In this document: one piece after another, positions 1 to 37,129 of the stretch
How the letters are laid out: the number at the start of each line of letters is the position of its first letter
How positions within the stretch are numbered: the stretch's first letter is position 1
NCBI GenBank assembly: GCA_944391815.1
Contig: CALXUV010000070.1
Location: 1 to 37,129 of the forward strand
DNA from: an uncultured Clostridia bacterium
GTDB taxonomy: Bacteria > Bacillota > Clostridia > Oscillospirales > CAG-272
DNA: 37,129 nt
Direction of reading: 5' to 3'
Notes under the pieces: generated by a model
Seen by the model: the letters and a program-made list of their open reading frames with translations, nothing else
Told to the model about the DNA's origin: nothing
Database searches by the model: none
Position numbers and translations under genes: made by a program

Positions 1-49
1 ATCTCGCTTTCTTGTAGGTTTTTTTAGCAATTAAATTATACAACAAAGC

Positions 50-100
50 AAGCGGATACTCAATACCTTTCGGTAAAAAGCATCCGCTTTTTTCTTTTTT
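50..100 (+). terminator. Rho-independent terminator of an upstream host gene
   Basis: The arms aagcggat (50-57) and atccgctt (82-89) enclose an inner tacc/ggta hairpin (64-67/72-75) and run into a T-rich tail at 88-100. The T tract lies on the plus-strand side, so it ends a plus-strand transcript entering from the left. It lies outside the element. Confidence 0.75.
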
Positions 101-128
101 CAGCTAAGTTAATGACTCAGCCCCTTCT

Positions 129-173
129 TGGTCTGAGTGACAAGACTTGAACTTGCGGCCTCTACCACCCCAA
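129..173. repeat. Left attachment site (orphan tRNA-Pro 3' end)
   Basis: This 45-bp stretch is identical to 24138-24182, the 3' part of the intact tRNA-Pro gene including encoded CCA, T arm and variable region up to the anticodon loop. Here it is not followed by the 5' half of a tRNA, so it is the displaced chromosomal tRNA 3' end left when the element integrated. The identity stops sharply on both sides, which fits a strand-exchange core. It marks the left border of the element. Confidence 0.93.
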
Positions 174-289
174 CTGCTTCTTGGCAGTTTTTTGCTTTAT
201 TTCTAACACTTTCGGATACTTTTTGCTACATTTCAATTGCTCTTTGACGCCCTTGTATCCGTTGTTTCCGTGTGCTCCGAAAACGTCTA

Positions 290-309
290 TGGTCAAACAT
301 GTGGTCAAA
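290..309 (+). repeat. End repeat, left copy (candidate integrase arm site)
   Basis: The sequence atggtcaaacatgtggtcaa occurs here and at 23999-24018, about 120-140 bp inside each attachment site. The submotif catgtggtca occurs once more at 23982-23991. Short directly repeated sites near both ends are typical arm-type sites bound by the N-terminal domain of lambda/Tn916-type integrases; the function is inferred. Confidence 0.6.
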
Positions 310-440
310 ACACACGGCTGACAAAATCTATACATATCGTTCCTGAATATCATACCGTGGCGGTGGCAGTTCATGCCGCCGCCACTCCGGTTTGTCGTAT
401 TGTAACTCTTGTCCGCCGAATTGTCAAGTCAAAAATTCCA

Positions 441-462
441 CCGCAATAGACAAAGAAAAAGG
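441..462 (+). repeat. Dispersed CAR-TAG repeat, copy 1
   Basis: Contains gcaatagacaaagaaaaagg, found identically at 17027-17046 and 23853-23872 and in shorter diverged form at 22191-22208. Similarity to the 23851 copy also extends a little upstream. It lies just before the defence operon promoter. Confidence 0.7.
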
Positions 463-584
463 TTCCTCAAAGATTACGACAAAGTAGGAGAGGCCCGTGC
501 TGATTTATGATTGTCAGCAAAGAAAAATACAAGAGTGATAGAGAAATAAATTACAAGATCGTATAATTTATTCATCAATTCCTC

Positions 585-613
585 TTGAAAAAAGTCGAAT
601 TATGTGCTATACT
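585..613 (+). promoter_or_regulatory. Promoter of the defence operon
   Basis: TTGAAA (585-590), a 17-bp spacer and TATACT (608-613), placed 37 bp before the ATG of the XRE regulator. No further promoter of this quality was noticed between here and 13555, so this may drive the whole operon. Confidence 0.75.
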
Positions 614-649
614 ATATGGGAAGAAATATATAAATTCATGAGGTGAATC

Positions 650-871
650 ATGGCTGCAAGCTACAAAAAACTATTCAAGCTGATGATTGATCGCGAGATG
701 AAAAGCAAAGAACTCGCCGCATTGGCAGGTATAAGCCCGGCAACAATCGCAAAAATGAAAAAGGACGGAGCTACAATCAGCAGCGATGTGCTGGTAAAGA
801 TATGCACGGCACTGAACTGTGATATCAACGATATTTTTGAAGTTATCCCCGACACACTGGATAATAAATAA
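650..871 (+). CDS. XRE-family helix-turn-helix regulator of the defence operon
   Basis: A 73-residue single-domain Cro/C1-type DNA-binding protein. The helix-turn-helix is visible as a stretch beginning KSKELAALAGIS and continuing through PATIAKMKKDG, followed by the family-typical tail with a CTALNCDINDIFE-like segment. It starts at an ATG preceded by aggtga. It is the first gene of the operon, 13 bp ahead of the HNH gene. A short XRE protein at the head of a restriction or defence operon usually acts as a controller that represses or times expression; that role is inferred from family and position. No operator palindrome was identified. Confidence 0.85.
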   Translation: MAASYKKLFKLMIDREMKSKELAALAGISPATIAKMKKDGATISSDVLVKICTALNCDINDIFEVIPDTLDNK

Positions 872-884
872 TCGGAGAACTGCC

Positions 885-1580
885 ATGTTGCAAGAATTTT
901 TCAAGAGATATGTCCGTTTAAAAGGACTTTCTGAAAGAACTGTCGGGCATTATGTTACCGGCATTAATTCCATAAATGTGATTTTGGAAAAGTATAATTT
1001 CCCAATAAGGAATATTTTTGAAGCCAAAACTGTTTCAGATCTTGAATCAATCAAAATGTTCTTACTTTCCAACGCGGAGTTTCAAGAGAAAAATCGAATA
1101 GGACACAACATGTACAGCGTTTCCTTCCGACATTTTTGTGAATTCGTCTGCGGTGATTATGAGTTTTTCAATCATAATATTCAGCAAATGGATATAGTTG
1201 CCGAAAAACCGACGATTATGACAATAACTACAACGGCTTATCATCGAAATCAAATAATTGTAGATCAGTCATTGGAAGGAGCGGGATATTGCTGCGAGCA
1301 TGATGCCGAACATAAAACGTTTATTGCACAATCGACCAATCATGCATATATGGAAGGACATCATCTCATTCCTATGAAATATCAAGATGCTTTTAATTGC
1401 AGTATAGATGTTTATGCAAATATCGTATGCCTTTGCCCGATATGCCATAAGCTACTGCATTACGGGCAGGCAAAAGATAAAAAATATGTGGCTGAGGAAT
1501 TGTATGAAAAAAGGCACGAAAGGCTGATTAACAGCGGTATTGATTTGTCGAAACGTGACTTTTTACATCTGGTGATATAA
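885..1580 (+). CDS. HNH endonuclease of the defence operon
   Basis: A 232-residue protein starting at the ATG at 885 behind cggaga; an upstream in-frame ATG at 819 would overlap the regulator and has no better ribosome site. The first roughly 70 residues (LKGLSERTVGHYVTGIN...) resemble the SAM-like helical core-binding domain of phage integrases, a possible DNA-binding part. The C-terminal third carries an HNH nuclease signature: EGHHLIPMKY, then the central Asn in an ANIVCLCPICH segment and a CxxCH...LH metal-binding pair. An earlier CC...H cluster may add a zinc site. It abuts vsr (1-bp gap) and the methyltransferase. It could be a cognate restriction nuclease or a modification-dependent one; the sequence does not decide. 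Confidence 0.8.
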   Translation: MLQEFFKRYVRLKGLSERTVGHYVTGINSINVILEKYNFPIRNIFEAKTVSDLESIKMFLLSNAEFQEKNRIGHNMYSVSFRHFCEFVCGDYEFFNHNIQQMDIVAEKPTIMTITTTAYHRNQIIVDQSLEGAGYCCEHDAEHKTFIAQSTNHAYMEGHHLIPMKYQDAFNCSIDVYANIVCLCPICHKLLHYGQAKDKKYVAEELYEKRHERLINSGIDLSKRDFLHLVI

Positions 1581-1581
1581 T

Positions 1582-1992
1582 ATGGATAATCATACACCCG
1601 AACAACGGCATAAGAACATGCAAGCCGTAAAAAACAAGGATTCACAAATAGAGCTGATGCTGCGAAAAGAGTTATGGAATCGCGGTCTGCGTTATCGCAA
1701 AAACTCCAATCGAGTATACGGGCATCCCGATATCGTATTTATAGGCAAAAAAGTTGCAGTATTCTGTGATAGTGAATTTTGGCACGGATATAACTGGGAA
1801 GAACGAAAAAAGGACTTCAAGTCACATCAGGAATTTTGGATTCCGAAAATAGAGCGCAACATGGAACGAGATGCGGAAGTTAACGCAAAATTACGTGAGG
1901 ATGGATGGACCGTCCTTCGTTTCTGGGGAAAAGACATTAAGAAAAATACGGCACACTGTGCGGATATTATAGAAAAGGACTTAAAAAGGTAG
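1582..1992 (+). CDS. vsr: Vsr-type (very short patch repair) endonuclease
   Basis: A 136-residue protein of the usual Vsr length. The N-terminus RHKNMQAVKNKDSQIE is the family hallmark, followed by the catalytic GHPDIVF strand with the conserved Asp, a FWHG segment, and the C-terminal VLRFWGKDIKKN block. Vsr nicks 5' of the T in T:G mismatches created by deamination of 5-methylcytosine, so it normally travels with a C5-methyltransferase. Here it directly precedes one (4-bp gap), which makes mutation avoidance the simplest role. It ends in TAG, which shows that TAG is an ordinary stop in this element. Confidence 0.93.
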   Translation: MDNHTPEQRHKNMQAVKNKDSQIELMLRKELWNRGLRYRKNSNRVYGHPDIVFIGKKVAVFCDSEFWHGYNWEERKKDFKSHQEFWIPKIERNMERDAEVNAKLREDGWTVLRFWGKDIKKNTAHCADIIEKDLKR

Positions 1993-1996
1993 AGTT

Positions 1997-3124
1997 ATGC
2001 CATTGAGAACAATAGACCTATGTGCGGGCATTGGGGGGATCCGAAAAGGATTTGAAATGACCGGGCATTATAACAATGTTTTGTCAGCCGAAATAGACAG
2101 GTATGCTTGTTTAACATATCAGCATTTATACGGTGAGAATCCAAATAATGATTTGACAACCGACCAATTTAAAGATTTGGTTGACCGCACGGAGTACGAT
2201 GTTCTTCTCGCAGGCTTTCCATGCCAAACATTCAGCCGCGCCGGCAATGAAGAGGGATTTAATGACGACACAAAAGGTATAATATTTAACCATATTGCAG
2301 AGATCATTCAAAGAACGCGACCCATGGCAATCTTTTTGGAAAATGTTGATAACCTTGTCAAACATGATAACGGGAATACATTTTCCACAATTATCAATAA
2401 ATTGGAAATCGTACTGAATTATAAAGTGATTGGCATTGATTATGGTATTGACGGATCTCCCATTATAACCGGTAATGAAAAAAGATTTGTACGAAATTCT
2501 AAAAACTTCGGAGTGCCTCAAAATCGTCCGCGAACATATATTATGGGGTTTGATAGAGAACGATATGATATTAACATCCTGAACTCTCTTCCGGATTTGC
2601 CGCAAAGTAACGATCTGCACATTTATGAGGATTTGAGAGATCTTTTGGAGTTACAAGCTGATGCTCGTTTCTATATGTCCTCCGGTTATTTTGATACGCT
2701 TGTCAAACATAGAAAAAGGCAACGCGAAAACGGGAATGGATTCGGATATAGAATTGTTAATGCTCCCGAAATCGAACATCCTGTGGCAAATACAATAATG
2801 GCAACCGGCGGATCGGGAAAAGAGCGTAATTTGATTTATGATCCGCAAGAAGGCATTGCCGGACAAATAATAGCAACTAAAACTACTCCTCTTAACTCCT
2901 ATGGCATACGTGTAATGACGCCGCGCGAATGGGGCAAACTTCAAGGATTTGTTAATTATGCATTTATAAATGAAAACGGTGAAGATGAATTTGAATTTCC
3001 CGCCGGAATATCCGATTGCCAAAAATACAAACAATTCGGCAATTCCGTTACTATACCCGTTATACAAACAATGGCAGAGTTTATGACTGAATGCCTTCAA
3101 GAACTCGGAGAAGATGTCGAATAA
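1997..3124 (+). CDS. drmMII: C5-cytosine DNA methyltransferase (DrmMII type)
   Basis: A 375-residue single-chain C5-methyltransferase. Motif I is IDLCAGIGGIRKGF near the N-terminus (SAM binding), motif IV is GFPCQTFSRAG with the catalytic Cys at about residue 76, motif VI is FLENVDNL, motif VIII is QNRPRTYIMGF, and motif X is QFGNSVTIPV near the end. All catalytic motifs are intact. Modification by a cytosine methyltransferase marks self DNA in class 2 DISARM; position directly before a drmE-like gene and drmA/drmB supports that assignment. The target sequence cannot be deduced. It follows vsr with a 4-bp gap and is separated from the next gene by 47 bp. Confidence 0.93.
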   Translation: MPLRTIDLCAGIGGIRKGFEMTGHYNNVLSAEIDRYACLTYQHLYGENPNNDLTTDQFKDLVDRTEYDVLLAGFPCQTFSRAGNEEGFNDDTKGIIFNHIAEIIQRTRPMAIFLENVDNLVKHDNGNTFSTIINKLEIVLNYKVIGIDYGIDGSPIITGNEKRFVRNSKNFGVPQNRPRTYIMGFDRERYDINILNSLPDLPQSNDLHIYEDLRDLLELQADARFYMSSGYFDTLVKHRKRQRENGNGFGYRIVNAPEIEHPVANTIMATGGSGKERNLIYDPQEGIAGQIIATKTTPLNSYGIRVMTPREWGKLQGFVNYAFINENGEDEFEFPAGISDCQKYKQFGNSVTIPVIQTMAEFMTECLQELGEDVE

Positions 3125-3171
3125 CTCTGATTCTCCCAATTAACCATTTGTAAAATGCGGAGGCTGACATT

Positions 3172-5814
3172 ATGCTTGGCGTATATGATAGTATGAAAAA
3201 ACTCATAGATAAATGTGATTTATACTTTGATGGACATATGATATCAAAAGAATTGCTGGTCAAAAACTATGCAGAATTTTTGGCGGGAAATTTTGAAAAA
3301 AAGCATAATGTTGCCATATCTTTACACACCGGTTCTATTTGCTTTGATATAATTACTGTCTTGTTTACGGCACTCAGTAATATCATGTATAATCAAGACA
3401 ATGCCGAAGACTATGTGATGTCACTTAACGTAGGTGATACCGTTCTATATAATAAAAAAATTTGCAAATTTAACGGCATTACTATATTGTCTGAAAGCTC
3501 TGACATTCCAAGAGCGATTTTATATTCAGAACATATAGATCATGGTTATGTAATGCCAGATACGGATTATGTTCAAAAAGCTTGGTGGTATAAAATTTCA
3601 CCATACCAAGGGAATTCCAAAAAACTTGGTGCACGAGGTGCAAGAAGCGACGGAAAAAAGAGAACTGATTTTCTGGCATCAGTATTTGAAATGAAACCGG
3701 ATGAAATACCGTCATTTGTTACAACATCATCGGTTATTGTTATGAATCGAGATCTATCTGAAAGAATCATTGGTAATTTGGAAATCGAATATGATTCTAA
3801 AAGGATAAAAATTACAGAAATCCTGCCCGTTTCCTATTGTTCTGAAAATGAAGAATATCCATACGGCGGAAATCCGGGAAGAATTGAACCTGCATTAAAG
3901 ATTACGAACAACATTTCCAATGCAAGAAGTATAGTTACCGGTGAATGGCAAGGAAATAAAGATTGGGAAAACAACATTATAGGCGTTTCCATTCTCGGAT
4001 TCGGTGCAATTTCTCGTGCCAGGACAGAAGTGTCTGAAATGATGAAGAGAAGAAAACTCAAATATGTTTTTATATCATACAACATTTCTTCCGAAGATGG
4101 AGAAACATTGCTGGATGAAGTGGAAGACAGTGCAGTCTTCGCTTGCACACCAGAATATCTCCTTAATTACTCGTTGCCTATCGTTGATCAAAATCCATAT
4201 ACAATGGAGTTGGATAAACAGGTTGACTCGGCAATCAATCATGAGACCATTGCGTTACCTGTAAAAACTTTCGATTGTGACTGGAACAGATATAAAAATG
4301 TGCAATTTGCATTATCTCGCTTGCGTCATTCGGGATATAAAGAAGTGGAGGACTTTGTTCCACTCGCATATTCGGTTATGAATCTTTTGTTGACGGCTGT
4401 ATTTCCCTTTGACCTGATGGAGAGATTGGTTGAAACCGGTAATTTGGAAGTTGAATCGCCTTTACAAAGGCTGCTTCGTTTAACTGATATGATCCCTTCT
4501 TTCGGCGGAGAATATAGAGATGCGGCAAAAATGATTTTGGATTTTCTGGAAGATGGCTATACCAAATTGCTTTCATGTTCATCCAAGCAGAATGCATTGT
4601 TCGAATTATTGGATGATTATCGTAATCGTAAAGTTGCCATTATTGTTCCGAAAGCATATTACTCGGGCATTCTTTATAATCTCAACATTTTGGATTGGTT
4701 TGAGGATCCAAGACAACTTTGCATATCAACTGCGAATAAATTTGATTATTCTCAGCAATATGATGTGGTTATTGCGATTGGCACATTTTGGGGTAAAAAG
4801 TTTGATCCTTTCCGTTGCAGAGCTTCCTCAACTGTATATGTAATAGTGAGCGCTGTGGAGGAAAATATTTTCAAGTATCGAAAAAAACTTGCCATGTCTA
4901 TTGAACGCAAATTTAATATCAGTGCAAAAGTACCGATTGATCACATCGAAGATACAGAAGAAGAGTATTCGCCGGGAGTCACAGAAGAAGAAGTATCGCA
5001 TGTTATAGAGTCTGCGTCTGATGTAAGCAAATACATAGATCACATATTTGAAACAAAATCTTTGGATATGCTGAATGTAAGTGCAGGCGCACGCTGCAGC
5101 ACAACGGAGATATCTCATATTGCTACTTGTGCCGATGGCGAGACTATATTTTTTACAAAAAAATACAGAGCGTATGTTTTCGACAGTGCTAGAGAGGATG
5201 TTTTGGAAGTGTCAGTGGACAAGTTGTCTCCGGGTGACACAGTGATTTTTAAGTCCAATAACGCCGAAACGAAAGATATTGTTACGACTTTATTGGATCG
5301 ATATATTGACGAATATCATACAACAAGTGAAGATGTTCAGATGGCATATCTAAAGGCTCGCTATTGGAAAGAGATTCTGAAAAAATATCAAAAAGATAAC
5401 AATCTGACATTCAAACAAATATCAAAGCGCCTTGAAAAATTTGGTTCAGCAAAACATGAGGTAACGATACGCAGTTGGCTTACGGAAGATTCTTATATTG
5501 TCGGACCACAAGATTGCGAAACATATATTGCAATTGCCAATATGACTCAAGACGCCGACATGTTGGCAGATCCGGCATCATTTTGTAATTCATGTGAGAG
5601 AATCAGAAAAATTCGTGTTGGAATTCTAAAACTTATTGCAAGAGCAATTATCAGCAAATATAGCGGTAAGCTATTTGAAGAAAATGATATGGCAAATGTT
5701 GTATCAGAGAACATTGAAGATATATCAACATTGATACAAATAGAATCAATAACTCCTGTATTTGAGAAAAAAGCTCCAATTAACATGGTTAACAGACCTA
5801 TCAGTATAAATTAA
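3172..5814 (+). CDS. drmE: DrmE-like DISARM class 2 protein
   Basis: A large, 880-residue protein with no intact textbook motif, starting at an ATG behind gcggagg. The assignment to DrmE rests on size, on position between a C5-methyltransferase and drmA, and on class 2 operon logic. Residues about 45-65 (SLHTGSICFDIITVL) occupy the place of a Walker A loop but lack the GKT/S. Residues about 480-600 contain a helicase-C-like pattern, with VAIIVPKAY, a YDVVIAIGTFWGKKFDPF segment and an SSTVYVIVSAVE strand. I infer a possible degenerate helicase fold. The last roughly 150 residues include a KQISKRLEKFG...VTIRSWL stretch that could be a DNA-binding helix-turn-helix. Lower codon GC matches the rest of the operon. 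Confidence 0.75.
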   Translation: MLGVYDSMKKLIDKCDLYFDGHMISKELLVKNYAEFLAGNFEKKHNVAISLHTGSICFDIITVLFTALSNIMYNQDNAEDYVMSLNVGDTVLYNKKICKFNGITILSESSDIPRAILYSEHIDHGYVMPDTDYVQKAWWYKISPYQGNSKKLGARGARSDGKKRTDFLASVFEMKPDEIPSFVTTSSVIVMNRDLSERIIGNLEIEYDSKRIKITEILPVSYCSENEEYPYGGNPGRIEPALKITNNISNARSIVTGEWQGNKDWENNIIGVSILGFGAISRARTEVSEMMKRRKLKYVFISYNISSEDGETLLDEVEDSAVFACTPEYLLNYSLPIVDQNPYTMELDKQVDSAINHETIALPVKTFDCDWNRYKNVQFALSRLRHSGYKEVEDFVPLAYSVMNLLLTAVFPFDLMERLVETGNLEVESPLQRLLRLTDMIPSFGGEYRDAAKMILDFLEDGYTKLLSCSSKQNALFELLDDYRNRKVAIIVPKAYYSGILYNLNILDWFEDPRQLCISTANKFDYSQQYDVVIAIGTFWGKKFDPFRCRASSTVYVIVSAVEENIFKYRKKLAMSIERKFNISAKVPIDHIEDTEEEYSPGVTEEEVSHVIESASDVSKYIDHIFETKSLDMLNVSAGARCSTTEISHIATCADGETIFFTKKYRAYVFDSAREDVLEVSVDKLSPGDTVIFKSNNAETKDIVTTLLDRYIDEYHTTSEDVQMAYLKARYWKEILKKYQKDNNLTFKQISKRLEKFGSAKHEVTIRSWLTEDSYIVGPQDCETYIAIANMTQDADMLADPASFCNSCERIRKIRVGILKLIARAIISKYSGKLFEENDMANVVSENIEDISTLIQIESITPVFEKKAPINMVNRPISIN

Positions 5815-5824
5815 GGAGTGCGTT

Positions 5825-8800
5825 ATGGTTAATGATTACATAAGCGTTCGAAAAGAATATGTGAAACGCATAAAGAGCGAATTGTTAGGACCGGGTTCGG
5901 AAGTGTGTATTCCAGACAAAGAGCATGAATTGATTTCCAGCTCTCCGAATGTAAGATACTCTATAGGGATTTTATTTCCGCAAAAGCAACGCATGACTCG
6001 AGATAATAACGATGCTACAGACGATGATGTTGTAACAGAAAACGAGGAGATTGTTGTTGAAGACATCTCTTTGCCAAACAAAGTCTCCAACCCCGGCGAT
6101 GAAATTTCCGACTCAGAAGAGGATTCGCTTGATGAGCAAATAGGACTTGCTATGCAAAATTTGCCTTCATCAATGGGATATTCATTTTTTGCCAAAGGAG
6201 ATTGCGATAAACTTGTTTTTTGCCTTTCGTTTGCAACATACAAAAAGAGCAAACTCGAAGATTGCGCTTATCCCGTACCGGAAGTTCTGCCGGATGGGTA
6301 TACGGTTCCTCCGGAAGTGAACTATTGTCTTAAGTATGACGCTGAATATAAGTGCCTGCGTCCTGCTTGTAAAATTACAAAACAAGATATAAAGCGGTTG
6401 CAAGAAATTGATACAATTCCGGAAGGCGAACGTCCATGGCTTATCAATGGATTATATCGTTTATATGATCAGTTTAATTTGGGATATGTTCGTCAACCGC
6501 ATAGAGACGACATTACCCTTGAATTTAAGGGTAAAAATTATTGTGATACGGATGTGGTAATTGATGATATTCCAGTAAGAATGACTGCGTTGAGAAGGTT
6601 AATACGAGATGATGTATATTCTGTTACGGTTATGCTTGTCAATCCACAGGTAAACGATTCACATACCGCTAATCCCAAGGAGTGTTATTTTCAATCCAAG
6701 TTGCGAATATCCAGTGAAAACAACGCTTTTGTGTTTGCGGATATCACCAAGTATTCTCAATACGGAAATGATGATCCTGAAGAATTGTCCAACCGTCTGC
6801 TTTATCGTAAAAAAAGAGTATACGGTTATGGGCTTGGCACTTCCACTACATGGGATATTAATGATAACGGTATCGGCTGGATCGAAAATGAATTTTATCC
6901 GCAAATTGAAGTCCCCTCCATGAATTTCGGATTGGACACGAACAGCAAAATTCCCGGGTATACGTTATCAATGAAACAACTGTCTGATTTGGGCAACTAC
7001 AGCAGAGAGGATATTTTAACGGGACTTTCTGTTTTTGTGTCTGAGTATAAGGATTGGATTGACAATCTTAATCAACAAATTTTTGACGATGATACAATGC
7101 GTAAAACAGCAGCTTTACATATAAAAAATTGCCGTATTTCTTGCCAAAGAATGATTGACGGTATATCGATTTTAAAATCGGATGATTTGGCATGGGATGC
7201 TTTCAGGCTTGCCAATCGTTCCATGTATATGCAAAGAATTCAACTGTTTATCCAACAAGTTATGTCAAAAGAAGACCGCTATGATGGCGATGAGATTCTG
7301 GAAGATATACTTGATAATTTGGATTACAGGGATTCCGAACCCACATTACTTAAGTTATTGAAAAAAATCGGAGAAGCGGAAAAGTTTAATGATCCGACAT
7401 GGCGTCCCTTTCAGCTTGCATTTATGCTCATGAGTATAAAATCAATAACATTGGACAATCCAGTGGACGATAATCCGGAGAGAGATATCGTTGACTTGAT
7501 TTGGTTTCCCACCGGAGGAGGTAAAACAGAAGCCTACCTCGGTTTGACTGCTTATACCGTCTTTCACAGAAAGTTAAAACATAAGGACATCTCCGGTGGT
7601 ACAGCCGTAATTATGAGATACACTCTCCGTTTGCTTGCAGCACAACAGTTTACACGTGCCGCAACTTTGATTTGTGCATGTGAATATATTCGAAATGATT
7701 CTGCCAAAGGCAAAAAAGCACAATATCCTGCATATGATCTCGGCAACGAAAGAATCACAATTGGATTGTGGATAGGCGGAAGTCATACGCCCAATCGTAA
7801 CCGAGGAGATAAATCGGCAGCAAAAGAGTGCCTTGACGAGCTTACACATGCAACAATTAAAGATCTAAAATATAAAAAGGATAAATATAATAAGTTTCAA
7901 GTTCTTAAATGCCCTTGGTGCGGAACTAAAATGACCAAAGAAATTGCCAAAGACAATATAATCGGTGACTGGGGTTACCAAATGGATTCGCACCATAAAT
8001 TCTATCTTAAATGTACCAACCAATCTTGTTGCTTCCATGATCGAAAATTACCCATTCAAATTGTTGATGAGGAACTATATTCCGCACCGCCGACTTTACT
8101 GTTTGGTACTGTGGATAAGTTTGCTATGATGGCATGGAAAAAGGAAGTGGGCAATTTCTTTGCAATAGGTTCTGCAAATCGTGCTCCCGAATTGATTATC
8201 CAAGATGAGTTACATTTGATTTCCGGACCTCTCGGAACCATGGTTGCGATGTTTGAAACGGCCATTGATTATTTATGCCAAAAGAAAGGTATTCGCCCGA
8301 AGATTGTAGCATCCACTGCAACTATAAGGCGTGCCAAAGAACAGTGTGCAGCTCTTTACAATAGAAATGTAGCACAGTTTCCATCGCTCGGTTTGGATGC
8401 TGATGATTCTTACTTTGCAAGAGAAGCTGTAATCGATCACGAAAATGGAAAATACGGCAGATTATATGTTGGCTTGATGTCTTCCGGCAAGACCAAGGCG
8501 ATGATGGAGGTACGCTCTATAGCATCATTGATGCAATGTATCCATCGGATGCCTTTAACGGACGAAATCAAAGATAAATTCTGGACATTGACAACGTATT
8601 TCGGTAGCTTACGTGATCTTGGTAAATGCAGGACTCTGGCAGAGGACGATATTAAAGATGCTATAACACGCCAGGCACAGAGATTGGGAACAAAACAAGA
8701 TGCGAGAAGGTTTTATTCTCCTGATGAATTGACCAGTCGCGCTTCCACCACCGAGCTTAACGAAACATTGGACAAACTTGAAAAGACGCAGTATTCTCAA

Positions 8801-9517
8801 AGTAATTATAATAAAGTTTCGCATTTGCTGCTTGCGACAAATATGATTTCCGTCGGAATCGATATTGCACGATTAAACGTAATGCTTCTTGTTGGGCAAC
8901 CGAAGTTGACGAGTGAATATATTCAGGCATCGAGTCGTGTAGGTCGTTCTTACCCCGGCATAGCATTTATAATGTACGATGCATCGAAAAGCAGAGATCG
9001 TTCTCACTTTGAACAGTTTAAACAGTATCATGAGTCATTCTATCGTTATGTAGAACCAACGGGAGCAACACCGTTCTCGAAGCCTGCAAGAGATCGTTCC
9101 CTTAAAGCTTTATTGGTGGCAATGATTCGTAATGCTGAACCAACATTGAGTTCTGAAAAAGATGCGTCACAGTTCAGAGTAGAAAAATATGAATCAACCA
9201 TTGAAGAACTGAAATCATATATTATTGATCGAAGTGTCGGAATTAATAACCGTATAAATCCCGATATGTTGAGTGATCGTGCGGATATATCCGACGAAAT
9301 AGATGATTTCTTCCGTGAGTGGGAGGAGATTGCGTCGTTGTATGACAAAGATCATTTCTCATATGGAGAAAAATACATGGTAAGAAACCCTGAAGCCGGT
9401 GAAGGCAGACTGCTGAAATCTTTCGGTACTGATGATCGCAACGGCTTTGACGCTATGACTTCTATGAGAAATGTAGATACGACCGTATCTGGAAACATTA
9501 TTGTTTGGGAGGACTGA
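5825..9517 (+). CDS. drmA: DISARM helicase DrmA
   Basis: A 1230-residue SF2-type helicase. The N-terminus (VRKEYVKRIKSELLGPG, then PNVRYSIGILFP) is characteristic of DrmA. Walker A is TGGGKT at 563-568, Walker B is DELH at 794-797, motif III is STAT shortly after, and the C-terminal helicase lobe has ATNMISVGIDIARLN and SSRVGRS (about 1036-1042). Two Cys pairs between Walker A and B (CPWC about 696-699, CTNQSC about 730-735) suggest a zinc finger insert. The acidic region around residues 65-105 is low complexity and probably disordered. DrmA pairs with DrmB to load on foreign DNA in DISARM. The drmB start lies 2 bp after its stop, so translational coupling is likely. Confidence 0.95.
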   Translation: MVNDYISVRKEYVKRIKSELLGPGSEVCIPDKEHELISSSPNVRYSIGILFPQKQRMTRDNNDATDDDVVTENEEIVVEDISLPNKVSNPGDEISDSEEDSLDEQIGLAMQNLPSSMGYSFFAKGDCDKLVFCLSFATYKKSKLEDCAYPVPEVLPDGYTVPPEVNYCLKYDAEYKCLRPACKITKQDIKRLQEIDTIPEGERPWLINGLYRLYDQFNLGYVRQPHRDDITLEFKGKNYCDTDVVIDDIPVRMTALRRLIRDDVYSVTVMLVNPQVNDSHTANPKECYFQSKLRISSENNAFVFADITKYSQYGNDDPEELSNRLLYRKKRVYGYGLGTSTTWDINDNGIGWIENEFYPQIEVPSMNFGLDTNSKIPGYTLSMKQLSDLGNYSREDILTGLSVFVSEYKDWIDNLNQQIFDDDTMRKTAALHIKNCRISCQRMIDGISILKSDDLAWDAFRLANRSMYMQRIQLFIQQVMSKEDRYDGDEILEDILDNLDYRDSEPTLLKLLKKIGEAEKFNDPTWRPFQLAFMLMSIKSITLDNPVDDNPERDIVDLIWFPTGGGKTEAYLGLTAYTVFHRKLKHKDISGGTAVIMRYTLRLLAAQQFTRAATLICACEYIRNDSAKGKKAQYPAYDLGNERITIGLWIGGSHTPNRNRGDKSAAKECLDELTHATIKDLKYKKDKYNKFQVLKCPWCGTKMTKEIAKDNIIGDWGYQMDSHHKFYLKCTNQSCCFHDRKLPIQIVDEELYSAPPTLLFGTVDKFAMMAWKKEVGNFFAIGSANRAPELIIQDELHLISGPLGTMVAMFETAIDYLCQKKGIRPKIVASTATIRRAKEQCAALYNRNVAQFPSLGLDADDSYFAREAVIDHENGKYGRLYVGLMSSGKTKAMMEVRSIASLMQCIHRMPLTDEIKDKFWTLTTYFGSLRDLGKCRTLAEDDIKDAITRQAQRLGTKQDARRFYSPDELTSRASTTELNETLDKLEKTQYSQSNYNKVSHLLLATNMISVGIDIARLNVMLLVGQPKLTSEYIQASSRVGRSYPGIAFIMYDASKSRDRSHFEQFKQYHESFYRYVEPTGATPFSKPARDRSLKALLVAMIRNAEPTLSSEKDASQFRVEKYESTIEELKSYIIDRSVGINNRINPDMLSDRADISDEIDDFFREWEEIASLYDKDHFSYGEKYMVRNPEAGEGRLLKSFGTDDRNGFDAMTSMRNVDTTVSGNIIVWED

Positions 9518-9519
9518 TT

Positions 9520-11850
9520 ATGGGTGTTGAGATTCCAAAGTCTAAAAACCGTTTAAAGAATAAGTTAGCATATTCTGTGCGTGCCTCCCAAGCGGTATTG
9601 CAGTATGGTGTGGGAGCAATGGTTGATTTCAGAGATCGAACCTTGATGACCGCGGCACCGGAGTATTGGGGGGACAGCATAACACGAATACACGATGAAC
9701 GCTTGGAAAAAATCCTCCATGTTGATTATTTTGGCAAACCAGGTGACATGAATGATGCAAAATTCGCCGACGGAATTTCATATGTTCGTTTTCCGGAATG
9801 GTATTTTTGCCCAAGTTGCAGACGATTCAAACCAATTGGTGACTGGGTAAAAGAATACGTCAAAAAGTATCCGCAAAAAACGGAAACCGATCCGAACATG
9901 ATTCAAAAGATGAAATGCCCGAAGTGTTCGCAGGAACTTGTAGTGGCTCGTATCATTGTCGCTTGTCAGGATGGTCACATTAATGATTTCCCATGGACCA
10001 AATGGGTTCATTGTCAAAATTTCGGCGGTAACAAGCCGATCTGTGATGAGCCGGAACTTACAATTACAACCTCTTCGAGTGCTTCGGAAGGTTTGGAAGG
10101 TTTAACACTGAAATGCTTAACATGCGGTGCAACAGCATCCCTTCGTAACGCATTTGATCCTGAAATATTTAAGGAACTTGATAAAAAAACAAACTATCAA
10201 TACGATTTTCGGTGCACAGGCAAACATCCATGGAAACATAAAACTGAAAGTTGTAAGCATCCGGAATACCCCAAGGTATTACAACGAGGTAGTTCATCGG
10301 TTTATTTCCCTGTGACAGAGAGTTCTCTGGTCATACCACCATACTCCAACATTGTTACAACAAAGATCCAAGAAAGCGCAAAATACGCTGAATACAAAAG
10401 TACACTTGCCGGCATTCTCAATACTCCGGGACTTCCGGCAGAAACAGTTGAGCGGATACGCGACACTCAATTGAATAACTATGCACAGCAGATAGCACAG
10501 GAAACTGCAATTTCACTCGAAAAAGTTGTAAGCGTGTTAAAAAGGAAGAACTCTGCTCCTGAAGAAGAGTATAGCACTTCAAGTGTCAAATATCGTACAG
10601 AAGAATATGAAGCCATTACAGGTGAAACCGTAGTAGAAACAGAAGATTACGGCGATTTCCTTCGGGAGAGCGTTAATATGGATGAATATAATCTTCCATA
10701 TTTAAAAAGTATTTCTCTCATACACAAAGTGAGAGAGGTTCAAGCATTGATTGGATTTACTCGATTAAAACCTGTTGATTCATCAGATGAACCGGGTGCT
10801 CAAGGAGTCATTGTCCCCGTAAAAGAGCCGTCAACAAATTGGTATCCCGCTTACGATGTTCGCGGAGAAGGGATATTTATTGAGTTCGACAATGCCGCTA
10901 TTAACCGTTGGAGAACTGAAAACGAAGGGCTTGCGGAAAGAGTTGCCGTATTGAACGAAAATTACAAGAAATCGTTTATAGGTGAAAATCATCCGCGCGA
11001 CATTTCAAGTAAATTTTTGTTGCTGCATACTATATCCCATTTGTTAATTAAACAGCTGAGTTTCGAATGCGGCTATGGTATTGCATCACTAAAAGAGCGC
11101 ATTTATTGCAGCGAGGCAGCTGATGGCAAAGAAATGTCCGGTATTTTAATTTATACAGCTTGCGGAGACTCGGAAGGAACTTTGGGAGGTCTGGTTCGTC
11201 AGGGTCGTTCCGATACATTTCCTAAAATATTCAACAAGGCAATAGATAACGCAAGAACTTGTTCTAATGACCCTGTTTGCAGCTTAAGTCAGGGACAAGG
11301 GCGTGATTCTTTGAATCTGGCAGCATGCTATTCTTGTGCGCTTATTCCCGAAACAAGTTGCGAGGAGTTTAACTCATTTTTGGACCGGGGCGTTGTAGTT
11401 GGAACATTTGATAATCCGAATTTGGGCTTTTTTCAAGGCGCATATGAGGATATCCCGTTGTCAGCGCCACCTTCTGAAACTCATGACATTTCAAAATCAA
11501 TCCTTGTATATAAAGGTGACGGAACGGATATGAGCGACAGTTCCTATCGTGATATTTGGAAGGCAGTGTTAAGTTGGTCTGAAGACAAGGCAGAGATTAG
11601 TTTGCTACACGAATTGGAAGAAAGTGAAGGACTGTTTAGAGGCAAGGAAAAACCCATCCTAAACGGAAGTTTGCAAGACTTTATATCACAAACAGATTAT
11701 ACTTGTGATTTGATTTGGAAACAATCAAAGACCGTGTTCTTGACTCTTGAAAATCAAGATATTGTATCAACAATTCAAGACAGAGGGTGGAATTGTCTTT
11801 GCTCGACGGCATCTATTGATGAAATATTAAAAAACATATCGGAGGTTTAA
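9520..11850 (+). CDS. drmB: DISARM protein DrmB (DUF1998)
   Basis: A 776-residue protein. I place the start at the ATG at 9520 with ggagg 7 bp upstream, rather than the in-frame TTG at 9505 inside drmA. The N-terminus carries the DrmB-typical RASQAVLQYGVGAMVDF segment. Cys pairs CPSC (about residue 97) and CPKC (about 133) followed by CQDGHINDFPW suggest a zinc-binding region. The DUF1998 domain is at about 500-640: HTISHLLIKQLSFECGYG, an IYTACGDSEGTLGGL block, and a Cys cluster with ACYSCALIPETSCEEF. DrmB binds DrmA to form the core DISARM complex. Only 1 bp separates its stop from the next gene. Confidence 0.95.
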   Translation: MGVEIPKSKNRLKNKLAYSVRASQAVLQYGVGAMVDFRDRTLMTAAPEYWGDSITRIHDERLEKILHVDYFGKPGDMNDAKFADGISYVRFPEWYFCPSCRRFKPIGDWVKEYVKKYPQKTETDPNMIQKMKCPKCSQELVVARIIVACQDGHINDFPWTKWVHCQNFGGNKPICDEPELTITTSSSASEGLEGLTLKCLTCGATASLRNAFDPEIFKELDKKTNYQYDFRCTGKHPWKHKTESCKHPEYPKVLQRGSSSVYFPVTESSLVIPPYSNIVTTKIQESAKYAEYKSTLAGILNTPGLPAETVERIRDTQLNNYAQQIAQETAISLEKVVSVLKRKNSAPEEEYSTSSVKYRTEEYEAITGETVVETEDYGDFLRESVNMDEYNLPYLKSISLIHKVREVQALIGFTRLKPVDSSDEPGAQGVIVPVKEPSTNWYPAYDVRGEGIFIEFDNAAINRWRTENEGLAERVAVLNENYKKSFIGENHPRDISSKFLLLHTISHLLIKQLSFECGYGIASLKERIYCSEAADGKEMSGILIYTACGDSEGTLGGLVRQGRSDTFPKIFNKAIDNARTCSNDPVCSLSQGQGRDSLNLAACYSCALIPETSCEEFNSFLDRGVVVGTFDNPNLGFFQGAYEDIPLSAPPSETHDISKSILVYKGDGTDMSDSSYRDIWKAVLSWSEDKAEISLLHELEESEGLFRGKEKPILNGSLQDFISQTDYTCDLIWKQSKTVFLTLENQDIVSTIQDRGWNCLCSTASIDEILKNISEV

Positions 11851-11851
11851 T

Positions 11852-13555
11852 ATGGCAATAATGATTCCCAATCGCCCACATTCGTTTGCTCCTGCCAGCT
11901 TGGAAGGAGTAATGTTTGAGGCATTAGAAAAATTGTCGGATGAATATTATGTGTTTCATTCCTTGAGAATATCAACCGTTGTCGATAATACCTTCCATGA
12001 GAGTGAAACCGATTTCGTCATTTTTAATCAACGATTGGGAATTTTGTGCCTGGAAGCCAAAGCAGGACAAGTTCATTTCGAAAATGGATATTGGTTGTAC
12101 GGTAGCGGTGAACCAATGCACAACGGTGGTCCGTTTAACCAGGCGGCATCAAATAAGTGGAAGTTAATTAAATACTTTGAAAATCATCGATTTACTTCAA
12201 TTTTGGACAAATGCAAGTTTCTTCACGCTGTGTGGTTTCCATCGATAACGGCAATTGATATTAGGGGAATGATACTTCCCACGGATTCCGATAAGGCATT
12301 GGTTATGACATCCGAGGCCTTGAACAATCCTCAACCGTTTATTGAAAAAATATTTTCTATTGAGTTGCCGAATAAACAAGAAACAAATCTAACCGTTTCG
12401 GAAGCCAATCGAATATTAAAAGAAATCTTGTGCCCGCAATTTAACGTATTTCCGTCCGTCAGCTTTGAGGCTGATTTGAAAAAAATTGTTTTTCACAGAT
12501 TACTGGAAGAACAATCCGGGATACTCAATTTTTTGTCCGAACAAAAAACTGCCGTTATTAATGGTGCAGCCGGTACAGGTAAGACCATGATCGCCGTTGA
12601 AAAGGCAAGACGTCATGCAAGCGCCGGTGAGAGAGTGCTGTTTTTGTGCTATAATAATCAGTTGAAATGTTATTTGAGCGACAATTACCGGCATGAAAAC
12701 ATCGATTATTACACAATATCAGGATGGGCGTGCAAGTTGTGCGACTCGGCAACACCTGATTATGCCAAACTTAAAGATGTTCTTGAGGAAATGTGGCTGT
12801 ATGAAACATTTCCCTATACCCATGTGATAATTGATGAAGGTCAAGATTTCGGTATGACTGATGTAGAAGAATCAGATATAATTTGCCAATTGGAAATATT
12901 AATCAAGGACAGTAAAAAGGATACAGCAAGTTTTTATATTTTCTACGATAAGTTGCAGCTCATACAAGCATCAAGTATGCCACACTATATTGCTGATGCT
13001 GATTGTAAATTGACGTTATACAGAAATTGCAGAAATACGGAAAATATAGCAAAAACCTCTCTTTCTCCGATAACGGAAAGAGAGCCAAAGCTAATGGATG
13101 GCTGTATAAAAGGAGCACCGGCAAACTTGCATTTTACGGATTTGATCAGTATTACTGACAAGCTTGATTCGATCCTGGATCGTTTAAAGAACTCAGGGTA
13201 TAAGGATATCATCATTTTAACTTGCAAAACGGAAGAGACAAGTGTTCTTAAAGATTTTGCTCAAAACGGTCGATACAAAAATAAATACCAATTTACAACA
13301 TGCAGAAAATTCAAAGGACTTGAAGCGGATGCAGTTATTTTGATGGATGTTTCTGAGAATAGTTTTGAAGGCGAAAATGCGCTTCTGTTTTATGTCGGAA
13401 CATCACGTGCAAGATTATCTTTGGATATAATAACAACTATGGATGCTGAAGCATGTTTAAGCGTATTGCAAAGTAGTTTTGATAAAAAAGGAAAGATACG
13501 AAATCCACAAAAAGAATTTGCATCTGCGATAAATGCAATCCCAATGCGAATGTGA
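11852..13555 (+). CDS. NERD nuclease-SF1 helicase fusion occupying the drmC position
   Basis: A 567-residue protein starting at ATG 11852 directly behind ggaggt. Residues about 10-120 form a NERD domain, a restriction-endonuclease-like fold: LEGVMFEAL at the start, then SETDFVIFN and LEAKAG, giving the D...ExK catalytic pattern. A UvrD/Rep-like helicase follows: Walker A GAAGTGKT at about 238-245, Walker B DEGQDF at about 328-333, a CRNTENIAK segment, FKGLEADAVILMDV, and motif VI YVGTSRAR at about 513-520. In known DISARM loci this position holds DrmC, a phospholipase-D-type nuclease. No HKD-type motif is present here. A nuclease replacing another nuclease is an attractive inference. It is the last gene of the operon; no clear terminator follows. 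Confidence 0.88.
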   Translation: MAIMIPNRPHSFAPASLEGVMFEALEKLSDEYYVFHSLRISTVVDNTFHESETDFVIFNQRLGILCLEAKAGQVHFENGYWLYGSGEPMHNGGPFNQAASNKWKLIKYFENHRFTSILDKCKFLHAVWFPSITAIDIRGMILPTDSDKALVMTSEALNNPQPFIEKIFSIELPNKQETNLTVSEANRILKEILCPQFNVFPSVSFEADLKKIVFHRLLEEQSGILNFLSEQKTAVINGAAGTGKTMIAVEKARRHASAGERVLFLCYNNQLKCYLSDNYRHENIDYYTISGWACKLCDSATPDYAKLKDVLEEMWLYETFPYTHVIIDEGQDFGMTDVEESDIICQLEILIKDSKKDTASFYIFYDKLQLIQASSMPHYIADADCKLTLYRNCRNTENIAKTSLSPITEREPKLMDGCIKGAPANLHFTDLISITDKLDSILDRLKNSGYKDIIILTCKTEETSVLKDFAQNGRYKNKYQFTTCRKFKGLEADAVILMDVSENSFEGENALLFYVGTSRARLSLDIITTMDAEACLSVLQSSFDKKGKIRNPQKEFASAINAIPMRM

Positions 13556-13630
13556 TTTGAAGATTTATACGTCTTGTATGTTACTTCTGCAATAAACCTC
13601 TGGATTTCTACAATCCTTTGTGATATTGTT

Positions 13631-13656
13631 GTGTTACCATTCAAAGGAGGTAACAC
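13631..13656 (+). promoter_or_regulatory. Inverted repeat covering the ribosome binding site
   Basis: gtgttacc (13631-13638) and ggtaacac (13649-13656) are perfect 8-bp arms around a 10-base loop. The aaggagg Shine-Dalgarno of the following gene lies in the loop and 3' arm. It could be an RNA hairpin limiting translation or a protein operator. Confidence 0.5.
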
Positions 13657-13658
13657 AA

Positions 13659-13916
13659 ATGACAAAGATCACGATCGAAGAACTGTACAGAGGCGACAAA
13701 TACTCAATCATGGGAAAGGTCGCAAAGCGAGCTCTGCTGCAAGGCATAGACGAGCGAACCTCGGAAGGTCAGACCAGGATTGAGATGGAGATTGTCCGCC
13801 AAACGCTGATAGTGGTAAACAAAATGAAAGAAAACGGCGACTGCATTGCCGAGGAAAAACTCGGTGACGCGGTCGCTGTCTCTTTATGCGAAGGTGCAGA
13901 CAATGAGTATAATTGA
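13659..13916 (+). CDS. Small hypothetical element protein
   Basis: An 85-residue protein starting at ATG 13659 behind a strong aaggagg. It has no recognised domain; it is charged, predicted mainly helical, and acidic at the C-terminus. It overlaps the next gene by 14 bp, so the pair is translated together. It is the first gene on the GC-richer side of the composition break, which suggests it belongs to the mobility backbone rather than the defence cargo. Confidence 0.65.
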   Translation: MTKITIEELYRGDKYSIMGKVAKRALLQGIDERTSEGQTRIEMEIVRQTLIVVNKMKENGDCIAEEKLGDAVAVSLCEGADNEYN

Positions 13917-14163
13917 GGAATTATGGCACGGCAACATCAACCCGCAGGAAGATAGCATTGAAAATACTGCGGAAATGAGGCAGCTGACGGAATACATATC
14001 ATGGCACCGTAAAGCCGTGGAAGAAACGATGAACGATGAGCAGAAGGAAACGTTTGAGAAGTACATTGATTGCCGAAACGAATACGAAAGCCTGTATCAA
14101 GCCGCCGTATTTACCTATGCTTTCAAACTCGGCGCAAAACTGACTGCCGAGGCACTCGAATAA
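13903..14163 (+). CDS. Small helical protein, DUF6809-like
   Basis: An 86-residue protein starting at ATG 13903 (MSIIEELWHGN), 14 bp inside the previous gene, with aaggtg upstream. The pattern of an N-terminal ELWHGNINP motif, a helical middle, and a C-terminal FTYAFKLGAKLTAEAL segment resembles the DUF6809 family common in clostridial mobile elements. The function is unknown. A terminator follows at 14179. Confidence 0.65.
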   Translation: MSIIEELWHGNINPQEDSIENTAEMRQLTEYISWHRKAVEETMNDEQKETFEKYIDCRNEYESLYQAAVFTYAFKLGAKLTAEALE

Positions 14164-14178
14164 AAATAATCAAACCAT

Positions 14179-14208
14179 GGCGGTTGCACTCGTTGTAACC
14201 GCCCTTTT
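14179..14208 (+). terminator. Rho-independent terminator
   Basis: ggcggtt (14179-14185) and aaccgcc (14197-14203) form a perfect 7-bp stem followed by cttttgg. It separates the two small genes from the repressor gene. Confidence 0.7.
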
Positions 14209-14240
14209 GGTATCTTTGAAATAAAATTTTTCCACCCCTC

Positions 14241-14288
14241 TTGACAAGAACAATAAGTTCTGCTATAATAAAAGAACAAAATGTTTCT
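14241..14288 (+). promoter_or_regulatory. Promoter with two operator-like palindromes of the LexA-like gene
   Basis: TTGACA (14241-14246), 17-bp spacer, TATAAT (14264-14269). The palindrome AGAACAATAAGTTCT (14247-14261) fills the spacer, and a second, imperfect copy AGAACAAAATGTTTCT (14273-14288) lies just downstream of -10. Placement over the promoter suggests self-repression by the encoded S24-family repressor. Confidence 0.75.
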
Positions 14289-14305
14289 TTCAGAAAGGAA
14301 ATGTT

Positions 14306-14905
14306 ATGAAATCGCTCAGCGAAAAGATGCTCAAAGATACCGAAGAATATATCAAGACCTATGTCGAGTCGAATAACGGCAAGTCGCCGTCTCTTATGCA
14401 GATCGCGGACTGCCTCGGCGTTGCAAAGTCGGTTGCATACCGCTATGTGAAGGCGCTTGACGCACGCGGCATCGTCCATTACTCCGGTAAGAGAACGCTT
14501 TCGGTCGACGGAGAGAAGTACAAAAGGTCGAACAGCGTCCGCCTTCCGATACTCGGCTCGGTCATATGCGGCTCGCCTGCGGAGCAGGAGCAGTATATCG
14601 AAGGATATATCGCGATCCCCGAGGAATGGGTGGACGGCGAGTGTTTTCTTTTGCGTGCTTATGGCGATTCGATGACCGATATCGGAGTTGACGATGGCGA
14701 CCTTGTCCTCGTTGAGAGGACGAATTTTGCCGAGAGCGGTCAGGTTGTGGTCGCTCTGACGGACGACGGCAACACGCTCAAACGCCTGTTTTACGAGAAC
14801 GGAAAGCCTGTACTGCACCCGGAAAACAAGGCATACCCGGATATCTATCCGAGGGAGCTTAACATACAAGGCATCGCCTTGAAGGTGATAAAGGATATAC
14901 AATGA
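14306..14905 (+). CDS. LexA/S24-family repressor
   Basis: A 199-residue protein with LexA architecture. A winged-helix DNA-binding part at about 1-75 (GKSPSLMQIADCLGVAKSVAYRYVKAL) is followed by an S24 autoprotease domain. A Cys-Gly cleavage site lies at about 88-89, the catalytic Ser at 122 in YGDSMTD, and the catalytic Lys at 159 in GNTLKRLF. UmuD uses the same Cys-Gly bond, whereas LexA uses Ala-Gly. RecA-stimulated self-cleavage after DNA damage would derepress its targets. The start is well supported by gaaagga and the promoter upstream. It overlaps the next gene by 4 bp. Confidence 0.88.
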   Translation: MKSLSEKMLKDTEEYIKTYVESNNGKSPSLMQIADCLGVAKSVAYRYVKALDARGIVHYSGKRTLSVDGEKYKRSNSVRLPILGSVICGSPAEQEQYIEGYIAIPEEWVDGECFLLRAYGDSMTDIGVDDGDLVLVERTNFAESGQVVVALTDDGNTLKRLFYENGKPVLHPENKAYPDIYPRELNIQGIALKVIKDIQ

Positions 14906-15138
14906 ATACGAAAACGAAGAATTTGCGCATACCCATAGGCTTTTGCCCTAAGTGCAGCCATGCGGTAATCTATGCGCACGATCCGAAAGAAAAACGGAAT
15001 GTGACCGTTCGAATAGCGGAAGACGGGTACACCGGCAAGACTATGCTCTGTGCCAAATGTAAAACGATGCTCGTCATCCTTGAAAAACCCAAAGTGGCGC
15101 GAGGATATGTTGCCGTTCCGGTCGTATCTTTTCGCTGA
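14902..15138 (+). CDS. Small zinc-ribbon protein
   Basis: A 78-residue protein whose ATG overlaps the TGA of the repressor gene (ATGA). Two Cys pairs, CPKC near residue 15 and CAKC near residue 50, are spaced as in a small zinc ribbon. No enzymatic motif is seen. Tight coupling with the LexA-like gene suggests a shared role in element control, but the function is not recognisable. Confidence 0.65.
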   Translation: MNTKTKNLRIPIGFCPKCSHAVIYAHDPKEKRNVTVRIAEDGYTGKTMLCAKCKTMLVILEKPKVARGYVAVPVVSFR

Positions 15139-15156
15139 AAGAGTGAGGTCAATGGA

Positions 15157-15688
15157 TTGGAGATCAAAGAACTAAGTCGGGAAGAATACGCAGGAAAGCC
15201 TTTTACCGTCAGGTACAAGAGGATATTACGACATCGAGGCAAAAGACGGTACATTCAAGATCGCACTGAAGCCCTTTGAAGGCATAGTCAATAAGTCATT
15301 TACCGATACTTTTTTTAACAAGTGGCTGGAAGCACCGCGTGTTTACGGTACATTCGAAGGCGATAAGCTTATCGGTTTTGTGGAAGGAACGATCGAAGAA
15401 TGGAACAACCGGTACCGCATCACAAACATCTGTATTTTCGATGAAACCGACCGCCATAGAGGCATCGGCAGTGTCCTGATGCGTCAGATCTTGAAGAAGG
15501 CGGAAGAGAGCGGTGAGAGAATGGCAGTGCTCGAAACGCAGACCTGCAATACTGTTGCAATTTCATTTTATAAATCATTCGGTTTTGAGATCATCGGTTT
15601 TGATTTGTACTCGTACAGCAATGACGATCCAGAGAAAAAAGAAGTCAGGCTTGAGCTGGGTAAGAAACTTGAAACCACTGTTCTCTGA
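15157..15688 (+). pseudogene. GNAT acetyltransferase, frameshifted
   Basis: The intact downstream part encodes a GNAT N-acetyltransferase with an acetyl-CoA loop RHRGIGSVL and the later CNTVAISFYKSFGFE motif. Reading back, the frame gives GYYDIEAKD, but the probable N-terminus (EIKELSREEYAGKPFTVRYK from the TTG at 15157) is in another frame. The break lies at about 15214-15222. Without it the protein would be about 176 residues, normal for the family. A start at ATG 15380 would remove the front half of the fold, so the gene is probably inactive unless the shift is a sequencing error. The substrate is unknown. Confidence 0.7.
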
Positions 15689-15742
15689 CCGATAAAAAAT
15701 TGAAAGTGAACCATCCTCCCAGCGGTGAATTTGGGAAACAAG

Positions 15743-15803
15743 GGTGAGTATCAGATTTTATTACAGAGTTTATGCTCTGTCTTATTCTGATGCTCGCCTT
15801 TTT
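15743..15803 (+). terminator. Rho-independent terminator
   Basis: A long hairpin: ggtgagtatcaga (about 15743-15755) pairs with tctgatgctcgcc (15786-15798) around an inner cagag/ctctg stem, followed by ttttta. It ends the GNAT transcript before the excisionase-like gene. Confidence 0.75.
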
Positions 15804-15837
15804 ATTTTGAAAAAATTTCAGAAATGAGGTACAGAAA

Positions 15838-16041
15838 ATGAAAGGATCAACTTACAAAAACTATGATGAACTTCCGCTGATGCTGAACGCGGAAAATGTC
15901 AAAGACATCCTCGGGATATCCATCTCCTCCGCCTATGAGCTGATGAAGGAAAAGGGATTTCCTTCGGTCAGGATCGGCAACCGCATCGTCGTTCCGAAAG
16001 AAGAGTTCAGAGCCTGGATAAGCGCGCAGGTAAACAAATGA
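15838..16041 (+). CDS. Excisionase-like helix-turn-helix protein
   Basis: A 67-residue protein of the MerR-like excisionase (helix_turn_helix_17) type: LNAENVKDILGISISSAYELM, then FPSVRIGNRIVVPKEEFRAWI. This layout is shared by Xis proteins of Tn916-type elements and by AlpA-like activators. Start ATG 15838 follows aatgaggt. Its stop overlaps the next gene's ATG (ATGA). Since it is not adjacent to the integrases it may act in replication control as well as excision. Confidence 0.78.
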   Translation: MKGSTYKNYDELPLMLNAENVKDILGISISSAYELMKEKGFPSVRIGNRIVVPKEEFRAWISAQVNK

Positions 16042-17033
16042 TGCCGACGAAATTCCGTGAGCATACCGGCTACAGTTACGCGGACTGCGTAAGCCTTACC
16101 GAGAGCCGTATCTTCGGCAGGGCAGACTCCTCCGAGCGCGGGATATGGCGCGACCGATACCTGATAAAACAAGCGACAGAGATGCTGTGGTATGCCGGAA
16201 GCATCGTTGTTTTCTCAAACGGTCATGAAGTTGAATTCACACAGGAAGACATCAAGCAAAGTCTGTTTCGCGAACTTGATCTTGAAAAGATAAAGTCGGC
16301 TCTTGGGAGAAGTCAGCTTCCTCCCGGATGCGGAAGCATGAAACTCTTTGCTGTGAATATTTTTCTCTCGATGCCGTTATGCGGGAAAGCATTTGGTGCC
16401 AGTGAAGATCTTTTGAAGAGTGAGAAAATATTTGTTTACGGTCTCGGGAATAAGATCCCCGAGAGAGAAGCCGAGTACCGCGTCAGGATCTATACGGACG
16501 AGGAGAGAAAGTACAAAACTTTCTGTGAGGCGATAGCAAATCTGCGCGCCGAAGTCGAAGAACTCAAAGAGCACCGTTTCCTTAAAGAAGAGCGGGAACG
16601 GGAAAGTCTCGGTCGTTTCTTTTCGCTCCCGAACAATATATTTCACCTCGGACTTGACGGAGGCGAGATACTCGTCTATGCCTATCTCAGGTACTGCGAG
16701 GACAGGAAAACATACAAGTGCCATCCGAGCTTTGCAACTATCGGAGAGGCGGTCGGCATGAGTAAGAAGACGGTCGAAAAATATGTGAGAGGACTTGAAG
16801 ACAAGAGGCTCATCACGACGGACAGAACAACGGTAAAAACCAAAGACGGACGGATCAGGAACGGAAGCCTGGAGTATCATATAAGACCGATACAGGAGGC
16901 GGTAGATTGCTACGACGAAAGACAGATGGCAGAGCTCTACCGGCAAAAAGCCATGTCGGATGCACAGAAAAGAATGGATGAATATGACCGAAAGCACGGA
17001 CGTACAGAAGCACCTGAAAATACCGTGCAATAG
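16038..17033 (+). CDS. Rep-like helix-turn-helix protein
   Basis: A 331-residue protein. Residues about 210-265 hold a winged-helix of the HTH_36 type (GGEILVYAYLRYC, then PSFATIGEAVGMSKKTVEKYVRGLEDKRLI) as found in replication initiators and related DNA-binding proteins of Gram-positive mobile elements. A charged helical, probably coiled-coil stretch lies at about 165-195 (AEVEELKEHRFLKEERERE). The N-terminal 160 residues are not recognised. It sits directly before a candidate oriT. It could start replication of the excised circle or regulate transfer; I cannot tell which. Its CAA-TAG end forms part of the dispersed repeat. Confidence 0.65.
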   Translation: MMPTKFREHTGYSYADCVSLTESRIFGRADSSERGIWRDRYLIKQATEMLWYAGSIVVFSNGHEVEFTQEDIKQSLFRELDLEKIKSALGRSQLPPGCGSMKLFAVNIFLSMPLCGKAFGASEDLLKSEKIFVYGLGNKIPEREAEYRVRIYTDEERKYKTFCEAIANLRAEVEELKEHRFLKEERERESLGRFFSLPNNIFHLGLDGGEILVYAYLRYCEDRKTYKCHPSFATIGEAVGMSKKTVEKYVRGLEDKRLITTDRTTVKTKDGRIRNGSLEYHIRPIQEAVDCYDERQMAELYRQKAMSDAQKRMDEYDRKHGRTEAPENTVQ

Positions 17034-17046
17034 ACAAAGAAAAAGG
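17027..17046 (+). repeat. Dispersed CAR-TAG repeat, copy 2
   Basis: gcaatagacaaagaaaaagg, identical to the core of the copies at 441 and 23851; here it includes the stop codon of the Rep-like gene. Confidence 0.7.
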
Positions 17047-17369
17047 ACTTCGTTTGATAGCTGAAGCCGGAGTTGCGGGGATATTCGGAGGAATATTCAC
17101 GGGGGCGGAGAGGCGGAATATCATAGCAGGATAAAGGCGTGTCTCGCGCGCCGAATCACACCGCCCGGCAACGCCGGTCGGGGAATGTTTTGAAACGCTT
17201 TTACGGCGGTTTTCAGGCGCTATTTCAAAAAGCGAATATCTCATCGGGTGTCTCGCAGGGGTCAAAAAAAGAAAGAAATGCGTCTCGGGTGGGGGTACGT
17301 GCAGGCATTTTGCGTGTCTCACGGCAGGAACTGTAACCGAAATATCAAGAAAACAGGGGGAATATCATT
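17047..17369 (+). other. Candidate origin of transfer (oriT)
   Basis: A 320-bp GC-rich non-coding gap directly ahead of the MobC-like and relaxase genes. It has four related short repeats around gtgtctc: 17137-17147 (gcgtgtctcgc), 17246-17256 (gggtgtctcgc), 17279-17288 (tgcgtctcgg) and 17312-17322 (gcgtgtctcac), plus an inverted repeat atattc/gaatat at 17081-17096. Location and repeats fit an oriT bound by relaxosome proteins; no nick site is identified. Confidence 0.55.
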
Positions 17370-17783
17370 ATGGCGGAAAAGAGAAACATAAATGAGCCGA
17401 TGCCGTCAAAAGGCGTCAGGCTTCGGACAGATCAATGGGAGATGTGCGACAGGATGTATGAAAAACTCGGGCTCGAATCGCGCAACGATTTCATTCGGGA
17501 TGCCGTGGATTTCTATATCGAATGGCTGGAAAGAGACAAGGCTGAGAAGTTTATTACGCCCGCGCTTGAGTCGGTCATCGACGGAAAACTGAAGGACACC
17601 GAAGAGCGTCTGGCGCGGATACTCTTTAAACTTGCAGTCGGTCAGAATATGTCTGCGCATCTGCTTTGCAGTCAGTTTGAACTCGACGACCGCGAGGTTG
17701 AAGACTTAAGACAAAGCTGTGTGCGCGAACTGAAAATGACAAACGGAACGATAGATACCGTGAGTATCATGCGAAAGAGTTAA
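17370..17783 (+). CDS. MobC-like ribbon-helix-helix accessory protein
   Basis: A 137-residue protein. The N-terminal segment (SKGVRLRTDQWEMCDRMYEKLGLESRNDFIRDAVDFYIEWL) is a ribbon-helix-helix DNA-binding domain; the rest is helical. It stands between the candidate oriT and the relaxase gene, with 3 bp to the relaxase, the usual place of MobC-type proteins that bind oriT and aid relaxase nicking. Start ATG 17370 is preceded by cagggggaat. Confidence 0.75.
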   Translation: MAEKRNINEPMPSKGVRLRTDQWEMCDRMYEKLGLESRNDFIRDAVDFYIEWLERDKAEKFITPALESVIDGKLKDTEERLARILFKLAVGQNMSAHLLCSQFELDDREVEDLRQSCVRELKMTNGTIDTVSIMRKS

Positions 17784-17786
17784 GTC

Positions 17787-19496
17787 ATGGCAGGACTGAT
17801 ACTGAAAACTCCATACTACAAACCGAGAAGCAAAACCGACGGCGGCGGTACGCGTTCGGGCTATGTAAAATATATTGCGACGCGCGAAGGAGCCGAACTG
17901 CTTCCGAGGAGCGGAATGGCAGGTTATGTCGGCGGGAGAAAAGGTTCAAACGGTCTGTTCTCAGACCTCGGTACTGAGATAAATCTTTCGGCTGTCTGCA
18001 AAGAGATCGACGGTTATACGGGGAATGTTTGGGGGCTTATCTTCTCACTGACAAGGGTTGATGCCGAACGTCTCGGATACAACTCTGCAAAACATTGGAT
18101 GAATCTTCTGCGTTCCAGGCGCAACGATATCGCAAAAGAGATGGGCATCTTGCCGGGAAATCTCCGGTGGTACGCCGCCTATCATAACAAAGAAGACCAT
18201 CCCCATGTGCATATGCTGGTGTGGTCGAAGAATCCGTCCGAAGCATATCTTTCTGCGGTCGGGATCCATAACATAAAGAGTGCGGTGGCGGGAGATATCT
18301 TCCGTCAGGATCTGATCTCCGTCTACAAAGAACAGACCGAAGTGCGTGAGGGAATAAAAGAAAAGTTCCGTGAAAAAATGTCGGAAATCGCTTACAGTCT
18401 TCGTGAAGATCCGTCTGAAATTTCTTCGGAGTTCTATCAAAAATTTGCCGAGCTCTGCGGTAAACTTTCGAAAACAAACGGCAAAAAAGTATACGGTTAT
18501 CTTGGCGAAAGTACGAAAAAACTTGTTAACGAGACCGTAAAAATGCTCGCGGAAAGCCGTGAGATCGCAGAACTTTATGACCTCTGGTACAAATGTCAGT
18601 GCGAAACTTACAGGACGTATACCGACGTAATGCCCGGGAAAGTTCCGATAGAACAGAACGAAACTTTCAGATCTCTGCGCAATCAGGTGGTAAAGACTGC
18701 CTCGGAAGTCGGTTCGCTTTCCGAATTCCCGACCGAAAACAGCTCTTATTATGATGACGGAAAGTATGATGACCTTAGTGAAAGCGAGCTCAAGTCAAGG
18801 GCGGAATTCGACGGAGACAGAGATGCGATGTTCCGTTACGGAAGAAAAATATTTGCCGAAGATCCGGACGAAGGAGAATATTATCTGCAAAGAGCGGCAG
18901 AGGAAGGTCAGGTCTATGCGATGTTTTTTCTCTACCGGATGTATAAAAGCGGAACGCTAAAGGGCGACGCGATGAAATATCTGCTCATGGCTGTCGAGAG
19001 AAAATTCGGCGGTGCCGAGTATGAATACGCTCTCTGTCTCAAAGACAAATCAAAAGAACTGTCAATGGATTATCTTATAAAAGCGGCAAGACACGGCTCT
19101 TATCAGGCGGAGTACCAGATCGGGAAAATGCTTCTTGAAAACGGAAAGAAGGATGAAGCACTTGTGTATCTTAAGCGGTCTGCGGAAAAAAGCCACTGGG
19201 CAAGAACGAAGCTCGGACTGCTGTATTACTATCAGCTCGGCGACAGAGAAAAGGGATGGGAATATATATCCGAGGAAGCCATGCGATATCACTACAAGCC
19301 CACCGAAAAAGCATGGGAAGCCATACAGAACGGGCTTGACGCACAGATCGTTTTCGGCATCTGCGACCTATTGTATTACGCCGGAAACATCATCGATGAA
19401 CGCACCGAACAGGGCAGCGGACAGGAGCAGTATACCGACCGGCGCCTGAAACAGCAGGACCGTGCAAAACGGCAAGGAATCGTTATGGATATGTAA
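17787..19496 (+). CDS. MobP/MobL-type relaxase with C-terminal Sel1-like repeats
   Basis: A 569-residue protein. The N-terminal relaxase domain (about 1-270) has the metal-binding histidine triad in YHNKEDHPHVHMLVW (His138, His140, His142) and an early Tyr-rich GYVKYIATREGAE segment typical of MobP3/MobL relaxases. The second half, from about residue 335, contains Sel1/TPR-like repeats such as GEYYLQRAAEEGQVYAMF, DYLIKAARHGSYQAEYQIG and VYLKRSAEKSHWARTKLG. The relaxase nicks oriT and pilots the strand; the repeats probably mediate protein contacts. No coupling protein gene accompanies it, so mobilization in trans is expected. Confidence 0.85.
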   Translation: MAGLILKTPYYKPRSKTDGGGTRSGYVKYIATREGAELLPRSGMAGYVGGRKGSNGLFSDLGTEINLSAVCKEIDGYTGNVWGLIFSLTRVDAERLGYNSAKHWMNLLRSRRNDIAKEMGILPGNLRWYAAYHNKEDHPHVHMLVWSKNPSEAYLSAVGIHNIKSAVAGDIFRQDLISVYKEQTEVREGIKEKFREKMSEIAYSLREDPSEISSEFYQKFAELCGKLSKTNGKKVYGYLGESTKKLVNETVKMLAESREIAELYDLWYKCQCETYRTYTDVMPGKVPIEQNETFRSLRNQVVKTASEVGSLSEFPTENSSYYDDGKYDDLSESELKSRAEFDGDRDAMFRYGRKIFAEDPDEGEYYLQRAAEEGQVYAMFFLYRMYKSGTLKGDAMKYLLMAVERKFGGAEYEYALCLKDKSKELSMDYLIKAARHGSYQAEYQIGKMLLENGKKDEALVYLKRSAEKSHWARTKLGLLYYYQLGDREKGWEYISEEAMRYHYKPTEKAWEAIQNGLDAQIVFGICDLLYYAGNIIDERTEQGSGQEQYTDRRLKQQDRAKRQGIVMDM

Positions 19497-19604
19497 TTGA
19501 TAACAAATTGATAACTCTTGCATTTTGGACTGGATATACCTAAGCCTTTGCGGTATTGTGTATTGCTGAAAAGAAGGCATTTCAAAATACGGAGGTGAAT
19601 GCAA

Positions 19605-20768
19605 ATGGGAAAACGCAGACCGAGCGGTGACGGAATGGTGCGCAAACGCGATGACGGCAGATGGGAAGGCAGGATCGTGATCGGTCATAAAGAAAACGGA
19701 CTGCCTATATACAAATCGGTGCTCTCAAAATCACAGAAGGAACTGACCGCAAAGCTCAATCAGTTAAAGGAAACATACAAAGGCGCAGACCTTACCGAAG
19801 ACTGCTATATGACACTCAGCGAGTGGCTTGACCGCTGGATGGATATTATGATAGGGCTGTCGGCGCGCGAAAGTACGATTCTGAACTACCGGAAATATAT
19901 CAAAAATCATATTGTCCCCTACCTCGGAGATAAAAAGATATCGCTCATCACGACCTCGGACATACAGAAGATGTACACGAAACTCAAAAACGAAGGACGG
20001 GTTCATCCCAAGCCCGACGGAAGCAAAGAACTTGCCGGAGCGACCGTTAGAAGCGTTCATGCGGTGCTTCATGAGGCAATGGAGATGGCGGTAAGTCAGC
20101 GGATCATCATCAGAAACCCGACTGTCGGCACGGTCTTGCCGAAAGTTGTGCCAAAGCCGATCAATCCTTTCAACACCGAACAGCTCGACAAGTTTCTGTC
20201 CGCCATACAAAACGAACCGGAGTGGCACGACCTGTTCTACATGGAGGTCACCACGGGACTTCGCCGAAGCGAGGTCTGCGGACTGAAATGGTCGGACTTC
20301 GATGCGGATTCGGAAAGCATAAAGGTGTCGAGAACGGTAACCCCTGCCCCGCACGGGCTCTTCAGGATCGGAGACACCAAGACGCAAAACGGAATGAGAA
20401 CGGTCATTCTGGTGCCGAGTACGCTGGAAATGCTGAAAGAAAGAGAGAAAAGCGCGGTGTCGCAATGGATATTCCCGAACTTCTTCCTACCGGAACTTCC
20501 GATAAATCCGCATTCGGCATACGCGAAATTCAAAAGCATTCTGAAAAAGTACGGACTTCCGGACATTCGCTTCCACGATTTGCGCCACACATTCGCAACG
20601 CAGGCAGTATTCACGGGAATCAACCCGAAGGTGCTGTCCGACATCCTCGGACACGCGGACGCGAGCTTCACGCTCGACCGATATGCTCATGTGACCGCCG
20701 ATATGCAGGAAAAGGCGTCCGAGATTGTCGGGGGGATCATGACGGATATCCTTAAGGAGGTGGACTGA
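19605..20768 (+). CDS. Tyrosine recombinase/integrase, first of a tandem pair
   Basis: A 387-residue integrase. I prefer the ATG at 19605, 8 bp after ggaggt; the one at 19599 is too close. An AP2-like arm-binding domain sits at the N-terminus (GMVRKRDDGRWEGRIVIG), then the SAM-like core-binding domain, then the catalytic domain with Arg220 (TTGLRRSEVCGLKW), HDLRH at 324-328, GHADAS, and the nucleophile Tyr360. All catalytic residues are present. Its TGA overlaps the ATG of the second integrase. It may perform integration into tRNA-Pro alone or with its partner. Confidence 0.92.
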   Translation: MGKRRPSGDGMVRKRDDGRWEGRIVIGHKENGLPIYKSVLSKSQKELTAKLNQLKETYKGADLTEDCYMTLSEWLDRWMDIMIGLSARESTILNYRKYIKNHIVPYLGDKKISLITTSDIQKMYTKLKNEGRVHPKPDGSKELAGATVRSVHAVLHEAMEMAVSQRIIIRNPTVGTVLPKVVPKPINPFNTEQLDKFLSAIQNEPEWHDLFYMEVTTGLRRSEVCGLKWSDFDADSESIKVSRTVTPAPHGLFRIGDTKTQNGMRTVILVPSTLEMLKEREKSAVSQWIFPNFFLPELPINPHSAYAKFKSILKKYGLPDIRFHDLRHTFATQAVFTGINPKVLSDILGHADASFTLDRYAHVTADMQEKASEIVGGIMTDILKEVD

Positions 20769-21862
20769 TGGCAAGAAGAAAATCGGGAACGGGCGGTATC
20801 AGCAAGCGCAAGGACGGCAGATGGGAAGGCAGAGTGGTCATCGGTTACGACGAAAAAGGATTGCCGAAGACCAAAAACGTCCTTGCCAAGACCAAACTCG
20901 AATGTCAGGAAAAACTTGATGACCTGCGGGCTCAGTTACAGAAGTCGGTCGGCAAAGCCACCTCTGGCATGACTTTCGGCAAGTGGATGGACTTCTGGTT
21001 CCGTGAATACGCCTCCATGAACCTAAAGGAAACGACCAAGTCGACCTACCGCAACCGCATATACAGGCAGATCATACCGAAACTCGGACACATACCGCTG
21101 AAAAGCATCAACCAAAGCGAGCTGCAAAGCTTCTATGCAGATCTCAAAAAAGACGGCAGACTGATAAGAAAAGAACTGTACGGCGACGGAGTGTCGGATG
21201 CGCATATCAGGAGCATCCACAGCCATTGCAACGCGGCACTTGAAAAAGCGGTGGCGGAGGGGCTGATACTGAAAAATCCCGCGGTCGGATGCAGGCTTCC
21301 GCAAAAGCACAAAAAGGAAATGCAGATACTCACAAGGGATGAGATGATACGCCTGCTGATACAGGCAAAAGAGGCCGGATTTTACGAGATGTTCCTCCTC
21401 GACCTCTCGACCGGAATGCGCCGCGGAGAGTTGGTCGCTCTCCGGTGGTCGGACTTCGACTTTGATAAAGAGACGGTGCTTGTACAGCGCCAGGTCAACC
21501 GTGTAGACGGCAAGCTCCTGATATCCGAGCCGAAAACAAGGTCATCTGTCAGAACGATACGGCTCTCAAAACCGGTCCTTGCGATACTGAAAATGTATAA
21601 AGAGCAGTCGGAGAGCCGGTGGCTGTTCCCGTCCCCTGTCAAAGAGGACTCGCCGAGAGATCCCTCAGCCTGCCGTAAGAGTCTGTCAAAGATACTCGAA
21701 CACGCAGAATGCAAGCACGTCCGCTTCCACGATCTGCGCCACACATTCGTGTCCATGTCGCTTGACGGAGGCAGCGACATCAAAACACTTGCCGATATCC
21801 TCGGCCACCGAACCGTAAAAACCACGCTGAACGTGTACAGCCACGCAACGCTTGATATGTAG
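20768..21862 (+). CDS. Tyrosine recombinase/integrase, second of the pair, ended by an in-frame TAG
   Basis: A 364-residue reading frame with the same layout as its neighbour: AP2-like arm domain (GGISKRKDGRWEGRVVIG), core-binding domain, and catalytic Arg in STGMRRGELVALRW, HDLRH, GHRTV and nucleophile Tyr357. Eight codons after the Tyr is TAG (21860-21862), and the frame then continues for 103 more codons. The short form keeps all catalytic residues and could be active but lacks the helix that usually follows the Tyr. Its ATG overlaps the stop of the first integrase and aaggaggt precedes it. Confidence 0.88.
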   Translation: MARRKSGTGGISKRKDGRWEGRVVIGYDEKGLPKTKNVLAKTKLECQEKLDDLRAQLQKSVGKATSGMTFGKWMDFWFREYASMNLKETTKSTYRNRIYRQIIPKLGHIPLKSINQSELQSFYADLKKDGRLIRKELYGDGVSDAHIRSIHSHCNAALEKAVAEGLILKNPAVGCRLPQKHKKEMQILTRDEMIRLLIQAKEAGFYEMFLLDLSTGMRRGELVALRWSDFDFDKETVLVQRQVNRVDGKLLISEPKTRSSVRTIRLSKPVLAILKMYKEQSESRWLFPSPVKEDSPRDPSACRKSLSKILEHAECKHVRFHDLRHTFVSMSLDGGSDIKTLADILGHRTVKTTLNVYSHATLDM

Positions 21863-22174
21863 CGCTCGGCGGCCGAAAAAATTGACCTCGCCGTGATGCA
21901 TGCAAAACCGCATGTCACGCCCAAAGATGGCGGACAGGCAAATACCGAACAAAAGGAGAAAAAGCCCAAATTCGAGCCGTATAAGGGCAAGAAACGGAAG
22001 CCCGGGACAGGCTATCTCAAACAGATCTCCAAAAACTGTTGGCAGGGGAGATATACGCCGACAGTCAATGGCAAGCGTACACCGATGAATGTGTACGCAC
22101 CTACTGAGGAAGAGTGCGAGGCGAAGCTCGCTGAGCTAATTGCAAAGATGAAAGCGGAAACAGGTAAGGGTTAA
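21863..22174 (+). pseudogene. In-frame continuation of the second integrase with a C-terminal arm-binding-like domain
   Basis: The frame after the TAG reads RSAAEKIDLAVM, the expected C-terminal helix of an integrase, then a charged linker (about 21890-21990), then GTGYLKQISKNCWQGRY...KRTPMNVYAPTEEECEAKL. That last block closely resembles the N-terminal AP2-like arm domain of the same protein. The original gene therefore spans 20768-22174 (about 468 residues with readthrough). An internal ATG at 21893 has no good ribosome site, so separate translation is doubtful. Either a CAG-to-TAG type mutation or readthrough would explain it. Confidence 0.75.
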
Positions 22175-22190
22175 AGGTCAATTCTGCTAT

Positions 22191-22208
22191 GCAGTAGACA
22201 AAGAAAAG
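22191..22208 (+). repeat. Dispersed CAR-TAG repeat, copy 3 (diverged)
   Basis: gcagtagacaaagaaaag, one mismatch and a shorter A run relative to the copies at 441, 17027 and 23851. With the copy at 23851 it brackets the AT-rich toxin-antitoxin module. Confidence 0.6.
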
Positions 22209-22248
22209 TCTATCGTGTGAGTCCTCTTTAGAACACTCACATGATAGA
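22209..22248. terminator. Hairpin after the integrase genes
   Basis: tctatcgtgtgag (22209-22221) and ctcacatgataga (22236-22248) form a 13-bp stem with one G-T pair. There is no T run on the plus side, but the minus strand continues into CTTTTCTTTG, so its best orientation as a terminator is minus; it may act in both. Confidence 0.5.
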
Positions 22249-22328
22249 GAAAACTAAAAATTTTGATAGAATTCTATAACATTAGTTGTTTTCGTTGCTA
22301 AAAATTATAATAATTTTGTTTCAGCATC

Positions 22329-22376
22329 TTGACAATTATTTCGAACTATGTTATAATAAATTAACCAATTGGTTAA
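22329..22376 (+). promoter_or_regulatory. Promoter and palindromic operator of the toxin-antitoxin module
   Basis: TTGACA (22329-22334), 17-bp spacer, TATAAT (22352-22357), then a perfect 16-bp palindrome TTAACCAATTGGTTAA (22361-22376) around the expected transcription start. This is the standard position for autorepression by the HigA-type antitoxin. Confidence 0.85.
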
Positions 22377-22389
22377 TCGAGGTGTTGAC

Positions 22390-22731
22390 TTGAAGATAAC
22401 TTACGCAAACAAAAAATTAGAGAAATTTTTTAATGATTATAAATTGATTCAAAAAAAGCTTCCCGCTGATTGGGTGAGAAGTCTCAAAAAAACGATGGAT
22501 AGACTTGTAGCGGCTGACAAGTTTGGTGATTTTTTGTCGTTGGGCTTAGGAAAACCAGAACAATTAAAAAGTGGGGGTAAACAAATCAGATATTCATTAC
22601 ATGTGTCGGCAAACGCAAGATTGATAATTGAGTTGAATGCGACATATGATACAATAGTGATTTGTTCAGAAATTGAAGTAGAAGGAGTATGTGATTATCA
22701 TGGCAGCAAAGAAAACTGGTATCTCTCTTGA
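22390..22731 (+). CDS. higB: HigB/RelE-like toxin
   Basis: A 113-residue protein from the TTG at 22390 (KITYANKKLEKFF), 6 bp after gaggt; the upstream ATG at 22369 lies inside the operator palindrome and is unlikely. The fold signature is that of RelE-superfamily HigB toxins of the killer-protein type: an N-terminal KKLEKFF helix, a middle LGLGKPEQLKSGG...IRYSLHVSANARLIIEL strand block, and a C-terminal strand. These toxins cut mRNA on the ribosome. It precedes and overlaps the antitoxin gene by 32 bp, which is the usual reversed order for HigBA. Confidence 0.8.
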   Translation: MKITYANKKLEKFFNDYKLIQKKLPADWVRSLKKTMDRLVAADKFGDFLSLGLGKPEQLKSGGKQIRYSLHVSANARLIIELNATYDTIVICSEIEVEGVCDYHGSKENWYLS

Positions 22732-23797
22732 TTTAATAATACATCCAGGAGAAACAATAGCTGATGTTTTGGAAGAGAGAGGATTAACACAAGTCGAATT
22801 GGCCGCAAGGACCGGTGTAACACCAGCGTATATTAGCAATGTTATTTCTGGAAAAAAGAATATCTCGGCAAATTTTGCTATGAGTTTGGAATATGCGCTT
22901 GGTGTACCAAAGTCGTTTTGGCTTAATTTACAGGCAAATTATGATGCCGAACTTCTCGAATATAACGAGGAACATACGATAACCGAAGAAGAAATAAACG
23001 TAAGAAAGAAATTGTCACAAATTATCAAGTACTTGAGAGGAATGTCTAAGATTCCCGAAAAGCAGAGCATAACCGATAATATACTGTCATTAAGAAATTT
23101 CTTTCAAGTTAGCAATTTGTGCAATCTAAAAGATCTTGTTCCATCAGGCGCGTTTCGATTAGCTACGAGTACGGCAGTTGATCCGTATGTGTTAGGAGCT
23201 TGGCTGAGAATATGCCAGATGGCAGCTAAAAGCACTCCTGTGATGCAATTCGATGAAGATAAAGTAAATTCGCTTGTTATCGAGTTGAAAGATATCATGA
23301 CAAATGAGAATTGCGATTTGCAAACTGAATTATCTAATGTAATGATGAAATATGGAATAGATTTTTCGGTAGTGCACAATTTCAGGGGGGCGCCAGTACA
23401 CGGGTATATTTGTCAAAAATCGGATGATTGCTATCAGATGGCATTGACGATTAGAGGTGCATATGCTGATATCTTCTGGTTTTCATTGTTCCATGAATTA
23501 GGGCACATTGTAAATGGGGATGTATCAAAATCTCAGAAGTTTATTGATGTTGTTGAAACAGAACAAACCAATAGAGAAATTGAGGCGGACAAATTTGCTA
23601 CTGATGCGTTGATTGATCCTAATGATTATCTTAAATTTATCCGTGTTGAAGATTATTCAATTGGTTCAATCAAAAGATTTGCGAAAACACAAAATATTAT
23701 GCCATACATGGTTATAGGAAGATTGCAGAAAGAAGGTAGAATTCCTTATAGCTGGTTTAGCGACTATAAATTGAGATATAAATGGGCAGAGCAATAA
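22700..23797 (+). CDS. higA: HigA-like antitoxin fused to an ImmA/IrrE-type metallopeptidase
   Basis: A 365-residue protein; ATG 22700 is chosen, GTG 22691 is possible. The N-terminal XRE domain has the HigA signature IIHPGETIADVLEERGLTQ followed by ELAARTGVTPAYISNVISGKK (about 15-75). The C-terminal half has a zinc-peptidase motif HELGH at 265-269 with a third ligand candidate in EADKFA near 295-300, as in ImmA/IrrE (COG2856) proteins. The HTH part should neutralise the toxin and bind the 16-bp palindrome; the peptidase may cleave the module's own or another repressor. Much longer than HigA alone (about 100 residues). Confidence 0.85.
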   Translation: MAAKKTGISLDLIIHPGETIADVLEERGLTQVELAARTGVTPAYISNVISGKKNISANFAMSLEYALGVPKSFWLNLQANYDAELLEYNEEHTITEEEINVRKKLSQIIKYLRGMSKIPEKQSITDNILSLRNFFQVSNLCNLKDLVPSGAFRLATSTAVDPYVLGAWLRICQMAAKSTPVMQFDEDKVNSLVIELKDIMTNENCDLQTELSNVMMKYGIDFSVVHNFRGAPVHGYICQKSDDCYQMALTIRGAYADIFWFSLFHELGHIVNGDVSKSQKFIDVVETEQTNREIEADKFATDALIDPNDYLKFIRVEDYSIGSIKRFAKTQNIMPYMVIGRLQKEGRIPYSWFSDYKLRYKWAEQ

Positions 23798-23850
23798 CTT
23801 CAAGATGAGTGTAAGCTCTGTGTGTCGTGAAGCATGGTTCAAAATTTGCC

Positions 23851-23872
23851 CCGCAATAGACAAAGAAAAAGG
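23851..23872 (+). repeat. Dispersed CAR-TAG repeat, copy 4
   Basis: Identical over 22 bp to 441-462 at the other end of the element. Its last two bases begin the following terminator stem. Confidence 0.7.
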
Positions 23873-23914
23873 CTCCGGCGAGATCTTATCAAGCCGGAGC
23901 CGAACTGTTTTTAT
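23871..23914 (+). terminator. Rho-independent terminator after the toxin-antitoxin module
   Basis: ggctccggc (23871-23879) and gccggagcc (23893-23901) form a 9-bp GC-rich stem followed by gaactgttttta. Confidence 0.85.
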
Positions 23915-23998
23915 CAAAAAAATTTTTCGGAAGTTTCGGGGGAAGAGCCGAAAAGCCTTATAAATATTGGGCTCTCAGCCCCATGTGGTCAGCAAATA

Positions 23999-24018
23999 TG
24001 GTCAAACATGTGGTCAAG
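23999..24018 (+). repeat. End repeat, right copy (candidate integrase arm site)
   Basis: atggtcaaacatgtggtcaa, identical to 290-309 and in the same orientation, with a half copy catgtggtca at 23982-23991. Confidence 0.6.
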
Positions 24019-24096
24019 CCTGTTTCGCAAGATTTGGAAAAAGCATGTTCTGGCGAAAAATGGCATTTTTATAGTGCAATATAACCGAATAAAAAT

Positions 24097-24138
24097 AGAA
24101 AATCCGTGGAAAACGCACAAGTTTTCCACGGATTTTCT
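24097..24138 (-). terminator. Terminator of the tRNA-Pro gene
   Basis: A perfect 18-bp inverted repeat (24097-24114 and 24121-24138, loop gcacaa) followed on the minus strand by ATTTTTATT. The first arm base is the last base of the encoded CCA. Lying on the element side of the repeat, it would be supplied by the element, not by the original host locus. Confidence 0.85.
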
Positions 24139-24182
24139 GGTCTGAGTGACAAGACTTGAACTTGCGGCCTCTACCACCCCAA
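24138..24182. repeat. Right attachment site within tRNA-Pro
   Basis: 45 bp identical to 129-173; covers the tRNA 3' end from CCA to the anticodon loop, so tRNA function is retained after insertion. Confidence 0.93.
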
Positions 24183-24213
24183 GGTAGCGCGCTACCAACT
24201 GCGCCACACCCAG
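24138..24213 (-). tRNA. tRNA-Pro (anticodon GGG)
   Basis: The minus strand folds into a full cloverleaf of 73 nt plus encoded CCA. The acceptor stem CTGGGTG/CACTCAG begins with the C1-G72 pair typical of bacterial tRNA-Pro, with discriminator A. The D stem is GCGC/GCGC, the anticodon stem CTACC/GGTAG with loop TTGGGGT (anticodon GGG, G37), and the T stem GCAAG/CTTGT with loop TTCAAGT. It reads Pro CCC/CCU codons. A strong promoter is directly upstream. The 3' part serves as the element's attachment site. Confidence 0.95.
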
Positions 24214-24228
24214 TTAACCTACCCTTGC

Positions 24229-24257
24229 ATTATATCACATTTATTTGTAAAAGTCAA
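24229..24257 (-). promoter_or_regulatory. Promoter of tRNA-Pro
   Basis: On the minus strand: TTGACT (24257-24252), 17-bp spacer, TATAAT (24234-24229), 15 bp before the tRNA 5' end. Confidence 0.88.
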
Positions 24258-24384
24258 TAGCAAAACAGCGATAATTTTTATTTTTTGTCAAATAAATAAT
24301 TATCGTTGTTTTTACTTTTTTTGCAGAAGAAAATCAATATAACCACTTTAATAAAGAGAGTGGAAAAAGAGTTTATGAAATAAT

Positions 24385-25434
24385 TTATTGGATTTGTTCC
24401 TCATCGTTTAAAACCGTGATAACTGAGGCAACATATTCCAGTATTTTTTCAGTTTGAGTTGTCTGCCTGACATAACTGCTTCCGAATTTTCCTTCCAATT
24501 CGGAGACAGAATTTAATCCGTATTGTTTTACATATTTGTCGGCTCTGACTTGATATTCGTTATCGGAGATTTGCAGATCATAAATTCTTACAAAATAGTA
24601 GAGAAGCAATTCATTTTTCACAAGATTTTTAGCATAAGAATCGGCTTGAGAATGGAATTCCGGCATACTCATAAAGAATTTTTTTGCCACATACTCTTCT
24701 GTTGTAACATTTAGCTTTTCAGCCATATCCCCGTAATAAGTGAGAAATTTTATTGTGTAAGCATTGACCTCATCCACCGGATAGGTTATTACTGTAACAG
24801 TCTGAAGAAGTTTTTCCCAGATGAGATTTTCTTTGGCTCTTTGGTACATCATTTCCTCGTACTCTTCGACAGTGTCGCAGTAGGAAACGGTTTTTACAAA
24901 AGCGTCATTTAAAAGCGGGAGTTTCAGTTCGGTAACTGAATTTACCTTGATTTCATAAACGACAGCAGTACCGCTAAGATTGTCGACGGTAAAACTATCA
25001 GGTAAAGTAATTCTGACAGTAAATTCGTCGCCTTCTTTTCTTCCGATAAGGGCGTTTTCAAGCTGTACGGGATACTTATTATCTCCTAACCTGATCGTAC
25101 AGTCCGAATCGCTTATGTTTTGGATAAATTTTCCCTCTGCTTTGTCAGCTTCGTATGTTTCAGATTTATAGCAGACAAAACTGATGTTAATAATGTCACC
25201 TACCACCGAATTTCTGCTGAGAACTTTTTCTTGGATAGCAGCGTTAGAGCGAACTTTCATGATGTCTGAATCTCTTCGGTTGATAATTTCTTTTTCAGTT
25301 AAAGTCATATCTATCCAGGAAGACGGTAAGGTTATATAATCTTCGATCTCGTAAGGATATGGCTCTTTGGCGCAGGAAACGAGCGAAAAGTTCAAAAACA
25401 GAACTAATATCAAAAACCAAGCTATCCGTTTCAT
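24385..25434 (-). CDS. Trigger-factor-like lipoprotein (putative peptidyl-prolyl isomerase/chaperone)
   Basis: A 349-residue protein from the ATG at 25434, 8 bp after aaggagg. A signal peptide ends in the lipobox LVSC, so it is an extracytoplasmic lipoprotein. Residues about 75-165 match the FKBP-like domain of trigger factor (GDIINISFVCYKSE, then ENALIGRKEGDEFTVRITLPDSF), followed by a long helical part resembling the trigger factor C-terminal chaperone domain. Probable role: folding of exported proteins at the membrane surface. It is transcribed toward the tRNA gene, with no other gene in its unit. Confidence 0.78.
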   Translation of the reverse strand: MKRIAWFLILVLFLNFSLVSCAKEPYPYEIEDYITLPSSWIDMTLTEKEIINRRDSDIMKVRSNAAIQEKVLSRNSVVGDIINISFVCYKSETYEADKAEGKFIQNISDSDCTIRLGDNKYPVQLENALIGRKEGDEFTVRITLPDSFTVDNLSGTAVVYEIKVNSVTELKLPLLNDAFVKTVSYCDTVEEYEEMMYQRAKENLIWEKLLQTVTVITYPVDEVNAYTIKFLTYYGDMAEKLNVTTEEYVAKKFFMSMPEFHSQADSYAKNLVKNELLLYYFVRIYDLQISDNEYQVRADKYVKQYGLNSVSELEGKFGSSYVRQTTQTEKILEYVASVITVLNDEEQIQ

Positions 25435-25584
25435 AACCAAAACCTCCTTACAAACAGTTTCCGAATACTATAATACCATAACCGGCACAAAAATAAAATA
25501 GCTAAACAATTTAATTTACACATTGTTAAAATAAATAATCTCATAAAAATTTTGGGCAATGGAAATAAATTATCTGAATATATG

Positions 25585-25614
25585 TTGACAAAGGGTGTTA
25601 TTTTGTGTTATTAT
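25585..25614 (+). promoter_or_regulatory. Promoter of the MgsA-family gene
   Basis: TTGACA (25585-25590) and TATTAT (25609-25614), spacer 18 bp; about 50 bp before the ATG. Confidence 0.6.
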
Positions 25615-25663
25615 ATAGTGACAGGTAGAGGCTGAATAAAGTAAACGAAAGGAATCGGAAAGA

Positions 25664-26101
25664 ATGGAAATAGCAATAATTGCTGATGACACAAAAAAAG
25701 AACTAACTTCTCAATTTTGTATTGCTTATTGCGGTATACTGAGCAAGCATAATTTGTGTGCTACCGGTGTTACCGGAAAATACATTACTGATGCTACGGG
25801 ACTTAAAATAGAAAAACTGCTTTCCGGTACTTCCGGCGGTGCGGATCAAATAGCTTCGAGAGTTGCATTCGATGAAATTGACATGTTGCTTTACTTTCGT
25901 GACGCGACGGTCGTTCCTCATGCGGGTTCTCATGACCTTGACCTGCTGAGACTCTGTGATCTCCATAACGTTCCGGTAGCAACCAATATTGCTACTGCTG
26001 AAATTCTGGTAAGAGCACTTGACCGGGGAGATCTTGATTTCCGTGAAATGATCAATCCCCGTTCGGAATATAATCTCAGGAAAAAAAGAGGAATCAGGTG
26101 A
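25664..26101 (+). CDS. mgsA: Methylglyoxal synthase family protein with altered active-site positions
   Basis: A 145-residue protein of the normal MgsA length. Family blocks are clear: IAYCGILSKHNLCATGVTGKYI, LSGTSGGADQIASRV, LRLCDLHNVPVATNIATAEILVRALDRGDLDFRE. MgsA converts dihydroxyacetone phosphate to methylglyoxal. However, the usual IAHD is IADD here (the position of E. coli His19), and GGDQQ is GGADQ, so the catalytic base Asp71 aligns with Ala. The loop around His98/Asp101 also differs. The Asp of the FRD motif is kept. It may be a divergent enzyme or a non-catalytic sensor of triose phosphates. Confidence 0.85.
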   Translation: MEIAIIADDTKKELTSQFCIAYCGILSKHNLCATGVTGKYITDATGLKIEKLLSGTSGGADQIASRVAFDEIDMLLYFRDATVVPHAGSHDLDLLRLCDLHNVPVATNIATAEILVRALDRGDLDFREMINPRSEYNLRKKRGIR

Positions 26102-26252
26102 GTAATGACCCTGATCGGTTTATTTTCGTGAAAAAATCGTTGACTGTATGAGGCGTAAAGAGGTTTTCTTTTGACTTTTTTCTACGAATACCGGATTTCA
26201 GGTGTGTTTTGCTTCGCTTATTTTAAAATTGTCAATTGCCCAACATAATAAA

Positions 26253-26293
26253 AAACAAAGAGAGTTCCCCAAAACACGGAACTCTCTTTGTTT
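26253..26293. terminator. Bidirectional terminator between convergent genes
   Basis: Perfect 16-bp arms aaacaaagagagttcc (26253-26268) and its complement (26278-26293), with A run before and T run after, between the plus-strand MgsA gene and the minus-strand decarboxylase genes. Confidence 0.88.
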
Positions 26294-26344
26294 TCATTAT
26301 GATTAAGTATAAACAAATTCAGAGCATTAAGTTATTCTGAAATT

Positions 26345-26521
26345 TTATTCATTACTATCATTGCTGTTATTTGAGTCGTTATCTTTTTTTGTGTCTTTTT
26401 TCTTTGATGTGAGTTTGTTAAGAGCTAAAACAGAAAGAATTATAACTCCTGTTACTATAAAGATACCGAGCATGCCTTTTCCCATAACGGAAAGGCTGAG
26501 TAATAAGTTTTCAGTGTTCAT
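26345..26521 (-). CDS. Small OadG-like (gamma) subunit of a Na+-translocating decarboxylase
   Basis: A 58-residue protein from the ATG at 26521 behind ccggaggaa. One transmembrane helix (GIFIVTGVIILSVLALNKL) is followed by a charged, Asn/Asp/Lys-rich tail, the layout of OadG-type subunits that anchor the carboxyltransferase to the membrane beta subunit. It follows the beta-subunit gene by 51 bp in the same direction. The low-complexity tail could also suit an unrelated small membrane protein; the neighbour decides. Confidence 0.7.
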   Translation of the reverse strand: MNTENLLLSLSVMGKGMLGIFIVTGVIILSVLALNKLTSKKKDTKKDNDSNNSNDSNE

Positions 26522-26572
26522 TATATTCCTCCGGAATTTCAAGAAATAATCGTTCAGTTAAAGATAAATAAA

Positions 26573-27694
26573 TCAACCGAAAAAGTTGAGAATCAGACCT
26601 CCGGCAATAACCGAAGCTATCTGTCCGGATACGTTTGCACCTATTGAGTGCATAAGAAGGAAGTTCTGGTTATCTGCTTCAAGGCCGAGCTTGTTGACAA
26701 CTCTTGCAGACATCGGGAAAGCAGATATTCCCGCAGCGCCGATCATGGGGTTGATTTTGTTTTTGAGGAAGAGATTGAGGAATTTTGCAAAAAGAACTCC
26801 GCCCACAGTATCAAAAACGAATGCGACAAGACCGAGAGCAAGTATAAGAAGAGTCTGAGTATTAAGGAACATTTCAGCCTGCATTTTGGATACAACGGTG
26901 ATGCCGAGGAGAAGGGTAATAAGGTTTGCAAGAACCTTCTGTGCAGTTTCCGAAAGAGAATCAAGAACTCCGCACTCACGGATAAGGTTACCGAACATCA
27001 GGAATCCTATAAGCGCAACCGCACGGGGAGCAACAAGACCGGTAATGATTGTTACTATAATGGGGAAAAGAATACGGGTTGTCTTTGTAACGTCGCCCTG
27101 GGAGTACTTCATTCTGATTCTGCGTTCTTTTTTAGTTGTGATAGCTTTTATTACAGGAGGCTGTACAATCGGAACGAGAGCCATGTAAGAATAAGCCGCA
27201 ACAATTATCGCACCTATGTAATTTGACTTAAAGAAGTTGGCAACGAAAATTGAGGTAGGTCCGTCGGCTGCACCTATAATCGCTATAGAAGCCGCATCTT
27301 TGATTTCAAATCCGAAAACAGTTGCGAGAAAGAGAGTAAAGAAGATACCGAACTGCGCAGCCGCTCCGAAAATCATCAGCTTAGGGTTTGAAAGCAGAGG
27401 ACCGAAATCGATCATAGCGCCGATACCTATAAAAAGCAGGAGAGGGAATAATTCGTTAGCTATACCGCTGTCGAACAGCAGGTCAATTACGCCGATTTCT
27501 TTCAGTCCTTCGTGAATTTGAGTTACAGCGCCGGAATTAGGCAGGTTAACGAGAATTGCGCCGAATCCCATCGGTAGGAGCAAGGTCGGTTCCATCTGTT
27601 TCTTGATAGCAAGAAAAATCAGGACTCCGCCTATTATCCACATAATAAGCTGTTGAGGGGTGATTTGGAGAAGGTTTTCGTACAGGGCTTCCAT
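26573..27694 (-). CDS. Na+-translocating decarboxylase beta subunit (OadB/GcdB/MmdB family)
   Basis: A 373-residue polytopic membrane protein of standard family length, start ATG 27694 behind aaagga. The family hallmarks GIGAMIDFGPLLSNP, AAQFGIFFTLF and the conserved DGPTSIFVAN segment in IAIIGAADGPTSIFV are present, as is the C-terminal GAAGISAFPMSARVVNKLG region. It couples decarboxylation of a carboxybiotin-bound substrate to Na+ export. The biotin protein and the carboxyltransferase (alpha) subunit are not in this window, so substrate (oxaloacetate, glutaconyl-CoA, methylmalonyl-CoA) cannot be assigned. Confidence 0.92.
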   Translation of the reverse strand: MEALYENLLQITPQQLIMWIIGGVLIFLAIKKQMEPTLLLPMGFGAILVNLPNSGAVTQIHEGLKEIGVIDLLFDSGIANELFPLLLFIGIGAMIDFGPLLSNPKLMIFGAAAQFGIFFTLFLATVFGFEIKDAASIAIIGAADGPTSIFVANFFKSNYIGAIIVAAYSYMALVPIVQPPVIKAITTKKERRIRMKYSQGDVTKTTRILFPIIVTIITGLVAPRAVALIGFLMFGNLIRECGVLDSLSETAQKVLANLITLLLGITVVSKMQAEMFLNTQTLLILALGLVAFVFDTVGGVLFAKFLNLFLKNKINPMIGAAGISAFPMSARVVNKLGLEADNQNFLLMHSIGANVSGQIASVIAGGLILNFFG

Positions 27695-27912
27695 TTTTGA
27701 TATCCTTTCAGTTTGAAAATATTAATCTGCAACTGTTAACCGATATGTAATACACATGCGGTCAACCGAAGCAGTTGGTTTCGTGTCAGATACAGATAAT
27801 CCGTCTGAGAATATTAAGTTATGGGGTTCCCTTGATTTAAGGTGTTAAGGTATAAAGGTATATTGTTGTTGAGTATAAAAAAATTTTATGACAACTGTCC
27901 TGAATGAATAAG

Positions 27913-28623
27913 TCATTTTGTACTGCGCATTCTGTAACCTACATTGAGTTCATTTACTATGTAACTGCCTTCACCTGGTTTCAGACCGAGCTTTTTGCGG
28001 ATGTTAGCCATATTGACCTGAAGTTTTTTTATACTCGACGCGTCAGTAGCTTCACCCCAGACAGCTTTGATTATCGCTGAATAGGTCATCATCTTTCCGG
28101 CATTTTCCGCCAGTAAAGCAACTATATTGTACTCAGTCTGAGTGAATTTAATCTCCCGATTGTGAAGGTAAACGGTCCTTGCAGGATAATTAACCACAAG
28201 GTCAGAAATGACAAATTTGTCGCCGGAAACGTTTTTATCGTCACCGGAATGGTGTGCAGATCTCAGCACAGCTCTTATTCTTGCAAGAAGCTCACCGGTA
28301 CCGAAGGGCTTTGTTACGTAGTCGTTGGCGCCGAGATCGAGAGCGGCAATCTTATCAGTTTCAGAGTTTCTGGCTGAAAGAACTATGACGGGAGTAAAGG
28401 ACGTTTTTCTTACCCATTCGATAAATTCAAGCCCATCTTTGTCCGGAAGTCCGAGATCAAGAATAACAAGGTCAGGGTGATGGGAAGAATACAGCATTTC
28501 GGCAATAGCGCAACTTGATGCCGTAACGGTAAAATATCCGTTTGCTTCAAGAACCGTTGTAATCAGACTTAAAATGTTATTTTCATCGTCGACGACAAGA
28601 ATTTTGAATTTGTTGTTACTCAT
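27913..28623 (-). CDS. kdpE: KdpE-like response regulator (OmpR family)
   Basis: A 236-residue regulator. Receiver domain at about 1-125: acidic pair VDDE near the start, phosphoacceptor Asp in VILDLGLPDKDG, Ser/Thr switch in VLSAR, Lys in NDYVTKPF. OmpR-type winged helix at about 145-235 (LHNREIKFTQTEYNIVALLAENAG, then KKLQVNMANIRKKLG). The closest family is KdpE. It overlaps the kinase gene by 8 bp, so the two are co-translated. No kdpFABC genes are nearby, so the regulon may not be potassium uptake. Confidence 0.85.
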   Translation of the reverse strand: MSNNKFKILVVDDENNILSLITTVLEANGYFTVTASSCAIAEMLYSSHHPDLVILDLGLPDKDGLEFIEWVRKTSFTPVIVLSARNSETDKIAALDLGANDYVTKPFGTGELLARIRAVLRSAHHSGDDKNVSGDKFVISDLVVNYPARTVYLHNREIKFTQTEYNIVALLAENAGKMMTYSAIIKAVWGEATDASSIKKLQVNMANIRKKLGLKPGEGSYIVNELNVGYRMRSTK

Positions 28624-29677
28624 TTTTACTTTCGTCGATTTTCAGAGAAAATCCGAAAACCGCGCCTCCGCTTTGAAGATTATGGGCAAAAATTTTGCCG
28701 CCATGCGCAGAAATAATGGCAGCACAAACCGTAAGACCGATGCCCATGTTGTTTCTTCTTCCGTCACTCGGTGCGCTGCTGCCGGGTATTGCGCCGCTGA
28801 AAATTGTAGAGAGCTTGTCTTTGTCAATTCCGCAGCCGTTGTCGATAACTTCAAAAACCGCATTGTTGCCGTCTGTATTTACGCGAAGCGTCAGTTTTGT
28901 CATTCCCTTTGCATGACAAACGGCATTTTCGAGCATGTTGATAAGCACCTGTTCAATAAGCAAGGCATCCATTTTTATGCTTATGAAGTCTTCCGGAATT
29001 TCTATCCTGACTTTCTGCTTAGGATACCGTTTATTGAAGTTCAGTATAACAGAATCGATCAGCTCTTCAAGCACAACGTCGTTTTTCTTTATACGAACGT
29101 TGCCCGCACCTACCTTGGTTATTGACAATAGATTTTCTACCATTCGCATAAGCCACTCGCTGTCCTGTTTGACCTCATTAAGCAGTTTTATTATCTGAGG
29201 TTTTGAGAGCGAATCATAGTTTTCAATCATCGCAGAGCATGAGCCGTATATGGTAGTCAGTGGTGTGCGAAGATCGTGCGACACGGCGCGTAACAGGTTT
29301 GAACGCAACTGTTCCTTTTCGTTTTCAGCTTTGATTTTTTCGCTCAGACTCAGTTTTTTCGTAACCATGCAGGTAAAAAAAGAAATAACAAGCATGATCA
29401 GGGCTGACAAAAGCAGTTCCGGAGAAAAAAGATCGAAGCGGAAATAAGGAAAGGAAAACGCAAAGTTGACAAGCAGAACTGACAGTAAAGATGCGGCAAA
29501 TCCGAAAAGATAGCTGCTTGTTCTGAGGGAGATAATAAATACTCCGAATACGAAAACCATCGGAATCAGGGTCTGTATGCGGAAAATGTACTGAATCAGA
29601 AGATTCAGCCCGAATGCCAAAGCGACTACACCGATGGTGAACACAGTATCGAAAAAATAATTTCTGGATTTGTTCAT
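28616..29677 (-). CDS. Sensor histidine kinase, KdpD C-terminal type
   Basis: A 353-residue kinase, ATG 29677 behind acaggag. The N-terminus has four tightly packed transmembrane helices (about 10-105), the DUF4118 arrangement of KdpD. The HisKA H-box is SHDLRTPLTTIYGS at about 134; the HATPase domain has NMLENAVCHA (N box), DNGCGI (G1) and GIGLTVCAAIISAHGG (G2). It lacks the large cytoplasmic KdpD and universal-stress domains of full KdpD (about 900 residues), so it is a short KdpD. The signal is unknown. Confidence 0.85.
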   Translation of the reverse strand: MNKSRNYFFDTVFTIGVVALAFGLNLLIQYIFRIQTLIPMVFVFGVFIISLRTSSYLFGFAASLLSVLLVNFAFSFPYFRFDLFSPELLLSALIMLVISFFTCMVTKKLSLSEKIKAENEKEQLRSNLLRAVSHDLRTPLTTIYGSCSAMIENYDSLSKPQIIKLLNEVKQDSEWLMRMVENLLSITKVGAGNVRIKKNDVVLEELIDSVILNFNKRYPKQKVRIEIPEDFISIKMDALLIEQVLINMLENAVCHAKGMTKLTLRVNTDGNNAVFEVIDNGCGIDKDKLSTIFSGAIPGSSAPSDGRRNNMGIGLTVCAAIISAHGGKIFAHNLQSGGAVFGFSLKIDESKNE

Positions 29678-29704
29678 AATTACTCCTGTAAACTAAACGT
29701 TAAG

Positions 29705-29733
29705 ATTATACCAAAAAAAGAAGATTATGTCAA
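29705..29733 (-). promoter_or_regulatory. Promoter of the two-component operon
   Basis: Minus strand TTGACA (29733-29728), 17-bp spacer, TATAAT (29710-29705); 28 bp before the kinase ATG. Confidence 0.85.
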
Positions 29734-29737
29734 GGAC

Positions 29738-29759
29738 ATACGGTAAAGATACGGTAAAG
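29738..29759. promoter_or_regulatory. Tandem 11-bp direct repeats, candidate response-regulator site
   Basis: atacggtaaag occurs twice head to tail (29738-29748, 29749-29759), just upstream of the kinase -35. OmpR-family regulators bind tandem repeats with about this period, so autoregulation by the KdpE-like protein is likely. Confidence 0.6.
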
Positions 29760-29789
29760 AAATTTTTCCGTTTAAAAAATTCTTTGGTA

Positions 29790-29818
29790 TTGAAATATTC
29801 TTCTGAAAAGTGTATAAT
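29790..29818 (+). promoter_or_regulatory. Promoter of the TetR-family gene
   Basis: TTGAAA (29790-29795), 17-bp spacer, TATAAT (29813-29818), divergent from the two-component promoter. Confidence 0.85.
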
Positions 29819-29852
29819 TATTATGTATCAAAGTGCTGAAAGGGAGCGGAAA

Positions 29853-30413
29853 ATGTCACAACTTACCAAGAAAGCTATAATATCTTCTTTTTACGAACTG
29901 CTAAACAAAAAACCGCTAAGCAGAATAACAGTCAAAGAGATTACGGAGCATTGCGGGATAAACCGGATGACTTTTTATTATCACTTCAAAGACATTTACG
30001 ACCTTGCTGAAATATCTTTGGAGCAGAAAATTGATGATATATTCGACGGGGAAATCAATTACAACAATTGGCAACAGAATTATCTCAGTATCTTTCTCTA
30101 TGCCCTGACGGTTAAGAACGTTATAAAGAACATGATACCGAACCTTGAGAAAAGACGGATAGAGGAGTACCTTAACCAGATCAGCAGAAAAATAATATTG
30201 CAGATAATCAAAGAAAAGAAAAAAGGGAAGATTTGTTCGGAAGATGACGCTAAATTTATTTCTGAAATTTTCCAGTACTGTTTCAGCGGTATGCTCCTGA
30301 GGTGGATAGAAAACGGCATGAAAGAAGACCCGAATGTGTATGTAGGGCGGGTATGTAAAATAATGCAGGGAACAATTGACAACGCAATTGAGCAGTGTGT
30401 GAAACAGCCATGA
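29853..30413 (+). CDS. TetR-family transcriptional regulator
   Basis: A 186-residue protein from ATG 29853 behind gggagcgg; upstream in-frame ATGs overlap the promoter. The N-terminal TetR helix-turn-helix is clear (SRITVKEITEHCGINRMTFYYHFKDIYDLAEISL). The C-terminal region (PLEKRRIEEYLNQ-like to SGMLLRWIENGMKEDP) resembles TetR_C domains of the DhaS-related group. The ligand is unknown. It sits between the divergent two-component operon and the lipoprotein gene; the palindrome at 30421-30441 could be its operator. Confidence 0.85.
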   Translation: MSQLTKKAIISSFYELLNKKPLSRITVKEITEHCGINRMTFYYHFKDIYDLAEISLEQKIDDIFDGEINYNNWQQNYLSIFLYALTVKNVIKNMIPNLEKRRIEEYLNQISRKIILQIIKEKKKGKICSEDDAKFISEIFQYCFSGMLLRWIENGMKEDPNVYVGRVCKIMQGTIDNAIEQCVKQP

Positions 30414-30420
30414 TTTTATC

Positions 30421-30441
30421 ACTGATAAAAAAATTATCAGT
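30421..30441. promoter_or_regulatory. Palindrome upstream of the RsgI-domain gene
   Basis: ACTGATAA (30421-30428) and TTATCAGT (30434-30441), perfect 8-bp arms with a 5-base centre. It lies 8 bp after the TetR stop and 16 bp before the next promoter: a TetR-type operator or a weak terminator. Confidence 0.5.
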
Positions 30442-30457
30442 ATAACAATTTTGCGTA

Positions 30458-30486
30458 TTGCTTAACCGATTCAAATGAGGTACAAT
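30458..30486 (+). promoter_or_regulatory. Promoter of the RsgI-domain lipoprotein gene
   Basis: TTGCTT (30458-30463), 17-bp spacer, TACAAT (30481-30486), about 65 bp before the TTG start. Confidence 0.6.
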
Positions 30487-30551
30487 TTAAACAGTAAGAG
30501 TTAAAGAAACAAAATCAAGTCAGACTCATACAAAGAAAGGAGCGAGATGGT

Positions 30552-31778
30552 TTGAAAAGAAAAATTATTGCATTTATGCTCATTTTGACGCTGATTTTAC
30601 CATGCTTTACAATGTTCGGATGCGGAGAAGCTACACCGCCCGAAGGAACGTTCACGAGGCTTACGGTTGATGTAAATCCAAGTATTGAATTCATGATAGA
30701 CGATAGCGGAAAGGTAGTTTCGGCTACAGCATTGAATGATGACGGCAGTATATTGATTGCCGGAGAAGTTTTGGTGGGAAAGACGCCTGAGGAAGCAGTT
30801 AAAGTGGTGGTTTCTCTTGCTACCGAGACAGGATATCTTGTAAAAGGAAATGTTACGGCAGATGAAAACACCGTTACAATTTCTGTGTCGGGAGATACTA
30901 CCTACGCAAAAAAACTGGCAGAAAAGGTTGAAAACAAGATATCTGATGTTTTAAAACAGGCGGATATAGAGGGAAAAATAGAAAAAGCTGAGGCACTGAA
31001 AACCGAAGCACTGCGCGAAATGGCAGCAGGAACAACACTTTACAGTGAAGAAGAACTCAACGCAATGAGCGACGATCAGCTGTACAAAGTAATTGCTGCG
31101 GGACGTATTGAAACTGCGCTTTTGCTTACCGACAGTTTGCGTGAAATTTATTTTGATGCCAAAAACAGTAAAATATCATTTGCAAAGAGTGAAGAAACAG
31201 CCAAGATAATAAACGCGATGGGGGATGGATATGCTCTTGCATACTCCGCATACAAAGCAACACTCGATTCATATCATGAAGTGATAGTAGCACTTGATCA
31301 GCTCAGATACGATATGCTTGTTTCTCCCGATTCTGCGTATCAGAAATCACTTACGGAGCTCAGAAATGCAAAAAAAGAACTGCTCAGACAAAAAACATTT
31401 ACAGCCTCTTTGGAAATCAACGGTGATGAATATCTTGCGGCTACGGCAACTTTGCGTCTGAGAGAAGAAACGTATGAAAAAGCACTTATGGCTTATGAAA
31501 ATTTAGGTCAGGTTGCGGATGCGGCGTTTCAGGTTCTGATTGACAGAATGAGTTCGGTTGAGCAAACACTTCGTTCTCTTGAAGAAAAATTCCCCGAGGA
31601 GATAAAAACACAGCTTACAGCAAAGGCTGAGGAGGTTGAAAATACTCTGAATGCTACAAAGGATGCGTTTTTCGAAGAGTTTGAAGAAGCACATGCGACA
31701 GATATAGAAACGGTCAAGAATACGCTGATAGCACAGAAAAATGCACTTATAGAAGCGGTAGATTCTTCATCAAAATAA
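30552..31778 (+). CDS. Lipoprotein with an RsgI-like middle domain and long helical tail
   Basis: A 408-residue protein starting at TTG 30552 behind aaaggag. A signal peptide leads to a lipobox-like MFGC (Cys24). Residues about 37-115 (VDVNPSIEFMIDDSGKVVSATALNDDG, then GKTPEEAVKVVVSLATETGYL) match the extracytoplasmic middle domain of anti-sigma factor RsgI. The rest is charged and helical with heptad-like patterns, probably coiled coil. RsgI proteins normally have a cytoplasmic SigI-binding part and one membrane helix; here there is only a lipid anchor. A role in envelope sensing or cell-surface binding is inferred. It is followed by a membrane-protein gene after 15 bp. Confidence 0.75.
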   Translation: MKRKIIAFMLILTLILPCFTMFGCGEATPPEGTFTRLTVDVNPSIEFMIDDSGKVVSATALNDDGSILIAGEVLVGKTPEEAVKVVVSLATETGYLVKGNVTADENTVTISVSGDTTYAKKLAEKVENKISDVLKQADIEGKIEKAEALKTEALREMAAGTTLYSEEELNAMSDDQLYKVIAAGRIETALLLTDSLREIYFDAKNSKISFAKSEETAKIINAMGDGYALAYSAYKATLDSYHEVIVALDQLRYDMLVSPDSAYQKSLTELRNAKKELLRQKTFTASLEINGDEYLAATATLRLREETYEKALMAYENLGQVADAAFQVLIDRMSSVEQTLRSLEEKFPEEIKTQLTAKAEEVENTLNATKDAFFEEFEEAHATDIETVKNTLIAQKNALIEAVDSSSK

Positions 31779-31793
31779 AGAGGAGGCTAAACG

Positions 31794-32279
31794 ATGGGAA
31801 AGAGAAGGAAAAAATCATTTTTAAAAGGGTTAGCAATTTCAGTAGTTGCTGTTGCGGGACTTGTCATGGTTCTGTTAGGTACGCTTTCGCTCGATTGGTT
31901 GTCATACGAAACCAGCAGTATTGTCGAAACATCAGATGCTTTTGTTTTGTCAGAACTTCCGGAGTCTGACTCCTATAATATGATGAATATTCTTGCGTAT
32001 GTCACGTTAGGTCTGTCTGCGGTTACAGCGGTTCTGGCTGTTGCGTGCGGAATACTACGTTTTAGGTTTTCTTCGTTAAAAATGCTCTCAGGTTTGTTAA
32101 CGATAGTTGCTACAATACTTCTGATAGTTTTTACATTGAAATACTGCAAGGATACTAACAGTTTCAGCATAGATTTCATCGTTACATTTAAAGGCGAATT
32201 TGTACTTGCCGTCGGTTCCATACTTGCTTTTGCCGGAGGGTTTGTCAGCGGAATTGCCGGTTTGGTTCCGAGTAAGTAA
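31794..32279 (+). CDS. Four-helix membrane protein of unknown function
   Basis: A 161-residue protein, ATG 31794 behind gaggagg. Basic N-terminus (GKRRKKS) then four predicted transmembrane helices at about 10-30, 65-88, 95-113 and 133-157, with a polar, probably extracellular loop between the first two. No family is recognised. It sits 15 bp after the RsgI-domain lipoprotein gene, so the two are likely co-expressed and may act together in the envelope. Confidence 0.75.
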   Translation: MGKRRKKSFLKGLAISVVAVAGLVMVLLGTLSLDWLSYETSSIVETSDAFVLSELPESDSYNMMNILAYVTLGLSAVTAVLAVACGILRFRFSSLKMLSGLLTIVATILLIVFTLKYCKDTNSFSIDFIVTFKGEFVLAVGSILAFAGGFVSGIAGLVPSK

Positions 32280-32615
32280 TTTGATTGTGCCTGCAATTGA
32301 ATGGAAACGTCCGAATATAATCTGAGTATTTAATAGCTGTTTTTATTGCAAAGTCGGAATATTCGCTTTTGTGGGAATTCAGCTTATAAAACAACAGATA
32401 ACCAAATCGGTCTGCTGATTTACAGCAGACCGATTTGATTTAGGTTATAAAGCTTTGCGAACGGTTTAAGCCGTCAGCAGTGAATAAACTTTTTTCTGAA
32501 AATAATAGGGATATCTTATATAACACACATTAATATCCATTTACCAAGCTAACTTTGTTGAGGTATAAAAATACATAAATCAGAAGTGAGTCTTGCATTT
32601 TGAATAATGATATGA
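32280..32615. other. Intergenic region with terminator
   Basis: No gene is seen. It contains the hairpin at 32403-32437 between the plus-strand membrane-protein gene and the minus-strand NUDIX gene; the rest is AT-rich without recognisable signals. Confidence 0.6.
32403..32441. terminator. Terminator hairpin between convergent genes
   Basis: Perfect 15-bp arms caaatcggtctgctg (32403-32417) and complement (32423-32437), loop attta, followed by atttagg. The T run is weak. Confidence 0.7.
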
Positions 32616-33191
32616 TTATATTTTACCTTGCTTTAAAAGTGCATAAGTTTTCAGAACGGCTGCCTGTGTTTTTCCGTCGGGAATAGTATTATCGAGAATC
32701 ATGTTCACAGCGTCTTCGAAAGAAATGCTGAAAACATCGAGAAATTCATCTTCATCGAGTTTCTGACTGTGTTTTTCAAGTCCTTTTGCAACGTACATAT
32801 AGATTTTTTCGCTGAGTATTGCCGGCGACGGATAGTAAGTCCCGATAAAAATAAGCTCCCCGGCGGTAAATCCTGTCTCCTCAAGCAGTTCACGGCGTGC
32901 GGCTTCTTCCGGATTTTCTCCCTCGTGATCCATTTTTCCGGCAGGAATTTCTGTTATTACTTCTGAAAACGGGTAACGGAACTGCTTTTCAAGGATTATC
33001 TCGCCATTTTCAGTTAAGGGCACTATACAGACCGCTCCTTTATGCCATGCGACTTCGCGCGTTGCGCTTTTTCCGTCAGGTAGGCGAACAGTGTCAACAG
33101 TAAGATGAACAATACTGCCTTTGTAAATTTCCTTTTCAGATATTTTTTCTTCACGTAAATTTTCGTATTTTTCCGTTTTTGTTTCAGACAT
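32616..33191 (-). CDS. NUDIX hydrolase, ADP-ribose pyrophosphatase type
   Basis: A 191-residue protein from ATG 33191 with ggaggt 6 bp upstream; earlier in-frame starts have no ribosome site. The Nudix box is AGKMDHEGENPEEAARRELLEETGF (given in two parts: AGKMDHEGENPEEA, then ARRELLEETGF), with one residue more than the strict consensus in its first loop. The preceding KQFRYPFSEVITEIPAGK is the signature of the ADP-ribose pyrophosphatase/NudF group. It hydrolyses ADP-ribose to AMP and ribose 5-phosphate. A good promoter lies upstream; single gene unit. Confidence 0.9.
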   Translation of the reverse strand: MSETKTEKYENLREEKISEKEIYKGSIVHLTVDTVRLPDGKSATREVAWHKGAVCIVPLTENGEIILEKQFRYPFSEVITEIPAGKMDHEGENPEEAARRELLEETGFTAGELIFIGTYYPSPAILSEKIYMYVAKGLEKHSQKLDEDEFLDVFSISFEDAVNMILDNTIPDGKTQAAVLKTYALLKQGKI

Positions 33192-33244
33192 TACAGACCT
33201 CCGAAAAATATTGAATATTAATAGTTTCAACTATGACAAGTATA

Positions 33245-33272
33245 ATTATATCAGAACGCCAAAATATGTCAA
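33245..33272 (-). promoter_or_regulatory. Promoter of the NUDIX gene
   Basis: Minus strand TTGACA (33272-33267), 16-bp spacer, TATAAT (33250-33245). Confidence 0.75.
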
Positions 33273-33291
33273 TGTATTTCAAATAAAATTA

Positions 33292-33320
33292 TTGCAAAAA
33301 AAATTGATATGTGTTATAAT
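33292..33320 (+). promoter_or_regulatory. Promoter of the small membrane-protein gene
   Basis: TTGCAA (33292-33297), 17-bp spacer, TATAAT (33315-33320), leaving a roughly 90-base leader. Confidence 0.7.
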
Positions 33321-33418
33321 TAACTTTGCGTGGTGCGATAGAACGCACCCGTAACCCGTTATTTTGGATTTATCACAGGAAAACGAAAGTTTTTTTGTTT
33401 TAACAGAAAGGAAAACAG

Positions 33419-33739
33419 ATGAAATTTTTGTCGGTACATGAATTTTCTGACCTTTCCGATACAGAAAAAAAAGAATATCTTGAAGAACTGCGATATGAGA
33501 AGAACAACGTTTTTACAGCTGAAGAGTATCAGCTGCTTGCCATGGAAGTTGAAAAACTGAATTACGCTGATTCTTCTGAGATTGCAAACGAACTTTATAA
33601 ACAAGCGGAAATACAAAGAGAAGCGGATCGAATGTATAATGCGGAAAAGAGAAAAAGAGGTTTTGTAGTCATACTTGCAGTTTTGTGCGGAGCTTTTTTC
33701 GCTGTGTCGGTGGGAATAATTATTTCAATGTTCTTATGA
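33419..33739 (+). CDS. Small tail-anchored-like membrane protein
   Basis: A 106-residue protein, ATG 33419 behind aaaggaaa. Residues 1-80 are charged and helical (SDTEKKEYLEELRYEKN, then ELYKQAEIQREADRMY), probably coiled coil, and residues about 81-106 form one hydrophobic helix at the very C-terminus. Topology is like a cytoplasmic protein held by a C-terminal anchor. No family is recognised. Confidence 0.7.
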   Translation: MKFLSVHEFSDLSDTEKKEYLEELRYEKNNVFTAEEYQLLAMEVEKLNYADSSEIANELYKQAEIQREADRMYNAEKRKRGFVVILAVLCGAFFAVSVGIIISMFL

Positions 33740-34083
33740 CAGCTTTGGTTATTGCGAAACCTTATTTGAATGCAAAACATGATTTTTGTAAAAGTGCAGA
33801 CTGTCACTTTTTGATTTTTCCGGATGCAAAAAAATCGGTCGGCAGCATTTCACTTTGTTTGCGTCATCCGGCTTTCAGCTAAAAGATATAAATGTAATCA
33901 TGTATTTAAATGATTATGAGGTGTTAAATTTAATTTATTTCCGGCAAGTGGAAAAGATTTGTCGGTTCGGTCGGTTATTTTGAGCAGAATCAATAATCGG
34001 AGTAAAAAACGAGTTTTTCCGATGTAAAACAAATCGGTATTTTATGTAGAAGTCAGAAATCAGAGTAGGAGAGAAAACTTAAA
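33740..34083. other. Intergenic region before hslO
   Basis: AT-rich, with no supported gene. I see no strong promoter match or clean terminator; the hslO leader contains ggagag about 13 bp before the ATG. Confidence 0.5.
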
Positions 34084-34968
34084 ATGGGAAAAATAACAAG
34101 AGCAATAACTGCCGACGGAAGCGCAAGAATATTTTTCGAAGTAAGCACTGATATAGTTTCCGAGGCTCACAGGATACACGGAACATCAAAGACTATGACT
34201 GCCGTGCTCGGAAGAGCGCTGACAGCTGCTTCGCTTATGGGGTGTATGCTTAAAGATAAAACCGACTCACTTACTCTTAATTTCAAAGGAGACGGACCTG
34301 CCGGCAGTATAATCTGTGTAAGTGATTATATGGGAAACGTAAGAGGTTGTGCTACTGATCCGACAGTGGAATTGCCTCCGAATAAAGACGGAAAACTTGA
34401 TGTTTCAGGGGCAGTCGGCAAAGGTACGTTTTATGTTGCGAAAGAAATGGGCGACGCAGAACCGTATGTGGGGCTATGCGATATAGTAAGCGGCGAGATA
34501 GCACAGGATATCACTCAGTATTTTTTCACAAGCGAGCAGACACCCACAGCCTGCGCTTTGGGTGTGCGTTGCGAAAAGAATGCGGATTGCAAGTCGGCAG
34601 GAGGTTATATTCTTCAGCTTATGCCCGGTGCCGATGAAACGACGGTACAAAAAATAGAAGAAAATATCAAGCTGATTCCATCCGTTTCGGAGGCAGCAGC
34701 ACTTGAAAACGCTGACGAATATGTTATTTCAACACTATTCAAAGGACTTGAATATGAAATTTTCGATGAGTTTGACTGCTGTTACAAGTGCAACTGCTCC
34801 AGAGAAAAATTTGAAAACGCGCTTGTAAGTCTCGGAGAAAAAGAACTGAGTGAAATGATTTCCGAAAACAGGGATTTTGAAATGACTTGCAGGTTTTGCG
34901 ACAGAAAGCAGAATTTTACGGTTGAAGAATTGAAAAATCTTCTGAATATCAGTAAAAACAAAGGCTGA
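34084..34968 (+). CDS. hslO: Hsp33 redox-regulated chaperone
   Basis: A 294-residue protein of normal Hsp33 length. The N-terminal domain has the family segments AHRIHGTSKTMTAVLGRALTAASLMG and GDGPAGSIICVSDYMGNVRG. The C-terminal zinc switch has the CNC and CRFC pairs (about residues 236-240 and 269-272), which bind zinc when reduced and form disulfides on oxidative stress to activate holdase activity. Start ATG 34084. Single gene unit. Confidence 0.95.
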   Translation: MGKITRAITADGSARIFFEVSTDIVSEAHRIHGTSKTMTAVLGRALTAASLMGCMLKDKTDSLTLNFKGDGPAGSIICVSDYMGNVRGCATDPTVELPPNKDGKLDVSGAVGKGTFYVAKEMGDAEPYVGLCDIVSGEIAQDITQYFFTSEQTPTACALGVRCEKNADCKSAGGYILQLMPGADETTVQKIEENIKLIPSVSEAAALENADEYVISTLFKGLEYEIFDEFDCCYKCNCSREKFENALVSLGEKELSEMISENRDFEMTCRFCDRKQNFTVEELKNLLNISKNKG

Positions 34969-35253
34969 CAGAAAAAGAATACCGAAAGCAAACAGCCTCA
35001 TTATTTTCAGCCATTAAATCACTTTACAGTATTCTTTTCCGGTTTTACGTGCAATTGCGAAACCCTTTACAACAGTTTGCAAAAGATTTTGCATGGCTCT
35101 TACGGTGCATTCGTTTTTCGTTGTATTCTGAGAAAAATATATAATTTCCGGATTAGTTCATAAGTAACATGGTTTCAGTAAAAATTCAGTCGACTATTTT
35201 TTTAAGGCCGGATTTTCACGGAATGAGTTAATCAGAATGTAAGGGATTTTCAG

Positions 35254-35631
35254 TTGGGTTCGTTTGTTTTTGTGTTGGTTGTTAGTTTGTTGATACCGTC
35301 AATAATGATTGTTTTCGGAATTGTGTTTTCACTGTTTCCACCGAAAGAAATCAATTCTTTTTACGGCTATCGCACAACTATGTCAATGATAAATAAGGAT
35401 ACATGGAAGTTCGCTCATCTGTGTTGCGGCAAAATCCGGATAGTCGTTGGAGCTGTTATACTGATTCTGAGTGTTCTGACCGTGTTATTGCTCAGGGGAT
35501 CAGATGATAATATTACAGGAATCGCAGGTATTATAATTATTATCATAAAAACCGTTATACTGATATTGTCGGTAATTCCGGTGGAAATGGCTCTGAGAAA
35601 GAATTTCGACCGTGAAGGGAAAAGAAAGTAA
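35254..35631 (+). CDS. SdpI-family membrane protein
   Basis: A 125-residue protein starting at TTG 35254 with aaggga upstream. Three transmembrane helices at about 3-28, 67-87 and 92-113. The conserved SdpI motif between helix 1 and 2 is present (PPKEINSFYGYRTTMSMINKD, in parts: PPKEINSFYGYRT and MSMINKDTWKFAH). SdpI proteins give immunity to the SdpC toxin in Bacillus; most homologues in Clostridia have unknown roles. No toxin gene is nearby. Confidence 0.85.
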   Translation: MGSFVFVLVVSLLIPSIMIVFGIVFSLFPPKEINSFYGYRTTMSMINKDTWKFAHLCCGKIRIVVGAVILILSVLTVLLLRGSDDNITGIAGIIIIIIKTVILILSVIPVEMALRKNFDREGKRK

Positions 35632-35814
35632 AGTTCGGAGTTAAAAACAGAACTGAAAAATCATTAATTTAAATTCCTTGAAGCTTATTTTATTGCTATC
35701 TGAGCTTATTTAAGATAAATAAACTAACATTTATCAACGTAAAACATTCTGCCGTGTCATAAATAACCATTTACACAAATAACATTTAGTATTCCCTGAG
35801 CGGAGGTGCTGAAA

Positions 35815-36573
35815 TTGTGTAAATACAGCCCGGTAGGCATTCTCGATTCCGGAGTAGGCGGGATAAGCGTTCTTAAGCATATTCGTAAAATTCTGCCGTC
35901 GGAAAATATAATTTATTTTGCCGATAAAGAAAATGCGCCGTACGGTACGAAAAAAACGGATGAAATAATAAAACTTACCGATCAAAGCATAGATTTTCTG
36001 ACAGATTTCCGATGCAAAGCGATTGTCATAGCGTGTAACACTGCTACGTCAGCGGCGGCTGATATTTTGCGTCGCAAATATAAATTACCAATCATAGGGC
36101 TTGAGCCGGCTTTGAAGCCGGCTGTAAAAAAATACCCGAGTGGAAAAATTTTGCTTCTTGCTACCCCGGCGACCGTTTCTCTCCCAAAACTCCGTAGATT
36201 AGTCAACGGCTTAAATAAAAATGATGTTGTCTGCATTGCGGCTCCTAAGCTTGTTGAATTCATAGAACACGGGCAAATCTATTCCCGGGAAATGGTCGAC
36301 TATCTTAAAATACTTTTCGCTGAGTATAAAAGTTTGAAATTCGACGCATGTGTGCTCGGTTGCACTCACTTTCCTTTTGCCAAAAAAGCAATAACCGAAG
36401 CTTTGGGTTACCAACCTGAGTTTTTTGACGGCGGTCTCGGAGCAGCAAGGCATCTTTTTTGTATTCTCGATAACCGTAATCTGCTTAATCCTGACGGACA
36501 GTCCGGATATATGGTATGGAATAACAGATATGAAAATGACCTTGTGCGTCGGTTAATGAATATCAATATTTGA
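35815..36573 (+). CDS. murI: Glutamate racemase
   Basis: A 252-residue enzyme that interconverts L- and D-glutamate for peptidoglycan. I choose TTG 35815, 8 bp after cggaggt; the in-frame GTG at 35806 overlaps that site. Catalytic elements are intact: GILDSGVGGISVL, YFADKENAPYG, first Cys in VIACNTATSAA, second Cys in VLGCTHFPF, and FFDGG near the C-terminus. Stand-alone gene in the host chromosome. Confidence 0.93.
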   Translation: MCKYSPVGILDSGVGGISVLKHIRKILPSENIIYFADKENAPYGTKKTDEIIKLTDQSIDFLTDFRCKAIVIACNTATSAAADILRRKYKLPIIGLEPALKPAVKKYPSGKILLLATPATVSLPKLRRLVNGLNKNDVVCIAAPKLVEFIEHGQIYSREMVDYLKILFAEYKSLKFDACVLGCTHFPFAKKAITEALGYQPEFFDGGLGAARHLFCILDNRNLLNPDGQSGYMVWNNRYENDLVRRLMNINI

Positions 36574-36961
36574 GTATTTTATTTTTATTAATAGCAAATA
36601 ATGTGCAATAAAAACAATTTTTGTCTATGTTTGGCAAAATGTTTTCGCTTTCTGTCTGAGGAAAAAATATAAGCACGTTGTTTCAAAAAATCCGGATGGA
36701 AAAATCAGCTTTTTCAAATTATCCGAAAATAAAACATTCTCACAGAAATATGAATAACCAATTTGCCGGCTTTTACATATCTGAAATTGCTGAATATTAC
36801 GAACAGCCGATTTTGTAAGCCTGACTGATTTTTAAAAAAAAGTCGGATAATGTTTCACAATGCGTAAAGTAATAAATCAGTAACGAAAATCAAACGAAAG
36901 CATAAACAAGGCAGTAATAAAATCAGCAAAAACAAAAAGAAACAGGAAGTAAGAAAGAAAA
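36574..36961. other. Intergenic region, AT-rich
   Basis: 388 bp without a supported gene. Several A/T runs occur, but I see no clear terminator, RNA gene or repeat. Confidence 0.5.
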
Positions 36962-37129
36962 ATGAATGAAACCGGCATAATACTGAACAAGCTTAAAGCT
37001 CTCGGGGATGAAACTTACCGTTCGTTTCAAAGCAAACTCATACCGGAAATTGACCCTTCGAAAATTATTGGGGTACGAATGCCGGCACTGAAAAAACTTT
37101 CCGTTGAAATTTGCGGTTCTGAAGAAGCG
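36962..37129 (+). CDS. DNA alkylation repair enzyme, AlkD-like (5' part only)
   Basis: Starts at ATG 36962 after aggaagtaagaaag and runs off the window end after 56 residues. The visible part (ETYRSFQSKLIPEIDPSK, then IIGVRMPALKKLSVEI) matches the N-terminal HEAT-like repeat of AlkD/DNA alkylation repair proteins, which remove alkylated purines as glycosylases. The catalytic residues are beyond the window. Confidence 0.8.
   Translation, partial: MNETGIILNKLKALGDETYRSFQSKLIPEIDPSKIIGVRMPALKKLSVEICGSEEA

What the first reader, a model, noticed from the sequence alone, without database searches (positions are those of the whole stretch)
885..13555. DISARM class 2 operon in which drmC is replaced by a NERD nuclease-SF1 helicase fusion
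Seen: C5-methyltransferase, DrmE-like, DrmA, DrmB (DUF1998) and then, 1 bp later, a NERD + UvrD-like helicase protein with intact Walker A, DEGQDF and SRAR motifs. Known: DISARM is defined by drmA-drmB-drmC with drmC a phospholipase-D-type nuclease; class 2 adds drmE and a C5-methyltransferase. Inference: the NERD-helicase supplies the nuclease function or a second DNA-processing motor, giving a distinct DISARM subtype.
Basis: partly seen in the sequence, partly recalled or inferred. Interest (0 to 1): 0.85.

Follow-up and report, generated by a model that had tools for sequence, protein, structure and literature searches.

The report
DISARM defence operon carrying nuclease-helicase, no drmC
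This is a bacterial anti-phage operon of the DISARM kind that lacks the usual DrmC nuclease and instead carries a fused nuclease-helicase which, together with an extra piece of its neighbour protein, appears to be shared with a different defence system; it offers a testable answer to what cuts phage DNA in DISARM systems without DrmC.

Summary
Window 819-13555 holds HNH, Vsr, C5-methyltransferase, DrmE, DrmA, DrmB and, 1 bp later, a 567-aa NERD nuclease-SF1 helicase with intact motifs. No drmC was found in the locus or genome. The operon lies at one end of a likely ~24-kb integrative mobilizable element in tRNA-Pro. The NERD-helicase is no chance neighbour: it adjoins DrmA or DrmB in 31 of the 80 loci with the nearest DrmA, none with a detected DrmC-type PLD, and follows DrmE in 5 of 6 further DrmE loci. 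But 'replaces drmC' is too simple: close sisters have neither gene. These NERD-helicases branch with Druantia-linked ones, not with other DISARM ones (AU p=0.0016). Best reading: a drmC-less DISARM variant with a docked effector. Mechanism inferred.

The parts
129..173 (.). attL-like direct repeat, 45 bp identical to the 3' part of the tRNA-Pro gene
   Evidence: identical to 24138-24182
650..871 (+). small helix-turn-helix-like regulator at the head of the operon (read by eye)
   Evidence: from sequence; no family search run on it
819..1580 (+). HNH endonuclease (likely start ATG 885)
   Evidence: HNH_2 1.3e-4; PADLOC mREase_IV 1.9e-7; relatives in L047, L048, L049, L050, L057, L110 and weaker ones elsewhere
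1582..1992 (+). Vsr endonuclease
   Evidence: PF03852 1.8e-27; TIGR00632 146 bits, cut-off 98
1997..3124 (+). C5-cytosine DNA methyltransferase
   Evidence: PF00145 4.4e-65; PADLOC MTase_II 1.1e-77, DrmMII 8.1e-52
3172..5814 (+). DrmE
   Evidence: NF038316 DrmE_fam 599 bits, cut-off 80; PF24957 DrmE_C 1.6e-10
5825..9517 (+). DrmA, YprA-type SF2 helicase
   Evidence: PADLOC DrmA 1.4e-212; NF038325 919 bits, cut-off 950
9505..11850 (+). DrmB, DUF1998/MZB protein (ATG at 9520)
   Evidence: NF038324 462 bits, cut-off 240; PF09369
11473..11847 (+). C-terminal extra domain ('tail') of DrmB, shared with a Druantia-type helicase; weakly PD-(D/E)xK/Vsr-like fold; candidate dock
11852..13555 (+). NERD nuclease-SF1 helicase fusion (567 aa)
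   Evidence: PF08378, UvrD_C_2; RTasNERD-Hel; E18, D54, E68, K70 and K244, D328, E329, R519 invariant in the 26 aligned rows; model pLDDT 86.8
17787..19496 (+). MobL relaxase of the carrying element
   Evidence: PF18555 5.5e-25
19599..20768 (+). tyrosine integrase 1
   Evidence: PF00589 1.6e-27
20768..21862 (+). tyrosine integrase 2
   Evidence: PF00589 8.4e-26
24138..24182 (.). attR-like repeat, 3' part of the tRNA-Pro gene 24138-24213

Best explanation
A drmC-less, DrmE-type DISARM variant carried on an integrative mobilizable element. As in solved DISARM, DrmA-DrmB would load on unmodified phage DNA ends and translocate (known from Bravo 2022 for another DISARM; inferred here). The C5-methyltransferase marks self DNA (inferred). 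The NERD-SF1 protein is the DNA-degrading effector: its SF1 motor moves along the strand exposed by DrmAB and its NERD domain (D54, E68, K70) cuts. In this lineage the extra C-terminal domain of DrmB, possibly a decayed nuclease-like fold, shared with a Druantia-type helicase, docks the NERD-SF1 protein. Shown: anatomy, conservation, tail/NERD-SF1 co-occurrence, kinship of this NERD-SF1 with Druantia-linked ones (direction of transfer not shown). Inferred: nuclease activity, docking, and use against phage.
For: Gene content; no drmC found. Same gene order in L034/L044. NERD-SF1 adjacent (within 700 bp) to DrmA/B in 31 of 80 DrmA loci, 23 before DrmA and 8 after DrmB; three more of the 80 hold a NERD-SF1 not counted as adjacent: L051, L090, L120; 0 of 80 with a detected DrmC-type PLD. 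NERD-SF1 directly after DrmE in 5 of 6 further DrmE loci: L145-L148 and L168, not L144. Order-wide DrmB census, 8 of 394 genomes positive: 2 with NERD-SF1, 3 with PLD, 2 with neither, 1 cut by the contig end. PD-(D/E)xK and SF1 residues invariant in the 26 rows I aligned (chosen from about 50); NERD found by Pfam in 22 of 24. Tail in 4 of 4 operons with NERD-SF1 directly after DrmB in the close DrmE group, 0 of 7 without (one-sided Fisher 0.003, relatedness not corrected). A tail profile from the four DISARM rows finds held-out Druantia-type L035 at E 4.1e-13 among 5593 frames with no reversed decoy; L035's next gene, 3 bp on, is a 49%-identical NERD-SF1. NERD-SF1 tree places the four with DruE-linked L035-L037 (100/99; DruE matches); AU rejects one DISARM clade, p 0.0016.
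Confidence: 0.55

Rival explanations
1. DrmA-DrmB (with DrmE) stop the phage by loading and translocation alone; NERD-SF1 is a second-line effector (backup or suicidal) rather than the primary nuclease.
For: DrmC is reported dispensable and often missing (Bravo 2022, PMC9142583, passages); sisters without adjacent NERD-SF1 or drmC persist; NERD in BREX PglW is read as a backup effector (PMC12839542, passages).
Against: Invariant nuclease and helicase residues and presence of at least two separate NERD-SF1 lineages in DISARM.
Confidence: 0.22
2. The HNH enzyme (with Vsr and the C5-methyltransferase, a restriction-modification set) supplies the nuclease; NERD-SF1 only processes DNA ends.
For: HNH at 819-1580; HNH genes in L047, L048, L049, L050, L057, L110, three of them sisters without NERD-SF1.
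Against: Profiles of these HNH proteins found none in NERD-bearing L044 and L046; the gene lies at varying places.
Confidence: 0.12
3. NERD-SF1 is an independent defence gene carried next to DISARM by chance.
For: The same protein type occurs with no DrmA or DrmB in the fetched stretch (L038, L039, L040, L042, two of them short contigs) and is known next to reverse transcriptases (PADLOC RTasNERD-Hel).
Against: 31 of 80 and 5 of 6 co-occurrence, 1-bp spacing, and the tail coupling.
Confidence: 0.06
4. The NERD domain is catalytically silent and the protein acts as an SF1 motor only.
For: Some DUF1998-linked nuclease domains are described as inactivated (PMC12458937, section 8).
Against: E18, D54, E68, K70 invariant across 26 diverse rows.
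Confidence: 0.05

Closest known systems
DISARM class 2 (type II): drmE, drmA, drmB, drmC, drmMII
   Same: DrmE, DrmA, DrmB and a C5-methyltransferase in one operon
   Different: drmC absent; NERD-SF1 present; DrmB has an extra C-terminal domain; HNH and Vsr added. PADLOC's type II rule as printed requires DrmC (PMC9252829, figure legend passage), so that rule would reject it
Druantia/ARMADA-type YprA helicase (DruE-like) followed by NERD-SF1 (L035, L036, L037)
   Same: Same NERD-SF1 subclade; same C-terminal tail in L035
   Different: Helicase and DUF1998 in one long protein (L035 1586-aa frame, L037 1727 aa; L036 1335 aa, cut short) that matches DruE; upstream 971-1208-aa proteins match no PADLOC or Pfam family
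ARMADA type II
   Same: A YprA-type helicase with a GajB-like SF1 helicase gene behind it (Bell 2025, PMC12458937, section 5); L157 is a possible case: DruE-like protein then a 696-aa GajB/UvrD-like one
   Different: By that paper the SF1 protein carries a RelE-like N-terminus, not NERD (no RelE seen by Pfam in L157)
TALON
   Same: YprA-type helicase with a NERD nuclease (PMC12458937, section 5)
   Different: TPR-CSD and TBP genes, largely Chloroflexota; not DISARM
DRT-associated NERD-helicase (PADLOC RTasNERD-Hel)
   Same: Best PADLOC model for the protein itself, E 4.5e-57
   Different: Partner is a reverse transcriptase (from the model's name and label)
Human SLFN11/SLFN14, C-terminal half
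   Different: rmsd 14.5, so domain arrangement differs; no sequence match of the NERD part

Membership tests
DISARM | DrmA helicase | tested here: met
   PADLOC E 1.4e-212; NCBIfam equivalog 919 vs cut-off 950 bits, not reached
DISARM | DrmB (DUF1998/MZB) | tested here: met
   NF038324 462 bits, cut-off 240
DISARM class 2 | DrmE | tested here: met
   NF038316 599 bits, cut-off 80
DISARM class 2 | C5-cytosine methyltransferase (DrmMII) | tested here: met
   PF00145 4.4e-65; PADLOC DrmMII 8.1e-52, though MTase_II scores higher
DISARM type II as PADLOC defines it | DrmC (PLD nuclease) | tested here: not met
   none among the window proteins scanned or by profile, nor above cut-off in the genome; rule from PMC9252829
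DISARM | protection against phage | not testable with these tools
   needs experiment
Druantia/ARMADA | single-chain YprA-type helicase with DUF1998 | tested here: not met
   helicase and DUF1998 are separate genes, DrmA and DrmB
TALON | TPR-CSD and TBP genes in the operon | tested here: not met
   none among the operon proteins scanned with Pfam
PD-(D/E)xK nuclease (NERD) | NERD domain with D...ExK | tested here: met
   PF08378 2e-8; D54, E68, K70 invariant; activity not tested
SF1 helicase | Walker A/B and C-terminal motifs | tested here: met
Vsr-type PD-(D/E)xK fold (DrmB tail) | fold match | tested here: inconclusive

The most novel reading that the evidence does not exclude
YprA/DUF1998 immune helicases (DISARM, Druantia, ARMADA) share a plug-in effector slot: a docking domain at the end of the DUF1998 protein plus an SF1 helicase bearing an exchangeable N-terminal effector, moved as one cassette between systems. 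DrmC-less DISARM is then not nuclease-free but uses such SF1 nucleases, whose two-domain build is that of the C-terminal half of vertebrate antiviral Schlafens.
Probability: 0.35. Interest if true: 0.8.

Novelty: new variant of a known kind. Interest (0 to 1): 0.62.

Why it matters
How DISARM degrades DNA when DrmC is dispensable or missing is called a mystery in Bravo 2022 (PMC9142583, passages). Here is a recurrent, operon-embedded candidate with intact catalytic residues. A detection rule that requires DrmC would overlook such loci. The tail plus NERD-SF1 pairing gives a concrete interaction to test and suggests effector exchange between DISARM and Druantia-type systems.

Tried and rejected
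Considered and rejected: drmC hidden elsewhere; chance neighbourhood; one clade of NERD-type DISARM; tail as a readable Vsr by sequence (hhalign probability 0.6%; no Pfam family). Led nowhere: NERD-helicase in viral contigs, 6 pattern matches, none a relative; sequence search of the NERD part in PDB, nothing at E up to 10; two small NERD-matching frames elsewhere in the genome, not followed.

Literature: 10 searches of the open-access library. DISARM+drmC+NERD, DISARM+NERD+UvrD and DUF1998+NERD returned only PMC12458937 and PMC10952713, and in what I saw of these no NERD-helicase in DISARM is described. Seen: PMC12458937 abstract, passages, sections 5 and 8; PMC10952713, PMC9142583, PMC9252829, PMC12839542, PMC9482658 and PMC8789055 as passages; the rest as search listings. 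Supplementary tables could not be read and Ofir 2018 is not held, so 'not in print' is not shown; the class 2 gene list comes from PMC9252829 and recall.

Weak points of my counts: genes were called as longest open frames, so starts in high-GC loci are loose. My PLD profile table missed the annotated drmC of L123, because its frame was extended into DrmB; the 80 loci were also checked by an HxKxxxxD motif scan over all frames of 90 aa or more, which among them found only frames of 786-930 aa (L051, L085, L104, L121). A very divergent DrmC could escape both. The 80 loci are the best of 581 by similarity to the window's DrmA, not a random sample. Plasmid DISARM loci were picked by hand: 13 of the 60 listed of 85 records. 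The 82 genomes overlap partly with those. Rows dropped before the AU test: L038-L042, L087, L090 (long branches or no DrmA). Left out of the 4-of-4 / 0-of-7 count: L043 and L053 (contigs end too early) and L145 (deeper branch, NERD-SF1 before DrmA, no tail). L036's helicase and NERD genes are truncated against each other and were not used for the tail.

Full report
What is there. The window is a whole contig (G000:C70). Window 819-13555 carries, all on the + strand, HNH endonuclease, Vsr, C5-methyltransferase, DrmE, DrmA, DrmB and a NERD-SF1 helicase. The NERD-SF1 gene starts 1 bp after the DrmB stop. A 45-bp direct repeat (129-173 and 24138-24182, the 3' part of tRNA-Pro), a MobL relaxase and two tyrosine integrases indicate that the operon is the left part of an integrative mobilizable element of about 24 kb.

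DrmC. None in the window. In the genome, PLDc_2 hits are a TOTE primase-helicase-PLD protein and a 711-aa frame that looks like polyphosphate kinase (my reading); the DrmC_I model gave only a sub-cut-off hit to the TOTE protein. The genome is 94.5% complete and the search tool is not exhaustive (it missed the window's NERD domain).

Is the NERD-helicase part of such operons? An order-wide DrmB search found 8 of 394 genomes: the window and L015 have NERD-SF1 behind DrmB, L018-L020 have PLD behind DrmB (Pfam PLDc_2 for L018; motif and similarity for L019 and L020), L016 and L017 have neither, L021 is cut. A class-wide search with the NERD-helicase found 10 of 391 genomes: the window; L034 with the same DISARM gene order; L041 with a distant DrmA and DrmB; L035, L036 and L037 behind DruE-like helicases; and L038, L039, L040, L042 with no DrmA or DrmB in the stretch fetched. 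A DrmA profile scan of named genomes kept the 80 best of 581 loci: 31 have NERD-SF1 adjacent to DrmA or DrmB (23 before DrmA, 8 after DrmB), 25 have only another SF1 helicase adjacent, 24 have neither, 0 have a detected DrmC-type PLD; L051, L090 and L120 hold a NERD-SF1 that was not counted as adjacent. A DrmE family search of 398 genomes, and of 82 in the class of one hit, gave six loci over the cut-off besides the window: five have NERD-SF1 directly after DrmE (L145-L148, L168), one does not (L144); where the region behind DrmB is held (L144-L147) no DrmC gene is seen, though L146 has a 796-aa PLD-motif protein on the other strand. Named plasmid examples are Rhizobium ruizarguesonis and Azospirillum ramasamyi (UvrD protein, helicase, DUF1998 protein, NERD protein).

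Not a clean replacement. On a 103-row DrmA tree the drmC-bearing rows (L018-L020, L123, L141, L142) lie in one 11-row branch (SH-aLRT 91), while NERD-SF1 is scattered. In the window's own group, sisters L045, L047, L048 and L050 have neither gene. The four operons with NERD-SF1 behind DrmB (window, L044, L046, L049) are not one clade on DrmA or on the DrmB core (AU p 1.4e-47, 8e-53). So the module was lost or gained more than once.

Mechanism. Inferred: DrmAB loads on unmodified phage DNA ends as in the solved DISARM complex (PMC9142583, passages), and NERD-SF1, docked on the DrmB tail in this lineage, degrades the DNA. HNH is a rival nuclease in the same operon.

Verdict. A real, recurrent drmC-less DISARM variant; by PADLOC's printed type II rule (DrmC required) it is not a member, though it has the other four parts. 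New variant of a known kind.

Noticed in passing
window 11852-13555 (model m9b817c3de2fc): Best structural match of the whole NERD-SF1 protein is the C-terminal half of human SLFN11/SLFN14, hinting that the Schlafen linker may be a NERD-like fold.
   Followed up: partly
L016, L017, L098: DrmA-DrmB loci without NERD-SF1 or PLD: an Hsp70-like protein (Pfam HSP70 for L098; by eye in L016 and L017) and, in L016 and L098, a UvrD-type helicase upstream; possibly another DrmAB-based system.
   Followed up: no
L070-L121 (mostly actinobacteria): DrmA-DrmB preceded by a UvrD helicase and often a ~1585-aa protein; the scanned one (L077) has DEAD/ResIII helicase and a weak sacsin hit (single-linkage cluster spanning 36 loci).
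   Followed up: partly
L083 4882-9137; L157 3548-12045: A DrmB and a 2135-aa DruE-like protein with weak tail-like ends, each directly followed by a UvrD helicase of about 700 aa; possible further versions of the same slot.
   Followed up: partly
G000:C42 (L022 4582-7458): TOTE-type primase-helicase with a C-terminal PLD domain in the same genome.
   Followed up: no
L104, L051, L146 flanks: Long PLD-motif proteins (786, 818 and 796 aa) near NERD-SF1-bearing DISARM loci; on the other strand in L146.
   Followed up: no
window 13846-14163: DUF6809 protein behind the operon; function unknown.
   Followed up: no
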